IMG/VR virus record: IMGVR_UViG_3300032116_000235
Location: 1-57,782 of that record
From: a virus
Strand: one strand, 5' to 3'
Length of the DNA stretch: 57,782 nt
Shown: positions 1 through 57,782 of the stretch, one piece after another
How the letters are laid out: every line of letters begins with the position of its first letter
Numbering within the stretch: position 1 is the stretch's first letter
The notes under the pieces: generated by a model
Databases searched by the model: none
Seen by the model: the letters and a program-made list of their open reading frames with translations, nothing else
What the model was told of the DNA's origin: nothing
Program-made: the position numbers and the translations under genes

Positions 1-354
1 GTAGGAAACGAACTTCTGTGGCTTAACAAGTATGTTCTTGGTTCTGCTATTACTTGGCCAAAACGACCTGCGTCATGGCTGTCAAAAGTTTCGGGAACTT
101 GTCAATTCAATGTCCAACCAGATACAACGCTTCCAATTTCTTCTGTTGAGTTCTGGAAAGCTGAAGTGGAGCCATTCAATGTTAACCGTGTTTGGTCTAG
201 CGTAACAACGACTAATGACGGGCGCACTTGGATTGGCTCGATGCCAGTAGCGGATAATAGCAAATATCTATTTGCATACGCCAATATTATCTATACAAAT
301 GGTGTCGTCACATCCACAAGATTTAATGCTGTAATACCAAATACTCTAAACTAA
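1..354 (+). CDS. C-terminal part of a virion/fiber-region protein (5' end outside window)
   Basis: The frame is open from base 1 and stops at 352-354, giving the last 117 residues of a protein whose start is not in the window. The piece is rich in Thr, Val, Asn and aromatic residues and looks beta-rich, with no membrane segment, signal or catalytic motif. It lies just before the lysis cassette and close to the fiber genes, on the same strand, so a fiber or tail-associated protein is likely. That is inference from position; I do not recognise the family. The lysis gene at 357 starts two bases after its stop. Confidence 0.6.
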   Translation, partial: VGNELLWLNKYVLGSAITWPKRPASWLSKVSGTCQFNVQPDTTLPISSVEFWKAEVEPFNVNRVWSSVTTTNDGRTWIGSMPVADNSKYLFAYANIIYTNGVVTSTRFNAVIPNTLN

Positions 355-356
355 TC

Positions 357-569
357 ATGAACTCCGATAGTGGATTATCAACTGGAACAGGATATATTGG
401 CACGATATATAGCGTGTTTGCAGTAATGATTTCGATGCTTCCTGAACTTGATATTTGGATGCGGATTCTTGCCTCAGCGTCAGCAATCATTGCGGCGTGG
501 GTAAGTATTTATATGATGATTTTGAAGTTGAAAAATGGCAAAAAAGATAAAAAGGGAGATTCTGAATGA
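357..569 (+). CDS. Small two-helix membrane protein, holin candidate
   Basis: This 70-aa protein has two hydrophobic stretches, about residues 13-29 and 36-57, followed by a strongly charged lysine/aspartate tail (KNGKKDKKGDSE). That is the general shape of a two-segment holin, which would permeabilise the inner membrane at the end of infection. It overlaps the next gene by four bases (ATGA) and sits three genes upstream of the endolysin-like gene. I do not recognise a named holin family. A second holin-like gene lies at 774, so one of the two could instead be an antiholin. Confidence 0.55.
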   Translation: MNSDSGLSTGTGYIGTIYSVFAVMISMLPELDIWMRILASASAIIAAWVSIYMMILKLKNGKKDKKGDSE

Positions 570-772
570 AGTATTTTTTGACAATATCTTTTGCTGTGAT
601 TCTTTCTTCTTGCGTAAGCATTCCGATTCCGCCAACAGGTGAAAATCAAGGGAAGCTTGGCGCATTGAAACTCAGCATTTCCTATGTTCCGTATGCAAAA
701 CCAGATTCAAATTCTGATGCAAATATCGTTTATGCATGGCAACATTTCAGCAAAACACTAAAAGACAAATAA
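566..772 (+). CDS. Small lipoprotein of the lysis cassette, possible outer-membrane spanin
   Basis: This 68-aa product begins MKYFLTISFAVILSSC: a positive start, a hydrophobic core and a lipobox-like ILSSC with the modified cysteine at residue 16. The mature part is short, about 50 residues, with a proline-rich beginning (SIPIPPTG). Small lipoproteins inside phage lysis cassettes are often outer-membrane spanins (o-spanins). That role is inferred from the signal and position. No partner inner-membrane spanin is obvious next to it; the only protein of that shape is far away at 31730. It implies a Gram-negative host. Confidence 0.6.
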   Translation: MKYFLTISFAVILSSCVSIPIPPTGENQGKLGALKLSISYVPYAKPDSNSDANIVYAWQHFSKTLKDK

Positions 773-773
773 T

Positions 774-947
774 ATGAAAATCGTAAATCTAATCCTTGAA
801 CGCCTATCTGAAAACAGCACATGGCGCGGAATTATTCTCGTTGCTACTGCGCTCGGTTTGAAACTTGATCCTGAATTGCAGAACCAAATTCTTGCCGCTG
901 GCCTTGGTTTGGTTGGTTTGATCAATGTAATTCGTAAAGCAAAATGA
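774..947 (+). CDS. 57-aa holin-like protein
   Basis: An ATG at 774, one base after the previous stop, opens a 57-aa frame ending at 945-947. The product has a polar N-terminus (LILERLSENSTWRG), a hydrophobic segment around residues 19-29, a short polar turn (LDPELQNQ) and a second hydrophobic segment around 38-52, ending IRKAK. Short phage proteins with a 'STWRG' start before the first membrane helix are commonly annotated as putative holins; that is family resemblance from memory. The stop overlaps the ATG of the endolysin-like gene at 944, a translationally coupled arrangement that supports a lysis role. Confidence 0.55.
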   Translation: MKIVNLILERLSENSTWRGIILVATALGLKLDPELQNQILAAGLGLVGLINVIRKAK

Positions 948-1480
948 TTCCCCAATCGCGTCCCCAGCAAAAGCGAGAGTTTTCAGAAAAATATCTGCGT
1001 AAAGCAGGTGTTTCTGATCAACTCGCTTTGCTTGGGGTGCGCGGTTACTACAAAGACACGATGGGAAAGGTCGGGGAAAACGATCGCGGCATTTATGATG
1101 ATGCGATTTTCGTAATTTCGCCTTCCGCTTATGTGTCTTTTAACGCAAATACCGATCCTTCTTATCACCGCGAAGGCGTTGCAGTTCTCCTTCCGGGTCT
1201 TTATCGCTACAGAAAAGGGAAACACGGAATTTCCAAAGGTCCGGGCTACCCTGCTCTGCGTCCCGCCACAAAAGACGAAGCATTGCCTGTTATGCGCGAT
1301 GGCAAAGGCATCTCGACAGGATACCACATCAACTTCCATCGCGGCTCAAACACATCTACAAGTTCATTGGGTTGTCAGACAGTTCCTCCATCCCAATGGA
1401 GCGCATTCCAATCACTCGTTTACGAACAAATGGATCGCTATTCTCAAACAACAATCCCATATCTTTTAATCGAAGCCTAA
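944..1480 (+). CDS. L,D-transpeptidase-like peptidoglycan enzyme, probable endolysin
   Basis: This 178-aa protein ends with a motif resembling the YkuD/L,D-transpeptidase active site: a histidine in NFHRGS (H132) followed by Ser, Gly and Cys in TSSLGCQTV (S141, G143, C144). In that family the cysteine is the nucleophile and the histidine activates it. The N-terminal half has no recognisable wall-binding repeat. Position after two holin candidates makes peptidoglycan degradation at lysis the likely job. A hydrolase (L,D-carboxy- or endopeptidase) rather than transpeptidase activity would be expected, but the sequence does not decide this. There is no signal peptide, so export through a holin lesion fits. 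Confidence 0.6.
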   Translation: MIPQSRPQQKREFSEKYLRKAGVSDQLALLGVRGYYKDTMGKVGENDRGIYDDAIFVISPSAYVSFNANTDPSYHREGVAVLLPGLYRYRKGKHGISKGPGYPALRPATKDEALPVMRDGKGISTGYHINFHRGSNTSTSSLGCQTVPPSQWSAFQSLVYEQMDRYSQTTIPYLLIEA

Positions 1481-1483
1481 ATT

Positions 1484-4237
1484 ATGAGTTGCAACAACGA
1501 TTCCTACAACAATATCTGCCGTCAGGATATTCCTTATCCGCAAGTTAGTCCTGAATCGGTTCCTTCTTTGATTTCCAATCTTGTATATGCACTTTACGGC
1601 AACATTACAAAGTCTGTTGAGAATGGGCGAGTTGTTTGGAACATTCCTTGCGATCCTAATAACACGGCAGAAGTCGATCAGATTCCTCGCGAGGAGGGAG
1701 AGGGACTGCTTTGCTACCTACTTCGAGTTTTCGCTAACTCTCTGGATGGGTATGGCACATTTTTGCGTTGGGGATTTACTGGTTCTGGTCAATCTGCGTT
1801 TACTTTGACTGGCGCATGGCAACCTGATCGTAATGCTTACTTGGCATACATTGATGGTGTCGTTCAAGACCCGATTAGTTATACAATTTCTACTTCATTG
1901 CCACGAGTTTTAACGCTTGATACAGCACTTCCAACAGGGTCAATTTTGACTATCGTTGAGCTTTCAAGCCGCGCAGGAGCCACCGGAGCCACCGGAGCAG
2001 TTGGAAGCACGGGCGCAACTGGTTTAGGCGCAACTGGTAGCACTGGATTAGTTGGGGCGACCGGAGCCACGGGATTTGGCGCAACAGGAGCTACAGGAGT
2101 TGGCGCAACCGGAGCAACCGGATTGCGCGGAGCGACAGGGTTACAAGGCCCGCAAGGAAGTCCGGGCGGAGCGACTGGGGCGACTGGGCCTCAAGGCCCA
2201 CAGGGAAATCCCGGAGGTGCTACTGGAGCTACCGGACCAGTTTCTCCAGCAGGCGGTTTAAGGTGGGCTTATATTGGAAATGGCTCTCAAAATCAATTTA
2301 ATGTTGTTGGGGCAATTTCAGAATTATCGACAGCATTTCTTGTAGCTATTGATGGCGTCTTGCAAGACCCTAATAATTATTCTATTTCTGGAACAATTTT
2401 AACAACATCTTCACCCGTCCCGACCAATTCTGAAATTGTAATTGTTTCATTAAATGGCTTGCGAGGAGCAACCGGAATTCAAGGGCCGCAAGGAAATCCC
2501 GGAGGAGCGACAGGGGCAACCGGACCAGTTTCTCCAGCAGGCGGAATAAGATGGGCTTATATTGGAAATGGAATAGATACTCAATTTAGTGTTGTTGGAG
2601 CGATTTCCCAACTCCCGACAGCGTTTCTTGTAGCTATTGATGGAATTTTACAAGATCCCGCAAACTACACAATTTCTGGATCAGTATTAGAAATGTTTTC
2701 TCCAGTTCCTGCTAACTCTGAAATTGTAATTGTTTCTTTGAACGGAGTAAAAGGATCAACTGGAGTTGGTTCAACCGGAGCAACAGGTCCGCAGGGTGCA
2801 ACTGGAATTAGCATTGTTGGCGCAACTGGGCAAGGCGATGTTCTAAATATTGTATCTTTTACTCAAAATAACATTAGTGGAGGAATAAAAGAATTTTCTT
2901 ATGTCCCGACAAATGTTGGATGGGATTATGGAACTCGGTTACGAGCAACAGCATTTTCGGCATATCCATTCGATTATGTTGAAGGCGTTGTTTTAGAAGT
3001 AAACAACACAGAGGTTAGAATTCAAGTTGATCGAACCGAAGGTGCAGGGTATTACGGGTATTGGTTTATTTCTACTGCTGGAGAGGTTGGCGCGACAGGC
3101 ACGCAAGGTCCGCAGGGTCCACAGGGAAATCCCGGAGGCGCAACTGGAGCGACGGGATTAGTCGGAGCGACTGGGCCTCAAGGAAATGCAGGGCCAGTAG
3201 GCGGCCAACGCTGGGCTTATGTTGGGAACAATGACACAGTATTTAATATACCCGGAGCAACCACAACAAATCCGCTCGGATATTCTGTAAATATTGAAGG
3301 AATCACTCAAGACCCGAATAATTACACAATAACAAGTTCGCCTTATGCTATAATAATGTCTTCACCTGTTCCAGTTGGAGCAACGATTGTAATTATATCG
3401 CTAAATGGAACACAAGGCGCGACTGGCCCAAGCGGGGGTGCAACTGGGGCGACCGGACCTGCTGGTTCCGCTGGCCCTGCTGGCGGAATAAGGTGGGCTT
3501 ATATTTCATCTAATGATGTTAATTTTAATATTACTGGAGCTATAACTACGAATCCGTTGGGTTATTCCGTGAACATTGACGGAATCACTCAAGACCCGAA
3601 TGATTACATTATTACATCTGGTTTTCCATATGTTCTTACAATGTCATCTCCTGTTCCTGCTGGTTCAAAAATTGTAATTACATCACTTAACGGAATTACT
3701 GGTGCAACTGGCGTTGCGGGATCGGCAGGCCCATTCGGGGGTATTCGTTGGGCATATACTGGGAACAACGATACTAATTTCGATATTACAGGAAACACAA
3801 CGAATAATCCTATTGGATATTTAGTTTGCATTGATGGTGTAGTTCAAGACCCAGTTAATTATTCCATCACGGGAAACACGCTTACTACTACATCTCCTGT
3901 TCCGATTGGTTCACAGATTGTGATTATATCTTTGAATGGCATTCAGGGCGCGACTGGGCCTAGTGGTGGTGCAACAGGAGCGACTGGAGCAACAGGCGTT
4001 CTACCTCCATCAAATTTTGGAAACGCGTGGGCTTATACAGGAGATGGGATTCAAACAGTATTTGCAATTACAGGTGGATTGTCTATACTGGCTCCAGCAT
4101 ATCTTGTTCATGTGGACGGGGTGTATCAAAAATCAACTAATTATGTAATTGACAATGTGACTCCAAGAACATTAACTTTTTCTCAACCAGTTCCATCTGG
4201 ATCAGAAATAACCATAGTATCACTATCAGTAGCTTAA
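1484..4237 (+). CDS. Collagen-like tail or head fiber with seven repeated beta domains
   Basis: This 917-aa protein alternates Gly-X-Y collagen-like blocks (mostly [13 protein letters not shown]) with repeated domains of about 75 residues. The domains carry RWAYxGN, a YxVxIDGxxQDPxNYxI centre and an SPVPxGSxIVIxSLNG end. Seven copies are visible, plus one different beta domain around residues 455-535 ([15 protein letters not shown]). The first 90 residues form a separate N-terminal domain with several cysteines, probably the virion attachment part. Collagen-like triplets trimerise phage fibers. The last domain ends the protein with no chaperone, so the receptor-binding tip may be the final copy. 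Assignment to head or tail is uncertain. Confidence 0.75.
1765..4234 (+). repeat. Seven degenerate ~75-residue domain repeats inside the collagen-like fiber gene
   Basis: Copies begin near 1765, 2261, 2549, 3209, 3491, 3746 and 4027, each at a (R/N)W(A/G)(Y/F) motif. Copies 2 and 3 are close to one another, as are copies 4, 5 and 6. Copies 1 and 7 are the most diverged and share the RxLTxxxxxPxGS ending. Collagen-like DNA blocks lie between them and are themselves repetitive, so homologous exchange that changes fiber length is plausible. Confidence 0.8.
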
Positions 4238-4283
4238 CAATCAAAAACAACAAACAAACAACTAAAATAGAAAAACTAAAATT
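4238..4283 (+). promoter_or_regulatory. A-rich, G-poor leader between the two fiber genes
   Basis: The 46 bases between the two fiber genes are almost only A, C and T, with AACAA and AAACA runs, and contain no GGAG-type ribosome binding site. Similar A-rich leaders precede the capsid gene and several early genes. It is probably an unstructured translation leader; I see no promoter hexamers. Confidence 0.3.
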
Positions 4284-5525
4284 ATGCCACTCACTAAAGC
4301 AACAACTAATGTAGTCAACCTCGACAAAGACACACTTATCAACGGAATTCGCGTTGGAATTGGTGCTGGAAGTATCGATACAAATACTTGTGTTGGATCA
4401 TTAAATTTGTCAAACAATACAACTGGATTTTACAACACATCCATTGGTCATGCTGCATTGTTTAATAACACAACCGGACACTACAACACAGCAGTTGGAG
4501 TTAGTGCATCAAACCAAAACATAACTGGTGCTGGAAATACCGCAGTTGGCAGAGACGCATTATATAATAATAATAGCAACTATATCACCGGAGTCGGAGT
4601 AAATGCTTTGTTTGAAAACACAACTGGAGACGGAAATGTTGGTATTGGATTTAATGCTATTTATACAAACCAAACTGGAAGTTTTAATACTGGTTTAGGG
4701 AATTGGGCATTAGCAAATGCAACAACAGGGCGCAATACATCTATCGGTCACGAAGCACTCCGTTACACAACGATTGGTTTTGATAATACAGCAGTTGGAA
4801 CAAGTGCAAGCATTCAAAATATAAGCGGTCATAGCAATACTGCCTGTGGTATTAGTGCTTTGAATAACAATACAACTGCTAATCTAAATACGGCAATTGG
4901 CGCGGATTGCTTGTCAGCAGCAGTTAATTTCAACAATTGCAGCGGAATTGGATATGATGCTCAAGTTGATGGGCATAATCAAGTGCAACTTGGTAATTCT
5001 GGCACTACAACTTATGTATACGGAGCAGTTCAAGCTCGTTCTGATGTTCGTGATAAAACCGATGTCCGTGATACTGAACTTGGTCTTGAGTTTGTCAACG
5101 CACTTCGTCCAGTTGATTTCAAGTGGGATATGCGCGAGGATTATCGTCCAGAAGCACCTAAACCTGTTGTTGAGCCAGCAGAACTTAAAGAAGATGCTTC
5201 CGACGAAGAAAAAGCTAAATATGCAGAAGAACTTGCTGCTTACAATGCCTACAAAGTCAAAAATGATAAATGGCTTGAAGATGTAAAACTTGCCAACATC
5301 ACTCACGATGGCAGCAAGAAACGCAGCCGCTTCCATCATGGTTTGATTGCTCAAGAAGTTAAAGCGGTTCTTGACGCTAAAGGCATTGATTTTGGTGGAT
5401 TCCAAGATCATTCCATCAAGGGTGGAGATGATGTTCTTTCTATCGGTTACGAAGAACTTATTGCACCTATGCTCAAGGCAATTCAAGAACTCTCTGCTGA
5501 AGTTGCCGCATTGAAAGCTAAATAA
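4284..5525 (+). CDS. Fiber protein with C-terminal self-cleaving chaperone (peptidase S74 type)
   Basis: The 413-aa product has three parts. Residues about 45-235 are repeats of roughly 24 residues with the pattern NTTGxxNTAxGxxAL, a beta-solenoid-like shaft. Around residue 253 the motif SDVRDK starts a C-terminal chaperone domain, ending with FHHGLIAQEV and SIGYEELIAPMLKAIQEL plus a helical tail. This is the intramolecular chaperone/peptidase S74 family, which trimerises fibers and then cuts itself off. Ser253 and Lys258 are five residues apart, the spacing expected for the catalytic dyad. The insertion PEAPKPVVEPAELK...EEKAKYAEEL (about 290-325) is an acidic helix. It closes the fiber operon. 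Confidence 0.85.
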   Translation: MPLTKATTNVVNLDKDTLINGIRVGIGAGSIDTNTCVGSLNLSNNTTGFYNTSIGHAALFNNTTGHYNTAVGVSASNQNITGAGNTAVGRDALYNNNSNYITGVGVNALFENTTGDGNVGIGFNAIYTNQTGSFNTGLGNWALANATTGRNTSIGHEALRYTTIGFDNTAVGTSASIQNISGHSNTACGISALNNNTTANLNTAIGADCLSAAVNFNNCSGIGYDAQVDGHNQVQLGNSGTTTYVYGAVQARSDVRDKTDVRDTELGLEFVNALRPVDFKWDMREDYRPEAPKPVVEPAELKEDASDEEKAKYAEELAAYNAYKVKNDKWLEDVKLANITHDGSKKRSRFHHGLIAQEVKAVLDAKGIDFGGFQDHSIKGGDDVLSIGYEELIAPMLKAIQELSAEVAALKAK

Positions 5526-5538
5526 CTTGTAATTAAAT

Positions 5539-5573
5539 TCTCGCTATGCAGAAAATAAAACTGCATAGCGAGA
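5539..5573 (+). terminator. Terminator-like hairpin after the S74 fiber gene
   Basis: A perfect 13-bp inverted repeat, TCTCGCTATGCAG (5539-5551) and its complement (5561-5573), encloses the 9-base loop AAAATAAAA. It is followed by TAATTTCTATAT, only weakly T-rich. It lies 14 bases after the fiber stop and 10 bases before the next ATG, so it either ends the fiber transcript or protects its 3' end. Confidence 0.75.
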
Positions 5574-5583
5574 TAATTTCTAT

Positions 5584-5997
5584 ATGCCTTATTCAAAAGA
5601 AAAATACGATTTGCCATCTGGTTTTGAAGACCTTGGAGAACCTATAAAGCCAATCTCTATGGATATGGAGATGCCGAAAAGCGAATTTCATTATCCATCG
5701 CTTTATTTTGAAAATGCAGAGGCATTAAAAGGATTGCCAAAAGAAGGAACTGCCATGATTTATTTTAAAAAAGTCATGGAGAAAGAAGAAACTATGATGC
5801 GCGATGGCAAAACCGAGAAGCGTCATTGCGTGGAGCTTTGCATCTGTGGCATCAAGCCTGAAGGTTCTGAAGAAATGGAATCCGAGAACGAAGAGATGGA
5901 TGACGAGGATGCCATTGAAAATGGGCTTGAAGAAGCAGAAGAAAAACCAAAAACCAAAATCGAAATTGAAATTGGTGGAGGCGAAGAAGAAGATTAA
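5584..5997 (+). CDS. Acidic small virion-region protein, unknown function
   Basis: This 137-aa protein has an ordered-looking first two thirds, with YPSLYFENAEALKGLPKEGT and a C...C pair in CVELCICGI. Its very acidic tail is about 45 residues long (repeated E and D, ending GGGEEED). Small phage head or tail proteins with a 'LPxEGT' turn and acidic tail are common in virion operons, but I cannot assign a specific role. It opens a new operon just after a strong terminator and is three bases upstream of the next gene. Decoration protein or assembly factor are guesses from composition. Confidence 0.6.
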   Translation: MPYSKEKYDLPSGFEDLGEPIKPISMDMEMPKSEFHYPSLYFENAEALKGLPKEGTAMIYFKKVMEKEETMMRDGKTEKRHCVELCICGIKPEGSEEMESENEEMDDEDAIENGLEEAEEKPKTKIEIEIGGGEEED

Positions 5998-6000
5998 TTT

Positions 6001-6285
6001 ATGAAAAATCAAATGCCGCCAGAAATGGCAATGCCAGCCGAACAGGCTCCTGAAATGACTGCTCCGGAAGGAGAAGTTTCCATGTCAATTCCGAAAGCGG
6101 ATTTTGATAATCTGTATGATATGATCATGCAGTTTGCTTCTGTTCTTGAAAATATGAAGTCAACTGTTGATACCCAGCAAGCCGCCGCTCAAGAAGGCCA
6201 AGTTGAGCAACCAGCGACAGGAAGCACTTCTGATGCGGCTGACTTGGAAATGTTCGCAAAAGAATTAAGTTCCAGAAGCGTATAA
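6001..6285 (+). CDS. Small Met/Glu/Gln-rich protein, unknown
   Basis: The 94-aa product starts with a Pro/Met/Glu-rich disordered stretch (PPEMAMPAEQAPEM). A probable helix follows (about 35-60, FDNLYDMIMQFASVLENM), then a Gln/Ala/Thr-rich tail. There is no catalytic motif or membrane segment. It is packed between the acidic protein and the adaptor-like protein with three-base gaps, so a minor virion or assembly component is likely. Family not recognised. Confidence 0.55.
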   Translation: MKNQMPPEMAMPAEQAPEMTAPEGEVSMSIPKADFDNLYDMIMQFASVLENMKSTVDTQQAAAQEGQVEQPATGSTSDAADLEMFAKELSSRSV

Positions 6286-6288
6286 ACG

Positions 6289-9200
6289 ATGTTTGTCTCC
6301 CAAATTTTTGAAGAATGTGCGGAGATTTTAGGAACAACGAATTCGGAAAAAGTATTCCGTAAAATCTCTCAGGCTGTTCAAACCCTCATGGAAAGTGGCC
6401 ATTGGTCGCATTCCACGGCTGAAATTGACATCTGCACCGGATGGGACGGGCAAAGCGTCACGCTTCCGCGAGGCGTAGATGTTCCATTGGCAGTTAATGT
6501 TGATGGTTCGCCAGTTTATTTCAGAAATCGCCTTTTCCAATATCATGTAAATAAAGGCGGAATGTTTAATCCTGTTGGTTGGGCATGGGATGATCGTGGC
6601 TACACGCCAACGATGATGGAAATTCGCCAACCATCGCAGTTGGTGGCTATTGCTGAGACTGATAATGATGTCGGAAAACAAATCCGAGTCATTGGCATTA
6701 ATGGGAATAATGTTCCTTTGCGTAGTCAGCTTGAAAATGGAACCGGAGTTGACGGCTTGCTCGTTCCAATTCACTCGCAAAAAGACTTCCCGTTCGGAAC
6801 AATCATTCCTGACGATCAAACAGTAGAAATTCGACTTGTTTCTATTGATCCAATCTCTAAATTCACTCCAGATAATGGAGTCCCGCATCAGCTCACATCT
6901 GGACAAGGTGTAAATATCAGCCCGCAATCTGGTGTAATTCCGCCTCCGCTGTATAACGGACAAGTTGCTTATGTCGGCGTTCTTGACGCTCTCACGATTG
7001 AGCTTTTTAAAGATCAAAACAACGCCAAGAACGGGAATTTTCCAATTGAAATGGAAAGTATTCTCGGTTCGGGATTGATTAAAATCAAAGACAGCAAGCC
7101 AAGTCAGGTTGTTACTGCAATTCGCATGGATTCTGCTGTTCCTGTTGCAATAACAACGGGTAACCCGATAGCGTTTCCAGACACAGGAGTTATTTTGCCT
7201 GTTCCTCTTAAGAAAAAAGTAACATATTTTGCGAATGCTCTTAGTGATACAGATTTGAATATTTTTGAGTCATTTGAAGACGCTCAAAATAATATAAATC
7301 CCATATATTGTTCAACTATGGGGTCTCCATTTTCTGTGGATATCCGAAAAGAGATATTGCCAGAAACAAAACTCACTTTTGCGATTCAACATTACTTCAA
7401 ACAAGGCGATCAGGTTCAAGTTTATACGGCTGGTGGCGTTTTGCCAAATCCACTCATATCTAACCAGAATTATTTCGTGAATGTTGTCGATTCATTCACA
7501 ATCACAATTCACGAAACGCAAGCGGACGCTAATGCTTCTAATCCGACAAATTATATCAATCCTATTAAATTGATAGATGCCGGAAGCGGGGCAAATTTTG
7601 TCGTAAAATTACTCTCAAGCACATTTCGTAGCGGCGAAACTTCACAAATTACCGCCGCAGGATTGAATATTTCTGCCCCAACTGGCGCGGGAGCAAATTA
7701 TCAAGCTGTCGTTACCGGATCAGTTCGTGTTGTTCAAGTGACAGCGCAAGGCAACGGCTATTCCACTGTTCCCGGAGTTACTTTTTCAGAACCTCCAGAC
7801 CCTCCTATTGGTTCAGGTCAACAAGCAGAAACCGCTACCGGATACGCGATCATCAATACGATTTCTACCAAGCTGGAACAAATCATTATCACGAATCCCG
7901 GATCAGGATATACTTCTCCTCCTGCAATTACGATCGATCCTCCTACCGGAGCAAGTCCGGCACAAGCAACGGCATCAGCAACGCTTCAAACATCGTTCGT
8001 TTCGTATTTCCGTAAAATTTCAGGCGGCAACAATTATAGACAGGCTCCGCAGGTTCAGATAGCGGGTGGCGGAGGTTCTGGAGCGACAGCCCAAGCAGTT
8101 GTTAATAACTCAATTATCAATCTGAATTCTATTTCAGTTGTTGGAACAACTGCAACGGCAACTACAGCTTCTCCTCACGGATTTTCTGTTGGTTCAGTAG
8201 TGACATTAGAGAATGTTTCACCAACGACACCATTTAACGGCGATAAAACAGTTCTGAGTGTCCCTTTGCAGACTCAAAACATTTTTAGCATTACGAGAAT
8301 TCTGACAACTGCAACAGTCACGATGACCGGTAATCACAATTACTCAACTGGGCAAATCGTGACTATTGCAGGAACAACAGAGCCGCAATATCTTGGCCCT
8401 TACGCAATCACAGTCATAAATTCTACGCAATTCACATATACTGTAACAGGAAATCCAATAACCCCTGCTGGCGGAGCGGCAAAAACAGCAAGTATTCCTT
8501 CACCATCCGGAGCAACATTTACATTCACCGTTCCTTCTGGAACGACAAGTGCCACTCCAAATACGGGAACTGTTTTTTCTGGTGAAGTTGTTGCGTTGAA
8601 CATTATCACAAGCGGAACCGGATATACTTCACCGCCGAGTGTTATTCTGACTCCTTCAACTGGCGTATTTGTGGAGTTTACAAGCACAGGGACTCTTCCT
8701 TCGCCTCTTGTCGCGGGAACTGCATACAGGGCGGAGGCTCCTCTTGATACCGCCGCTGGCGTATTCACAGTTCGTAATGCAGATTTCTCAAAAATTAACA
8801 TTACCGGAGGAGGAAGCGGAACATTCTATACAGTTCTTTCCAGAACATTCGGCGTTGATTTTACTGATCGTTGGCTTGGAGATTTTTCAAATATCACAAC
8901 AGGACAGGGAATATATTTCGGGACAGATTTTATTCTCCCAACAACATCACCAGCGATTGACGGATCAACGCAATTCTTTTTGGATGTTATTTCGCCAACA
9001 GTTGCGCGCATTCGAAATTCATTGTCAGTATATCTTCAAGTAATTTCTTTTGGAACTGGTCAATCGTATTTTGGAATACGAAGACAGGTGACAGTCCAAA
9101 CACCTGAAAATACGATTGAGCCAGATTCAATTTTGTATTTGCAGGACGATCAAATCGTAAAATTCAGCACTTCCGGAGGAATGCCAGCACCTCTTGTTGC

Positions 9201-10032
9201 TGGCGTTGATTACAAAATTCGCATTTTTGGAGATGCCGTCAAAGTTTACGATGCGACAACGGGGAATTTGATTGTATTGAATTCTCCCGGAACAGGGGAA
9301 TTATCTTTGGATGTTGAGAGAGTGATTCGCCCATTGCCTTCAACAAGTATTCTGTGTGAAAAAGCACTATACGAAAACGGGCAATCGGTAAAAGTGAGAG
9401 CCGTAAATGGAGACACTCTTCCAGAAGGTCTTCAGCCAGAATTTTCATATTATGTTCGCCGTATTTCTGAAAATTATATTGAGCTTTATCAAACGGCAGA
9501 ACAAGCGCGAGGAACAGGGACAACTGGAAGGATAGAATATCTTTCTCCGGGAAATTCTGTTGAATCACAATTTTACATTGATGCTATTGATGATGAAGTT
9601 TTGGTGAAAACAATTCATCAGATTGAGAAACCTTTGACTGACGGATTTGTTTCTCTTTACGCATGGGATTTTGCCCGTTCAAATGATTTAACACTGGTTG
9701 GGCAATATCATCCTTCCGAGGTTAATCCGCAGTATCGCAGAATCCGCATCGGGCAATCTTGCGCTTGGGTTCGGTTGGCTTATCGGATGTCGCCTCCGTT
9801 CATCACTTCAAAATACGACTACATTCCTATTGAGCATGAACGGGCAATCATCGCGGCAATTCATGCTGTTGATATGGAAGACAAAGATTTTGCAGACCAA
9901 TCGGCGCGATATTGGGGTATTGCTTTCAATTATCTCCGGAACCAACAAGAATACATTGATGGTCACGCAATGGTTCCTCCGCAAATTAACAATGTCACTT
10001 ACGGAGACGGAACGGATTGGGTTATTAGCTGA
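6289..10032 (+). CDS. Large adaptor-like tail protein with a long beta-rich insertion
   Basis: The 1247-aa protein begins with a helical segment (FEECAEILGTTNSEKVFRKI) and ends with another (about 1180-1230, EHERAIIAAIHAVDMEDKDF then YLRNQQEYIDG). Such helices are typical of adaptor (T7 gp11-like) proteins that sit under the portal. Between them are about 900 residues of beta-rich sequence. These include at least four copies of a GxGYxxxPxVxI motif (GNGYSTVPGV, GSGYTSPPAI, NNYRQAPQV, GTGYTSPPSV) and several DxLPxPLVxGxxYxV motifs. It directly precedes the nozzle-like gene, overlapping by one base, matching the usual adaptor-nozzle order. The adaptor role is inferred; structural protein is firm. 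Confidence 0.6.
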   Translation: MFVSQIFEECAEILGTTNSEKVFRKISQAVQTLMESGHWSHSTAEIDICTGWDGQSVTLPRGVDVPLAVNVDGSPVYFRNRLFQYHVNKGGMFNPVGWAWDDRGYTPTMMEIRQPSQLVAIAETDNDVGKQIRVIGINGNNVPLRSQLENGTGVDGLLVPIHSQKDFPFGTIIPDDQTVEIRLVSIDPISKFTPDNGVPHQLTSGQGVNISPQSGVIPPPLYNGQVAYVGVLDALTIELFKDQNNAKNGNFPIEMESILGSGLIKIKDSKPSQVVTAIRMDSAVPVAITTGNPIAFPDTGVILPVPLKKKVTYFANALSDTDLNIFESFEDAQNNINPIYCSTMGSPFSVDIRKEILPETKLTFAIQHYFKQGDQVQVYTAGGVLPNPLISNQNYFVNVVDSFTITIHETQADANASNPTNYINPIKLIDAGSGANFVVKLLSSTFRSGETSQITAAGLNISAPTGAGANYQAVVTGSVRVVQVTAQGNGYSTVPGVTFSEPPDPPIGSGQQAETATGYAIINTISTKLEQIIITNPGSGYTSPPAITIDPPTGASPAQATASATLQTSFVSYFRKISGGNNYRQAPQVQIAGGGGSGATAQAVVNNSIINLNSISVVGTTATATTASPHGFSVGSVVTLENVSPTTPFNGDKTVLSVPLQTQNIFSITRILTTATVTMTGNHNYSTGQIVTIAGTTEPQYLGPYAITVINSTQFTYTVTGNPITPAGGAAKTASIPSPSGATFTFTVPSGTTSATPNTGTVFSGEVVALNIITSGTGYTSPPSVILTPSTGVFVEFTSTGTLPSPLVAGTAYRAEAPLDTAAGVFTVRNADFSKINITGGGSGTFYTVLSRTFGVDFTDRWLGDFSNITTGQGIYFGTDFILPTTSPAIDGSTQFFLDVISPTVARIRNSLSVYLQVISFGTGQSYFGIRRQVTVQTPENTIEPDSILYLQDDQIVKFSTSGGMPAPLVAGVDYKIRIFGDAVKVYDATTGNLIVLNSPGTGELSLDVERVIRPLPSTSILCEKALYENGQSVKVRAVNGDTLPEGLQPEFSYYVRRISENYIELYQTAEQARGTGTTGRIEYLSPGNSVESQFYIDAIDDEVLVKTIHQIEKPLTDGFVSLYAWDFARSNDLTLVGQYHPSEVNPQYRRIRIGQSCAWVRLAYRMSPPFITSKYDYIPIEHERAIIAAIHAVDMEDKDFADQSARYWGIAFNYLRNQQEYIDGHAMVPPQINNVTYGDGTDWVIS

Positions 10033-12155
10033 TGAAATCGCCTCAAATCACTTCTGGCAGACTCGTCAAAGCGACAAGCGGATGGTTTGCTGGCGTAAAT
10101 TCTATTAGGAATCCTTGGGCATTGCCGGAAAATCAATTCAAATGGGGCGTCAATGTTCAAGTTCGCGGCGGAATTGTTCAAACTCGTCCGGGAAATGCGA
10201 TGCGCCTTTCTTTGCCTCCGGGAAATTTTCAAGGAGGAGTTTTCTTCTCAGCCAATAAACAGAAAACTTCGCATTCAACGCAAACGATCGACGGAGAAAC
10301 GACTTTTTCTGCATCCACTATATTTGATGTGAATGGTGAAGGCGTAATTGCCCAAGAATTGAATTATGTTGTTTTTGCGGTTGATGGTTCTGTTTATTAC
10401 GCTCCTTTCCCGCTAACACAGCCTAAAAATTGGGCTGAATACAAACTCACGAACATAAAACTTGATCCGAATGTAGATCAGTTTGTTTTCACGACAGGAA
10501 CGCAATCGGCGAATATCTCGACCGGTAAAAACGAAATCGTAACTCCTTCTCATCGTGTAATTTTCATTCAAGACGGGATTTCTTCTCCCGCTTATTGGGA
10601 TGGCTCTGATAAGGTCGGTGCGCAATCTGATAAAATCCCGACTGGATATTGGATGGCATTTTCTGGAAACAGACTTTGGGTAGCAGATAAAAATATCGTT
10701 CTGGCTTCAGATTTGGGCGATCCTTTGTCATGGGAAGAGAGGAAATCAGGAACTGGGCGAGGGGACTTTGCATTCAGTCGGCCAATCACCGGAATGGTGA
10801 ATTATGTTGGTCAGGACACTTCAACCAGATTGATTGTTTTCACTGATCGCTCAACATTCTCGCTTGCCAGCGGTATTCTTGATAGGAGTCAATGGACTTC
10901 TACGGCTAATTTTCAAAACACGCTTTATCCGACTGTTGGTTGCGTTGCTGGGAAAAGCATAGCTTTTCAAGCTGGTCAAATGTGGTGGTATTCACAGGGC
11001 GGACTTGTTGCGGCGGACGTCGCGGCGGCATCATACCTTTCTTCGCAGGTTCTATTTAAGGATGTAGAAATGGCGCGGAGCAAGCAATACATGGCTTCCG
11101 ACATCACAAGAATCTGCGCGACATCTTTTGAGAACTATATTCTTGTCAGCATTCCTTATCTCGAAAAATTGAATAGCCAGACGATGGTTTTGGATTATGC
11201 GGCGGCATCCGAGTGGTCATCTCAAAGAATTCCTGCTTGGTGTGGCGTCTGGTCTGGCACTCGTCCTGTTGAATGGATTAGTGGTATTATTGACGGCCAA
11301 CAGCGATGTTTTCATTTCAGCGTTGATTACTCCGCAACATCTGATGGTTCATACAATCATCTTTGGGAATCTTTTGTTCCTCAACGCTACGATTCATATT
11401 TTGATATTCAGGCTGACGGAAGTTTAGTTGAGGCTCGAAATAGAATTTATTGCTCCATGGAAACCGCCATGCTTGGTGACGGAATGGATTACAAACAATT
11501 TATCTATTCTGAGGTTGAAGCGAAAGAAATCGGCGGGGAAGTGGATGTTTCAATAGCATTCAGAGGAAGCAAAGGCCAATATAAACAAATCTTGAGCCAA
11601 AAAGTTCTTGCCGTAACTGATGATTTCCAATGGATAAATACTCCGTATTCTGAAAAAATTGAAGATTTGGGGTATTTGAAAACTCAATATCGCAGATTTA
11701 TTACAGAATCAGCGCAACGAACAATTGACTACGAAACTTGTGAGAGCGATTTAACGATTGACATAGATAAAGCGTTTTCAATTTTGATTGAATGGTGCGG
11801 TCAGATGGGAATTGAAATTGTTCGCGTTTATATTGATCCATATCCGACTAAAGCTATTGGGGTTCCGCAAAGAAACGAAACGAAACATTGCGTTGTCGGT
11901 GATGGGGGAAGAAATTTCACAATAGAAAGCCTTCCGAGCGAATACGCTAAAGGAAACGGAGAGCAAAAAAGTTGGTATGCCAACGCATTCAAAACTGTTT
12001 ATATTGATTGCGGTTTGCAGTCTATCTCGGCAACAGCAGAAGCCTCTTATTTGTCGTATATCAGTTACACTCACGCCTTGGCAGAAGCCGAAATTTTAGC
12101 ATTGCAAGCCGCAAACTCAGCCGCTCAACAATTCGCTGTTGAAAACAACTGTTGA
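10032..12155 (+). CDS. Nozzle-like (tail tubular protein B-like) structural protein
   Basis: The 707-aa product opens with GWFAGVNSIRNPWALPENQF and GGIVQTRPGN. This is the pattern seen at the start of beta-propeller nozzle or tail tubular B proteins of short-tailed phages, which close the tail tip. The remainder is beta-rich with repeated tryptophans (PLSWEERKSG, WISGIIDGQQ), no membrane segment and no enzyme motif. The last 40 residues are an Ala-rich helix. Its position after the adaptor-like gene and before internal virion proteins supports the assignment. It overlaps the following gene by four bases. Confidence 0.6.
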   Translation: MKSPQITSGRLVKATSGWFAGVNSIRNPWALPENQFKWGVNVQVRGGIVQTRPGNAMRLSLPPGNFQGGVFFSANKQKTSHSTQTIDGETTFSASTIFDVNGEGVIAQELNYVVFAVDGSVYYAPFPLTQPKNWAEYKLTNIKLDPNVDQFVFTTGTQSANISTGKNEIVTPSHRVIFIQDGISSPAYWDGSDKVGAQSDKIPTGYWMAFSGNRLWVADKNIVLASDLGDPLSWEERKSGTGRGDFAFSRPITGMVNYVGQDTSTRLIVFTDRSTFSLASGILDRSQWTSTANFQNTLYPTVGCVAGKSIAFQAGQMWWYSQGGLVAADVAAASYLSSQVLFKDVEMARSKQYMASDITRICATSFENYILVSIPYLEKLNSQTMVLDYAAASEWSSQRIPAWCGVWSGTRPVEWISGIIDGQQRCFHFSVDYSATSDGSYNHLWESFVPQRYDSYFDIQADGSLVEARNRIYCSMETAMLGDGMDYKQFIYSEVEAKEIGGEVDVSIAFRGSKGQYKQILSQKVLAVTDDFQWINTPYSEKIEDLGYLKTQYRRFITESAQRTIDYETCESDLTIDIDKAFSILIEWCGQMGIEIVRVYIDPYPTKAIGVPQRNETKHCVVGDGGRNFTIESLPSEYAKGNGEQKSWYANAFKTVYIDCGLQSISATAEASYLSYISYTHALAEAEILALQAANSAAQQFAVENNC

Positions 12156-12418
12156 TTATGCCATCTATTAAAACATCATCTGATCCAGTTACGAATTTCC
12201 CGTATAAATTCGTTTCGCCTTTCAGCGATGACAATATCATTCCGCTTTATTCATCAATAAATTTTATCAATGCGAAAGAAAATTCTTGTCTTCCGTGTGT
12301 GGTGTGTGGCAATAATGTTCAGAGGTTTGATGCGATACAAGAACAAGCCAGCAGATATAAAAATTATGTTCCGAATCAATTCAACAGAACCCCAGTAAGA
12401 GTAGGATCAGCAGGATAA
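12152..12418 (+). CDS. 88-aa protein with a CxxC pair, unknown
   Basis: The protein has a CLPCVVCGNN segment near residues 47-56 that could bind a metal or form a knuckle with a distant partner. The rest is polar with an aromatic-rich start (NFPYKFVSPF). It overlaps the nozzle-like gene by four bases and is followed by the acetyltransferase-like gene after a five-base gap. No family recognised; minor virion or assembly protein by context. Confidence 0.55.
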   Translation: MIMPSIKTSSDPVTNFPYKFVSPFSDDNIIPLYSSINFINAKENSCLPCVVCGNNVQRFDAIQEQASRYKNYVPNQFNRTPVRVGSAG

Positions 12419-12423
12419 TAAAT

Positions 12424-12801
12424 ATGACTAAATCAATAGAATACAAAACGATACCTAAAGACAGCGGAGAGTTTCTTGAACTCGTTGATTTTGCAGAGGA
12501 ATTTGATCATAAAATAGTAGATCATCCACAAATCAATGTCATCGGGCATTACAAAGACGGGCAACTTTTCGGATATTCCGATCATGTTTTCATTCCCGTT
12601 ATCTACCCAGCATTTCATCCAAAGCACACCACGCCAAGAGATGTTATGCAATGTATGCACGATTTGAAAGTTTTTGCCCAAGTTTCCGGCTCCGCAGGAT
12701 TCATTGGGGTTCCGCTAGAATCAGAAAGAATCACATTCACAAATGGAATAATGCAGAAACTTGGCTTGCAAAGAATGCACCGAGAGCTTTATACTTTATA
12801 G
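12424..12801 (+). CDS. 125-aa protein with weak GNAT acetyltransferase resemblance
   Basis: The sequence shows alternating strands and helices with a central HYKDGQLFGYSDHVFIPVIY stretch, then PRDVMQCMHDLKVFAQ and a final 'LGLQRMHRELYTL' strand. That is the general layout of a small GNAT fold in which the last strand packs against a helix. The typical Q/RxxGxA pyrophosphate loop is not clear, so the resemblance is only structural guesswork. GNAT-like proteins do occur among phage virion genes. It is followed by an AGGAG ribosome binding site for the next gene. Confidence 0.45.
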   Translation: MTKSIEYKTIPKDSGEFLELVDFAEEFDHKIVDHPQINVIGHYKDGQLFGYSDHVFIPVIYPAFHPKHTTPRDVMQCMHDLKVFAQVSGSAGFIGVPLESERITFTNGIMQKLGLQRMHRELYTL

Positions 12802-12811
12802 GAGAAAAATT

Positions 12812-13678
12812 ATGGGAGGAAGCGCACCAGCACCAGTTCAATATAATACGGCGGCAATGTTACCTCCGCCAAACCCGCAAGGAACCTACGATATTTTAAA
12901 GGCAACAAGCAAACTTGGCGGGGACGCAATGGATTTGCACCGCAAAAATCTTGAACTTGCCTCTGCGACAACTCCAATTCGGATGGAATACAATCCAACC
13001 GAACTTTCCAAACAGACTGCAGAATTTGGCGTTGGCAATCTTCTCCGTGAACGCAATATTGAATCGTTCACTAATCCTGCGGCGGCAAGAATGCGTTTGA
13101 ATATTGGGCAACAGGTCGAGGAAGCAACTTCGCCTGACTTCATGAAATCTTTCATGGATCGTTATGCGAAAGAACGCGGAATTTCCACTATATCCGGTAG
13201 CGGCATTGATCCGAACAGCACTATTGGCCGATCCGCGATATTTGATGCGACCACCGAGGCCGGAAGAAAATTGATGCTTGACAATATCCAAGCTCGTCAA
13301 GGTTATCTTCAAGCAACTCCCGCTCCAATCGGCGGGATTGATCCGGGTCAGGCTATTTCAGCGCAGGAAGCCAACAGGGCGCAGAATATTGGCCAAATGA
13401 ACGCTTGGCAGGCTGGACAATTTCAGAATATTTTTGGGATGGGTCAAGGATACTCAGATTTCGTCAATAAAATGATGGGCGAAACGCTTTCAGCCAACCA
13501 AGCAGAACAAGCAAATTTGAGGCAATATCAAGAAAAATTAATCAATGATTTGGTTGGCCAAGCGAACGCTGAGAATCAAATGAGGGCTGGGGCGGCACAA
13601 GGGAATCAAGCGATGACTGGCGCGCTGGCAGGAGCCGGAATTGGCGCGGTTGGCTTGATTGCGGCGGCAATGATTTAA
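12812..13678 (+). CDS. Internal virion protein candidate (MGGS start, Ala/Gln-rich)
   Basis: I chose the ATG at 12812 because AGGAG lies about ten bases upstream, and because the N-terminus MGGSAPAPVQ matches the MGGS and MGGG starts of proteins at 14800 and 15367. The 288-aa protein is rich in Ala, Gln and Asn, mostly helical (RAQNIGQMNAWQAGQFQNIF). It ends in a glycine-zipper-like hydrophobic segment (about 269-288, GALAGAGIGAVGLIAAAM) that could insert into a membrane. This suits an ejected internal virion protein that helps form a channel through the cell envelope. The function is inferred from composition and neighbours. Confidence 0.6.
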   Translation: MGGSAPAPVQYNTAAMLPPPNPQGTYDILKATSKLGGDAMDLHRKNLELASATTPIRMEYNPTELSKQTAEFGVGNLLRERNIESFTNPAAARMRLNIGQQVEEATSPDFMKSFMDRYAKERGISTISGSGIDPNSTIGRSAIFDATTEAGRKLMLDNIQARQGYLQATPAPIGGIDPGQAISAQEANRAQNIGQMNAWQAGQFQNIFGMGQGYSDFVNKMMGETLSANQAEQANLRQYQEKLINDLVGQANAENQMRAGAAQGNQAMTGALAGAGIGAVGLIAAAMI

Positions 13679-13679
13679 T

Positions 13680-14645
13680 ATGGAAAACCTAATAAATAAG
13701 ACAGTAGAATACATAAAATTGTGGAATCAAAATTGGCCTCGTTCGGTCGTGTTTTGGTCAGGCGGCAAGGATTCAACAGCGTTGTTGCATCTTATCAAAT
13801 TCCGCGCAGGGCTGGACATTCCTGTTGTTCAGTTTCGTGAACCTAAATTCCGTGAGCGTTACGCTTATAGCGATAAATTGATTAAAGACTGGAAACTAGA
13901 AGTTCACGATTACCCTCCTTTGCGTGTTGCTTTGGCTGATGGGCCTGATGTCAATACTGGAGAGGTTCGTTTTGACCTGTTGAAATACTTTCAATGGGGG
14001 CAGAAATGCATGGTGATGAGTCTTGGGACAGAACGCCCGAAAGAAGGCGAAGATTTCCTTTGCGGTTTGAATGATTTTTTGTTTCGCCCTACGGGAACCT
14101 TCAACTGGCCATGGGGCGCAGTTTGGATTGGAACGAAAGACACGGACACAGACCTCATCAAAGGTCAAGTTGCCGTGAAATCTCACATTCGCTACGCAGA
14201 CGGGTCGCCTGTGAGCTTGTATCCCCTCCGAGACTGGACTGATGAGGATATTTACAATTACTTGGAGCTTTCAGGTGTTGAGCCTGACCAAACTCGTTAT
14301 ATCAAAACTGACGGGAAATGGGGTAACAATCCTGATAAAAGTCTGAACGCTGATTTTTATCCCGTCTGTTTGAATTGCGTTGATCGCCACCAAGGGCAAT
14401 ATGTTGACTGCCCAAAACTGAAAGCCAAAATCAGCAATATCAGTCATCTTGCGCCTTACGAGGACATCGTGATTGATGATCTTGGGTTCCGTCCGGTAGA
14501 TTGGAAGAAAAATAAATCAATATGTATGACTGTGAAGCCTGCGGAGCCTGTTGCTCATTCAAATGGAGTTGGCCAGTCCTCAAGCGAGACCGCTCAGACG
14601 CAACCGGAATTCCGCGCAACTGGATTCGCGCAGACTACCCGCTAA
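13680..14645 (+). CDS. PP-loop ATP pyrophosphatase, PAPS reductase/DndC-like family
   Basis: The 321-aa protein has the PP-loop SGGKDS at residues 27-32, which binds ATP and releases pyrophosphate in PAPS reductase and related enzymes such as DndC. A later LYPLRDWTDEDIYNYL helix is typical of this family. A cysteine group, PVCLNC...YVDC (about 230-245), could bind an iron-sulfur cluster. The substrate is unknown: sulfate reduction, a thio-modification or an adenylyl-activated step are all possible. After DWKKNK (about residue 278) the sequence becomes low-complexity (SSSETAQTQPEFRATG) and overlaps the YkgJ-like gene in another frame. The C-terminal 40 residues may therefore be a recent frameshift or read-through extension. 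Confidence 0.75.
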   Translation: MENLINKTVEYIKLWNQNWPRSVVFWSGGKDSTALLHLIKFRAGLDIPVVQFREPKFRERYAYSDKLIKDWKLEVHDYPPLRVALADGPDVNTGEVRFDLLKYFQWGQKCMVMSLGTERPKEGEDFLCGLNDFLFRPTGTFNWPWGAVWIGTKDTDTDLIKGQVAVKSHIRYADGSPVSLYPLRDWTDEDIYNYLELSGVEPDQTRYIKTDGKWGNNPDKSLNADFYPVCLNCVDRHQGQYVDCPKLKAKISNISHLAPYEDIVIDDLGFRPVDWKKNKSICMTVKPAEPVAHSNGVGQSSSETAQTQPEFRATGFAQTTR

Positions 14646-14797
14646 TGAAAACAGAAAACAACAGATGCGTTGCTTTGGAAGGCCAAGTTGGGGTTTCTGT
14701 GAAGTGTTCTGTTTATAATTGCAGGCCGGATGCGTGTAGGAAATTTACTCCGGGATCGGCGTTGTGTATCGAAGCAAGAAATAAAATAGGACTATAA
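14522..14797 (+). CDS. YkgJ-family cysteine-cluster protein
   Basis: The 91-aa product starts MYDCEACGACC, the hallmark CxxCxxCC of the YkgJ/UPF0153 family of putative zinc or iron-sulfur binding proteins. Further cysteines follow at CSVYNCRPDACRKF and CIEARN. The family function is not settled. Its first 124 bases overlap the end of the PP-loop ATPase gene in a different frame. The conserved motif lies inside the overlap, so this gene, rather than the tail of the upstream one, is the selected frame there. The pair may work together, since several PP-loop enzymes need a metal cluster partner. Confidence 0.7.
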   Translation: MYDCEACGACCSFKWSWPVLKRDRSDATGIPRNWIRADYPLMKTENNRCVALEGQVGVSVKCSVYNCRPDACRKFTPGSALCIEARNKIGL

Positions 14798-14799
14798 TT

Positions 14800-15348
14800 A
14801 TGGGCGGAAGTCAATTTGGAAAAACATTCGGAAGGGTAACAACAAAAATTGTTGATCCTTTCGGAATCGGTAAAACTAAATTTGGGAAAACAGTAATGAA
14901 AGTTATTGATCCATTAAATATAATGGACCCGCTCAATGTTCTTCCGGGGAAAGGTGAAAAATGGGGAACATTAGATAAAAATTATGGCGGTGCCGCAAGA
15001 GGGTGGCTTGGGTTAGACAAAAAAAGCGGCGGAGGGTCTTACCAGCCGAGAGATTATTCTTCTATTCAAAAAATGGTCGCAAATAATCCTGCTGGACAAA
15101 TGTCTGGAGATTTGATTTTGCAAAAACAAATGACAGATCAGGCGTTGGCTTCACAGCAAGCCGCAAATTTGCAAGCGGCAAACGCACGCCAACAACAAAA
15201 TATCAATACTGCGATGCAAAATTCTAAACAAAATCTGAATAATTCTTTGATGAGAACTCCGGTTCCATCTACATTTTCAGCAATCACACCAGCATCTACA
15301 AATCAATTCAAACTTCCGAATGTTGCTGGTTTGACATTCGGAAAATAA
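14800..15348 (+). CDS. Internal virion protein candidate 2 (MGGS start, shared C-terminal peptide)
   Basis: The 182-aa protein begins MGGSQFGKTFGR and contains short repeats (KIVDPFGIGKTKFGK, KVIDPLNIMDPLN). It continues with a Gln/Ala-rich helical region (about 105-150) and ends NQFKLPNVAGLTFGK. Nearly the same end occurs in the next two proteins. It starts two bases after the YkgJ-like gene. The composition, glycine-rich start and position before the giant ejected protein suggest an internal virion or ejection protein. No known domain is visible. Confidence 0.55.
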   Translation: MGGSQFGKTFGRVTTKIVDPFGIGKTKFGKTVMKVIDPLNIMDPLNVLPGKGEKWGTLDKNYGGAARGWLGLDKKSGGGSYQPRDYSSIQKMVANNPAGQMSGDLILQKQMTDQALASQQAANLQAANARQQQNINTAMQNSKQNLNNSLMRTPVPSTFSAITPASTNQFKLPNVAGLTFGK

Positions 15349-15366
15349 ACAAGAAAGAACAAAAAT

Positions 15367-15939
15367 ATGGGAGGCGGAGGACAACAAGGACCAAGCAAAA
15401 GTCAAATAAAGGCTCAGCAAGCGCACGAAGCCGCTATGTTGGATATGCAAATGAAACTTGCTCAACAACAAATGTCGCAACAGCAGGAGATGCTTCGTTA
15501 TCAGATGGAGCAGGCCGAAAAACAGCGATTAGCGGCAGAAGAAGCGGCAAAACAGGCCGCAATTCAAACGCAATCTGCAACCGCGCAATCAGCCGCTCAA
15601 CAAAACGCGCAAGATGTCGCGCAAAAACTTGAAGGCATGAATACGATGCAGAATCTTTCTGATCAATCTGCTCTCGGAGATTATCAGAAGGCAATGACTA
15701 CTGGCGCGGAGAACATGACTGGCGGTTACGATATGGGTAATGCGAAAGCGTCCGCTATGGAACAACTCGGAGTTGCTTCTGGCGCTCTTCCTCAAACTCC
15801 ATCAAATCTTGCTGGTAGTATCAACGCGATAAATCCAGCAATGACAACTGCGGCAAATGCGCAGGCTGGCGGAACGACAAAAACGCAAAATCAATTCAAC
15901 ATGCCAAACACAAGCGGACTAACTTTCGGAGGAACATAA
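15367..15939 (+). CDS. Internal virion protein candidate 3 (Gln-rich coiled coil, shared C-terminal peptide)
   Basis: The 190-aa product starts MGGGGQQGPSKSQIKAQQ. It continues as a long Gln/Met/Ala/Glu-rich helix (about 15-85, with LAQQQMSQQQEMLRYQMEQ) that likely forms a coiled coil. The second half is Ala/Gly/Thr-rich and ends NQFNMPNTSGLTFGGT, the peptide shared with its neighbours at 14800 and 15941. Proteins of this kind are packed in the head of short-tailed phages and ejected first. No enzyme motif. The next gene begins one base after the stop. Confidence 0.55.
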   Translation: MGGGGQQGPSKSQIKAQQAHEAAMLDMQMKLAQQQMSQQQEMLRYQMEQAEKQRLAAEEAAKQAAIQTQSATAQSAAQQNAQDVAQKLEGMNTMQNLSDQSALGDYQKAMTTGAENMTGGYDMGNAKASAMEQLGVASGALPQTPSNLAGSINAINPAMTTAANAQAGGTTKTQNQFNMPNTSGLTFGGT

Positions 15940-15940
15940 T

Positions 15941-16702
15941 ATGGCTGATATACTTGAAGAAATTGAAGATGCTGGAAGATCAACGGATAATGTTGTCGGG
16001 CATTTGACAGTTGGGGAAATTGTCATTCCCATGCAACTCGCAGAAATTCCAGAAGTAAAAACTGCTATCGAGGAAATTTTTGCGGCATACGAAGTAGATC
16101 TTGATGAATTTACTGTTGGGAATGAAGCAAATAAAATTAATCCAGAAACTGGTTACCCTGAATTTTTCGTTGGGCGAGCTTTAAGAGCTATCGGGAATTT
16201 TTTCACTGGTGGAGATAAGAAGAAAGATAAAGATAATAAGAATAATAATTCGCAAAATAGTTCTCAATCGACATATAATCAAAATGCAAAAGCATTTGAT
16301 GATGCTATGGCCGCACAGAAAAAAAAGGATGAAGAAGCTAGGCTGCGAAGAGAGAAAGAGACAAAAGATCGCGCTATTGGAGCTGAATCTGCAAGAATAA
16401 GAGGTCTTGCGCTTGATAATCAGGCGCAAATTGGCGAACAGTTATCACAAACGCTTGCAACGCCAACGCAACAAAACGCAACGGCTATCCAAGCTGGATA
16501 TACACCGAGCGGATATAATGCAGGCAAGCCGACAAAAACTGTTCCCGGAAACGCTGGTGGCCCTATGCCGACAGAAACTGCTTCCGCGATGCCCGCCGCA
16601 TTGATCGCTCAAAAAATCAATCAAGATAGCGGCGGAACAAATCAACAACAGAATAGATTCAATATACCAAAAACCGAGGGATTAGTTTTCGGAGGAACTT
16701 AA
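15941..16702 (+). CDS. Internal virion protein candidate 4 (shared C-terminal peptide)
   Basis: The 253-aa protein has an ordered N-terminal part (about 1-90: DNVVGHLTVGEIVIPMQLAE, then AAYEVDLDEFTVGNEANKIN), close to sequences seen in phage structural proteins. A lysine/asparagine-rich linker (KKKDKDNKNNN) and a charged helix follow. The Gln/Thr/Pro-rich tail ends NRFNIPKTEGLVFGGT. That tail matches the C-terminal peptide of the two upstream proteins. It is likely carried in the virion, but there is no direct evidence for where. Confidence 0.55.
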   Translation: MADILEEIEDAGRSTDNVVGHLTVGEIVIPMQLAEIPEVKTAIEEIFAAYEVDLDEFTVGNEANKINPETGYPEFFVGRALRAIGNFFTGGDKKKDKDNKNNNSQNSSQSTYNQNAKAFDDAMAAQKKKDEEARLRREKETKDRAIGAESARIRGLALDNQAQIGEQLSQTLATPTQQNATAIQAGYTPSGYNAGKPTKTVPGNAGGPMPTETASAMPAALIAQKINQDSGGTNQQQNRFNIPKTEGLVFGGT

Positions 16703-16705
16703 TTT

Positions 16706-18367
16706 ATGGCAAACGCTGGCTTCACATTCACACCAAAACCTCAAGCCGCTTTAGCAAACCTGAATCCGATTCAGTTCGGATCAGCTTTGCAGTTTAGAGC
16801 GGACGAGCCGATGAAATTCCTTGAACAGCGACCAGAGGTCGTGATGGAAGGTTTTCTCAAAGGCAGGCAACAAATGGTTGAGGACATTTCAAAAGGAGCG
16901 TTGTCAGCAATAGGAAGCGTAACAGGTGCATTCAAAGATGCTCGCGCTGAAAAATTAGCTACTACAAAATTGGAAGAGGAACGCCAGCACGAAAAAGACA
17001 TTGCCAATATTCGGGCATCCGCAAAAACTCCATACGACGAGTATTATCAGAGTTTGAAAACTCAACTTCAAGAAAGTAAACTTGAAGAGGTTAAAAATCG
17101 TTTAGATAATACTGTTCCAACGCCTAAAAGGGAAAGAGGGCATTGGATGAAAGGAGATATGTTTGAGGCGCAAAATCCTGATCTTCCAGAGGAAGAGCCG
17201 ACTCCCCGCAGGGATCAATCTTCTTTAAATTTGACTTCCCCGATTCCTTCAACTGCCAGCGCAGAACAACCTAAAATCTTTTCGAGCTTGAGCGATATTT
17301 CCACTATTCCGGCTGAAACTGGCGGATATAGTTTGGCGGATATCAGAACTCCAAAAACTTCTGATCTGATATATCCAGCAAGCGAAGGTCAGGTTGTTTT
17401 CGGAGGCCAGACTTTAGATTTGATGCCAGTCAGCGGAGCGGAAGCCAAACCAGCCCCGAAACCTCTGGCCGATACAAGAACTCCGGAAGAAAAAAGGCTA
17501 TCTCCTGCGCCAGCAGAACTTCTCGATACAAAGCCGCCAGAAGCGCAAACCGAGCGCAGGAAACCAAGTCAGTATGAGGTTGAACAATACTACGCTGGAG
17601 AGCCTTTTGAGAGCATTGCTGACGCGAATTATGCCAAGCGTCAGATGATGAAATATGGTTATGCCGCAAAGGTGACACCAGTAGAAGACCCGACTACAAA
17701 ACAGCGGATGTATTATGTGGAATTTGATGAGAAAACACCGGAGCAACCGCCGGAAGGAACAGTTCTGAAAGAAATCAAAGATACAGACGGGAAAATCACA
17801 AAAACATTTGAGCCTGTGATGAAGCCAGAGCAAAAACTTCCGATGCTCAAAACCGCAGAAGCGCAATTAGACGCAATGATTGATGCGGCAAATCAAATTG
17901 AACAAATCGCAAGTGAAGGTAGGTTGCCTGAATTTGGAAGAGCTTCAGCTTGGATTAAAAATTTGCCAATTACAACCGACGCCTCAAGAGTGCGCCCATT
18001 CATTCGCACGCTCCAAGCAAATACCGCTTTCAAAACGATCATGGATATGAAGAAAGCAACGGGATCAGCATTGGGGGGGTCAACAACTGACAAAGACATG
18101 CAACTTTTGATGGATGTCATCGGTTCTCTTGATGCTGATAATTTAGATTCAGATTATATTTTGCCGACTTTGCAAAGAATTAAAAAAACGGCAATGGACG
18201 CGAAACAAGATCTTACTGTTGAAAAACAAAAAGTTGTTGCAGGAGCGGAAGGAATACCAATAATTACTAATAAAGAAGAACATGATAAATTGCGTCCCGG
18301 ATCTTTTTATTATGCCGATGTCGATGGCGTAATGAAGCGTTTGCAAAAACCTGAAAAATCTAAATAA
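16706..18367 (+). CDS. Internal virion protein candidate 5, 553 aa
   Basis: The N-terminus is polar, followed by a helical part (about 40-130). A Pro/Ser/Thr-rich middle with many short PxPxR-type stretches comes next, then a folded C-terminal half (about 380-553). Residues 223-234 (YPASEGQVVFGG) resemble the C-terminal peptide of the three upstream proteins. There is no transmembrane segment or enzyme motif. It is immediately upstream of the giant polyvalent gene, with no intergenic bases, so co-packaging or joint ejection is plausible. Family not recognised. Confidence 0.55.
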   Translation: MANAGFTFTPKPQAALANLNPIQFGSALQFRADEPMKFLEQRPEVVMEGFLKGRQQMVEDISKGALSAIGSVTGAFKDARAEKLATTKLEEERQHEKDIANIRASAKTPYDEYYQSLKTQLQESKLEEVKNRLDNTVPTPKRERGHWMKGDMFEAQNPDLPEEEPTPRRDQSSLNLTSPIPSTASAEQPKIFSSLSDISTIPAETGGYSLADIRTPKTSDLIYPASEGQVVFGGQTLDLMPVSGAEAKPAPKPLADTRTPEEKRLSPAPAELLDTKPPEAQTERRKPSQYEVEQYYAGEPFESIADANYAKRQMMKYGYAAKVTPVEDPTTKQRMYYVEFDEKTPEQPPEGTVLKEIKDTDGKITKTFEPVMKPEQKLPMLKTAEAQLDAMIDAANQIEQIASEGRLPEFGRASAWIKNLPITTDASRVRPFIRTLQANTAFKTIMDMKKATGSALGGSTTDKDMQLLMDVIGSLDADNLDSDYILPTLQRIKKTAMDAKQDLTVEKQKVVAGAEGIPIITNKEEHDKLRPGSFYYADVDGVMKRLQKPEKSK

Positions 18368-21300
18368 ATGGCCGCTTGGACACCTCCGAAAGAAGATGAG
18401 ATTGGAAAACCAATTTCTGAAACTGAAACACCAACTTGGAAGCCGCCAGAGACAGATATTGTCCAAAATGAATGGGCTCCTCCGCGAGAGGATGATCCAG
18501 ATGATCCAATCAACATCAAAGACCCGTGGAAGATTTCTCAATTAAAGGAATCTGGTCAGCCTGTTTCCGATGAGCAAGAGCGCATTCTTTTTGATTACGA
18601 GGATGAAAAACCGCTAACGCAAAAGGCAGGAGATTTCATTGGTGGAGCATTAGAAAAAGCTCCAGAAGCGTTTGCTGATATTGCTGTTGGCGGAGCGCAA
18701 CTCGGGTATAAAGGCGTATTATTGCCATTGAACGAAATGTTCCTTGGCTTTGCGATGTATACTCCCGAACAACGGGCAAAAATCCTCCGTGATCGTGACC
18801 TGACATATAAAGCATTAGCTTCTGGCGGAGCGCAGGGATTAGATGAAGCCATGGAGGCTGGAACTCGCCTCGCAACTCTCGGTTCATCTATTACCGATAA
18901 GCTCCAAGGAATGCCGAAAGAAGAACGATTCCGCCGTTATATGACGCGGGAAACTATGCGTAAATTCGCGCAAGCGGCAAGAGCTGAAACGCCAGACACG
19001 CTTGCTCGGTTGACGGCTGAAAGTCCTTTGATTCGTGGCATCGTGAAAACGATGGTTGATATGGAGGGCGGAGACCCTAAAGCGCAAGAAGAAGCGGTTA
19101 AAGAATACGAAAGACTGGTCAAAGAAAGCGGAATGACCAAAGAGGAGTTGGATGAGTTTGCCAAGGTTGTTAATTTTGGTGATGTCAGTATGCCAACCGC
19201 TCTTCCCGGAGCGAACACGCTGACCAAAGCAGTTTCAAAGCCGATTGTTGCCGCAACGCAAAAAGGCGGAGAATTGGCATTGAAAGGTCTGAATCTCGGC
19301 TCAAGAGCTACTGGCTGGACGGCTGGGAAAGTGATTGGCGCAGGAGAATACATTCAGAAAAAGGCGCGCGATATTGGTGAATATGCCGTCAATGATCCCG
19401 ATACTTTTCTAAAAGGTGCCGTAAACACGGCAATGTTGCCTGTGATGACAGTTGTCAAGCCGACAAAAACAGTCGCAGATGTCATTACCGACATTACCCG
19501 CCAAGTTGATGTTGGCGGAGCGGCAGGGCGCAGGGGAATGTTTGAAAGAGCAGGCAGGGATGTCCGCTCGACCGCAACAACGCAAAAACTATTCGGGCCA
19601 GAAGGCAAAGGCGGAGTTGGCAGGGCGAAATTAGCTGATTGGGCTGTTCGTCAGTCTAACGCAATGATTCAGCCCGGAGTCAATGCAGGCGCATTGAATG
19701 TTTTGATGGGTTTGCCGGATGCTGAAACAGCCGAACAGGCTGGACAGCAGTTCGGCACCGGATTTGGTATTGGCGCATATTCTGGAAGCAGGGCGGAATC
19801 TCGCGTTCTTGGAATGGTTGATCCGAGAACGACAATGGCGCAGAAAGTAACAAATCTCGTCACCCCTGATCCAACTCAACTTCGCAGAGATCAAGACGCC
19901 GACATTAAACGATTCATGGCAACCGCATCGCCAGACTTGCGTCAGCAAATGCAAGACCTCGCAAGCATTGATAAACGCAAAGCGGCACTCGATCAGGCCA
20001 TCGCGGAAGCAACCGATGTTCAAAGCAGAACAATCGACAAAGAAACTTCAGATTTTCTGCAAATACAGATTGACGGCTACAACAAGCAAAAAGCCGCATT
20101 GGATAAAGCCACGCCGGAAACTCAACGCGAATATGACCGATTGATTCAGTTGACTACGCTGGATGCTTTGGATCAAGCGCAAGCGGTCGGAACTGCCGCA
20201 GGATTGCGCGGAATGAATCTTGTTTTCCTTGATCCTGCGAATGCTGAACAATTTTACCGGAATCTTTACGGGCAGACGCTTGTTGACGCTGAAAAGAACA
20301 AAGCAATTCTCACGGGAAGAGCGTTAACACCAGAAGAGCAAAACACCCTACGCGAAGCCAACGAGACTTTGGCGGCATTTGCGCAGAGAGTCGATAACGC
20401 CCAAAATACGCGAGGTTTTGCGTTGAGTGAGCCAATCACCGATGCCAACGACCCCGAATATGTCCCGCCGCATTTGCGGATGCAAAATCAGAAAGGCGCA
20501 ACCGCTGTTATCAATACAGATTTGGTGAAACACCTAACCGAACGCGGATTCAATGTTCGGCACACAATCCAGCACGAAGTTCAACACGCTCTTGAAAACT
20601 TCAAAGAGGTTCAAGATTTACTCTCTCCGGTTAGGAAATATCTGTTCGATCAGAAAGTTCAGAATGATGACGGAACATTCACCGTAGTTAGCGAAGGAGC
20701 TTACAATGATCAGAAGCTAGATGAATACGCGATGCAATATGCTCAGAAGTTTTCTCCTGCCGATGGCGGTGCTGGATTCTTCGCGCAGTTCGGAGGAGAT
20801 ATTCAGAAACAACGCGACTATATCAAGCGTGAAATCCTCGCAGAAGTAGCAACCGCTGGCGGCGAATATGAAGGCGGAAGCCGAGCGGCATTGGACGATG
20901 TTGGCAGGAATTTCGTTGATTGGCTTGAAGTCACTACCCGCGATGGATTCCTCAAGAAAATGAAAGAAGGACTGCGGAAAGTCGGCGTTGTTGTAGATAA
21001 CACCGGAGGCTACACAACGCTATTTGACGCGAAGATCACGCCAGAAGTTGTCGCCACGATTCGCCAGTATCAGCGTGGCTTGCGTGATATGAATGGCGCG
21101 TTGACATACAACGCAAAACGCGAGGCCGAGGAGCCAGATATTCCATTAGTCAAAATTCTCGGGAATCGTGCATTACAAGAGAAATACAAAAATGCTGATT
21201 TCTTTGAAAAAGAGCAAATCGTTCGCGCAACGCAACCGGACGGATCGCAAACTGAAATCGTTGTTCCAGAAGGCGCGAATCTTGACTCGTTCACAGGAAT

Positions 21301-24300
21301 TTATCGTGTTGAGAACGGGCAATTAGTCGATGAGGACGGAACTCCGATGCAACTCGCGCCGGAAATCAATGTTCAAGCGATGCCGAACGGAACGAAATTT
21401 GAGGTAGATACCCGCATTGCGAGGAAGCCGGATGGTTCTCCGATAATTATCCAGAACCGAGAGATGAAGCGCAGGGCGATTGATCGCACACAAATGCTCG
21501 TCAACGCGATTGAATCCGCTCCGAAGGATGATTCTCCGTTCCGCATGATTGATGTCGGCAAAGGCGATTACCGAGGCGCAATGTCGCCAAGCCAAGTTGA
21601 GGCATTATTGAAGATTCCGAATACGGTTCTTTCTCCGAATTTGAAGCGCATGATCGTTTTCTTTAATGAGATTTTGCGCCGTGGTGATGGAACTCGCGTC
21701 ATGATGGAATATCAAGCCGCATTGCTGAATGGAAAATATAAGGCAATCGCCCCAAGACTACGCGACGAGGTTCCCATTGGCTTCAAGATTACGAAAGACG
21801 GCAACTTCACAGTTACTACGATGTCGGTCAGCCGCATGTATGATAAAATGAATGCTTGGGCGGCAAAGAAACCGCTAAACTTGAGTCTTTGGGGTGGAGA
21901 TACAGGGAAATTTTGGGATTCCGTTATCAAAGTATTGGACAATCACGCAAGAGGAGAAAAAGGAGAAGTTGGACTTCACCCTGATCCTTATATCGCGCTT
22001 CGGATGAAATATAAGGTGAACGATCTATTCAATGTCTATAATGCTGAAACGAAAGCCGCAAATCCTGACCGAACAACATTACCACGCGAAAAAGGCAAAG
22101 ACCCTGTTGATGTTATCGTTCGTTCGCGCCGATTGGATCGGATCAACAATTTCAGCGAAATCAGCGCACAGAAATTGCCGATGAACTACGGCAAGCTTCT
22201 GGAAAACTATCTGCCAGCGAATAATCCGCTTGCTCGTCCGCAGAGTCCAGACGAAATGATGATGAATTTGGATGGTAGCGTGACTGCTACCCGCATCAGA
22301 AATGCCATTGCCAGCGGAAATGTGGAGCAACTGGAGTCCGAATTGCGAGCGAGTGATGACTTGCTCCCGTTTGAATCATTATATGTGTCACAGGGCGAAA
22401 CTGGAGAGCCGCAGATTCAGGTTGTTTCCATGCTGGAACCCGGAATTGAACCGAGTTTAGAACCATCTGAAATTCCCCGCGATATTGATGCTGAAACAGA
22501 AGCGGAAATCGCAAAACTTGACGCCGAGCAAGACATGGTTGAACAGGCTCAACAGGGCCAACTGGAACAGCAACAGGGCCAACAGGGCCAACAGGTGCCA
22601 CGGGTTCGCGCCGAATTTATTCCGCCAGTTCAAAAGCAGAATACATATTATAGCGCACGACAACCGGGAACAGAGCAATACGCAGGATCGTTTTTCACGC
22701 CTGACAGAGAAGCGGCAAATCAATTCGGTGAGAATTTCGGGCTTCCAGTTTCTGAATTTCAAATAAATCCGAAAAATATCGCATCAGATATTGATGTTGA
22801 AATTGTTGCGAATGAACTCGGAATTTACAAAAAAGGAACACCTGTTGATCAGTATTTAATTCAAGGGCCAGATGCAATTTTTGAAGAATCATCAGAAGTT
22901 GTTCGCAGATTACGGAAACAAGGATTCGACAGCGTTGAATTGTTTGACGGAATCTCAAAAGAACCAAGTCTTGTGGTTTTGAATCCAGAAATAATTCAAA
23001 AGAACGCGATAGCTGATTCCGGAATCTCTTACTTGCCAGCAGAAGACCCATTTTATTCTCGTTTACAGCGCGGAATTCAAGAAAGTCAGCAAGCCACATA
23101 TTCACCAGATCAGGCAAAGGCTCTTGCACGGAAATCCACAAACGCAGAGGAATTGAAATGGTCTGGAATTGAAAATGCCATTGATTCTATTGCCGAGGAA
23201 AACAACGGCAAAGTTCCTAAACAAGCATTGCTGGATTACATGGCAAATGAGGGGCAAGTGAAGTTTGAAGAAACCAATTTAGCAGAACTTAATCGCTCAG
23301 AGGAAATTGCTAAAAAATACGGAATTACTTTAGAAATAACGCCAGAGGAAGTTGTCGCGTTTGACAAAGATGATGAAAGTTTGGAGTGGGATGAATTTCC
23401 AGAAGAACTAAAGCAGGAATTATTGCGAACTCAGAATATGCAGGCATCTAAATATGCAAAATATCAACTTCCCGGAGGTGAAAATTATCGTGAGATTGTT
23501 TTGACAATGCCTGAAGGGAATAGGGGGAAGTGGAATGATTTTGATGCTTGGTTAAAAGGCCGTGTTGGGTCAAAACGCGCAAAAGTTTTGACAGAAAAAG
23601 AACGGAATGATTTCAAAAAAGAATGGAGAGATTTAAATCCAGCAGAAAATGATTACACCTCTTCTCACTATTCAAACATCCCAAACTATGTCGCTCACAT
23701 TCGTTTGAATGAACGGAAAGACGCCGAAGGAAAAGAAGGATTGTTCATTGAGGAAATTCAATCTGATAGGCATCAGCAGGGAAGGAAATACGGATACGAT
23801 TCAGATATTCCAAAATTTGATCCAACTAAATTAAAAGTTGAGAAAGCTCCAGCAGGGGGATACACGGCATACAATGTTTATTATGATGGCGTTCTTGTTG
23901 CGCAACCACCGAGTTTTGCCGCCAAAAATGAAAATGATGCCGCAAGAATAGGAAGGGAAACAGTTGAGCGTGGCTTGACTCTGAACAGACAAGGGAAAAC
24001 GCCAATTCCTGATGCGCCATTCCGGAAAGATTGGCCGCTCCAAATGTTCAAGCGTGCTTTGCGTGATGCTGTTGCTGGCGGAAAAGAATGGATCGGCTGG
24101 ACAGACGGAGCAACGCAAGCAGATCGATATGATTTGAGTAAACAGGTTGATGCAATTCAAATAGAAAAAGTTAATGAAAATTCATTCAACTTATACGCGA
24201 AACAAATAGGAATCAGTTCTTTTTCTAATTTGGGATATGGCATTCCAGCTTCTCAAATTGAAAACTATGTTGGAAAAGAAATTGCCAAAAAAGCTGATCT

Positions 24301-27300
24301 TGAAAATTTGAGCGCAGGAGAATCATCAACAATATCTGGAGTTGATTTAAAAGTCGGCGGCGAAGGGATGAAAGGATTCTACGACAACATGCTTCCGAAA
24401 GAAATCGGCAAGTATGTTGGTAAGATGGGCGGCAAGGTTGAGAAAAATAAAATCGAAGCGCAACCTTCTGATGTCGCGCCAGAATTAAATGAATTTACTG
24501 ATATAGATTTTGACATTTTTGGCGGTGCTGAAGGTTTCCCAAGCGGAGATAATCCTTTGATTGGAGAAGTTCGTTTACATCACATCGATACTGATAAGAA
24601 TTTCACTATCGTTGCCGATCAGTCAGGGTTCCAAATTTTTGATGAAAATGGAGAATATTACGGATTGCAGAAAGAATTTCAAACAGCAGAAGAAGCGAGA
24701 AATTGGTTCAATGAGAATTATCAGGATGGATCATTCCATATAGAATTGAATAATCAAAATCGCGGAGAGTATTTTACAGAGCCTCAACAACAAGATTTTG
24801 ATTACTGGAAAGTTGATATTACTCCAGAAATGGCCGCGACGGTGAGCAAAGGCCAGCCGCAATATCTCCCTTATGTTCCTTACAGCCTGCCACGCGATCC
24901 GCGCAAAATCATGGCAGACTTCTACCTCCTAACAACAACAGGAGACAAAGCCGGATACTTCGGTCAAAATTGGGAGAAAATCAAAGGCGGTATGCCGCCA
25001 ACGAGAGCCGGATTGCGTTACGGAGAATACGGAGAAAATCTGGAAGAAGCGGTTGGCAAGTTGACCGAGCAAATGAAACGCCACATGTCAGATTCATTGC
25101 TGTTCTCAATCTCTGCCGAATTGCGTCATGCTTTGGAGCGTAGCCAGCCAGAGGAATTGATGAACAATCCGTTCATGAAAGCGTATCGTGAATATCTGGA
25201 GTCATATTCGCGCTTAAAAGATGTTCGGATGACTCCGCTTATTGAAAAGAATCTTCAAGGCATATACCCTGAAGGCAAACGCGCACGGATTACGAAAGGA
25301 AGCCCGCAAGAATATCAGATTTCAAACAAAGCGGTCAGAAAAGCGTTGGAAGAAACGGGAACAAGTCTTCAAGACTTTTCAGAAATCGCGGAGAATATTT
25401 TCCGCAAGGGAAGATGGGCGACATCCTATGGCGGTCAGCCGTGGGGAAATATCGCCGAAGGGCTTCGAATGATAGTCAACGCTGAAACAACCGGAGACAT
25501 GGTGAAGGCTATGGATAATGCCTATGATCTCCAGCACAACACCGCGACTGTATTCAACAAGATCAAAAAATACCAGCGCGAAGGAGGCTATAAGTGGCTT
25601 CAAGACATGCTGGATTTCAAGTATCACGCAATGACTCCCCGCGAGTTGGTTCCGCTGGCCAGTTCAGCCGCAAAGCGTATCGCCGCCCCTGCTTTGCTGG
25701 ACATTGGTGATCCCGCGATGGACAAGAGCCGAGAGAACGCTGTTAGCGCATCCAGCGAAGAACTTGTTTCTGGTTTGGAATCGGCTATCGGAAGGCTAAA
25801 AGGCAATCAGGAGAATGTCTATAATGACATTTGGGTAAAAGCGCAGAAAGGCTCCGGAAAAGACATCAATGAGGAATTGTTCAAATGGCTGAGAGCGCAA
25901 ATGCCAGCGCGGAAAGACGAGTTGGAAGCGGTTGGTGTGAATAAAGACATAATTCGCTATGCAAGGCTATTGCTGGCTGAAAAAATGGCACCGAAGATGG
26001 AAGTTCCGTCAGACATCAAAGAAATGGTTGCGCAGTCGATTCGTGAGCAGAAACAAAAAGCGCAGGAAAAACCTGCTCCTAAAACTGAAATCGCTCAACA
26101 AACATCGTTGAAGTGGGTAAATAAAGTATACAAAGGCGATGAATACGAAATTTTTGAAAATGGCGACCAACCAATATCAACGGAAACAACTGTTTATATT
26201 GACGGAAAACCAATAAAAGCAGGATTTGTTGCAGATGGCAATGGGTTGTATTTAATATTGAATAATGGAGAAGAATACGGAGTCCCATTTGATCCTGAAT
26301 CCGCAAAAAACGCTAAAGAATCGTTTGAAATGGAATACTCTGGGAAATCGAATGATATTGCAAAAGAGCTTAAAAATTTTCACGGAGTAAATCTCTCATT
26401 CGTTGATCCGGCAAAAGCCAAACAGACAGGGAAAACGACATTTGAACCTTCTCCTAAAACTGAAATCGCAAAACAACCAAAATTAGATTGGCAAGACAAC
26501 ATCCCAAATAGCGACGATGCATACGCCGACTATCCTAATGGGGATAAACCATCAGGTGCTACTGTAAATGTTTGGGTTGATGGTTCTCCAAAAAAAGCGT
26601 TTATCGTCGTGCATCATGACGGAACATCCATCATTATTGACAATATAAGATATGCTGTTCCTTGGGGATCATTGGACGAGTCTGTTGCAGACTCTAAAAA
26701 AGGATTAGCTGATCAAATATCCGGAAAATATAACGACATTGTTTCTGACCTAAAAGAATACGAAGATCTTAATCTCTCATTCGTTGATCCAGCGAAAACA
26801 AAACAGGCAGATAAAACGCCAGACATTGAAGATTTCTGGCCGAAGGCTCTTTCATTCATGTCTCTTCCTGAAATTGAACATGTAAAACAAACAATTAAGG
26901 ATTCTCTTGAAGCAGGGAAAAATTACAATAATTGGATTGATGAACTGGAAATGTATGGGCAAAAAGCAAAAAACCTATACTCTCCCGACAGCCAAAAAGA
27001 GTTGAAGAAATTATTTGAGGAGGAGGCGAAGAAGCTTCATAAATCTCTAAATCCAAGACTCAGCATTAAAAAAGCCGAAAGTTATTTCAATAAATCGATC
27101 ACTGATTACGCGAACTCTTATTGGAAAGAGGTTATTGATCAAAACAAAAATTACGCGGATGAGGTCGGAGTTTTAGTAGAATCTTTATTAGCTCAACACT
27201 CAAATAAACCAGAATTTTCAGCAAAAAGGAAAACTATCTCTATCGGGCGAAGAACCTATACTGCTTATACTCCCGTCAAAGGCGGCGATGTTTATATTTT

Positions 27301-27454
27301 GTATGGCACCCCGAACAATTCAGGTGAAGATTTGAATTATAAATGGGATGGTGCCGCAACATTCACAACTAAAAATAAAATGAAAGATGATGTTTTGGAT
27401 GATCTTGAATGGTGGTTCAAAGGGGAAATTGACTACTACGATCCGCAAATCTGA
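18368..27454 (+). CDS. Giant polyvalent protein (Zn-peptidase, ART-like and LPD-type domains), probably injected with the genome
   Basis: This single 3028-aa frame holds several modules. Residues 1-560 are Gly/Ala-rich and helical with no clear domain. HEVQH at 736-740 is a metallopeptidase HExxH motif inside HTIQHEVQHALENF. A Gln-rich linker lies near 1391-1410. About 1425-1548 (YYSARQPG, FFTPDREAANQF, GFDSVELFDG) resembles the ADP-ribosyltransferase-like domains of polyvalent proteins. About 1792-2040 (LFIEEIQSD, then TDGATQADRYDLSKQ and YVGKEIAKKA) matches a domain common in large phage polyvalent proteins. The C-terminus has a tandem repeat (about 2570-2815). Polyvalent proteins are known or proposed to enter the cell with DNA and counter host defence. 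Which activities remain is unknown. Confidence 0.8.
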   Translation: MAAWTPPKEDEIGKPISETETPTWKPPETDIVQNEWAPPREDDPDDPINIKDPWKISQLKESGQPVSDEQERILFDYEDEKPLTQKAGDFIGGALEKAPEAFADIAVGGAQLGYKGVLLPLNEMFLGFAMYTPEQRAKILRDRDLTYKALASGGAQGLDEAMEAGTRLATLGSSITDKLQGMPKEERFRRYMTRETMRKFAQAARAETPDTLARLTAESPLIRGIVKTMVDMEGGDPKAQEEAVKEYERLVKESGMTKEELDEFAKVVNFGDVSMPTALPGANTLTKAVSKPIVAATQKGGELALKGLNLGSRATGWTAGKVIGAGEYIQKKARDIGEYAVNDPDTFLKGAVNTAMLPVMTVVKPTKTVADVITDITRQVDVGGAAGRRGMFERAGRDVRSTATTQKLFGPEGKGGVGRAKLADWAVRQSNAMIQPGVNAGALNVLMGLPDAETAEQAGQQFGTGFGIGAYSGSRAESRVLGMVDPRTTMAQKVTNLVTPDPTQLRRDQDADIKRFMATASPDLRQQMQDLASIDKRKAALDQAIAEATDVQSRTIDKETSDFLQIQIDGYNKQKAALDKATPETQREYDRLIQLTTLDALDQAQAVGTAAGLRGMNLVFLDPANAEQFYRNLYGQTLVDAEKNKAILTGRALTPEEQNTLREANETLAAFAQRVDNAQNTRGFALSEPITDANDPEYVPPHLRMQNQKGATAVINTDLVKHLTERGFNVRHTIQHEVQHALENFKEVQDLLSPVRKYLFDQKVQNDDGTFTVVSEGAYNDQKLDEYAMQYAQKFSPADGGAGFFAQFGGDIQKQRDYIKREILAEVATAGGEYEGGSRAALDDVGRNFVDWLEVTTRDGFLKKMKEGLRKVGVVVDNTGGYTTLFDAKITPEVVATIRQYQRGLRDMNGALTYNAKREAEEPDIPLVKILGNRALQEKYKNADFFEKEQIVRATQPDGSQTEIVVPEGANLDSFTGIYRVENGQLVDEDGTPMQLAPEINVQAMPNGTKFEVDTRIARKPDGSPIIIQNREMKRRAIDRTQMLVNAIESAPKDDSPFRMIDVGKGDYRGAMSPSQVEALLKIPNTVLSPNLKRMIVFFNEILRRGDGTRVMMEYQAALLNGKYKAIAPRLRDEVPIGFKITKDGNFTVTTMSVSRMYDKMNAWAAKKPLNLSLWGGDTGKFWDSVIKVLDNHARGEKGEVGLHPDPYIALRMKYKVNDLFNVYNAETKAANPDRTTLPREKGKDPVDVIVRSRRLDRINNFSEISAQKLPMNYGKLLENYLPANNPLARPQSPDEMMMNLDGSVTATRIRNAIASGNVEQLESELRASDDLLPFESLYVSQGETGEPQIQVVSMLEPGIEPSLEPSEIPRDIDAETEAEIAKLDAEQDMVEQAQQGQLEQQQGQQGQQVPRVRAEFIPPVQKQNTYYSARQPGTEQYAGSFFTPDREAANQFGENFGLPVSEFQINPKNIASDIDVEIVANELGIYKKGTPVDQYLIQGPDAIFEESSEVVRRLRKQGFDSVELFDGISKEPSLVVLNPEIIQKNAIADSGISYLPAEDPFYSRLQRGIQESQQATYSPDQAKALARKSTNAEELKWSGIENAIDSIAEENNGKVPKQALLDYMANEGQVKFEETNLAELNRSEEIAKKYGITLEITPEEVVAFDKDDESLEWDEFPEELKQELLRTQNMQASKYAKYQLPGGENYREIVLTMPEGNRGKWNDFDAWLKGRVGSKRAKVLTEKERNDFKKEWRDLNPAENDYTSSHYSNIPNYVAHIRLNERKDAEGKEGLFIEEIQSDRHQQGRKYGYDSDIPKFDPTKLKVEKAPAGGYTAYNVYYDGVLVAQPPSFAAKNENDAARIGRETVERGLTLNRQGKTPIPDAPFRKDWPLQMFKRALRDAVAGGKEWIGWTDGATQADRYDLSKQVDAIQIEKVNENSFNLYAKQIGISSFSNLGYGIPASQIENYVGKEIAKKADLENLSAGESSTISGVDLKVGGEGMKGFYDNMLPKEIGKYVGKMGGKVEKNKIEAQPSDVAPELNEFTDIDFDIFGGAEGFPSGDNPLIGEVRLHHIDTDKNFTIVADQSGFQIFDENGEYYGLQKEFQTAEEARNWFNENYQDGSFHIELNNQNRGEYFTEPQQQDFDYWKVDITPEMAATVSKGQPQYLPYVPYSLPRDPRKIMADFYLLTTTGDKAGYFGQNWEKIKGGMPPTRAGLRYGEYGENLEEAVGKLTEQMKRHMSDSLLFSISAELRHALERSQPEELMNNPFMKAYREYLESYSRLKDVRMTPLIEKNLQGIYPEGKRARITKGSPQEYQISNKAVRKALEETGTSLQDFSEIAENIFRKGRWATSYGGQPWGNIAEGLRMIVNAETTGDMVKAMDNAYDLQHNTATVFNKIKKYQREGGYKWLQDMLDFKYHAMTPRELVPLASSAAKRIAAPALLDIGDPAMDKSRENAVSASSEELVSGLESAIGRLKGNQENVYNDIWVKAQKGSGKDINEELFKWLRAQMPARKDELEAVGVNKDIIRYARLLLAEKMAPKMEVPSDIKEMVAQSIREQKQKAQEKPAPKTEIAQQTSLKWVNKVYKGDEYEIFENGDQPISTETTVYIDGKPIKAGFVADGNGLYLILNNGEEYGVPFDPESAKNAKESFEMEYSGKSNDIAKELKNFHGVNLSFVDPAKAKQTGKTTFEPSPKTEIAKQPKLDWQDNIPNSDDAYADYPNGDKPSGATVNVWVDGSPKKAFIVVHHDGTSIIIDNIRYAVPWGSLDESVADSKKGLADQISGKYNDIVSDLKEYEDLNLSFVDPAKTKQADKTPDIEDFWPKALSFMSLPEIEHVKQTIKDSLEAGKNYNNWIDELEMYGQKAKNLYSPDSQKELKKLFEEEAKKLHKSLNPRLSIKKAESYFNKSITDYANSYWKEVIDQNKNYADEVGVLVESLLAQHSNKPEFSAKRKTISIGRRTYTAYTPVKGGDVYILYGTPNNSGEDLNYKWDGAATFTTKNKMKDDVLDDLEWWFKGEIDYYDPQI
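26075..26810 (+). repeat. Tandem ~125-residue duplication near the C-terminus of the polyvalent protein
   Basis: Two copies start at SPKTEIA or APKTEIA (about 26078 and 26453) and end at NLSFVDPAK (about 26391 and 26770). At DNA level the ends are nearly identical (CTCTCATTCGTTGATCC) while the middles have diverged. The duplication is therefore not recent, but its borders are conserved. Confidence 0.75.
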
Positions 27455-27993
27455 TGAAATCATATATCGGTTCTTTGCCTAAGCATCGGTATGTTTTCGT
27501 TGATTCGCGTTTCACTCATGAGGAGCCGTGCGGTTTTGTTCCGGCAGTTTGGTTTGGCCTTGTCAGTTTTCCCGGAAGAGTGTGGGGATGTAATGTGATG
27601 CTGGAGTGTGGTGCGGTTTATCGCTCTCTGCCGCCCCATGCGCTCTCTTTTATTGAGAAACCGGAGCCTTGGCCTATTCGGAACTCCCAGTTGTGGGATT
27701 GCTACGGCACGGACTGGTCAGCGGAGGAATATACTTATCTGCGAGGATTGCGGTTGAAGTGCAAAATCGGAGGCGAACTTTTCAGCGGACACTATCTGTT
27801 CACAATCGCGCCGATGAACGATGGATTTAGCGAGGCACCGGAGCAATCGAAAGAATTCATGTTTTGCGAACTCGACAACGGAAGGCTCACGATTCAGCCA
27901 ACAAATAAAGTGATATTTGAAGATATTAGCTTCACAACAGACGAGAAGGTTCCGCGATTAAAGTTGCAAACTGAGGTATATTCCTGCGAATAG
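27454..27993 (+). CDS. 179-aa protein of unknown function, last gene of the virion operon
   Basis: The protein is mixed alpha/beta with a striking number of Trp, Phe and Cys residues (FVPAVWFGLVSFPGRVWGCN; YEKPEPWP-like and QLWDCYGTDW segments). It has one Asp/Glu-rich turn and no known catalytic motif. The start overlaps the stop of the polyvalent gene by one base, so translation is probably coupled. The pattern SFPGRVWGCNVMLECGAVYR looks like a folded enzyme or beta barrel rather than a coiled structural protein. I do not recognise it. It could be a factor delivered or acting with the polyvalent protein. Confidence 0.55.
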   Translation: MKSYIGSLPKHRYVFVDSRFTHEEPCGFVPAVWFGLVSFPGRVWGCNVMLECGAVYRSLPPHALSFIEKPEPWPIRNSQLWDCYGTDWSAEEYTYLRGLRLKCKIGGELFSGHYLFTIAPMNDGFSEAPEQSKEFMFCELDNGRLTIQPTNKVIFEDISFTTDEKVPRLKLQTEVYSCE

Positions 27994-27994
27994 A

Positions 27995-28067
27995 AACCCA
28001 CCGCTAACCCACCGCTATCCCAGCGCAAACCCTCCCATTCCCCAATACCCAATACCCAATATTAAAT
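27995..28067 (+). repeat. CCCAAT-rich repeat block (copy A), possible origin iterons or gene relic
   Basis: The block contains repeated ACCC(A/C)(C/A) and CCAATA units, including CGCAAACCCTCCCA and CCCAATACCCAATACCCA. The same two strings occur at 37303-37334 inside the DUF1376 gene. Here the block is non-coding and lies between the end of the virion operon and the first early promoter. Confidence 0.65.
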
Positions 28068-28082
28068 AAGTGAGTGAAAGAT

Positions 28083-28116
28083 TTTCCTTTTCAAAAATAG
28101 AAATTCGCGTTTAATG
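28083..28116 (+). promoter_or_regulatory. Early promoter-like element P1
   Basis: TTTTCCTTTTCA, 16 bases, then TTTAATGC. The same arrangement, TTTCCTTTTCA with 17 bases then TTTAATGC, recurs at 29066-29100 and also shares an inner GAA..TTCG. Duplication of this layout upstream of two early transcripts supports a promoter or activator site. It does not match sigma-70 consensus well. Confidence 0.5.
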
Positions 28117-28121
28117 CCAAT

Positions 28122-28139
28122 CGTCAGAATCACCTGACG
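28122..28139 (+). other. Short 5'-leader hairpin downstream of P1
   Basis: CGTCAG (28122-28127) pairs with CTGACG (28134-28139) around a 6-base loop. It lies between the P1 element and the AAAT repeats before the ATG at 28159. A hairpin occurs at the same place after P2, so it may stabilise early mRNAs or be an operator. Confidence 0.45.
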
Positions 28140-28158
28140 CCAATAAATAAATAAATCA

Positions 28159-28413
28159 ATGAATAAAAAACTCAGCCAACTCGAAATCTTGAACAAAATT
28201 TATGATCAAGATTTGAAAGCATCCGATTCTGGAAAAAGTAAGTGGTTTGAAACTCAACTCGGCAAAATTGAAGTATGGAATTTCATCGAATGCCAGCGTC
28301 AGAACGCAGAGGAAGAAGGAAATGATTTTGAGTCTCACATTCGTTGCGCTCTTTCCGACGATTGGAATTCACCAATCGGAAAATTCTTCACCCGCAAAGG
28401 ATTCATTATTTGA
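28159..28413 (+). CDS. First early protein, 84 aa, unknown
   Basis: The start is set by the leader AATAAATAAATAAAT two bases before the ATG. The protein is polar and helical (MNKKLSQLEILNKIYDQDLK), with a central 'WFETQLGKIEVWNFIECQRQNAEE' helix region split by a Gly. It has no membrane segment or known motif. It is the first gene behind the P1 element, and early phage genes of this size often target host proteins. Function is not recognised. Confidence 0.6.
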   Translation: MNKKLSQLEILNKIYDQDLKASDSGKSKWFETQLGKIEVWNFIECQRQNAEEEGNDFESHIRCALSDDWNSPIGKFFTRKGFII

Positions 28414-28421
28414 TCACTGCC

Positions 28422-28604
28422 ATGATTCACCCAAACAGAAGAAGGCTAACGCTCACATCCGAAATTCAAATTCGGGTTTGCATAAAACGGGAAATCCGCC
28501 GCCATTGGCCGTATCGCCAAGAGCCGTATTTCCGAAAAGAAATCCGCGAACTAATCACGGCATATCGTGAAATCACCAGCGATGAACTTCTCTACAACCT
28601 GTAA
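28422..28604 (+). CDS. Small basic protein, 60 aa
   Basis: I place the start at 28422, eight bases after the previous stop, because the longer frame would overlap the upstream gene heavily. The product is strongly basic (NRRRLTLTSEIQIRVCIKRE and IRRHWPYRQEP) and ends with an acidic helix (EITSDELLYNL). It may bind nucleic acid. A different 107-aa frame covers the same bases but lies across both neighbours and looks less protein-like. No family recognised. Confidence 0.45.
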   Translation: MIHPNRRRLTLTSEIQIRVCIKREIRRHWPYRQEPYFRKEIRELITAYREITSDELLYNL

Positions 28605-28611
28605 TAACATT

Positions 28612-28785
28612 ATGAACGAAACAGCCGCAGAAAAATTAGCAAATTTGCAAACTCTTCAAGTTTGCGCCAAAGACCAAGAAATGAATGTCACGATTTCCGT
28701 CGATGAAGATGGATTCTATCTCATCGGAGATCGAATGTTCACAGATTACAAGTCAGCATTGAAATTCATCGTAGGAGAAAAATGA
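28612..28785 (+). CDS. Small acidic protein, 57 aa
   Basis: The ATG at 28612 starts seven bases after the previous stop. The product has an N-terminal helix (NETAAEKLANLQTLQVC) followed by a beta-rich part (MNVTISVDEDGFYLIGDRMF). It ends in a GGAG-containing stretch that serves as ribosome binding site for the next gene, which it overlaps by four bases. Coupling to the LuxR-type regulator suggests a related function. Unknown family. Confidence 0.5.
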   Translation: MNETAAEKLANLQTLQVCAKDQEMNVTISVDEDGFYLIGDRMFTDYKSALKFIVGEK

Positions 28786-29057
28786 AAAAGACATCTCTAA
28801 AAAAATTCATTCAAGAATTATTCGCTAAACCTAAACAGCCGCGAGTCACAAAACGAGAATTTGAGGTCGCCGGACTTCTCGCCAGCGGACTCACAAATCA
28901 AGGAGTCGCTGACAAGCTGGGAATCTCAATCAAAACAGTCGAGAGGCACCGGACGGCACTTCATAAGAAGAACAATCTTCGGAATACCGCCGATCTGACA
29001 CGCTGGGCATTGGCAAAAGGACTCACGGAAAACGAGTTTTTGCGCCGTAAAAAATAA
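28782..29057 (+). CDS. LuxR/GerE-type helix-turn-helix DNA-binding protein
   Basis: The 91-aa protein is little more than one GerE/LuxR C-terminal HTH. It has a basic leader, VTKREFEVAGLLASG (about 22-36), GVADKLGISIKTVERH as the helix-turn-helix (about 41-56), and a final TALHKKNNLRNTADLTRWA helix. There is no receiver or ligand-binding domain, so it likely binds DNA constitutively or with a partner. A good GGAG ribosome site lies just upstream. It sits directly before promoter-like element P2, so it may regulate that element or host genes. Target sites are not known. Confidence 0.8.
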   Translation: MKKTSLKKFIQELFAKPKQPRVTKREFEVAGLLASGLTNQGVADKLGISIKTVERHRTALHKKNNLRNTADLTRWALAKGLTENEFLRRKK

Positions 29058-29065
29058 TTGAATTA

Positions 29066-29100
29066 TTTCCTTTTCATTCGATGAATATTCGTTTTTAATG
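29066..29100 (+). promoter_or_regulatory. Early promoter-like element P2
   Basis: TTTCCTTTTCA, 17 bases, TTTAATGC: a near copy of P1, including ATGAA/TTCG inside the spacer. It is in the gap between the LuxR-type gene and the next early gene, followed by a hairpin and an AAAT-repeat start leader. Confidence 0.5.
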
Positions 29101-29104
29101 CATC

Positions 29105-29126
29105 TCATCGGGGGAAACTCCGGTGA
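29105..29126 (+). other. 5'-leader hairpin downstream of P2
   Basis: TCATCGG (29105-29111) pairs with CCGGTGA (29120-29126), one G-T wobble, around the loop GGGAAACT. It occupies the same place relative to P2 and to the AAAT leader as the hairpin after P1, although the sequence differs. That points to a structural role rather than a protein-binding sequence. Confidence 0.45.
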
Positions 29127-29153
29127 AAACCAAATCAATAAATAAATAAATCC

Positions 29154-29558
29154 ATGAATAATAAAACCATCAAAATCCTCTCGCGTCACAATACGCTCGC
29201 TGAAGCTGTTGAAGCCGCAAAACCTGACCTCTCGTATAATGAACGCGAGGCTCGCCAGTCAATCAACCTCACGGATCGCGGTTATAATCGTGATCGCGGA
29301 ACAATCGCCGCTTTTGTTTGTGAAGACGGGAAAATCCGTTTCGTGTATCAAGCTGACATCGCTCTTCTTCACGAATTCTCCCCGTTCTCCTCTTGCTTAA
29401 GCGATTCGCCTTTTGAGCTTGTATTCGATCAAGTTGATTATCTTGATTTCACGGGTCTCAGAATGACCAAGAACGCGAAATCCCGCCAGACGATCCGGTC
29501 ACTTCAAGCCGCTCCAGATAATACCGCCGCTGGTCGCTGTCACGCTCTCGTCTCCTAA
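29154..29558 (+). CDS. 134-aa early protein, unknown
   Basis: The start is fixed by AATAAATAAATAAAT ending two bases upstream. The N-terminal third is helical (LAEAVEAAKPDLSYNEREAR) and the middle is beta-rich (TIAAFVCEDGKIRFVYQADI). The last third is basic and Ser/Thr-rich. It has no membrane segment, zinc cluster or HTH. It is the first gene behind the P2 element and just ahead of the DUF932 gene. Family not recognised. Confidence 0.55.
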   Translation: MNNKTIKILSRHNTLAEAVEAAKPDLSYNEREARQSINLTDRGYNRDRGTIAAFVCEDGKIRFVYQADIALLHEFSPFSSCLSDSPFELVFDQVDYLDFTGLRMTKNAKSRQTIRSLQAAPDNTAAGRCHALVS

Positions 29559-29606
29559 TCTCGTTCCTCCCAGAACATCAACATCAACCATAAATAAATA
29601 AATACC

Positions 29607-30377
29607 ATGTTAACTCTAACTAACCAAATCAATCAACTCAACGCAATCGACGCTGTTCATGCGGCGTCTCGCACCTCGGAAAAATACGGATTCGTTTCAA
29701 CTCGCTCCGTTATCGATAACCTCACCAACCTCGGATTCACCACTCGTTCTGTTCAGATTCAGCGAGTCAATAAGGAAGAACGGAAAGGTTTTCAGAAGCA
29801 TATCGTCCGAATGCAACACTCGTCTCTCATGCCGAAAGTCGGTGATGAGTTTCCTGAAATCGTTCTGATCAATTCCCACGATGGCGGTTGCTCCTACCGA
29901 ATGCTTCTTGGAATGTTCCGCCTCGTTTGCACTAACGGAATGGTTTCCGGTAATATCGAAGACGAAATTCGTTTCGTGCATCGCAAGGTGAATATCGACC
30001 GAATCAATGACGGCGTAATGCAGATGGTTGGACGAGCGGCAAGGCTCGGCGATGTCGTGAAGCGCATGAAGTCCCGCGAACTCACTCTGCCAGAGCAGGC
30101 GTCGTTTGTGGAAGAGGCTGTGAAGGTTCGCTATGATCGCCCCGGACAAGACGCCGATTACGCTGATCAGCGTGAGTGGAATACTCGCCTTCACGCAATG
30201 AACTCGATCCGCCGCTATGAAGATCGCGGAAATGACCTGTGGCGCGTTTTCAATCGCATTCAGGAAAACCTCACACAAGGTCGCGCTCGTAGCGGTGTTC
30301 GCCGCATCACTTCACCGACTACCGACCTGAATGTGAACCGCGAACTCTGGAACCTCGCCGAGCAATTCCTGAACTAA
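29607..30377 (+). CDS. DUF932 (phage/plasmid-like) protein
   Basis: The 256-aa product matches the DUF932 pattern: VSTRSVIDNLTNLGF near the start, then PEIVLINSHDGGCSYRMLLG, LVCTNGMV and the FVHRKVNIDRIND region. The family is common in phages and plasmids and has no firmly known role; links to replication or recombination have been suggested. The start sits two bases after the TAAATAAATAAATA leader. A hairpin terminator follows the stop, so it ends the second early transcript or part of it. Confidence 0.75.
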   Translation: MLTLTNQINQLNAIDAVHAASRTSEKYGFVSTRSVIDNLTNLGFTTRSVQIQRVNKEERKGFQKHIVRMQHSSLMPKVGDEFPEIVLINSHDGGCSYRMLLGMFRLVCTNGMVSGNIEDEIRFVHRKVNIDRINDGVMQMVGRAARLGDVVKRMKSRELTLPEQASFVEEAVKVRYDRPGQDADYADQREWNTRLHAMNSIRRYEDRGNDLWRVFNRIQENLTQGRARSGVRRITSPTTDLNVNRELWNLAEQFLN

Positions 30378-30381
30378 ATTC

Positions 30382-30416
30382 AAAAGAAACGGGAGGTCCG
30401 ATCCCTCCCTTCTTTT
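30382..30416 (+). terminator. Intrinsic terminator after the DUF932 gene
   Basis: GGGAGG (30391-30396) pairs with CCTCCC (30404-30409). An outer arm, AAAAGAA (30382-30388), pairs with TTCTTTT (30410-30416), so the stem ends in a T-rich run. The arrangement also works on the opposite strand. The next gene starts four bases later, so read-through or a promoter within the hairpin region is needed for it. Confidence 0.7.
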
Positions 30417-30419
30417 CTT

Positions 30420-30860
30420 ATGAAATACTTCATTCTATTACTGGCAGGATCATCGCTCGTTTCCTGCTCATCAATCAGCACGGAAACTTATACCGAGCGC
30501 AGGGTATTGACTTACCCGAAGAAAACAACTCCGCACATCAAAGAAATGTATATGCAGGAGCCTCGCGTTGCGCCACAAGCCGCAGTTCCTCAAAACGCAA
30601 CTTTTGAGGAGCCGTTGCCTGTGAATAACGATTTTGTCTATGTGAATCCCGACATGCCTGCCGAGGTTCATCCTGACAGCGTCACGCTTGGCTCTACAAA
30701 GGCCAATGTCGGGCGAGTTATGGGAACCCCAACCAAAGTCACAAAACATACTGAAACGGAATTCTGGTGGTATAAATCCAGTTATATTGTTTTCAACTCT
30801 CATGGAGAAGTTGAAGGTTGGAGCCAGAACGGAACACCGCTCAAATTAGCAATAAATTAA
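30420..30860 (+). CDS. Early lipoprotein with a BamE/SmpA-like domain
   Basis: The 146-aa product begins MKYFILLLAGSSLVSCSS, a lipoprotein signal with lipobox LVSC (C16). After a Pro-rich linker, residues about 85-146 resemble the BamE/SmpA fold: LGSTKANVGRVMGTPTKV, then FWWYKSSYIVF and GEVEGWSQNG. Host BamE is an outer-membrane lipoprotein of the beta-barrel assembly machine. A phage-made lipoprotein expressed early could alter the envelope, for example to exclude other phages, but this is inference. The same MKYF start appears in the small lysis lipoprotein at 566. Confidence 0.65.
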   Translation: MKYFILLLAGSSLVSCSSISTETYTERRVLTYPKKTTPHIKEMYMQEPRVAPQAAVPQNATFEEPLPVNNDFVYVNPDMPAEVHPDSVTLGSTKANVGRVMGTPTKVTKHTETEFWWYKSSYIVFNSHGEVEGWSQNGTPLKLAIN

Positions 30861-30863
30861 TAT

Positions 30864-31328
30864 ATGTATATCACTCACAACGAAGAACCGATTCCAGCCG
30901 AACATCTCAATACGACCGGAATCATCCAAAGCAACTACAAACTCCTACTTGAAATGTTTGGGGAACCGAATGTTCTCAATTCAGATCATCTGCATGTCGA
31001 GTGGCGACTGCGCATTGGGCCTCATATCGTGGCCATCACAAACTATATTGGCGTCACGCAACCTAAATTGGAGAATGTTGCGCTCTGGCCGATAGCTTGC
31101 ACTTCGCCCGGAGCGGTTCATGCACTCCGCGAAATACTCGAAAACCCAATACCAAGTATGCGCCGGAAAATTGAAATGGAAATTGCTCTGGCCGGATATG
31201 ATGAAACAGGAAAACGATTGGAATTACTTGAAAGTTGCGCTCGCAATTTAGAGCAACTTTGCAAAGCAACCACAATCATGTGCCGAAACGCCGAAACCGC
31301 ATTAGCTAACTTGAAAGGACTCCTATGA
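30864..31328 (+). CDS. 154-aa protein, unknown
   Basis: The protein has a folded N-terminal half (YKLLLEMFGEPNVLNSDHLH, then HIVAITNYIG) with strands and a short helix. A helical C-terminal half follows (RRKIEMEIALAGYDETGKRL, LESCARNLEQLCKATTIMC). The cysteines may be structural. No known motif. It follows the lipoprotein by three bases and overlaps the next gene by four, so it is part of a dense early operon of small proteins. Confidence 0.55.
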   Translation: MYITHNEEPIPAEHLNTTGIIQSNYKLLLEMFGEPNVLNSDHLHVEWRLRIGPHIVAITNYIGVTQPKLENVALWPIACTSPGAVHALREILENPIPSMRRKIEMEIALAGYDETGKRLELLESCARNLEQLCKATTIMCRNAETALANLKGLL

Positions 31329-31633
31329 TCCCAAAACGCAAACCGCGAAAAAAGATGGCTCCACGCCGGATGATTATGGGAAGCGTGTGGGTTTGCCCTG
31401 AAAATGAATCCTCACTGACTTTCAAATTTGACACCGAGGAACTGATCAACAGACAAGCCGAAAGTGATGGTTTCAAATATAAACGGATCAGAGGAGAATA
31501 CGCGACCCGAAAGAACTTCGATCTTCTGTGGAGATTGCAGACAACTTTCGATAAATCGCCGAGCAATACCGAGAAATTCCGCAATATCGCTTTGGATGGC
31601 CGCTTGCTATTCGTGGAGGTAGAACATGAATAA
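31325..31633 (+). CDS. 102-aa basic protein, unknown
   Basis: It starts with a very basic tail (MIPKRKPRKKMAPRRM), continues with a probable small alpha/beta region (GSVWVCPENE, LTFKFDTEELINRQ) and ends in an acidic segment (VEVEHE). The basic start may contact nucleic acid. Its last bases overlap the small membrane protein at 31626. A GGAGG sequence inside its end serves that next start. Not recognised. Confidence 0.5.
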   Translation: MIPKRKPRKKMAPRRMIMGSVWVCPENESSLTFKFDTEELINRQAESDGFKYKRIRGEYATRKNFDLLWRLQTTFDKSPSNTEKFRNIALDGRLLFVEVEHE

Positions 31634-31733
31634 TCTCCTATATTTACAATGGTCGCTGGAAGCGTTCATTAAGGTGGTTCTTCCGCTCGGGTTAGCGTTT
31701 TACATCTATCACATCAACTTCTCTAAAAAATGA
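31626..31733 (+). CDS. 35-aa single-span membrane peptide
   Basis: The ATG at 31626 lies 6-8 bases after GGAGGT. The product has one hydrophobic segment, IKVVLPLGLAFYIYHI (about 15-30), and a short lysine end (NFSKK). It overlaps the preceding and following genes, so it is probably real although small. Such early membrane peptides can affect the host envelope, but no function is known. Confidence 0.45.
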   Translation: MNNLLYLQWSLEAFIKVVLPLGLAFYIYHINFSKK

Positions 31734-31891
31734 GCGAAATTCCATTCATCATATTGGCGATTGCGAGTTTCATTGCGATTGCATTCGCTTATCGCGCCGG
31801 ACAACAGAAAATCCTCGATGAATTTGAGGAATACTCGAAAAGAAGGCGTGAACGGGAAAGCCGCTGGCAAGAGTTTGAGGAGGAGGACTGA
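31730..31891 (+). CDS. 53-aa membrane-anchored coiled-coil protein, Rz-like shape
   Basis: Residues 3-19 (EIPFIILAIASFIAIAF) form a membrane anchor. The remainder is a highly charged helix (DEFEEYSKRRRERESRWQEF). That is the shape of a small inner-membrane spanin (Rz) but much shorter than usual. It sits in the early operon, far from the lysis genes at 357-1480. I therefore regard spanin only as one possibility; a membrane-tethered early effector is equally likely. Starts with an ATGA overlap. Confidence 0.5.
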   Translation: MSEIPFIILAIASFIAIAFAYRAGQQKILDEFEEYSKRRRERESRWQEFEEED

Positions 31892-31893
31892 CC

Positions 31894-32088
31894 ATGGGCG
31901 GCACCGAGAAAACAATTCATGACTGCATGCCTCCAGAAGTGTATATGCGCCTATGGAATTCTGTTGCGAAGAACAGCGATGGGCCTCGCTACGCCAGCAC
32001 AGTCATTGTGAAAAAAAAGATTGACAGTCCACGGCAAAATAACAATGTTCCTGCCCGTCCTAAAAAAAGGGACAACATTGATAAATAG
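31894..32088 (+). CDS. 64-aa early protein, unknown
   Basis: The short protein begins MGGTEKTIHDCMPPEVYMRL and turns basic and disordered in the second half (VKKKIDSPRQ, ARPKKRDNIDK). There is no membrane segment. It starts two bases after the previous stop and lies two bases before the next start, consistent with the packed operon. No family recognised. Confidence 0.45.
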   Translation: MGGTEKTIHDCMPPEVYMRLWNSVAKNSDGPRYASTVIVKKKIDSPRQNNNVPARPKKRDNIDK

Positions 32089-32090
32089 CC

Positions 32091-32330
32091 ATGAACAATA
32101 ATAACAATAAGAAAATAAATTTCCCAGCCTTTCCAGTCTCCCCATACGCTGGCGACAGGGACAATGCTCCAATCAAATCTAATACTGGAATGTCCATGAG
32201 AGATTTTTTTGCCAGTATGTGCCTCGTCGGTCTGGCGGGAGAAATAATCGAAGACACTACGGCAGAGGAAATCGCGGATTCAGCTTATGAAATCGCGGAT
32301 GCCATGCTTGGGAAACTTGGAAAATTATGA
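32091..32330 (+). CDS. 79-aa protein of a conserved phage family (GMSMRDFFA motif)
   Basis: After an Asn-rich start (MNNNNNKKINF) the protein shows TGMSMRDFFASMCLVGLAGE and an acidic helix ending ADAMLGKLGKL. The pattern 'GMTxRDxFA...A...G...AYxxADAML' is widespread in small phage proteins of unknown function. It overlaps the next gene by four bases. Early timing is inferred from position. Confidence 0.6.
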   Translation: MNNNNNKKINFPAFPVSPYAGDRDNAPIKSNTGMSMRDFFASMCLVGLAGEIIEDTTAEEIADSAYEIADAMLGKLGKL

Positions 32331-32524
32331 GCGACGAAAACAACACAGAGGAGAAACCGAAATCTTTCGATGAAATCGTTGATTCGATTGATTTAAGTTC
32401 TCTGACTGTGAAGGATGTCCTCGGCGATCTTTTCAGATCGTTCCAATATATTTCAACCAGAGTTGCCGTAGCGATTCGCTTACTTGAAAAATTGGAGAAT
32501 CAGAAAAATGACGGAGTATCCTGA
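32327..32524 (+). CDS. 65-aa helical protein, unknown
   Basis: An acidic N-terminus (MSDENNTEEKPKSFDEIVDS) precedes a probable helix (VKDVLGDLFRSFQYISTRVA and AIRLLEKLENQK) with amphipathic character. No motif, no membrane span. Starts by ATGA overlap and itself overlaps the start of the following gene at 32508 by 17 bases. Confidence 0.5.
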   Translation: MSDENNTEEKPKSFDEIVDSIDLSSLTVKDVLGDLFRSFQYISTRVAVAIRLLEKLENQKNDGVS

Positions 32525-32732
32525 TAGGATTCCATACGCAGAGTGGATCAATAGCCAGTTATCAATAGCGAGATTCTACGGAGGCATTAAAGTCAACGGG
32601 AAGAGCTATGTCATTGACAAAGAAACTAACGATTTGGTGATTCCCATGTCGCGCAAAAAGCGCAAGGAACTCGCCGAGAAAAAAAATAAAAAAGAACTTT
32701 CCATTTCAGATGAAATGAATTTTAATCCTTAG
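32508..32732 (+). CDS. 74-aa basic protein, unknown
   Basis: I prefer the ATG at 32508 to the earlier in-frame start at 32484, because the earlier one would extend the overlap further. The product has YPDRIPYAEWINSQLSIARF, a short beta part (YVIDKETNDLVIPM) and a very basic stretch (SRKKRKELAEKKNKKEL). It may bind nucleic acid. No family recognised. Confidence 0.45.
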   Translation: MTEYPDRIPYAEWINSQLSIARFYGGIKVNGKSYVIDKETNDLVIPMSRKKRKELAEKKNKKELSISDEMNFNP

Positions 32733-32748
32733 CGCAGTTCACCTGCTC

Positions 32749-32764
32749 AAATAAATAAATAAAT
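32749..32764 (+). promoter_or_regulatory. AAAT-repeat start leader before the pyrimidine-dimer glycosylase-like gene
   Basis: Four tandem AAAT units end immediately before the ATG at 32765. The same leader type, with two bases to the ATG, is at 28142-28156, 29137-29151 and 29591-29604. No Shine-Dalgarno sequence is present at any of the four, so the repeats probably mark the start, by keeping it unpaired or by binding ribosomal protein S1. Confidence 0.5.
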
Positions 32765-33181
32765 ATGCAAACATTCCTGCCATTCAAATCGTTCCGCGAC
32801 TCCGCTCGCGTTCTCGATAACCGCCGACTCGGTAAACAGCGTGTCGAATGCCTTCAAATCTTGAAGGCTCTCAATGACCCTGACTACGGCTGGCAAAACC
32901 ATCCCGCTACAAAAATGTGGCGCGGAGATTCATTCGGCCTCGCTCAATACGGACTGAATATCTGTGATGAGTGGATTCGCCGTGGCTTCAAGGATACCTG
33001 CCGAGAAAAAATCGCGCAGTTCTCCTGCACTCCGATAACGCTTGAATACATTTCACGCGATTGGATCACCGATGGGTTGTGCCTGTCTCACCGGAGCAAC
33101 CTTGTCCGTAAAATGCCTGAACACTACTCGAAATACTTTCCCGATGTTCCGAACAATCTTCCTTACATCTGGCCAGCTTAA
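32765..33181 (+). CDS. Pyrimidine dimer DNA glycosylase-like protein
   Basis: The 138-aa protein matches the pyrimidine dimer glycosylase/endonuclease V-type family: MQTFLPFKSF at the start, ARVLDNRRLGKQRVE (about 14-28) and WQNHPATKMW (about 43-52). T4 endonuclease V uses its N-terminal amine to open DNA at UV dimers. Here the residue after Met is Gln, so whether the N-terminal chemistry is retained is unclear. The C-terminal half (DWITDGLCLS, HYSKYFPDVPNNLPYIWP) fits the family fold. A repair role for the phage genome is expected. Confidence 0.7.
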   Translation: MQTFLPFKSFRDSARVLDNRRLGKQRVECLQILKALNDPDYGWQNHPATKMWRGDSFGLAQYGLNICDEWIRRGFKDTCREKIAQFSCTPITLEYISRDWITDGLCLSHRSNLVRKMPEHYSKYFPDVPNNLPYIWPA

Positions 33182-33190
33182 ACAATCACC

Positions 33191-33370
33191 ATGAAACATA
33201 CATCCATAACGATGAAATTCGCCTGTGGCGAAAAAGAACTGAACGAAGCCGCAACTTATTTCGGCCTCAAGAAAGCAAACCGCGAACACTATCGCCGCTT
33301 CATAAATTACATGATTGCGGCTGGTGATCGTGAGTTGAAAAAAGAGGTTGCTGAAAAACAGCCCCAATAA
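33191..33370 (+). CDS. 59-aa protein, unknown
   Basis: The ATG at 33191 lies nine bases after the previous stop. The product (KHTSITMKFACGEKELNEAA, then ATYFGLKKANREHYRRFINY) looks like a small helical domain with a basic recognition-like helix, possibly DNA-binding. It ends in a charged tail (ELKKEVAEKQPQ). Not recognised. It precedes the recombination operon after a 34-base gap. Confidence 0.4.
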   Translation: MKHTSITMKFACGEKELNEAATYFGLKKANREHYRRFINYMIAAGDRELKKEVAEKQPQ

Positions 33371-33404
33371 TCACCCCAAGAACCAAAAACCCAATAATAA
33401 ATAA

Positions 33405-34196
33405 ATGAGCCAAATAGCAATACCAATAAATGAAATAGAACGCATGGCGGAAATTATCTCCAAAGCTAACTTCTTTGGATACGCCAATCTTGAACAGGCG
33501 GCAACGCTTATGTTCATCGCTCAAGCGGAAGGTCGCCATCCGGCATCTGCCGCCAAGGAGTATCACATCATCAAAGGCAGACCCGCTCTTAAAGCGGATG
33601 CGATGCTTGCCCGATTCCAGCAAGCTGGCGGAAGCGTTCAATGGGTCGAACGCACCGACTTAAAAGTATCGGCCAAGTTTTCGCATCCGCAGGGCGGAGA
33701 GGTTCCCATCTGCTGGACGATTGAGGATGCCAAACGAGCGGGTCTCACGAACAACGACAACTGGCGCAAATATCCCCGCCAAATGCTGTCTGCTCGCGTG
33801 ATCAGTGAAGGCGTGAGGGCAACCTACCCAAGCGTTGTCTCTGGCCTTTATACGCCAGAGGAGGTTCAGGATTTTACTCCTGAAAAGCCAGCCGCTCCTA
33901 AAATCTCCCGCCCGAAATTTGAGGAGCCTGTTGCTCCCGCGATTGAGGTTCAAGCAGAAGTGGTGCAGGAAACTTATGAACCAACCGCCGAGGAGCGAGA
34001 TTCCACGGCTAATCGTGATTCTCTGTGGCAACTGATGGAAACGCATCAATACACCGAGGCCGACATAATGAGCTTCATTGTCGATAAAGGCGTAAAAACC
34101 GATGCGACCCGTATTGCGGATTTGAGCGACAAAATCATTTCGCGCCTCGTTGAAAAATTCAATCTGATTGAAAAATTCATGGAGGAAAAGAAGTGA
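33405..34196 (+). CDS. RecT-like single-strand annealing recombinase
   Basis: The 263-aa protein shows the pattern of a phage RecT-type family: AATLMFIAQAEGRHPASAAK, then YHIIKGRPALKADAMLARFQ, VQWVERTDLKVSA and WRKYPRQMLSARVISEGVRA. These proteins anneal single strands during recombination. The C-terminal third is acidic and helical and probably contacts partners. The assignment is strengthened by the next two genes, a Cas4-like nuclease and an SSB, which complete a recombination module. It overlaps the nuclease gene by four bases. Confidence 0.7.
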   Translation: MSQIAIPINEIERMAEIISKANFFGYANLEQAATLMFIAQAEGRHPASAAKEYHIIKGRPALKADAMLARFQQAGGSVQWVERTDLKVSAKFSHPQGGEVPICWTIEDAKRAGLTNNDNWRKYPRQMLSARVISEGVRATYPSVVSGLYTPEEVQDFTPEKPAAPKISRPKFEEPVAPAIEVQAEVVQETYEPTAEERDSTANRDSLWQLMETHQYTEADIMSFIVDKGVKTDATRIADLSDKIISRLVEKFNLIEKFMEEKK

Positions 34197-35257
34197 GCGA
34201 CGAGCGCAACGGAAAAATCTCCGGAAGCGGAATGACGGCACTCGCCGCTTGTCCGGGAAAATTCAACTTGGAAAAAACTCTCCCGAAGCAACCTTCGGGG
34301 GAGGCGGCGGAACTCGGCAACAGAGTCCATGAATATATCGCTTCCGAAGGGAAAACGAAACTCATCGACCCCGAACGCGAGATTGCTGAACTCATCGTCA
34401 GCAAATACGAGGAAGCCATTGAAATTATCGGACTCGGAAAGCCGGACAAAACTCTGCGCGAAACGAGGCTCTGGTATGGCGAAGATTGGAGCGGACAAAT
34501 TGACCGCATCGACTTCTACGAGTCTGTCACAAGGAATACGGCTATCGTTACCGATTACAAAACGGGTCGAATTGCCCAAAGCTCGGCGTCAGACAACCTT
34601 CAACTCCGCGCCTATGCGGTGCTGGTAAAGAAGGCATATCCGCAACTCAATCGTATATTTGTCAGCATCGTCCAGCCTCTGGCTGGTGAAACAACGATCA
34701 CAGAATACAACGATGAGGACTTGCGTCAGGCGGATCAACAAATCGCCGAGATTGTCGCCAAGGCATATCAGCCGGACGCGCCAAGGATTCCGAGTCCGAC
34801 TGCTTGTAAGTATTGCGCGGCAAAATCGGTCTGTCCAGAGGCGCGAGGATTGACCGCTCAAGTCATGCAAATTGCCAGCGACAATGTGAAGGCACTCACC
34901 AACGACGAGCTTGGCAAATACCTTGAACGAGCCGAAGTTGTTGAGGATATTATTGAGGCTCTGAAAGCCGAGGCTAAATCCCGTCTGTTGGCTGGAATTC
35001 CGATCAACGGATATAAGCTCGAAAATGGTAATTCATCCCGTTCAATTCCGAATCCTGATTCGGCATACGAGCGGCTGAAAGAAGTTATGACTCCGCAGGA
35101 GTTTACAAAATGTTGCAAGGTATCCGCGCCACAACTTGAATCGTTGTTGGCAAAGTCCCTGCAAATCAAAGCAAAAGAAGCAAAACAAAAACTGACCGAT
35201 CTTCTTGGCGAACAACTCGTCGTGAAGCAAGGCGAACAAAAAATGGTAAAGGCATAA
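34193..35257 (+). CDS. Cas4-like PD-(D/E)XK exonuclease with four-cysteine cluster (DUF2800-type)
   Basis: The 354-aa protein carries the nuclease core GQIDRIDFY (D104, D107) and TDYKTGR (D121, K123), the D...DxK signature of PD-(D/E)XK enzymes. Cysteines at 20, 205, 208 and 214 (ACPGKF; CKYCAAKSVC) are arranged like the iron-sulfur cluster of Cas4 and AddB-type nucleases. It likely resects DNA ends for the RecT-like recombinase upstream. The last 90 residues are helical (RLLAGIPINGYKLENGNSSR). Start by ATGA overlap. Exonuclease polarity cannot be read from sequence. Confidence 0.8.
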   Translation: MSDERNGKISGSGMTALAACPGKFNLEKTLPKQPSGEAAELGNRVHEYIASEGKTKLIDPEREIAELIVSKYEEAIEIIGLGKPDKTLRETRLWYGEDWSGQIDRIDFYESVTRNTAIVTDYKTGRIAQSSASDNLQLRAYAVLVKKAYPQLNRIFVSIVQPLAGETTITEYNDEDLRQADQQIAEIVAKAYQPDAPRIPSPTACKYCAAKSVCPEARGLTAQVMQIASDNVKALTNDELGKYLERAEVVEDIIEALKAEAKSRLLAGIPINGYKLENGNSSRSIPNPDSAYERLKEVMTPQEFTKCCKVSAPQLESLLAKSLQIKAKEAKQKLTDLLGEQLVVKQGEQKMVKA

Positions 35258-35258
35258 T

Positions 35259-35828
35259 ATGAGCGAAGAAAATAGATATGTAACTGAGGCCGGAACCTTC
35301 ATGGCGAAAGTGAAGATGCCGGGAAATGGCTGGTTCGGTGAATCAGGCAAAAAGAAAACTCCATTCATCCGTATTCCGTTGTTGATTACCGATGGGCCAC
35401 AAAAAGGACGGGAAATTGTCTGGAAAGGCTACATTACCCGAGATGCTGTTGCCGGAACAGTCAAGCGTCTCGCCAAGGCATTCGGTTGGGATGGCGACCT
35501 AAATAAACTCACTCACGGCCATGATGACGAAGACGATAATGTTTTCCTCAACAAAGAATGCCAAGTTGTAGTTGAAGAGGAGGAGTATGAAGGCAAGACC
35601 TATTTCCGCGCAAAGTGGCTGAATGCTATTGAAAAAGATGCTGGCTTGCCGAAAGATCGCGTTGCAGACCTAATCTCCAGCCTCAATTCGCTATCGAAAG
35701 CGGCGGCATCCGAAGCGCAAGAAGAAGAGGACGCGCCGGAACGCAAGCCGAAGGCGAAGGCTAAGAAGGTCGATGAGAAATATGAAGGCCGGACTCACTC
35801 TGATGAAGGTGATGAAATTCCATTCTAA
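35259..35828 (+). CDS. Single-stranded DNA-binding protein with SSB-type acidic tail
   Basis: The 189-aa product has an OB-like N-terminal part (about 1-115: YVTEAGTFMAKVKMPGNGWF, TPFIRIPLLITDGPQKGREI and CQVVVEEEEYEGKTYFRAKW). It resembles DUF669-type phage proteins. The tail is disordered and charged and ends GDEIPF, like the partner-binding peptide (DDIPF) at the end of bacterial SSB. So it should coat single strands and recruit repair or replication proteins. It sits directly downstream of the nuclease in a recombination operon. Confidence 0.75.
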   Translation: MSEENRYVTEAGTFMAKVKMPGNGWFGESGKKKTPFIRIPLLITDGPQKGREIVWKGYITRDAVAGTVKRLAKAFGWDGDLNKLTHGHDDEDDNVFLNKECQVVVEEEEYEGKTYFRAKWLNAIEKDAGLPKDRVADLISSLNSLSKAAASEAQEEEDAPERKPKAKAKKVDEKYEGRTHSDEGDEIPF

Positions 35829-36182
35829 ATGAAAACGAAGGAACTTCCAAGAAAGGATGAGTTGGCTATTGTCGGTGAAGTCAACGAGCCTGAAACGATT
35901 GAGGTCGAGTTCGTCAACAACGATCCCGCAGAATACAACAAGCTGGAACTCTCAAAATCCTGCGAGTTGATTTCGGGATTGCTGGAGGAAAACTGGACTG
36001 GCATCCAAAAAGCCATTACGGAGAGTCCCGAAGGAAAAACGACAGTCAGTTTCAACTTGTATCTCAATCACACTTCGGCCAGCGGTCGATATGTGAAGGC
36101 AAAGCTCGCCTACAATCTGAAAGCCAAGTCGGAGACGGCAGAGGTTTTCGTTGGTGACCCAAATCAACCAGAAATGTTTTAA
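35829..36182 (+). CDS. 117-aa protein in the recombination operon, unknown
   Basis: The protein has an acidic N-terminus (EVNEPETIEVEFVNNDPAEY), then strands and a short helix (SKSCELISGLLEENWTGIQK). Its C-terminus is beta-rich (TTVSFNLYLNHTSASGRYVK, LAYNLKAKSETAEVFVGDPN) and finishes PEMF. It starts immediately after the SSB stop and shares a TAATG junction with RusA. A beta-strand-rich partner of SSB or RusA is plausible. No family recognised. Confidence 0.55.
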   Translation: MKTKELPRKDELAIVGEVNEPETIEVEFVNNDPAEYNKLELSKSCELISGLLEENWTGIQKAITESPEGKTTVSFNLYLNHTSASGRYVKAKLAYNLKAKSETAEVFVGDPNQPEMF

Positions 36183-36625
36183 TGGACTATCCGGCTTCCA
36201 TTGCGTTCAGCATTCCGATTACTCCGTTATCCTTGCAGATGTCGGGGAAGCGGTTACAGATACGCAATGGTAAGCCGATATTCTTCAAGACCAAAAAAGC
36301 ATCGGACTACCAGAAAATCATCAATCTATACTCAATCAAATACAAACCGCAGGCTCCTTGGGACTGCGCGATACGCTTAGAGATAGATTATTTTCTGGAA
36401 AGGCCAATGCGCCTCAATACCAAAAAAACTCCGCAGGGTGCCTTGCCGCACACCAAGCGACCCGATCTGGATAACCTTCAGAAAGGAACGCAAGACGCCT
36501 TGCGGGATTTTTGGTTAGACGATTCTCAAATTGCTGATCTTGCGATCAGGAAGTTTTATGTGGCTTTCGGGCAACAGCCATCAATCAAAATCAAAATTAC
36601 CAAACTCCAATCAATAAATGAATAA
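36182..36625 (+). CDS. rusA: RusA-like Holliday junction resolvase
   Basis: The 147-aa product has the RusA active-site pattern KRPDLDNLQKGTQDAL (D95, D97) followed by WLDDSQIADL (D113, D114), plus the conserved final strand. RusA dimers cut four-way junctions that arise in phage recombination and replication, before packaging. Length is close to the usual ~120-150 residues. Start at TAATG overlap with the preceding stop. It overlaps the next gene by eight bases. Confidence 0.85.
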   Translation: MDYPASIAFSIPITPLSLQMSGKRLQIRNGKPIFFKTKKASDYQKIINLYSIKYKPQAPWDCAIRLEIDYFLERPMRLNTKKTPQGALPHTKRPDLDNLQKGTQDALRDFWLDDSQIADLAIRKFYVAFGQQPSIKIKITKLQSINE

Positions 36626-36956
36626 ATACCAAGAAGAATTGCAGTTCGATAAACCAACGAAAAACGCTGGCGAACTTGAAAAACGATTCTTAAAATACCA
36701 TGCTGAAAACCCGAATATTTACGATGCGCTTGTTGATCTTGCGCGTAAATCTCGCCGCTATCGTCCTGATCGCGTCATAGGGATTCAGATGCTTTTCGAG
36801 GTTCTTCGGTGGAACTATTATACTTCCGTTCATACTACCGAGGAATACAAGTTTCCGAATGCGTTTGCGGCTGGTTATTCCCGCCTCATCATGAAACAGG
36901 AGCCTGACCTAAAAGGCATTTTCCGTGTGGCAAAAAGTGAATTTGATGCAGAATAA
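36618..36956 (+). CDS. 112-aa phage protein of unknown function
   Basis: The protein is a compact helical fold: LEKRFLKYHAENPNIYDALV, then ARKSRRYRPDRVIGIQMLFE and VLRWNYYTSVHTTEEYKF, ending FAAGYSRLIMKQEPDLKGIF. The same pattern (YxALVxLAR..., R...G...LFEVLRW..., YxRLIMxQEPDL) is widespread in phages near replication genes, but no function is known to me. It lies between RusA and the replication-initiator-like gene. Confidence 0.65.
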   Translation: MNKYQEELQFDKPTKNAGELEKRFLKYHAENPNIYDALVDLARKSRRYRPDRVIGIQMLFEVLRWNYYTSVHTTEEYKFPNAFAAGYSRLIMKQEPDLKGIFRVAKSEFDAE

Positions 36957-37620
36957 TCAATCTGTGAATTACTACACTTATCACATTGGCGATTATCGAA
37001 CCGCCACGGCGCACCTGTCGTTAGAGGAGGACGCTACCTATAAACGCCTGTTGGATTACCAATACGACAAGGAATGCCCGATTCCAGACGATCCGGCGGT
37101 CATGGCGAGGCGATTACGGAGCAATGAGAAACTTGTCTCCGCAATGCTGTCGGAATTCTTTACTCTGACTGACGCCGGATGGGTCAACAAGCGGGTATGG
37201 GATGAAGTCGGGAAGCATCAGGAATTCATTGACAAGCAAAAGCACAATGGCCGAAAGGGAGGCAGGGCAAAAACCCAAGCCGAACCCAACGCTAACCCAA
37301 CGCAAACCCTCCCAATACCCAATACCCATATCCCAATACTTAAAAAGGCAATCAATTTTGAGAAGCTACCGGAACCGCTCAGAACTGATGAGTTTCAGGA
37401 TGCTTGGAAACGATTCGTTTCCTATCGGGCAGAACGCAAAAAGCCAATATATCAATCATCAATGGAGGCGAAGTGGGCGCAAATGGAGTCATGGGGTTCT
37501 GAATGCGCCGTTCAGGCCATCGAGAACTCTATTGCCAACGGATGGCAAGGCATCTTCCCGCCACAGGGCGAGAAAGCAAAAAAGAAAGAGGAATCCAGTA
37601 AATTCAGAGGTTCATTCTAA
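36946..37620 (+). CDS. DUF1376 replication-initiator-like protein
   Basis: The start at 36946 (MQNNQSVNYYTYHIGDY) is preferred to a GTG at 36925, since the YYxxHIGDYRxxTAHLSLEEDA pattern is the known beginning of DUF1376 proteins. The 224-aa product has that winged-helix-like N-terminal domain (about 8-85) and a basic linker (HNGRKGGRAKT). A Pro/Asn stretch is encoded by a CCCAAT-rich repeat (about 113-132). The C-terminal domain has two predicted helical regions. DUF1376 genes next to a DnaC-like loader are typical phage replication initiators, by analogy with lambda O/P order. Confidence 0.7.
   Translation: MQNNQSVNYYTYHIGDYRTATAHLSLEEDATYKRLLDYQYDKECPIPDDPAVMARRLRSNEKLVSAMLSEFFTLTDAGWVNKRVWDEVGKHQEFIDKQKHNGRKGGRAKTQAEPNANPTQTLPIPNTHIPILKKAINFEKLPEPLRTDEFQDAWKRFVSYRAERKKPIYQSSMEAKWAQMESWGSECAVQAIENSIANGWQGIFPPQGEKAKKKEESSKFRGSF
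37272..37341 (+). repeat. CCCAA(T/C) repeat block (copy B) inside the DUF1376 gene, origin candidate
   Basis: Units AACCCAA(C/G), AACCCAACG and CCAATACCCAATACCCA repeat within the part encoding the initiator linker. Its strings CGCAAACCCTCCCA and CCCAATACCCAATACCCA also occur in the non-coding block at 27995-28067. Some phage origins lie within the initiator gene as repeated binding sites. Confidence 0.6.
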
Positions 37621-38321
37621 TGTTGACCAACAAAATCATAACCAAAAAATGCGTCCTTTGCGGATGCGATTTCGATACCGAGCAAATTACATTCTTGGAT
37701 CGGGTAATATCATTCCAGACGCATTGCGATCCCTGCATCACGATTGCCACGGAAAAACGGGATATTGAGGAACAGCGGCAAAAGCTGGAGCAACGGGAAG
37801 CTGAATTTTGGGCGATGGTTCCCAAAATATATCAGACCACCGACGAGAACCAAATCGCCACGCAACTGAAAAAGGCTATTAAGGAATGGAAATATGGCCC
37901 AATCGGCCTCGGATTCAAAGGCCCAAGCGGTTCCCAAAAGACAAGAGCATCCGTATTGCTGTTGCATTCTCTCCACAAGGGCGGCAGAAGCGTTTTCTAC
38001 CTAAAGGCGACCAACCTCACCAAAAATGCACTTGAAGCGTTCTCAGACGATAAGGGAACGAAAAAACAGGCATTGGAAGCTATACGCCAAGCCACCGAGT
38101 GTCATGTTTTGCTGTTAGACGACATCGGCAAGGGCAGATTGTCGCCAAGTGCCGAGGAATCACTTTACGCTTTGCTCGACACGCGAACAGAAAATATGCT
38201 TCCTACGATTTGGACAACCAATGCCGACAGCTCACAACTGCACGATATGATGTCCGAAGACCGAGGCGATGCAATTATGCGCCGACTCGTTGAATTCTCG
38301 AAAATAATCACCATCCAATAA
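37620..38321 (+). CDS. DnaC-like AAA+ helicase loader with N-terminal zinc cluster
   Basis: The 233-aa protein begins with CVLCGC...CDPC (about 11-39), a likely zinc knuckle. A coiled linker follows, then an AAA+ ATPase: Walker A GPSGSQKT (101-108), Walker B LLLDDIGKG and sensor-like TIWTTNADS. This matches DnaC-type loaders, which bring the host replicative helicase to an origin. No replicative helicase, primase or DNA polymerase gene is in the window, so host replisome use is expected. It follows the DUF1376 gene with one base shared, a typical initiator-loader pair. Confidence 0.75.
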   Translation: MLTNKIITKKCVLCGCDFDTEQITFLDRVISFQTHCDPCITIATEKRDIEEQRQKLEQREAEFWAMVPKIYQTTDENQIATQLKKAIKEWKYGPIGLGFKGPSGSQKTRASVLLLHSLHKGGRSVFYLKATNLTKNALEAFSDDKGTKKQALEAIRQATECHVLLLDDIGKGRLSPSAEESLYALLDTRTENMLPTIWTTNADSSQLHDMMSEDRGDAIMRRLVEFSKIITIQ

Positions 38322-38323
38322 AT

Positions 38324-38701
38324 ATGACCGCAATAGAAACCAACCAAAAAATACAATCATACAGCGAATTCGTTCAGAACCTGTGCAAGTCAGGAACCGA
38401 CATCTTGAACCAACTTAATTGCCATGAAGCGCATCTCGTTCACATGGCAATGGGAGTTTCTGGTGAAGCAGGAGAATTGCTAGACGCAATTAAAAAAGCT
38501 ACGATTTACCGGAAACCTTTAGACAAGGAAAATATCATCGAAGAGTGCGGAGACATTCTATTTTTCGTCCAAGGAATCTTGAATTATTACTGCCTCACTC
38601 TTGATGATGCGGTAGAACAAAACCGAGAAAAACTTTCTCAGCGGTATTCCGCTGGAAAATACAGCAACGAGCAAGCTCAACAACGCGCAGATAAACAATA
38701 A
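38324..38701 (+). CDS. MazG-like nucleotide pyrophosphohydrolase
   Basis: The 125-aa product shows GVSGEAGELLDAIKK (about 44-58, GExGE core) and EECGDILFFVQGI (about 73-85, ExxxD), the metal-binding helices of the MazG family. The enzymes hydrolyse (d)NTPs to monophosphates and pyrophosphate. Phage copies may adjust nucleotide pools or remove modified or unwanted nucleotides during modified-DNA synthesis. That would fit the hypermodification genes at 45292-47457, but the substrate is unknown. Ends with a Gln/Lys-rich tail. Confidence 0.75.
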   Translation: MTAIETNQKIQSYSEFVQNLCKSGTDILNQLNCHEAHLVHMAMGVSGEAGELLDAIKKATIYRKPLDKENIIEECGDILFFVQGILNYYCLTLDDAVEQNREKLSQRYSAGKYSNEQAQQRADKQ

Positions 38702-38705
38702 ATAT

Positions 38706-38927
38706 ATGTATATCATTATAAAATTAAAGAAAACAAATGGCCACGATTGGTATATTGAAAATTACGATGCCCCAACAAGACTGCATCAAAATTATTTAGA
38801 TGCTAGAAACGAAGCAGAACGATTGGCGCAAAAACATCCGGGAATTTATTTCGGCATATTTGAATTCGACGGAGCGGCAATTTGCCCTATTCCTCCGGTT
38901 CAATATTTCGACAAAGGAGACTTATGA
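38706..38927 (+). CDS. 73-aa protein, unknown
   Basis: The product begins YIIIKLKKTNGHDWYIENYD, then a helix (DARNEAERLAQKHPGIYF), ending IPPVQYFDKGDL: a small alpha/beta fold without a motif. The GGAG inside its end is the ribosome site for the next gene, which it overlaps by four bases. Not recognised; may simply be a coupled partner of the downstream glycosyltransferases. Confidence 0.45.
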   Translation: MYIIIKLKKTNGHDWYIENYDAPTRLHQNYLDARNEAERLAQKHPGIYFGIFEFDGAAICPIPPVQYFDKGDL

Positions 38928-39562
38928 AGGCAATGGTTGCTACCCCCTGCACAACTGGGAAAGTTTATGCAGAATATACATCATGCTTGGTTGATTCAAT
39001 CAAGCTATGTGCATTGAATAACATTGACCTTTGTCCGGTATTTCTTGGCAACGAATCAATTTTACAGATTGCTCGAAATGATCTGATCAATATCGCGTAT
39101 CAGGCAGGAGTTGACATGATCTGGATAGATTACGACATGACTTGGAATCCAGAATGGATTGTAGAGTTATTAACTAGCAAAGAAGATATTTTAGCAGGAA
39201 CTGCTAGGAAAAAAACAGACCTAGAGGAAACATACGCAGTTAAGTTGAATGATTTAACTTTGCACGATAATGGCTACATGAAGTGTCAAGGAATTGGCGC
39301 AGCATTTATGAAAATGAGCGGGAGGGCGGTTAGTTCTGTCTGCGAAGCAAGCGAGGTGTTCACGCATCACGGTAAGGAGTGCAGAGCAGTATTTGATTGC
39401 AAAATTATTGATGGAGATTTCTGGTCTGAAGACATCGTTCTTTGCGACAAACTGAAATCTCTTGGATTCGACATCTGGCTTGATCCTAAAATGACTTGCG
39501 GTCATATTGGAAATAAAAATTATATTGGTGATATAAAACAATTTATAGAAAAAATTAGATGA
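38924..39562 (+). CDS. GT-A fold glycosyltransferase-like protein
   Basis: I start it at 38924, behind AAAGGAG and as ATGA overlap. The longer frame from 38882 would lie inside the upstream gene. Residues 47-71 (ESILQIARNDLINIA then WIDYDM) give an R-N motif and a DYD at 69-71, a metal/nucleotide-sugar site. Further parts (IGAAFMKMSG, EDIVLCDKLKSLGFDIWLDP) match proteins at 52701 and partly 46729. Such 212-aa GT-A proteins recur in phages and may decorate DNA bases or virion proteins. The donor sugar is unknown. Confidence 0.65.
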   Translation: MKAMVATPCTTGKVYAEYTSCLVDSIKLCALNNIDLCPVFLGNESILQIARNDLINIAYQAGVDMIWIDYDMTWNPEWIVELLTSKEDILAGTARKKTDLEETYAVKLNDLTLHDNGYMKCQGIGAAFMKMSGRAVSSVCEASEVFTHHGKECRAVFDCKIIDGDFWSEDIVLCDKLKSLGFDIWLDPKMTCGHIGNKNYIGDIKQFIEKIR

Positions 39563-40671
39563 GATTTCATATTCTTGGATTACCGCACACAGTTACCAGC
39601 AAGGAATTCGTAGCGTGCGCCTACACGCAAAAAGTTCTGAAGTTTGGGAAAATGATGAAGAATCTCGGCCATGAGATCATTCATTACGGCCACGAAGATT
39701 CCGACCTAATTTGCGACGAGCGTGTGACAGTTCTCACAAACGAGGACTTCCGAATCAGCTATGGTTCGCACGATTGGAAGAAAACCTTCTTCAAGTTCGA
39801 TACTGGCGACCATGCGTATCAAACCTTCTACGCAAACGCGATTCGTGAAATTGAAAAACGCAAACAGCCAAATGATTTCATTCTTCCTTTTTGGGGATCA
39901 GGAGTCCGGCCAATCTGTGACGCTCATCCTGATTTGATTTGCGTTGAACCCGGAATCGGATATGCAGGAGGACATTGGGCAAGATGGAAAATCTTTGAAT
40001 CCTACGCCATCTATCACGCTTATTGCGGATTGCAGTCAGTCGGAACCTGCCGCCAAGACTGGTATGAAGTTGTCATTCCGAACTATTTCGACAAAGAGGA
40101 TTTTGAATACAAGGAAACTAAAGGCGACTACTACCTATATCTCGGCAGGGTATATAGCGGCAAAGGCTGTGAAATAGCTTTTCAAGCGGCGAAACTCGCA
40201 AATGTAAAACTGATCGTCGCCGGACAAATTGAAAACGGATACCATATTCCTGATCATGTAGAATATGTCGGATATGCAGATTCCGAGAAAAGAAAACAAC
40301 TGATGAGCAATGCAAAGGCATCGCTCATTCCTTCGCAGTATGTGGAGCCGTTCGGCGGTGTTCAGATTGAGAACTTGTTCTGCGGCACTCCAACAATAAC
40401 GACAGATTGGGGAAGTTTCGCGGAAAACAATCTTCACGGAATTACTGGTTATCGTTGCCGAACGATGGGTGATTTCGTTGAAGCGATTGACTGCATTGAA
40501 CACAATACGATCAAGCCAGAGAATTGCCGGACATGGGCTAAAAACTTCTCTTTAGATTCAGTCGGGAAACTCTACGAGAAATACTTTCAAGATGTTCTTG
40601 ATGTCTATACTGGCAAAGGTTGGTATTCCGACTGCAACAGCATATCGGCATTAAAAAAAGTTTTTCCTTAA
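39559..40671 (+). CDS. GT-B fold glycosyltransferase, GT4-like
   Basis: The 370-aa protein has a Rossmann-like N-terminal half and the GT4 retaining signature E263-PFGGVQI-E271 (the EX7E motif) followed by CGTPTITTDWGSFAE. The second half holds YLYLGRVYSGKGCEIAFQAA (about 192-211), typical of the donor-binding domain. It overlaps the GT-A gene by four bases, so the two may act in series on one acceptor. No membrane segment. Acceptor could be DNA, a virion protein or the host surface; the sequence alone does not decide. Confidence 0.75.
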   Translation: MRFHILGLPHTVTSKEFVACAYTQKVLKFGKMMKNLGHEIIHYGHEDSDLICDERVTVLTNEDFRISYGSHDWKKTFFKFDTGDHAYQTFYANAIREIEKRKQPNDFILPFWGSGVRPICDAHPDLICVEPGIGYAGGHWARWKIFESYAIYHAYCGLQSVGTCRQDWYEVVIPNYFDKEDFEYKETKGDYYLYLGRVYSGKGCEIAFQAAKLANVKLIVAGQIENGYHIPDHVEYVGYADSEKRKQLMSNAKASLIPSQYVEPFGGVQIENLFCGTPTITTDWGSFAENNLHGITGYRCRTMGDFVEAIDCIEHNTIKPENCRTWAKNFSLDSVGKLYEKYFQDVLDVYTGKGWYSDCNSISALKKVFP

Positions 40672-40699
40672 AGAATTTTGTTGTGAATAATAATAATTG

Positions 40700-40733
40700 G
40701 AGTGTAAAGATTCAGAATTGAATCAATATACTC
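40700..40733 (+). terminator. Long hairpin between the GT4 gene and the next operon
   Basis: GAGTGTA (40700-40706) pairs with TATACTC (40727-40733) with one G-T wobble. A symmetrical AA/AA internal loop follows, then GATTCA (40709-40714) pairs with TGAATC (40719-40724) around GAAT. It ends six bases before an ATG and has no T run, so it may limit transcription or act on the mRNA rather than be a simple terminator. Confidence 0.55.
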
Positions 40734-40738
40734 TGTAA

Positions 40739-41020
40739 ATGAATAAATTCCCAAACTGCGAAGATTTTCTTATTAAAGAATTGCTTGCTGAAATGATCAA
40801 AGTTTCTTATTTCGATGCCATTGAGACTAAAAAATATAAAAGCAAATACAAGCAATCTATTATTGACGCTGATAGGCAATCGGCAGTTGATTGGTTTGCT
40901 GGCAAAAAAGAATCTCCTTTTCCTTTCGTAGATATTTGTTTGACTGTTGGAGTCGAACCAATGGTAATAATTGAATCAATAAATAAAAAACATGAAGCCA
41001 TATCCAAACTGGACTTGTGA
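40739..41020 (+). CDS. 93-aa protein, unknown
   Basis: The product begins with MNKFPNCEDFLIKELLAEMI and continues helical (KYKSKYKQSIIDADRQSAVD), then CLTVGVEPMVIIESINKKHE. It may be a small helical, perhaps HTH-like, protein but no clear motif is seen. It starts right after a strong hairpin and overlaps the small zinc-finger gene by 29 bases. Confidence 0.5.
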   Translation: MNKFPNCEDFLIKELLAEMIKVSYFDAIETKKYKSKYKQSIIDADRQSAVDWFAGKKESPFPFVDICLTVGVEPMVIIESINKKHEAISKLDL

Positions 41021-41168
41021 GTCCTGCGGCATAAAACACGGAACCAAACAACGCTCACTCTGCTGTTGGCATTACGGCAAATGTGATGTCTGCGGGAAAA
41101 ATGCCGAAGTCACCCAGCCTCGGGATTTCGGACATTTCAAAAATTGGTTTAAGAAAGATAAAAAATGA
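40992..41168 (+). CDS. 58-aa zinc-ribbon-like protein
   Basis: The ATG at 40992 starts a frame ending at 41166-41168. The product carries CESC...CCWHYGKCDVC (about 9-36), two cysteine pairs with a histidine between, which fits a small zinc ribbon. The last third is basic and aromatic (FGHFKNWFKKDKK). It overlaps its upstream neighbour by 29 bases and the next gene by four. A nucleic-acid-binding role is likely but unproven. Confidence 0.5.
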   Translation: MKPYPNWTCESCGIKHGTKQRSLCCWHYGKCDVCGKNAEVTQPRDFGHFKNWFKKDKK

Positions 41169-41458
41169 TCGAACGACCAACGCCAGAAACTGACGACGTA
41201 GCGCAACTGTCCAGCCTGCTACAATATGAGACTGTGAATGCAAACTTCGCTCGCAAACTTGAACGCGAGCGAGACGAGGCGATGGAGCTATTAGCAAGCG
41301 AGAAAATCACCCGCAACCATATCATAAAGCGTTCCGTTGAGGTAGAGAAAGAGCGCGACGAGGCTTTGTTTTTGCTCAAAGCCGCGCAATCTGCGTTAGA
41401 CGCAATACACTTAGAGGTTGGTGGATGGATTAAAATAATGAAGGAGAATACCGATTAA
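41165..41458 (+). CDS. Coiled-coil protein with ERDEA repeats (1)
   Basis: The 97-aa protein is almost entirely helical. It repeats ERERDEAMELL and EKERDEALFLL, a charged heptad pattern typical of parallel coiled coils. Together with the next gene it shares the DNA string GAGCG(A/C)GACGAGGC several times. The N-terminus is short and the C-terminus has IHLEVGGWIK. Phage proteins with RDEA repeats are widespread but unassigned; a scaffold-like spacer is possible. ATGA start. Confidence 0.5.
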   Translation: MIERPTPETDDVAQLSSLLQYETVNANFARKLERERDEAMELLASEKITRNHIIKRSVEVEKERDEALFLLKAAQSALDAIHLEVGGWIKIMKENTD

Positions 41459-41459
41459 A

Positions 41460-41819
41460 ATGAGAGTTGATTACGATAAAAATCAGTTAGCGTATGCTTT
41501 GGCAAATGCTTTGAAAGAGCGAGACGAGGCGCGGGAGGCATTTGTTATTGCTACAGACCAAATGGTTTTAGCACAATGCAAATTGCGAGAATCAAACAAA
41601 GAGCGCGACGAGGCGCGAGAAGAATGCAAAATACTCGTAGAAAAACTTGATGGGATTAAGCGACTTTGCGACAAAGTGGAAGAAAAAGCAGATTGGTTTC
41701 GCGAGAAAGCAGGCCAACATTTAGATGAGCGTGATGAGGCGCGGAAAACTGCCGAGCGTTACAGGTTAGAAGCTAACGCAATGATGCTCCAGAGGGATGA
41801 AGCGATTTCAAAATTATGA
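41460..41819 (+). CDS. Coiled-coil protein with ERDEA repeats (2)
   Basis: The 119-aa sequence is a long helix with RDEA at each second heptad: ALKERDEAREAF, ESNKERDEAREE, HLDERDEARKTA, then LQRDEAISKL. It is clearly related to the product of 41165. The ends contain little else, so it may be a rod that spaces other components. The underlying repeats could allow length change by recombination. Starts one base after the previous stop and overlaps the next gene by four. Confidence 0.5.
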   Translation: MRVDYDKNQLAYALANALKERDEAREAFVIATDQMVLAQCKLRESNKERDEAREECKILVEKLDGIKRLCDKVEEKADWFREKAGQHLDERDEARKTAERYRLEANAMMLQRDEAISKL

Positions 41820-42067
41820 CACTACTCGAAAAGGCATCTAACTTCGCCAAGAGCGCAATCATTTTCGTTAAAGCCGGAATGCCATGCGCTGATGAAGCTG
41901 AAATTGCCAGACGCCTACGCATCTGCTCCGACTGCCCAAACTTCGATCCAGAAGGATACAAGAACATGGGGAAATGCGAGGTCTGCGGTTGCAATATGGA
42001 AATCAAAACCATCATGGCTACCGAAACCTGCCCACAAAACAGATGGGAAGAATCACAATATGACTGA
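41816..42067 (+). CDS. 83-aa Cys-rich (zinc-binding) protein
   Basis: After a helix (TLLEKASNFAKSAIIFVKAG) it has CSDCPNF...GKCEVCGCNME...ETCPQNRW, about seven cysteines in CxxC-type pairs. That indicates one or two zinc sites or an iron-sulfur cluster. The protein at 47450 has a related layout (ICAKCPKNIKWRSGCQSC). Function is not known; such small Cys-rich proteins often bind DNA or a polymerase. Starts by ATGA overlap and overlaps the next gene by eight bases. Confidence 0.6.
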   Translation: MTLLEKASNFAKSAIIFVKAGMPCADEAEIARRLRICSDCPNFDPEGYKNMGKCEVCGCNMEIKTIMATETCPQNRWEESQYD

Positions 42068-42329
42068 CGCCCCGACCGATACCGAAATCGCTCTCACAGT
42101 CGCAGGAACAATCTGCGTGATGACGATCAAACAACTCCTCAACGATTACGAAAATCTTGCCGCTAAACACGGCATCATTCCTTCCCCCAATATGCAATCG
42201 GCAATCGAATCGACAATCTACAATATGACATCAATCTTCGCCGCAAATCCGAACCTCGGCGAAATCTTTGAAACCATGCTGAACGATGTCACCGAGCATT
42301 ACACCCACGCCAAAATTCAAGCGAACTAA
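42060..42329 (+). CDS. 89-aa helical protein, unknown
   Basis: I use the ATG at 42060. The earlier start of the same frame would lie wholly within the upstream gene. The product has a helix-rich layout (EIALTVAGTICVMTIKQLLN, then YENLAAKHGIIPSPNMQSAI and IFETMLNDVTEHYTHAKIQ). The hydrophobic part (about 14-26) is short and may be buried rather than membrane-spanning. Last gene before the packaging operon. Not recognised. Confidence 0.45.
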   Translation: MTDAPTDTEIALTVAGTICVMTIKQLLNDYENLAAKHGIIPSPNMQSAIESTIYNMTSIFAANPNLGEIFETMLNDVTEHYTHAKIQAN

Positions 42330-42384
42330 TAGCGAATACAGGGGATAGATAAGGGGATTTTCGGTGAACATGTCAAGAATATAA

Positions 42385-42413
42385 TTGACAACACCAAAAA
42401 ACCTAAATAACCT
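42385..42413 (+). promoter_or_regulatory. Sigma-70-like promoter candidate before the packaging genes
   Basis: TTGACA (42385-42390), 17 bases, TAACCT (42408-42413). The -35 match is perfect and the -10 is weak. It lies in the 153-base gap (42330-42482) between the early/middle operon and the HNH-terminase genes. The gap has no gene and is A-rich, with GGTGAACA repeated at 42363 and 42470. Confidence 0.35.
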
Positions 42414-42482
42414 GTTGAAGCTACATTCATTGCTAATCAATACATAACAACAAGTTAAAAAATATCTGGTGAACAATCAATA

Positions 42483-42803
42483 GTGAACTTGAAAAGAAAA
42501 AAACCTCTACGCTCCAAAAGCGGTTCTTTGCAAAGGAAAACAAAACTCGCTCCGTTCGCGGAGAAATTGCGGAATCGCTTGATCGAATATGGCAAGATAC
42601 GCAAGGACTATTTGCTGAATAAAAGCTATACTTGCGAGGTCTGCGGAAACGCTGGAGACCAGATTCATCACAAAGCAAAACGAGGAAAGAATCTGTGCGC
42701 TGTTGAAACCTTTCTCTGCGTCTGCGCTCTCTGCCATCGGAAAATCCATGACAACCCGAAATGGGCGAGAGAAAATGGGTATCTCATCTACGAATTTAAG
42801 TAA
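42483..42803 (+). CDS. HNH endonuclease-like protein next to terminase
   Basis: The start is GTG at 42483. The 106-aa protein has a basic N-terminus (NLKRKKPLRSKSGSLQRK), then the HNH core with CEVCGNAG (about 50-57), IHHKAKRGK, a second cysteine pair in CVCALCHRKIHDN (about 80-92), and 'GYLIY'. The two Cys pairs bind zinc while the His residues form the metal site. HNH proteins next to terminase are known helpers of DNA packaging (HK97 gp74 type) in cos phages. It ends at a TAATG junction with the small terminase gene. Confidence 0.75.
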   Translation: MNLKRKKPLRSKSGSLQRKTKLAPFAEKLRNRLIEYGKIRKDYLLNKSYTCEVCGNAGDQIHHKAKRGKNLCAVETFLCVCALCHRKIHDNPKWARENGYLIYEFK

Positions 42804-43390
42804 TGCCACCTCTCAACAACAAACTGCATGAGAAGTTCGCTTGGCTTGTAGCCGAAGGCGATTCGCACACAGAGGCATACCGGAAGATCAATCCGCATGT
42901 TGCCTCGCCTCGCGTTCTTGCTCACAAGGTTTACCACAGGGCAGATGTCAAGAGCCGCATCGCTGAAATCCGTCAGGAGGTTGCCACTCGCTCAATTATC
43001 TCCATTTCTAGAAAACGAGAGATTCTCCGCCAGATGGTCGAAGGCACATTCCCAACAAAAGTTGTTCGCAACCCAAACGGAGGAATGGTTGCGGTATTTG
43101 ACCGCTTAGCCGCACTCAACATGGACGCGAAGATTGCAGGCGAATTTGCGCCAGAGCGTCATGAAATCGTTGCCAATGATCTACGCCTAACCTTCAAGAT
43201 TAAGGGAAGGAATACGAACGCTCCGGAGGATAGCGACATTATGGAAGCCGAGATCGTTGAAACCAAAACAGACGATATTCCGCAGATTGAAGATGCGCCA
43301 GAAGATGAATTCTTTGGAACAGAAGCCGACCTATCTAACTTTGAGAATGCGCCAGCCGATCCGGGCCAACCTCAACTCGACACGCTATGA
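42803..43390 (+). CDS. terS: Terminase small subunit
   Basis: The 195-aa product begins with a probable DNA-binding N-terminal domain (LVAEGDSHTEAYRKINPHVA, then RVLAHKVYHRADVKSRIAE). The middle is helical (SRKREILRQMVEGTFPTKVV, then a KIAGEFAPERHEIV segment) and the tail very acidic (EAEIVETKTDDIPQIEDAPE). Such proteins recognise the packaging site and load the large subunit. The pattern and position upstream of TerL support the call; the exact site sequence cannot be read here. Confidence 0.7.
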   Translation: MPPLNNKLHEKFAWLVAEGDSHTEAYRKINPHVASPRVLAHKVYHRADVKSRIAEIRQEVATRSIISISRKREILRQMVEGTFPTKVVRNPNGGMVAVFDRLAALNMDAKIAGEFAPERHEIVANDLRLTFKIKGRNTNAPEDSDIMEAEIVETKTDDIPQIEDAPEDEFFGTEADLSNFENAPADPGQPQLDTL

Positions 43391-45261
43391 TCCGGCCAAC
43401 ATCCCGAACAGTCGAAGCGGCAATCAATATCGCAACCAAAGTTCGCAAGGCTGTTGAGTCCGACGAGAAGATGGGAATGCTCTATGCGGCTGAACTTATC
43501 CTTCAAGAAGGCACGAAGAATCCGCCAAAGGAAATCGAACTGAACGAGAACCTGTCTCGGCAAATCATTCTTCAATTCGTTCAGAGTCTGCTCGACAAAG
43601 ATCAGTTTGAAGCCAGCGCAACGATCCTGTGGGGTCCGGATGTCTATGATTGGCGTCCTCGTTCCAGCCGCGACACTTGGCGATGCCTGTTCGATCACGA
43701 TCTTGTTCTAGTTCAGGGAGCGGGTGCTATGGGCAAGACATTCGGAGCGGCGGCATGGTTCTATCTGGATTGGTTTCGCGATCCGTTCTACACCAACATA
43801 AAAGTTATTTCGCTAACCCGCGAACACGCCGAAAGGAACATCTTTGCAAGCATTAAGAACTTTCACCGCATGGCTCTCGTTAAACCGGAGTTTCACAGGG
43901 CTGATGAACTCGTTACGAGCATTCAGGCATCAACGGACGCCAAGCAAGGCATCCACCTCGTCGCAATCCCAAAAGGAGAAAGCGGCCACGGAACTCTGCG
44001 CGGATTCCACCCAACGCCACGCTTCACAGCGGCACACTCAAAATGGGGAAGGCTATCCCGAACCCATGTTATTCTTGACGAGGCCGAGGAGGTGCCTGCT
44101 GGAGTATGGGAAGGCGTCAACAACATTATTTCAACTTCGGATGTTAATGAATGCCGTGGCCGAATCAAAATCTTCGGTGCCAGTAACCCAAAAGACAGAA
44201 CGAGCGACTTCGGCCAGCGTTGCGAACCAGTCAACGGATGGGGATCAATCGACTGCGAAGAGGATTTCGAGTGGGAATCCAAAGAAGGCTACCATGTCCT
44301 GCGACTCGACGCCGCACGATGCGAGAATGTCGTAGAGCAAAAGATCGTTTACGCCGGACTACAAACCTATCAGGGCTATATTGGCTATATGTCCCGTGGT
44401 CGCACGGCAGAGGCGATGACGATGGCCAGAGGATGGTTCCCCGAGGAAGGTCAGGCGATGATGATTATTACGCCTGCAATGATGAACAACGCAATGGGGA
44501 ATCTGCGGTTCATTGGCCCAGTTGTTCCTCTGGCTGGTTTTGACTTGGCTCTTGAAGGTAACGATCAGGTTATTTGCTCCTACGGACGCTTCGGGCTGTC
44601 TGACGGCTGGACGGATCAGGCCAATCAGTTCCACGCATTCAAATCACCAAGGACTGCACTTCAACTCGACTCGCAGATTCCATTCCCAAAGAAAGCAACG
44701 CTGGAACAAACCAACGCAATTATCAAATTCTGCAAGGCAATGAAGATTAAGCCGAACTGGCTGGCGGTTGACAGAACAGGCAACGGATCAGGCATTCACG
44801 ATTCGCTTTGCACTCTGTATGGGCCAGAAGTCTTGGGAATCAACTATTCTTGGGCGGCATCTGAAACGCGAATTCTTGGTGAAGACAGCAAACAAGCCAA
44901 CGAGCTATACAGCGGAGTTGTGACTGAACTGCTGTTTGGCTTATCAAAATACTTGGAATTTGAATATCTCAAGATCAGTCCGGGATTCCGTAACGAACAA
45001 CTCGTCCGCCAAGCCACAGGACGGAGATACAAACAAGTCGGGCAGGGAATGGTTCGCGTTGAAAGCAAAGGAGACTACTGCAAAAGAACTCGCCTTCACA
45101 GTCCAGATTCTCTTGACTCGTTATCAATCCTTGTTTACCTAATGCGCCAACGCTCCGGAGAAGTCGCCACGATGACCGAAGAAGGCAAGCGTGAGGAGCC
45201 GCAAGAAAGAACCCGCGAAAGCGTTGTTGACACAATGCAATTTGTGGATTTTTCTGACTAA
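43387..45261 (+). CDS. terL: Terminase large subunit (ATPase and nuclease)
   Basis: The 624-aa protein has a Walker A GAGAMGKT (111-118) and Walker B LDEAEEVP in HVILDEAEEV. A FGASNPKDR coupling-motif region follows. The C-terminal RNase H-like nuclease shows AGFDLALEGNDQ, then AVDRTGNGSGIHDSL, and a last acidic residue in SLDSLSILVYL. It pumps DNA into the prohead and cuts the concatemer. Its N-terminal 90 residues (AVESDEKMGMLYAAELILQE) are helical. Start by ATGA overlap with the small subunit. Genes that follow are unusual: a base-modification cassette is inserted before the portal. Confidence 0.9.
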   Translation: MIRPTSRTVEAAINIATKVRKAVESDEKMGMLYAAELILQEGTKNPPKEIELNENLSRQIILQFVQSLLDKDQFEASATILWGPDVYDWRPRSSRDTWRCLFDHDLVLVQGAGAMGKTFGAAAWFYLDWFRDPFYTNIKVISLTREHAERNIFASIKNFHRMALVKPEFHRADELVTSIQASTDAKQGIHLVAIPKGESGHGTLRGFHPTPRFTAAHSKWGRLSRTHVILDEAEEVPAGVWEGVNNIISTSDVNECRGRIKIFGASNPKDRTSDFGQRCEPVNGWGSIDCEEDFEWESKEGYHVLRLDAARCENVVEQKIVYAGLQTYQGYIGYMSRGRTAEAMTMARGWFPEEGQAMMIITPAMMNNAMGNLRFIGPVVPLAGFDLALEGNDQVICSYGRFGLSDGWTDQANQFHAFKSPRTALQLDSQIPFPKKATLEQTNAIIKFCKAMKIKPNWLAVDRTGNGSGIHDSLCTLYGPEVLGINYSWAASETRILGEDSKQANELYSGVVTELLFGLSKYLEFEYLKISPGFRNEQLVRQATGRRYKQVGQGMVRVESKGDYCKRTRLHSPDSLDSLSILVYLMRQRSGEVATMTEEGKREEPQERTRESVVDTMQFVDFSD

Positions 45262-45291
45262 ACAATAAATCAATTTCAGCGAATAAATCAC

Positions 45292-45990
45292 ATGAAAAAA
45301 CAACAGCCGTCCAAAATTGAGCAAATCGAACTCGAAAAGCTCATTCCTTACGCAAAAAACAGCCGAACCCACGACGATGCTCAAGTAGCACAAATCGCCG
45401 CAAGTATTCGTGAATTTGGCTTCAATAACCCTGTTCTCATCGGTCAGGATAACGACATCATTGCAGGCCATGGCCGAGTTCTTGCCGCTCGCAAACTTGA
45501 ACTCACAAGCGTTCCTTGTTTGAGACTGGGCCATCTGACCGAGAACCAGAAGAAAGCGTATGTCATCGCTGATAACCGTATCGCGCTCAACGCCGGATGG
45601 GACGAGCAAATGTTGGCGATTGAACTGGCTGAACTCCGCGAAGCTGATTTCAACCTCGACCTGACTGGTTTCGACGCCGAATCCATTGAGAAATTCCTTA
45701 ATCCTCCGGAACCTGAAATGGCCGAGGTTGATTTCAAAGGTAAAACGATGGCCGAATACAAAGACAAATACGATGAGTCGATTATTCGGCAAATCATCTT
45801 GGTTTATCCTGTCGATGAATTCAATGCTGTCATCGAAGCGATGGGCAAGTATGCCGATCAACACGGACTTTCAAACAACACCGAAGTTGTCAATCACCTT
45901 TTAGAAACCAACGGATATGCAATATCTCAACGCCAAACCGAAGAAGATCAACTTGAAGGAGTTTCGGGACAGGTCAGCGACGGAGAATGA
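45292..45990 (+). CDS. ParB/Srx-fold nuclease-domain protein
   Basis: The 232-aa product starts with the ParB N-terminal pattern: LEKLIPYAKNSRTHDDAQVA, SIREFGFNNPVLIGQDNDII and AGHGR (58-62), then LTSVPCLRLGHLTENQKKAY. In phages, this type is often attached to a DNA methyltransferase domain. Here the second half is short and helical, with no methyltransferase motif. It overlaps the TET/JBP gene by 74 bases. In related TET/JBP gene neighbourhoods a ParB-like protein accompanies the oxygenase, so a role in recognising or cutting modified DNA is inferred. Confidence 0.8.
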   Translation: MKKQQPSKIEQIELEKLIPYAKNSRTHDDAQVAQIAASIREFGFNNPVLIGQDNDIIAGHGRVLAARKLELTSVPCLRLGHLTENQKKAYVIADNRIALNAGWDEQMLAIELAELREADFNLDLTGFDAESIEKFLNPPEPEMAEVDFKGKTMAEYKDKYDESIIRQIILVYPVDEFNAVIEAMGKYADQHGLSNNTEVVNHLLETNGYAISQRQTEEDQLEGVSGQVSDGE

Positions 45991-46732
45991 TTTCTCTACG
46001 CTGATTGATACCGACACAACGATTCTTCACAACGGGGTTCCTATCTGCGTTTATATTGAGAAAGTTCCGGCTGAAACAAAACAGATGTTCGATTGCCTGA
46101 CTCGCATCAAATACGACACGACAACGCGAACATCTGGATTGGTGACATCCTCAAAGATATTCGGCTACGCTCCTCGTAATGCTATCCGCAACCTTCCGTG
46201 CCGAGCAACGGGTCTGGCTACCACCCAGCCATCCGAGAATGAAATCTTGAAGCGGTTCGCCGCGATTGCCGCAGACTTGTATTCCAAGACCAACAAAGAA
46301 CTGGCTGAAAAGCATTTCAAGCTGACCGAGGAGAAGGTTCTTAAGAACTATCAAATGGATGGCTCTATGTTCACTTCTGGCATCGTCAACCATAACAATC
46401 CGCTCAAGTATCACTTTGATTCTGGCAACTATGTTGGCGTCTGGTCAGCCATGTTCGCGTTCAAGCGGGATGTTGAAGGCGGCTACCTCGCATTCCCTGA
46501 ATTTGATATTGCGCTGAAAACCTCCAGTTGTTCGCTCTCAATGTTTGACGGGCAATCTATTCTGCACGGAGTTACGCCGATCAAGAAGCTAAAACCATCC
46601 TCTGTCCGCTATACAGTTGTTTACTATTCCCTCAAGAATATGTGGTCTTGCGAGACTCCGCAGGGCGAAGTTGAGCGTATGAGGAACAAGCGTCTTGAAA
46701 TTGAACTCTCGCGGGTAACGAAAAAGAAATGA
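45917..46732 (+). CDS. TET/JBP-like 2-oxoglutarate/Fe(II) dioxygenase (DNA base hydroxylase)
   Basis: The 271-aa protein has the iron-binding triad and 2OG site of this superfamily: H166 and D168 in KYHFDSGN, H217 in SILHGVTP, and R231 in SSVRYTVVYY. Strand-rich YLAFPEFDIALKTSSCS and MFDGQSILHG agree with the TET/JBP branch, which hydroxylates 5-methylcytosine or thymine in DNA. The start at 45917 overlaps ParB by 74 bases; the next in-frame Met is too far into the fold. Directly downstream is a glycosyltransferase of the TET-associated type. Substrate (5mC or T) is undecided. Confidence 0.8.
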   Translation: MQYLNAKPKKINLKEFRDRSATENDFSTLIDTDTTILHNGVPICVYIEKVPAETKQMFDCLTRIKYDTTTRTSGLVTSSKIFGYAPRNAIRNLPCRATGLATTQPSENEILKRFAAIAADLYSKTNKELAEKHFKLTEEKVLKNYQMDGSMFTSGIVNHNNPLKYHFDSGNYVGVWSAMFAFKRDVEGGYLAFPEFDIALKTSSCSLSMFDGQSILHGVTPIKKLKPSSVRYTVVYYSLKNMWSCETPQGEVERMRNKRLEIELSRVTKKK

Positions 46733-47457
46733 TTCACAACATATCAGGAAAGCCAATATGGGTCGCTTGTATTTCCACAAAGCGGCCAGAGAATGTTCAG
46801 AAGATCAAGAAGCACATTGACCCAAGCTGGTATGTCTGCCCGAACGAGAAAAAACTCTACGAGGCGAACGGGGCAAAAGGAGTTGTTGAAGTAGACGGCA
46901 ATATCGTTGCCGCGAGGAACAAAGCGATCACCGATGCCAAGAACAACGGATGTTCTCTCTGCTTGCAACTCAGCGATGATGTTACGCGATTCTACGAGTT
47001 TATGAACGAGAAGAAAGCAAAACCAGTCGATTTCGATTATGTTTTCAAGAAGATGGTGGCGTATGCGGCTTCTGATCCGGTGAAACTCGTCGGCCTTTCT
47101 ATTCAGAACAACACTCGCAACTACAAGAAAACATATTATACTGTTAACAAGTTGGTTGTGAACGATTGCGTTCTGATTGACACGAATTTCCTATACGACG
47201 AGAAAGCTGATCTGAAAGAGGATTACGATATGTTTCTTTCGCTAACAACGCGAGGCCACAAAGTTATCCGTCTTGACAATCTTTCAGGAGCCTTTCCACA
47301 CAGAGAGAATAAAGGAGGCGCAAACACTTACCGGAACTTCTTCCGAGAGCAGAAATGCAACTCATATATTTTGACCAAGTGGAAACATCTTGTTAGAACT
47401 CACAAAACGCGAGTCAACCAAATAGAAATAATGTATAAGAACCTTCCTTATGGCTAA
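46729..47457 (+). CDS. TET-associated glycosyltransferase-like protein (TAGT)
   Basis: The 242-aa product has a GT-A layout: WVACISTKRPENVQKIKKHI at the start, then DGNIVAARNKAITDAKNNGC and CLQLSDDVTRF (D83, D84, probable metal site). Later parts include GLSIQNNTRNYKKT, LIDTNFLYDE and KEDYDMFLSLTTRGHKVIRL. This fits the TAGT family, named because it accompanies phage TET/JBP dioxygenases and is thought to add a sugar to hydroxylated bases. It overlaps both neighbours by a few bases, so coordinated synthesis with the dioxygenase is likely. Confidence 0.75.
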   Translation: MIHNISGKPIWVACISTKRPENVQKIKKHIDPSWYVCPNEKKLYEANGAKGVVEVDGNIVAARNKAITDAKNNGCSLCLQLSDDVTRFYEFMNEKKAKPVDFDYVFKKMVAYAASDPVKLVGLSIQNNTRNYKKTYYTVNKLVVNDCVLIDTNFLYDEKADLKEDYDMFLSLTTRGHKVIRLDNLSGAFPHRENKGGANTYRNFFREQKCNSYILTKWKHLVRTHKTRVNQIEIMYKNLPYG

Positions 47458-48028
47458 ACCAATATGGGGCATGGTGCCACCGGGAGGATGGCATTACCGA
47501 GACGGAGATGTAACGCTAGATGGTTGCAGCCTCGACAATCTTTATGATGTTGTGCGTAATTATCGCGCTGAAAACCATCTGCCAATCGGAGATGTTGTCG
47601 GAGATGTTAATTCGTTCGTTTGCGGAAACTACCCGAATTACTGCCATGGCGTTGATATGGTTGTAATTACCAGCGTTGAACAACCTTCGCGCCAATCTGA
47701 GTTGCTAAACGACATTACAATATGGGCAAAAAATATATTAGTTACCCAAAAACGAATTGATTTCGTTACGGATGAACTCGCGGAAGCCAGATCAAAAATC
47801 TGCGCAAAATGTCCAAAGAATATCAAGTGGCGTAGCGGTTGCCAATCTTGCATTACTGCAACAGATAGGCTATCAACAAGCGTTCGCCAAGCTCGTGAAA
47901 CAAAAACCTCGCGTTCTCTCGGCGGATGCTCCATAATGCGCCACGACAATAAAAGTGCAGTTTTCTTCGACAAAAACAATTTTAACAAACCACAAAACTT
48001 GCCAGCTATTTGTTGGCTAAATCAATAA
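47450..48028 (+). CDS. 192-aa Cys-rich phage protein (MVPPGGWHY family)
   Basis: It opens with GMVPPGGWHYRDGDVTLDGC and NYRAENHLPIGDVVGDVNSF, a pattern shared by many phage proteins of unknown function. The C-terminal half carries CAKCPKNIKWRSGCQSC (about 119-135) and a later GGC. That predicts a zinc or iron-sulfur site, related in layout to the 83-aa protein at 41816. It is coupled to TAGT by an eight-base overlap and to the portal by a TAATG junction. A role in base modification or connector assembly is possible; none is shown. Confidence 0.6.
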   Translation: MAKPIWGMVPPGGWHYRDGDVTLDGCSLDNLYDVVRNYRAENHLPIGDVVGDVNSFVCGNYPNYCHGVDMVVITSVEQPSRQSELLNDITIWAKNILVTQKRIDFVTDELAEARSKICAKCPKNIKWRSGCQSCITATDRLSTSVRQARETKTSRSLGGCSIMRHDNKSAVFFDKNNFNKPQNLPAICWLNQ

Positions 48029-50451
48029 TGGCTAATTCAATCAAACCGCTCCCCGCAGAAGTCAGCAACAGCTACGCAACCAAAGCTCCGCGACTGCGAG
48101 ATGGTTCAGACAAAGACCAGCGGGTAAATCTTGAAATCACCGAACAGAAAGTCAACGACACTAACGATGTTGTTGATAAAGAGACTTTAACAGTTCGCCG
48201 GACATTTCGTGACGCATCACAAGCGTTTTCCGCTTACAAACGCCTTAAACAACAGAATGTCGAGCGCAACCGCAAAAATGCGCTGATTCAGAAGAAGCTC
48301 AACAACGAGCCGCCATACAGTCCGAAGAAACTTGAAAGCATGGGTCAGAATTGGCGTTCTAATCGACCAACTGGTTTTCTTTCCATTCTTGTCAGCCGGA
48401 TTCAGCCTCCGTTCAAAGCGGTTATTGAAGCTGGATCGACAATGACCTATAGCAAATTCCCAATTAACAGCGTCGATTCCGAGCAAAAGACCAAAGTATT
48501 TCGTGAGGAAATTACGAAAACAATTCGCGGATGGAGCGGCCATAATGATCTTTTGGCCCAAGTGGTTCATGAGAACACAACCTTCGGGTTTACCGCAATG
48601 TGTTGGGATGACACCCGAGATTGGAAGCCGGAATTCCTGCGCCAAGACTATACTTTTTTCTCAATTGAAACTCCTCAGAATGTTGACGCAACGCCAATTT
48701 GGGCGCGGAAGAGGAAATACCAGATTGCAGAGCTTCTTCCTATTCTTGAAGATGCCGAACTTTCCGCTTTGGCGGGATGGCACATTAAGAATCTTGTTAA
48801 GGCAATCAACACCGCCAGACCCGCTGGCAGAACTCTTGATAGCGACGATGATGCTCGCCGCTATGAAGACTGGATGCGTGAAGGTTCTTATGGGGCAAGC
48901 TACGAGAACGATGCGAAGTATGTCGAACTTGGCGAACTGCTCGTAAAAGAACCTAACGGAAAGATCAGCCGATTCTTGTTTGACGATAAGACAGGCGACG
49001 AGATTTGCACTCAGCTTGATCGCTACAATCGGATGTCGGATTGCTTGGCGTTGTTCGCCATCGAAGTTGGTTCTGGCTCTTTGATGTCCAGCCGTGGCGC
49101 AGGACGCGATCTTTACAACACCCATATTGCAGTCGATAAGGCCAGAAACCTAATCATCGACAATACCTATCTGCGCGGAATGCTTCTTCTTCGTAAAAGC
49201 GCAACAGCAAAAAATGGGGTTGCTCCGCTCACGGTGAACCATCCCGTAGCTTTCATTTCGGAAGGCTATGAGGTTGTTCAACAGCAAATGCCAGCCGATG
49301 TGGAAGATTTCATTCGCCTCGATCAATTCGTCAGCGGAATGGCGGAAATCCAAGTTGGAACTTTCCTTCCCTCTTCCGCAATGGGAATTCAAACTGGTGA
49401 CAAAACTGCCAGCGAAATCAACCGAGTGGCGGCGATTGAGAACCAAATCCGAGAAGGAATTCTTTCTCGTTGGGCGTTCCAATATTCCCAAGCGGTTCAG
49501 CGGATGCAACGGGGAATTTGCCATCCTGAACATATCCGTGCCGCCAGCGAATTGAAAACGATGCTGGATGTTGCGAGAATCCAAAATCCTGCCGCTGTAT
49601 GGGCAAGACGCGATGTTGTTGAAGCATTCATGGAATCTGGATTGGAAATGCCATCATTTATGGTTCCGTTTGAAATTCCACGCCATCTTGACGAGGACGC
49701 TATTGATTGTTGTTTGCGGATGATTGAACGCAATCTTCCACCAAGCGATATTCTTCTTATGGCATTTACGCCAGCGCAAGAACTGCTTCCTGATATGCTT
49801 TCGCAAGACAACGCCATCCTCGATCTTTTGATTCAGCGATACATGGGCAATCCTTCAATCAACCAAGCCGAGTTGATGAAACTGGATTGGAGCCGGAAAG
49901 TTGGTCAGGAAATCGCCAATTCTGTTATCGTTCCGCCTGACATGGTTCAGGCTAACGCGATTGAAGCCACTCGCCAACAGGTTATCGAACTGCAAAGCAT
50001 CATGGCTGGGCAGGAAGTCCCAGTGTCTCCGCGAGACGATGATGATATTCACCTTGAAACGCTCACGCAAAAACTAATGCCCGTCATCGCTAACGCTCCT
50101 GAAGGCTCTCTGCCTCCTGAAATGGTTCAGCCATTCACAAGAGCGTTGCAACATTACATGACGCATATTCAGCAGGCCGAAGGCAAAGGAATAGACAAAC
50201 AGAAACTTCAAATCTATAAAGAAGGTTTGAAAATGGCTTATGAAAAAATGACCGCTGGGTTAAACGCTCCTCCGGTGGATCAAGTTATGCCTGCGGCGGC
50301 AGTTGGGCGGTCAGGCGGAGGCGGAGGAGGTCGCAGGCCATCAGTCGCACAAGCAAACATGGCAGGGGAAGCATTGGCTCAATCTCAGCCAAACCAACTC
50401 GGAACAATCAACGAAATCGCCGCTCCCGGAAAACCTCCGACTGCGGCTTAA
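48028..50451 (+). CDS. Portal protein
   Basis: I set the start at 48028 (MANSIKPLPAEV), which shares a base with the previous stop. The 807-aa product has a long N-terminal region and typical portal features: GFLSILVSRIQPPFKAVIEA, then ENTTFGFTAMCWDDTRDWKP. A long helical middle follows (GTFLPSSAMGIQTGDKTASE and NRVAAIENQIREGILSRWAF), with an extended helical C-terminal barrel region. The tail is Gly-rich (SGGGGGGRRPSV). Portal dodecamers form the DNA channel and bind TerL. Position after TerL and before scaffold and capsid supports this. It is larger than many portals, as seen in short-tailed phages. Confidence 0.8.
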   Translation: MANSIKPLPAEVSNSYATKAPRLRDGSDKDQRVNLEITEQKVNDTNDVVDKETLTVRRTFRDASQAFSAYKRLKQQNVERNRKNALIQKKLNNEPPYSPKKLESMGQNWRSNRPTGFLSILVSRIQPPFKAVIEAGSTMTYSKFPINSVDSEQKTKVFREEITKTIRGWSGHNDLLAQVVHENTTFGFTAMCWDDTRDWKPEFLRQDYTFFSIETPQNVDATPIWARKRKYQIAELLPILEDAELSALAGWHIKNLVKAINTARPAGRTLDSDDDARRYEDWMREGSYGASYENDAKYVELGELLVKEPNGKISRFLFDDKTGDEICTQLDRYNRMSDCLALFAIEVGSGSLMSSRGAGRDLYNTHIAVDKARNLIIDNTYLRGMLLLRKSATAKNGVAPLTVNHPVAFISEGYEVVQQQMPADVEDFIRLDQFVSGMAEIQVGTFLPSSAMGIQTGDKTASEINRVAAIENQIREGILSRWAFQYSQAVQRMQRGICHPEHIRAASELKTMLDVARIQNPAAVWARRDVVEAFMESGLEMPSFMVPFEIPRHLDEDAIDCCLRMIERNLPPSDILLMAFTPAQELLPDMLSQDNAILDLLIQRYMGNPSINQAELMKLDWSRKVGQEIANSVIVPPDMVQANAIEATRQQVIELQSIMAGQEVPVSPRDDDDIHLETLTQKLMPVIANAPEGSLPPEMVQPFTRALQHYMTHIQQAEGKGIDKQKLQIYKEGLKMAYEKMTAGLNAPPVDQVMPAAAVGRSGGGGGGRRPSVAQANMAGEALAQSQPNQLGTINEIAAPGKPPTAA

Positions 50452-50461
50452 TAATAAAATT

Positions 50462-50779
50462 ATGCCAGATACTAATAAAAAAACAAAAGGGTTGGGAGCA
50501 AAGACCGACAAAGAAAAAAACGAGGAAGTAAAAGCGTTGGAAACCAAGCTCGACAAAGAGCGGGAACTTGAACGCTTGCTGAAAGCCGAGGAGGATGCCG
50601 CTTACGAGCGTCTTGAAAAGCAAGGCATGAGCGATCAGGGAATTGTTTCTCCCGAACAGCTTCTTGAGTTCGGAAAAGATGTCTACAAAGGCACGAAAGC
50701 CAACGCTAAAAAAGTCGCCACGAAAGTTGGCGAAGGAATTTCAAGGCTCGCTGAAAAAGTTAAAGAGAAAATGAAATGA
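50462..50779 (+). CDS. 105-aa charged protein, unknown head-operon component
   Basis: The start at 50462 (MPDTNKKTKGLGAKTDKEK) is the first after the portal stop; a longer frame would lie in the portal gene. The product is highly charged and helical (KALETKLDKERELERLLKAE and EDAAYERLEKQGMSDQGIV), then basic with YKGTKANAKKVATKV and a final KVKEKMK. It has no membrane segment. It may be a small assembly or DNA-associated protein. ATGA overlap with the next gene. Confidence 0.5.
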   Translation: MPDTNKKTKGLGAKTDKEKNEEVKALETKLDKERELERLLKAEEDAAYERLEKQGMSDQGIVSPEQLLEFGKDVYKGTKANAKKVATKVGEGISRLAEKVKEKMK

Positions 50780-51018
50780 CAAACTGGGAACCTGCTGACG
50801 CAAATCGTCTCCGCGATTACTTGAATAAAACTCAATTCAAACTCGCGGTATTTCTGAAAACGCGCATTCCTCGCATTGACGGCAAAACGATTGAGGAAGT
50901 TGCTTTGCAGGCTAAATACAAAGAAGGATTTGAAACCGCTCTGCGAGAGCTTGACGAGCTTGCCATTGTTCTTGAAAACAAAGACGATCCCTCGTCTGGC
51001 ACATTCACAACAATGTAA
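50776..51018 (+). CDS. 80-aa protein, unknown
   Basis: The protein is a compact helical unit (NRLRDYLNKTQFKLAVFLKT, KTIEEVALQAKYKEGFETAL and RELDELAIVLENKD). It is followed five bases later by a basic protein. Small helical proteins at this place between portal and scaffold are common in phage genomes, but this one is not recognised. Confidence 0.5.
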   Translation: MTNWEPADANRLRDYLNKTQFKLAVFLKTRIPRIDGKTIEEVALQAKYKEGFETALRELDELAIVLENKDDPSSGTFTTM

Positions 51019-51023
51019 ATCCT

Positions 51024-51275
51024 ATGGCTGAAATCAAAAAACGCTTCACAAAAATTGTCCATAACAAGGCAACCGGAAGAACGCGAACAGTCAAATACGG
51101 GCAAGCTGGCAAAGCGGCTGATGGCGGCGACAGGATTCGTCCGGGAACCAAAAAAGGCGATGCGTATTGCGCTCGTTCAGCAAAAATCAAAGGGGATTGG
51201 AAAAGTGACCCAAACAGCCCGAACAACCTGTCACGCAAAAAGTGGCGTTGCCGTGGCTCTAAATCCATGAAATAG
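51024..51275 (+). CDS. Conserved small basic phage protein (SRKKWRCRGSKS motif)
   Basis: The 83-aa product is basic and has the pattern HNKATGRTRTVKYGQAGKAA, then DGGDRIRPGTKKGDAYCARS and NNLSRKKWRCRGSKSMK. This is a recurring phage family, often found near head genes; no function is known to me. Two cysteines near its end may bind metal. The start follows a short gap after the previous stop, with no strong ribosome site. Confidence 0.65.
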   Translation: MAEIKKRFTKIVHNKATGRTRTVKYGQAGKAADGGDRIRPGTKKGDAYCARSAKIKGDWKSDPNSPNNLSRKKWRCRGSKSMK

Positions 51276-51281
51276 TATAAA

Positions 51282-51337
51282 GAGTTTAGTCATCTATACG
51301 CTAAACTCGGTATAAGTGCATATATTTCGGTATAAAA
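51282..51337 (+). promoter_or_regulatory. Hairpin and duplicated TCGGTATAA before the scaffold gene
   Basis: GAGTTTAG (51282-51289) pairs with CTAAACTC (51301-51308). Right after it, TCGGTATAA occurs at 51307-51315 and again at 51328-51335, a spacing of two helical turns, and TATAAAAT could act as a -10 element. The 81-base gap (51276-51356) may hold a terminator plus promoter or an operator pair. Confidence 0.4.
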
Positions 51338-51356
51338 TAACAAAAACACAATAAAT

Positions 51357-52628
51357 ATGGAAGATAACGAAAAAGCAGAACTTGATGTGACTGGATTTGG
51401 CAATCCCGGTCTTGAAGCAGATAAAATTGACGACGAGACAGATTCTTATATTGATTCTGCGCTCGATTCCGCGTTGGAAGAGACAGCAGAAGCCGAGACA
51501 GCAGATAATGAGCCTGTCATTGAAGAACAGGCTTCGGAGACGCCAGAAGGCATTCCAGAGCGCGAAATCGCCACTCCTGCTCAAATTGATCCCGTTGAGC
51601 CTGTTTCTCCCGTTGAACCTGTCATTCCTCCAGTTGAAATTGATCCGGAGATTTCTGCGATTGAACAACCTCGGAATCTTTCTGAAAAAAACCAGAGCAA
51701 TTGGCGCAAACTGCAAGAAACCGCTTCCTCGTATAAACGCCAAGCGCAAGAAGCCGAAGTGTTGCGTCAGAAGTTGCAGGAATACGAGCAAAAACCTCCT
51801 GTTCCGCAAGACTACGAAGACCTGCGTAAATTCCGAGCAATCTTCGATGTTCAGTCTGATCCTGAATTTCAAGAAAAATACGACAAACCAATCAATCAAG
51901 CCAAAGATGCTGTGTATTCTATTCTGCGTAAGCATGGGGCAACTGACGAGGTTATCAATTCAATCGAAGCGAAAGGCGGACCAGATAAAGTTGACCAGAA
52001 ATGGTGGATTGAAAATGCCATCAACAAACTTCCCTTGACTGACGCCGAGCGATTAAAGCGTGGGCTTGTGGATGTTGCTGACTTGCAGGAGCGCAGGATG
52101 TCGGAAGTGCAGAAATCAGCTCAAAATGCCGAGCAATATTACCAGCAACGAGGCGAAGCGGCTGTCGAATGGTTCTCAAATCAGGAGCAGGAAATTTACA
52201 AGTATGTTCAAGATCGTGTTGTCCAAGAAAAAGCTGAATGGGCCATGCGAAAAGAAGTGCCTAAAAACGCAACGCCTGAACAGATGAAAGCAATTCAAGC
52301 GCACAACGAACTTGCTGGCCAAGTTGAAAATCTTTTTACCTCTGCATTGTGGCCTAAAACTTCTCAAGAACGGGCAGATGTCGCGGCGGCGGCGGCGATG
52401 AGTCATGTTTTGACAAATCAACTCCGCGCCGAACAGACAAGTCGCCAGAAAATGGCGGCGCAGTTGAAGCAACTCACCGAAGAAAACGCTCGCTTGAAAG
52501 GAGCCGGAAGAATGCCAAAACAAAATCTTGCTACTGCTTCCAGTAACAAACCAGCAAGCACCACGGATCGGCTAAAAATGTCGTCTCTTGACGCCATTGA
52601 TCTTGGCCTTGATGAAGCTGGCGCGTAA
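51357..52628 (+). CDS. Scaffold-like protein
   Basis: The 423-aa product is acidic at the start (MEDNEKAELDVTGFG and YIDSALDSALEETAEA), with a Pro/Val-rich linker (PVEPVSPVEPVIPPVEIDPE). Long helices follow (NWRKLQETASSYKRQAQEAE, then ERRMSEVQKSAQNAEQYYQQ) and then a coiled coil (AQLKQLTEENARLKGAGRMP). It ends in a short disordered tail. Composition, size and position (after portal and small head proteins, before the capsid gene) match internal scaffolds that shape the prohead and leave. No protease motif is visible in it. Confidence 0.7.
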   Translation: MEDNEKAELDVTGFGNPGLEADKIDDETDSYIDSALDSALEETAEAETADNEPVIEEQASETPEGIPEREIATPAQIDPVEPVSPVEPVIPPVEIDPEISAIEQPRNLSEKNQSNWRKLQETASSYKRQAQEAEVLRQKLQEYEQKPPVPQDYEDLRKFRAIFDVQSDPEFQEKYDKPINQAKDAVYSILRKHGATDEVINSIEAKGGPDKVDQKWWIENAINKLPLTDAERLKRGLVDVADLQERRMSEVQKSAQNAEQYYQQRGEAAVEWFSNQEQEIYKYVQDRVVQEKAEWAMRKEVPKNATPEQMKAIQAHNELAGQVENLFTSALWPKTSQERADVAAAAAMSHVLTNQLRAEQTSRQKMAAQLKQLTEENARLKGAGRMPKQNLATASSNKPASTTDRLKMSSLDAIDLGLDEAGA

Positions 52629-52678
52629 ATGCGCCAACTGTTAGGAGATTCCTAACAGTTCAATTCAATAACTGAATT
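52620..52678 (+). terminator. Three consecutive inverted repeats after the scaffold gene
   Basis: The first hairpin, GGCGC (52620-52624) with GCGCC (52631-52635), includes the stop codon. The second is a perfect 11-bp stem, AACTGTTAGGA (52636-52646) with its complement (52650-52660), with loop GAT. The third, AATTCA (52662-52667) with TGAATT (52673-52678), is small. The middle stem is the strongest candidate terminator or mRNA processing site, separating the scaffold from the sugar genes. Confidence 0.6.
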
Positions 52679-52700
52679 AATAAACAGAAAATAGATACCT

Positions 52701-53717
52701 ATGAGCCAACCAAAATTGTCGCCTGACGAAAAAATCACAGCCATTGCGCTTGAACAACCTGATCCATTCTCAAGGCCCGGACAAACGGCAAAAATTCCCG
52801 GAAACCAATCAAGAAAACCGCAACGAGATTTCTCACATCTTGATGAACCTGTCGCAGAAGTTGCTCAGAAAAAAGAAGAGCCAGTAGAGGAGAAAAAAGA
52901 AACGAAAAAGCGTGGCCCAAAAACGAAGAAACTGGAAACAATTCCAGAACCAACAGCAATAGTTGAGGAAATTATTGTGGCCTCGCGAAGCGTTGATGGG
53001 TTGCCAAGCTATCGCGCTGAATTTTCAGGGCGAGATGTTTTTGTGGGCTTCCCTTGCTATAAAACAACAAATCCCGTTACCGCATTCGCAATGATTGCGC
53101 TGGCTTTGGATTTCGGGCGCGACAAAATCCGCTATGATATGTCGATTGGTGACGCGATGGTTTATCACAGCCGCAATCGCATTGCTGAAAAGTTCCTTCA
53201 AACAGACGCGAAATATCTGTTCATGATGGATGATGACATTATCCCTTGTATTGGCCGTCCGGCATGGATGAAAGCCAATGTTGCTTCTGCTCGCAGCTTG
53301 ACAGATCTTCCGCTTCAACGCCACATTTTGCATCGGTTGATCAACAGCGGAAAAACGCTCGTCGGCGGAGCATATTTTGGCCGTCAAGAAGGGGCAAAGT
53401 TGATGTGTAGCGATCAATCGTTAGTAAAAAATGCGCGCCAATACGACGATTTCATTGTGCCTGTTGATTGGATTGCTACTGGATGCCTTTTGGTTCACAG
53501 GCAGGTTTTTTTAGACATCAAAGAAAAGTTTCCAGAGCTTGCGCCAACCTCCGCTCAACTTGCCGCAGACCCAACTGCGCCTTTCGATTTCTTTCTACCG
53601 ATGAAAGGTGGCGTTGGCGAAGATGTTGCTTTCTGCCATCGCGCAAAACAAATCGGCCATCAACCGCACATTGATCTTGGAACTCCCGTCTTTCATGTCG
53701 GCTACAAAACTTACTGA
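52701..53717 (+). CDS. GT-A glycosyltransferase-like protein with charged N-terminal extension
   Basis: The first ~90 residues are disordered and charged (VAQKKEEPVEEKKETKKRG). The catalytic-like part (about 104-338) has SIGDAMVYHSRNRIAEKF (R158, N159), LFMMDDDIIPC (D177-D179), DWIATGCLLVHRQVF and GGVGEDVAFCHRAKQIG. That order matches the 212-aa protein at 38924. It shares one base with the following gene. Donor and acceptor are unknown. Location next to the scaffold and capsid genes suggests virion protein or DNA decoration during assembly, but that is inference. Confidence 0.65.
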   Translation: MSQPKLSPDEKITAIALEQPDPFSRPGQTAKIPGNQSRKPQRDFSHLDEPVAEVAQKKEEPVEEKKETKKRGPKTKKLETIPEPTAIVEEIIVASRSVDGLPSYRAEFSGRDVFVGFPCYKTTNPVTAFAMIALALDFGRDKIRYDMSIGDAMVYHSRNRIAEKFLQTDAKYLFMMDDDIIPCIGRPAWMKANVASARSLTDLPLQRHILHRLINSGKTLVGGAYFGRQEGAKLMCSDQSLVKNARQYDDFIVPVDWIATGCLLVHRQVFLDIKEKFPELAPTSAQLAADPTAPFDFFLPMKGGVGEDVAFCHRAKQIGHQPHIDLGTPVFHVGYKTY

Positions 53718-54325
53718 TGAAACCTAAAATTTACGCTTACTACGAGTCAATTCAGATGAGCAATCAGCCAGAGGAATTTGCTTGCGCAAATATCTGGAAA
53801 GAATCATGGGAAAAGAACGGATGGGAAGCCGTCATGCTCAACAATAGCCATGCAAAAGGAAGCAATCTATACCAAAAGCTGGTTACTCGCATATTGAAAA
53901 CGCTTCCTCATTTTTCTTTAGAAGACCAAAACAATTTGCAACGAGTAATGGTGCGTTTTACGCGCTGGTGCGCTCTTCATGCCGCAAGAGGCGGCTGGAT
54001 GTCTGATTACGATTGCGTGAATGTTGGTTTTTCACCGCAAGATGCCGATGAATTAGCAAAATCTGATTCATTGATTGTTATCGGAAAGCCGAGTTCATAT
54101 TTGTTCTACGCTAATCATGATATTTGCGGAGGAACGATCAGCAAATTCATTGCGGATGGAATAATGAACGGAAGTTCCATTTCATCTGAATCAGAACTAC
54201 TCAATTTCAGTAAAGAATACTCAGATATGGACAAAAAAATTGTCCATGTTCGGAAATCTGATGGCAAAACAAAATCGGAAGCCATGAAATCAATTTATGC
54301 AGAATTCATTTCCGTTCCAGCGTAG
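53717..54325 (+). CDS. GT32-like glycosyltransferase (DXD sugar-binding)
   Basis: The 202-aa product has the motif RWCALHAARGGWMSDYDC (about 84-100), in which DYD at 97-99 fits the DXD site of GT32-type capsule glycosyltransferases. The start (PKIYAYYESI, then IWKESWEKNGWEAVML) also matches this family. It starts one base into the previous stop and overlaps the next gene by 29 bases. It is the second of four linked sugar-modification genes. Specificity is unknown. Confidence 0.65.
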   Translation: MKPKIYAYYESIQMSNQPEEFACANIWKESWEKNGWEAVMLNNSHAKGSNLYQKLVTRILKTLPHFSLEDQNNLQRVMVRFTRWCALHAARGGWMSDYDCVNVGFSPQDADELAKSDSLIVIGKPSSYLFYANHDICGGTISKFIADGIMNGSSISSESELLNFSKEYSDMDKKIVHVRKSDGKTKSEAMKSIYAEFISVPA

Positions 54326-55022
54326 AAAAACATTTCTGCATACAGGACATATTGGTGATATAATCGCTTTTTTACCATCATTCCAAGCTCTAAACGGAAC
54401 TACGATTGTCGTTCAAGACGGAGAACGGATGGTTCCAATGCGAGGATTCAAATTTGATTCATTAAAACCACTCCTCGAAAGTCAGGGGATTGAAACAACG
54501 ATGAACTTTTCTGGATTTTGCATTGATGTCAATGTTTCAGGTTGGAGAGAATGTTATCGCGATGATATTTCTTTGCTGGATTCGCAAGCGAGATATTTAG
54601 GGGTTGTTCCAAAAAAAACGGGGCGCATGAACATAACTGAGCCTTGGATAAAAGTTGAAAAAAACAAAAAACTCATCGGGAAAACAATTTTTAATCGCAC
54701 GCCAAGATATAGAAATGACAGGTTTTCGTGGGAGAAAATTTATGATAAATATGGGGAAAATTCTATTTTTATTGGAACCGAGGAAGAGCACGATGAATTT
54801 TGCAAAAAAATTGGGGCTATTCAATATTATCAGACAAAAAATTGTTTAGAAGTCGCTGAGGCAATCAACGGGTGTGATCTTTTTATAGGTAATCAATCAA
54901 GTTCTTTTTGGATAGCTGCCGCGCTCAGAAAACCTTTAATTCAAGAGGTATTTCCGCCGTGTCCGAATAGCATTATTGAGTATCCAGAAGCGCAGTATCT
55001 ATTTCATACCGACGATTTATGA
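54297..55022 (+). CDS. GT9-like GT-B glycosyltransferase
   Basis: The 241-aa protein begins with HTGHIGDIIAFLPSFQAL (about 15-32), the pattern of the N-terminal GT9/heptosyltransferase glycine loop. It later has FIGTEEEHDEFCKKIG and DLFIGNQSSSFWIAAALRKP (about 197-216), like the donor-binding C-terminal half. It is shorter than GT9 enzymes (~320-350 residues), so the N-terminal domain is abbreviated. The start lies within the previous gene, overlap 29 bases. No later in-frame Met is plausible. Confidence 0.6.
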   Translation: MQNSFPFQRRKTFLHTGHIGDIIAFLPSFQALNGTTIVVQDGERMVPMRGFKFDSLKPLLESQGIETTMNFSGFCIDVNVSGWRECYRDDISLLDSQARYLGVVPKKTGRMNITEPWIKVEKNKKLIGKTIFNRTPRYRNDRFSWEKIYDKYGENSIFIGTEEEHDEFCKKIGAIQYYQTKNCLEVAEAINGCDLFIGNQSSSFWIAAALRKPLIQEVFPPCPNSIIEYPEAQYLFHTDDL

Positions 55023-55591
55023 AAGAGTCATCAAAAGCTATGGAGAGGAGGTTTAAATCTGAAAAGGCTTCTTTATTCAAAAAAATTTTCCAAGGTAAAG
55101 GAATTGACATCGGCGCAGGTGACGATCTTATCAAGGTTGATGGAGTTATTGGATTTGATGTTGAGGATGGTGACGCAAACCATCTTGACAGATATTTTGA
55201 ATCCGAATCTTTCGACTTCATTCATGCCTCTCAATGTTTAGAGCACATGATTGATCCAAAAGCCGCGCTCATTTCTTGGCTGAAAGTTCTGAAGAAAGGT
55301 GGATACGCAGTCATCTCTATTCCATCTTGGGAACTCTACGAGGGAATGATCTGGCCTAGCCGATTCAATCCAGATCACAAGTCAACTTGGTCTTTATGGA
55401 TGCCAGCTTCTCCAGCACCAACTCATGTTTGCTTGCCAGAATGGACTGCGTGTTTTTCTGATTGTGATTTGATCTGCTGTGACTTGATAGACACAAATTA
55501 TAATTACAAAATTGGAACTCGTATTGACCAAACATATCCATACGAAAATCGCGTTGAAGCGTTCATAGAATTTATTTTGAGGAAAAGATAA
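55019..55591 (+). CDS. SAM-dependent class I methyltransferase-like protein
   Basis: The 190-aa product has motif I GIDIGAGDD (28-36), an acidic strand end FDVEDGD (about 46-52), and SFDFIHASQCLEHMIDP (about 65-81) typical of SAM-binding methyltransferases. It continues with AALISWLKVLKKGGYAVISI. Target is unknown; sugar O-methylation fits the neighbours, and a DNA base target is less likely because no DNA-binding extension is seen. It starts four bases inside the previous gene and ends the sugar operon before the capsid leader. Confidence 0.7.
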   Translation: MKESSKAMERRFKSEKASLFKKIFQGKGIDIGAGDDLIKVDGVIGFDVEDGDANHLDRYFESESFDFIHASQCLEHMIDPKAALISWLKVLKKGGYAVISIPSWELYEGMIWPSRFNPDHKSTWSLWMPASPAPTHVCLPEWTACFSDCDLICCDLIDTNYNYKIGTRIDQTYPYENRVEAFIEFILRKR

Positions 55592-55598
55592 AAATTAT

Positions 55599-55627
55599 TT
55601 GACAAGTTCAATTCTTTGAAATAAAAC
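55599..55627 (+). promoter_or_regulatory. Sigma-70-like promoter candidate before the capsid gene
   Basis: TTGACA (55599-55604), 17 bases, TAAAAC (55622-55627). The -35 match is perfect. It would start transcription just ahead of the structured leader and the major capsid gene, allowing strong capsid expression apart from the sugar genes. Confidence 0.5.
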
Positions 55628-55816
55628 ATTGCCATATTCGGGATGCCAAATCCGTTATTTTGGTGGCTCGGTTGAAGCCAAGGCAATCAACCAAACAAGC
55701 CGTAAAAAAAGCACCAGCGGCTGGGTGCGATCCAAAAATTAACCGCTCTGAAAAGAGCAAAAATTTGTTCTGGAATCGCGCCATAATGTTGTGATTTCGG
55801 AACTCTCGAAAACAAC
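55628..55816 (+). ncRNA. Structured 5' leader of the major capsid gene with alternative hairpins
   Basis: The 248-base gap has no gene and folds well by eye. ATTGCC (55628-55633) closes with GGCAAT (55682-55687). Inside lie hairpins CCAAA/TTTGG (55646-55663) and TGGCT/AGCCA (55664-55680, 7-base loop). GGTGCGATCC (55724-55733) pairs with GGAATCGCGCC (55772-55782) around GCTCT-GAAA-AGAGC (55745-55758). The same GGTGC (55724-55728) can instead pair with GCACC (55711-55715). GTTGT/TTTCG (55788-55799) pairs with CGAAA/ACAAC (55807-55816) just before the start. A regulatory or mRNA-stabilising RNA is inferred; it does not match any family I know. Confidence 0.5.
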
Positions 55817-55839
55817 CAAAATAAAATCAAAATAAAATT

Positions 55840-57051
55840 ATGCCTAACGATTGTATCCCATTGGCGACAGTTCAAAACTTCGCCTCCAAAGATGTAAACC
55901 GCATCATCGGCCAGATTGGCCGTGTGCTCGCTCGCAAATCGCCATATATCAACTCGATTGACGGCGGAACTCTTCCGAATGTTTCGGATGTTGTCCGTTC
56001 TGTCGTTGAGGAAATGGCGGTTCCTGCCGCTTCGCTCGCCGCTCCTCAATTCGTGAATGACACCACCCTCTGCGGTGTTGGCGCAACTCCTGACCAAGTT
56101 GGTTCGACCGAGTATCAATTCCAACTCCAGACCCTCCGTGGCGCTGGTCCGCGAGTTTGCGTTAAACAAGCTCGCACCGCATTCAAAGGTTCTTATCTCC
56201 AAGCTCAAATCGCTCTTGAGAAAACGATCCTTCAAATCATCAATGCCGACATCCGCTATCAGTATCTCCTTCAGTCTGGTATTAAGTTCGTGGTTGATAG
56301 CACAAAGACTTTCAGCCAGAGCTTGACTGGTGATATGCAAGTTCTCGGTGCTCCTTGGGCTACTGGTTCGGTGCCAAACGCCCCCATGAACTTCAAGACT
56401 CTCTATAAGATCGGATCGTTCTTGCGTGAGGAAATGCTTGCTGAACCTTTTGCTACCAGCAAAGGCGAGTTCTTCCAAGTTATGGCTTCTGCGGATCAGA
56501 TTGAGAACTTCCGTAACGATGCGGATGTTAAAGAGGATTTGATTGGTCTCACAACTGGCAGCTTCAAACTCGGCGAAGAGTCGATTAGCGGTTATCAGTT
56601 CATGGGTTATCGCGGATTTGCATTCGGAATCGACCAACAGCCGCTCCGCGCTACTGGTTTTGATGGTTCTGGCAATCTCATTCTTGTTAATCCTACCATC
56701 TCGACCGCCGTTACTAATGGCTTTGCTCAACGCCGTAATCCGGCTTGGGTATCGGCTCCTTACGAGGTTATGTTTGTCATCGCTGGTGAAGCGTTCAAGC
56801 GTTTGGTTCCTGAGTCCTATACTGGCGAAGGCACCTTCCGTTTTGCTCCTCAACTCGCCATGGGCGAACTGGAGTGGACTTACTTCCGCGACAACGATTG
56901 TAACCTCTACGGTGACTTCGGTCAGCACATTTATCAAATTCAGCGTGCGATTCAGCCAATCCGTCCGCAGAATGTGTGCGCGATTGTCTATAAGCGTTGC
57001 CCATTTGATGGTATCCCTCTTGCCTGCTCGACCTCTGCAACTGGTCTGTAA
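55840..57051 (+). CDS. Major capsid protein
   Basis: The 403-aa product is beta-rich with an N-terminal helix (VNRIIGQIGRVLARKSPYIN), a central helix (YLQAQIALEKTILQIINADI) and a strand-rich end (MGELEWTYFRDNDCNLYGDF, IQRAIQPIRPQNVCAIVYKR). No enzyme motif. It lies after the portal and scaffold genes, has its own promoter-like element and structured leader, and is followed by a hairpin terminator. That strongly supports the highest-copy virion protein. Codon use is G/C-richer in third positions than many neighbours, as expected for high expression. Several cysteines (C5, C78) are unusual for capsids. Confidence 0.8.
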   Translation: MPNDCIPLATVQNFASKDVNRIIGQIGRVLARKSPYINSIDGGTLPNVSDVVRSVVEEMAVPAASLAAPQFVNDTTLCGVGATPDQVGSTEYQFQLQTLRGAGPRVCVKQARTAFKGSYLQAQIALEKTILQIINADIRYQYLLQSGIKFVVDSTKTFSQSLTGDMQVLGAPWATGSVPNAPMNFKTLYKIGSFLREEMLAEPFATSKGEFFQVMASADQIENFRNDADVKEDLIGLTTGSFKLGEESISGYQFMGYRGFAFGIDQQPLRATGFDGSGNLILVNPTISTAVTNGFAQRRNPAWVSAPYEVMFVIAGEAFKRLVPESYTGEGTFRFAPQLAMGELEWTYFRDNDCNLYGDFGQHIYQIQRAIQPIRPQNVCAIVYKRCPFDGIPLACSTSATGL

Positions 57052-57066
57052 TGGTTGATTGATACG

Positions 57067-57096
57067 GGAGGCACGGATAATTTCGTCCGTGCCTCC
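57067..57096 (+). terminator. Terminator-like hairpin after the capsid gene
   Basis: GGAGGCACGGA (57067-57077) and its exact complement (57086-57096) form an 11-bp stem with loop TAATTTCG. It is 16 bases after the capsid stop. The bases after it are A-rich (AAATCAG), not a T run, so it may act as an mRNA stabiliser or partial terminator. Confidence 0.65.
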
Positions 57097-57120
57097 AAAT
57101 CAGTTAATCAAAAAAGCATT

Positions 57121-57381
57121 ATGGATACACCATCTATTCTTGATACAGCCAAATTCCGCCATCTTGTTTTAGATAGCGTAAATTCTTTGCAAAGCGCAAT
57201 TCAGGGATTCCAAATTCCCGAATTTGATGAATTAACCCTAACATATTATGGGGCGACCAATAATGTTGCGACTGTTGTTTATAAAAAAGCAAGCAATACA
57301 GTTGCTACTCTTACTTTGGAATATTCTGTTCAACCTCCTACTGCGAATGATGCAAATCTTGTCAAAGTAAGTATTTCTTAA
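57121..57381 (+). CDS. 86-aa head-operon protein, unknown
   Basis: I start it at 57121 ([20 protein letters not shown]), beyond the hairpin; an earlier in-frame ATG at 57055 would run through the hairpin. The product has a helix then a beta-rich part ([34 protein letters not shown]). It resembles small decoration or fiber-anchoring proteins in overall build, but no family is recognised. It is followed two bases later by the head fiber. Confidence 0.5.
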
Positions 57382-57382
57382 T

Positions 57383-57782
57383 ATGGCTCTGACATTTAAT
57401 CCCTTTACAGGAAAATTCGATTATATTGGAAATTCTGGTGTAGGCGCAACGGGTGCTACAGGCCCAAGCGGCGGCCCAGTCGGCGCGACGGGAAGCACTG
57501 GCGCAACTGGCGTTGGGGCGACAGGAGCTACCGGAACTATTGGTGGACAGGGTTCTACAGGCGCAACCGGAACTGCTGGCGTTGACGGAGCCACAGGCGC
57601 TACAGGGATAGGCGCAAGCGGTGCAACAGGCGTTGGTTCTACTGGCGCAACTGGCCCTGCTGGTGCTGGAGGCGCATCTGGATACTACGGATCGTATTTT
57701 AGCAATGTAGATCAAACTGCTGCCGCGACTAATACTGCATACGCAATGACAGTAAATAATGTCATTGGACAAAATGGTGTAT
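57383..57782 (+). CDS. Collagen-like head fiber, 5' part (3' end outside window)
   Basis: An ATG at 57383 starts a frame that is open to the window end. The first residues [15 protein letters not shown] are a familiar phage fiber start. About 80 residues of GAT/GST/GPS collagen-like triplets follow, then a beta-rich part ([33 protein letters not shown]). The position right behind the capsid genes suggests a fiber on the head surface, or one anchored near it. The collagen part resembles the fiber at 1484, but the globular domain is different. Confidence 0.7.

Follow-up and report, generated by a model that had tools for sequence, protein, structure and literature searches.

The window, by which we mean the whole 57,782-nucleotide stretch of the IMG/VR virus record IMGVR_UViG_3300032116_000235 analyzed here, contains a cassette of genes that ends in a giant open reading frame (Table 1). 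Three consecutive small genes of this cassette encode proteins, here called A, B and C, whose translations all close on N-x-F-x-x-P-x3-G-L-x-F-G-[GK]. A preliminary description of this DNA had reported the same C-terminal peptide on three consecutive virion proteins, and the three endings agree letter for letter with those it quoted; the shared-tag observation holds, and is stronger than that description put it. The range that it assigned to the feature, 15301-17407, runs from the first tag through an internal copy in the next protein, D. Judged by gene position, A, B and C are probably internal virion proteins.

Table 1. Genes and tag copies in the window, with tag scores from the profile described in the text.
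Feature	Position	Strand	Remarks
Anchor gene for collecting relatives	10032..12155	+	weak match to PHROG 511 'internal virion protein', E 1.4e-5
Untagged helical protein (12812 family)	12812..13678	+	MGG start; C-terminus hydrophobic; resembles T7 gp14 in position only
Protein A	14800..15348	+	182 aa; MGG start, basic/hydrophobic 'DPLNIMDPLNVLP' in N-terminal half, linker, tag
C-terminal tag of A	15301..15345	+	NQFKLPNVAGLTFGK; profile score 38.3
Protein B	15367..15939	+	190 aa; MGG start, residues 11-112 predicted as a single long helix, then disordered tail and tag
C-terminal tag of B	15889..15936	+	NQFNMPNTSGLTFGGT; profile score 51.6
Protein C	15941..16702	+	253 aa; additional N-terminal domain (MADILEEIEDAGRSTDNVVGHLTVGEIVIP...), B-homologous region, tag
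C-terminal tag of C	16652..16699	+	NRFNIPKTEGLVFGGT; profile score 42.0
Protein D	16706-18367	+	directly after C; contains the internal copy below
Internal copy in D	17372..17407	+	YPASEGQVVFGG; not terminal
Giant protein	18368..27454	+	3028 aa; end of cassette; no Pfam match above cut-off
Putative portal	48010-50451		807 aa; label from size and order
Putative scaffold	51357-52628		label from size and order
Putative major capsid protein (MCP)	55840-57051		403 aa; label from size and order

Few of these genes are recognizable by family. Proteins A to D have no significant match in Pfam or PHROG, and tblastn with C, the anchor gene and the portal, MCP and terminase candidates against 50,697 phage records gave no match; a cultured relative of the clade is absent from the collection searched. 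Among the terminase, portal, MCP and scaffold candidates, the terminase alone is identified by family (PHROG 2, E 5.7e-9), and the putative portal, MCP and scaffold found no match in Pfam, PHROG or PDB. In a PDB profile search with family B, the matches were to penicillin-binding proteins at E>0.2 only, which we judged to be chance. The giant protein is, by its position and size, a probable internal or ejected protein; it carries a HEVQHALE motif (HExxH-like), and its identity in relatives is just 24-59%. The untagged 12812 family, whose AlphaFold model has a pLDDT of 51, occurs twice, side by side, in some of the relatives (L135, L141, L157, L143, L171). A PAPS-reductase-like gene and a gene for a CxxCxxCC metal-binding protein form a pair within the virion cassette (window 13680-14797), and the former is absent from several relatives. 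Farther along the window (45917-47457), genes for a TET/JBP-type 2OG oxygenase and a TET-associated glycosyltransferase are neighbors, with Pfam E-values of 8e-10 and 1e-12; these family matches point to probable hypermodification of the phage DNA with 5-hydroxymethyl and sugar.

To see how far the peptide extends beyond the window, we collected relatives via the neighboring gene at 10032-12155, so that the collection is independent of the tag itself. This anchor search returned 222 related IMG/VR stretches, of which 80 were fetched, and a second anchor query, taken from a divergent member, returned 39 loci. The C-terminal 16-mer is common to about 200 related uncultured phages, and in the collected loci it ends one to four of the ORFs immediately downstream of the anchor. 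In the first set, chosen without reference to the tag, all 30 of the 30 complete cassettes encode tagged proteins: one in 11 cassettes, two in 6, three in 10 and four in 3. In the divergent branch, the tag is found in every locus that extends at least ~4.2 kb beyond the anchor gene, while locus L250, which reaches 3.3 kb past it, shows only the degenerate ending NQGKQFGGY. Among the wider relatives the tag also closes proteins with other beginnings (MSWLSS, MYSPLK, MKYKVI, MADLFS and others). The search of other phages that the preliminary description had proposed thus finds the peptide in homologues, and the objection that it might be missing from them falls away.

The tag has a well-defined anatomy. 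Its consensus over the last ~16 residues is N-x-[FY]-x-[LM]-P-x3-G-[LI]-x-F-G-G-x-COOH. In an alignment of 66 non-redundant tagged proteins, conservation sets in abruptly at the Asn, 12 residues ahead of the second Phe: upstream columns carry less than 1 bit, and the eight conserved columns (N, F and P, then G and L, then F-G-G) carry 2.0-4.6 bits, with 2.5-4.6 bits for N, F, P and F-G-G. Every synonymous codon is in use at the P, G and L positions, indicating that selection acts on the peptide and that the three copies in the window are not a DNA repeat. In 175 of 183 tagged proteins, the stop comes exactly one residue after FGG. Ahead of the tag, the linker differs in length by ~20 residues and is probably disordered: the AlphaFold model of B has a helix at residues 11-112 and then mostly coil to the end, with a pLDDT of about 40-50 through the tag. 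An N-terminal MGG is found on nearly all cassette proteins, the untagged 12812 family included, and on 167 of the 183 tagged proteins; among the 389 ORFs of seven genomes, 24 start with MGG, and 21 of these lie within the cassette. This N-terminal MGG is possibly a second terminal signal.

In favor of a chance or low-complexity origin of the motif, Q, A, G and N are abundant in the tagged proteins. A DNA pattern in IUPAC code for F-x2-P-x3-G-[LF]-x-F-G-G-x-stop(TAA) has two matches in the window and none in 100 dinucleotide shuffles. It matches in 110 stretches of viral contigs (IMG/VR), versus 7 matches in 257 Gb of prokaryotic genomes. Six of these seven lie in frames of 0-74 residues, and no fewer than 6 are plainly noise; the remaining one (L196) ends a 311-residue frame with FGIPEPPGLDFGGS and is without any neighbor of the tag family. 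The viral matches, in contrast, nearly all close ORFs of about 130-410 residues beside the same neighbors, and the three viral loci without such neighbors are short, and their MCP (79-83% identity) places all of them in the same clade. A relaxed DNA pattern brought in further variants; among the matches listed, all good-scoring ones lie in ORFs of the tag clade, as judged by neighbors or body similarity, and the remainder are tiny out-of-frame ORFs. These counts already refute a chance or low-complexity origin, to which we assign a next to negligible probability.

We then evaluated specificity at the protein level with a profile built from 80 tags. At a score of at least 8, the profile recovers 280 ORF C-termini in the relatives and 0 shuffled C-termini. 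In a scan of seven genomes of ~60 kb each (5,049 frames of at least 40 codons), only cassette ORFs score above 0: each genome has 2-3 tagged ORFs and none outside the cassette, the lowest clear tag scoring 11.9 against a background below -4. A degenerate cassette C-terminus, NRFNITSQNLTYGGG (NLTYGGG), scores -4.0 owing to one missing residue. Tag-like segments within other proteins show no excess (10, versus 7 in shuffled sequences). The tag is conserved at the protein level, strictly C-terminal and confined to the cassette.

The internal copy in D does not belong to this feature. The motif that the preliminary description had pointed out inside the fourth protein is present, but its VVFGG is found in the two nearest relatives only and is missing from the other D homologs examined; we therefore dropped it as a tag copy. 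D also has a conserved segment at its N-terminus (window 16706-16800 and homologs), roughly [GY]-[YF]-x-F-x-P...L-x-G-L-x-P-L; the D homolog in L221 reads GFNFALPSLAGIT there, which is tag-like, but the profile score of 4.7 does not exceed that of shuffled controls (6.3).

Do the tagged proteins share anything besides their ends? We performed profile-profile comparisons (hhalign) of the three families with and without their tags. With tags removed, A scores 0.4% against B and 0.13% against C, whereas B and C score 97.5% over 111 body columns. With tags kept, A and B score 91.7%, and the 19 columns that align are those of the tag itself. By this comparison B and C are ancient paralogs, and A has, within detection limits, nothing but the tag in common with either. 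The preliminary description had spoken of three otherwise different proteins; this is borne out for A versus B and C, and does not hold for B versus C. The additional N-terminal domain of C (DNVVGHLTVGEIVIP...NPETGYPEFF, window 15941-16200) has no family match; it is found in the close relatives L001, L003 and L004 and is absent from others.

Because B and C are paralogous, part of the tag sharing is inheritance. Could it all be? The proteins would then be duplicates of one gene, with the C-terminus as its slowest-evolving part and no separate tag role. The B-C homology agrees with such an origin, as does the resemblance of the second- and third-slot tags of one phage, which are clearly more alike than chance (0/5000 permutations) and belong mostly to paralogs. 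Body homology, however, joins only B to C, and A to neither of them, although divergence of A beyond detection is possible. Moreover, within the A family N-terminal halves have been swapped while the C-terminal half and the tag were kept, and the abrupt start of conservation at the Asn is equally at odds with a slowly evolving tail. We consider inheritance alone quite unlikely. As far as the profiles can tell, the tag is portable, and is carried by two or more kinds of body that are unrelated to one another.

A short conserved C-terminus, a variable linker, fast-changing bodies and a single virion-module cassette together point to docking. We hold it reasonably probable that the tag is a short, uncleaved C-terminal docking peptide that recruits small cassette proteins to one conserved virion component; the virion location, the binding of the tag to a partner and the identity of that partner are what we infer here. 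Behind a helical or other body, the tag would hang on a flexible, probably disordered linker. Two aromatic anchors, the F residues at -10 and 0, would together with the P and the L-x-F-G-G end contact one conserved partner, for which the scaffold, the portal, the MCP or an internal core base, in virion or procapsid, are candidates. One to four small cassette proteins would in this way be brought to the same place during assembly.

A shared docking partner would be expected to be conserved. Across six genomes, identity is 81-93% for the putative MCP, 64-83% for the putative portal and 39-65% for the putative scaffold, while the A body has no match and the B body has 35-56% or none. Within one phage, the likeness of first- and second-slot tags exceeds chance only slightly (permutation p 0.046), and thus gives no strong evidence that the tags co-evolve with a receptor that itself changes. 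The tag is also not required by every cassette protein, since the 12812 family is untagged in the same cassette.

Two other binding arrangements could be imagined. In the first, the tagged proteins would bind one another, in a hetero-oligomer or an internal core ring, with no separate receptor. At least two tagged proteins are adjacent in most phages, and B, modeled as a long helix, is likely to oligomerize. However, 11 of the 30 unbiased cassettes encode a single tagged protein, so that pairing between different tagged proteins is not required, although homotypic pairing may occur; we regard a mutual interface as unlikely. In the second, the peptide would act after ejection by binding a host protein or membrane complex. 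The cassette does adjoin a giant, probably ejected, protein, and small helical or hydrophobic proteins are similar in kind to ejection proteins, but a target in hosts would be expected to differ between hosts, and the tag is little changed across a clade whose other genes fall to 25-60%. A host-directed signal is, in our estimate, very unlikely.

The docking reading can be set against known terminal signals. In phage T4, the capsid-targeting sequence (CTS), an N-terminal peptide of ~10 residues on several internal proteins, binds the scaffold core, is cleaved by the head protease and suffices to carry foreign proteins into the head (PMC9026906). The window tag resembles it as a terminal peptide common to several proteins, but all tags here are at the extreme C-terminus, and the two sequences are unrelated by eye. 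The preliminary description had named sorting, docking or processing as the role of the peptide. A conserved C-terminal peptide on unrelated bodies supports this in part, with sorting or docking as the best reading; processing, in which a protease would cut or recognize the peptide, is not supported. T4 internal proteins do lose terminal peptides (PMC9026906), but we found no prohead protease, nor any member of a head protease family, among the scanned structural-module proteins, many of which match nothing at all, and conservation continues to the last residues ahead of the stop, with the motif ending one residue short of it in nearly all proteins. A processing or turnover signal is highly improbable.

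Signals that target proteins to phage capsids are also known from phage P1, where the N-terminal 30 residues of the giant ejected protein DarB are enough to direct a reporter to the capsid (PMC9024508). The window too has a giant protein adjoining the cassette, but the P1 signal is N-terminal on one giant, whereas the tag is C-terminal on several small proteins, and no Pfam match links the window giant to Dar proteins. In phage P22, gp7, gp16 and gp20 are a small internal-protein set that co-assembles with the scaffold near the portal, and the ejection proteins are proposed to dock at the scaffold column's inner end (PMC12005531). The cassette likewise encodes a small set of proteins that, judged by gene position, are probably internal; searches of Pfam, PHROG and INPHARED gave no significant match that would place them among P22- or T7-type ejection proteins. 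To our knowledge, no common terminal peptide has been described for the P22 ejection proteins.

A likeness is also found outside phages. In family 1 encapsulins, cargo is loaded by C-terminal peptides with the consensus SDGSLGIGSLKRS (PMC8346489). As in the window, a short conserved C-terminal peptide follows a flexible linker on unrelated cargos (A and B align at the tag alone), and the encapsulin consensus and GLTFGG have, by eye only, an L-x-hydrophobic-G-small core in common. The encapsulin cargos, however, are enzymes in a cellular compartment, whereas the tag is on phage assembly proteins. The window shows a phage genome with a terminase rather than an encapsulin shell with a cargo enzyme, and A to D are without a Pfam domain. 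Encapsulin peptides bind the inner face of an HK97-fold shell protein; the putative MCP has no sequence match in PDB. The tag is like the T4 CTS or an encapsulin peptide in outline, and a member of none of the families compared here. Among the open-literature papers listed as containing GLTFGG, LTFGG, GLQFGG or GLKFGG we found no phage paper and no description of such a tag, which does not prove its absence.

As far as we know, how small internal phage proteins are chosen for packaging is understood for a few model phages only. We tentatively propose, as a possibility that goes further than docking itself, that one portable, uncleaved C-terminal address tag loads a changeable set of small proteins into the particle, with bodies freely swapped, duplicated or replaced while tag and receptor stay fixed. 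If this is true, encapsulin cargo peptides would have their viral counterpart in the tag. A tag of 16 residues, conserved throughout a large uncultured clade and marking the cargo set on its own, makes the choice of cargo directly testable by reporter fusion and receptor pull-down, and it could serve in engineered particles as a candidate loading peptide. In metagenomes, where most of the bodies defy annotation, it also offers a sequence handle for finding this clade's cargo genes.
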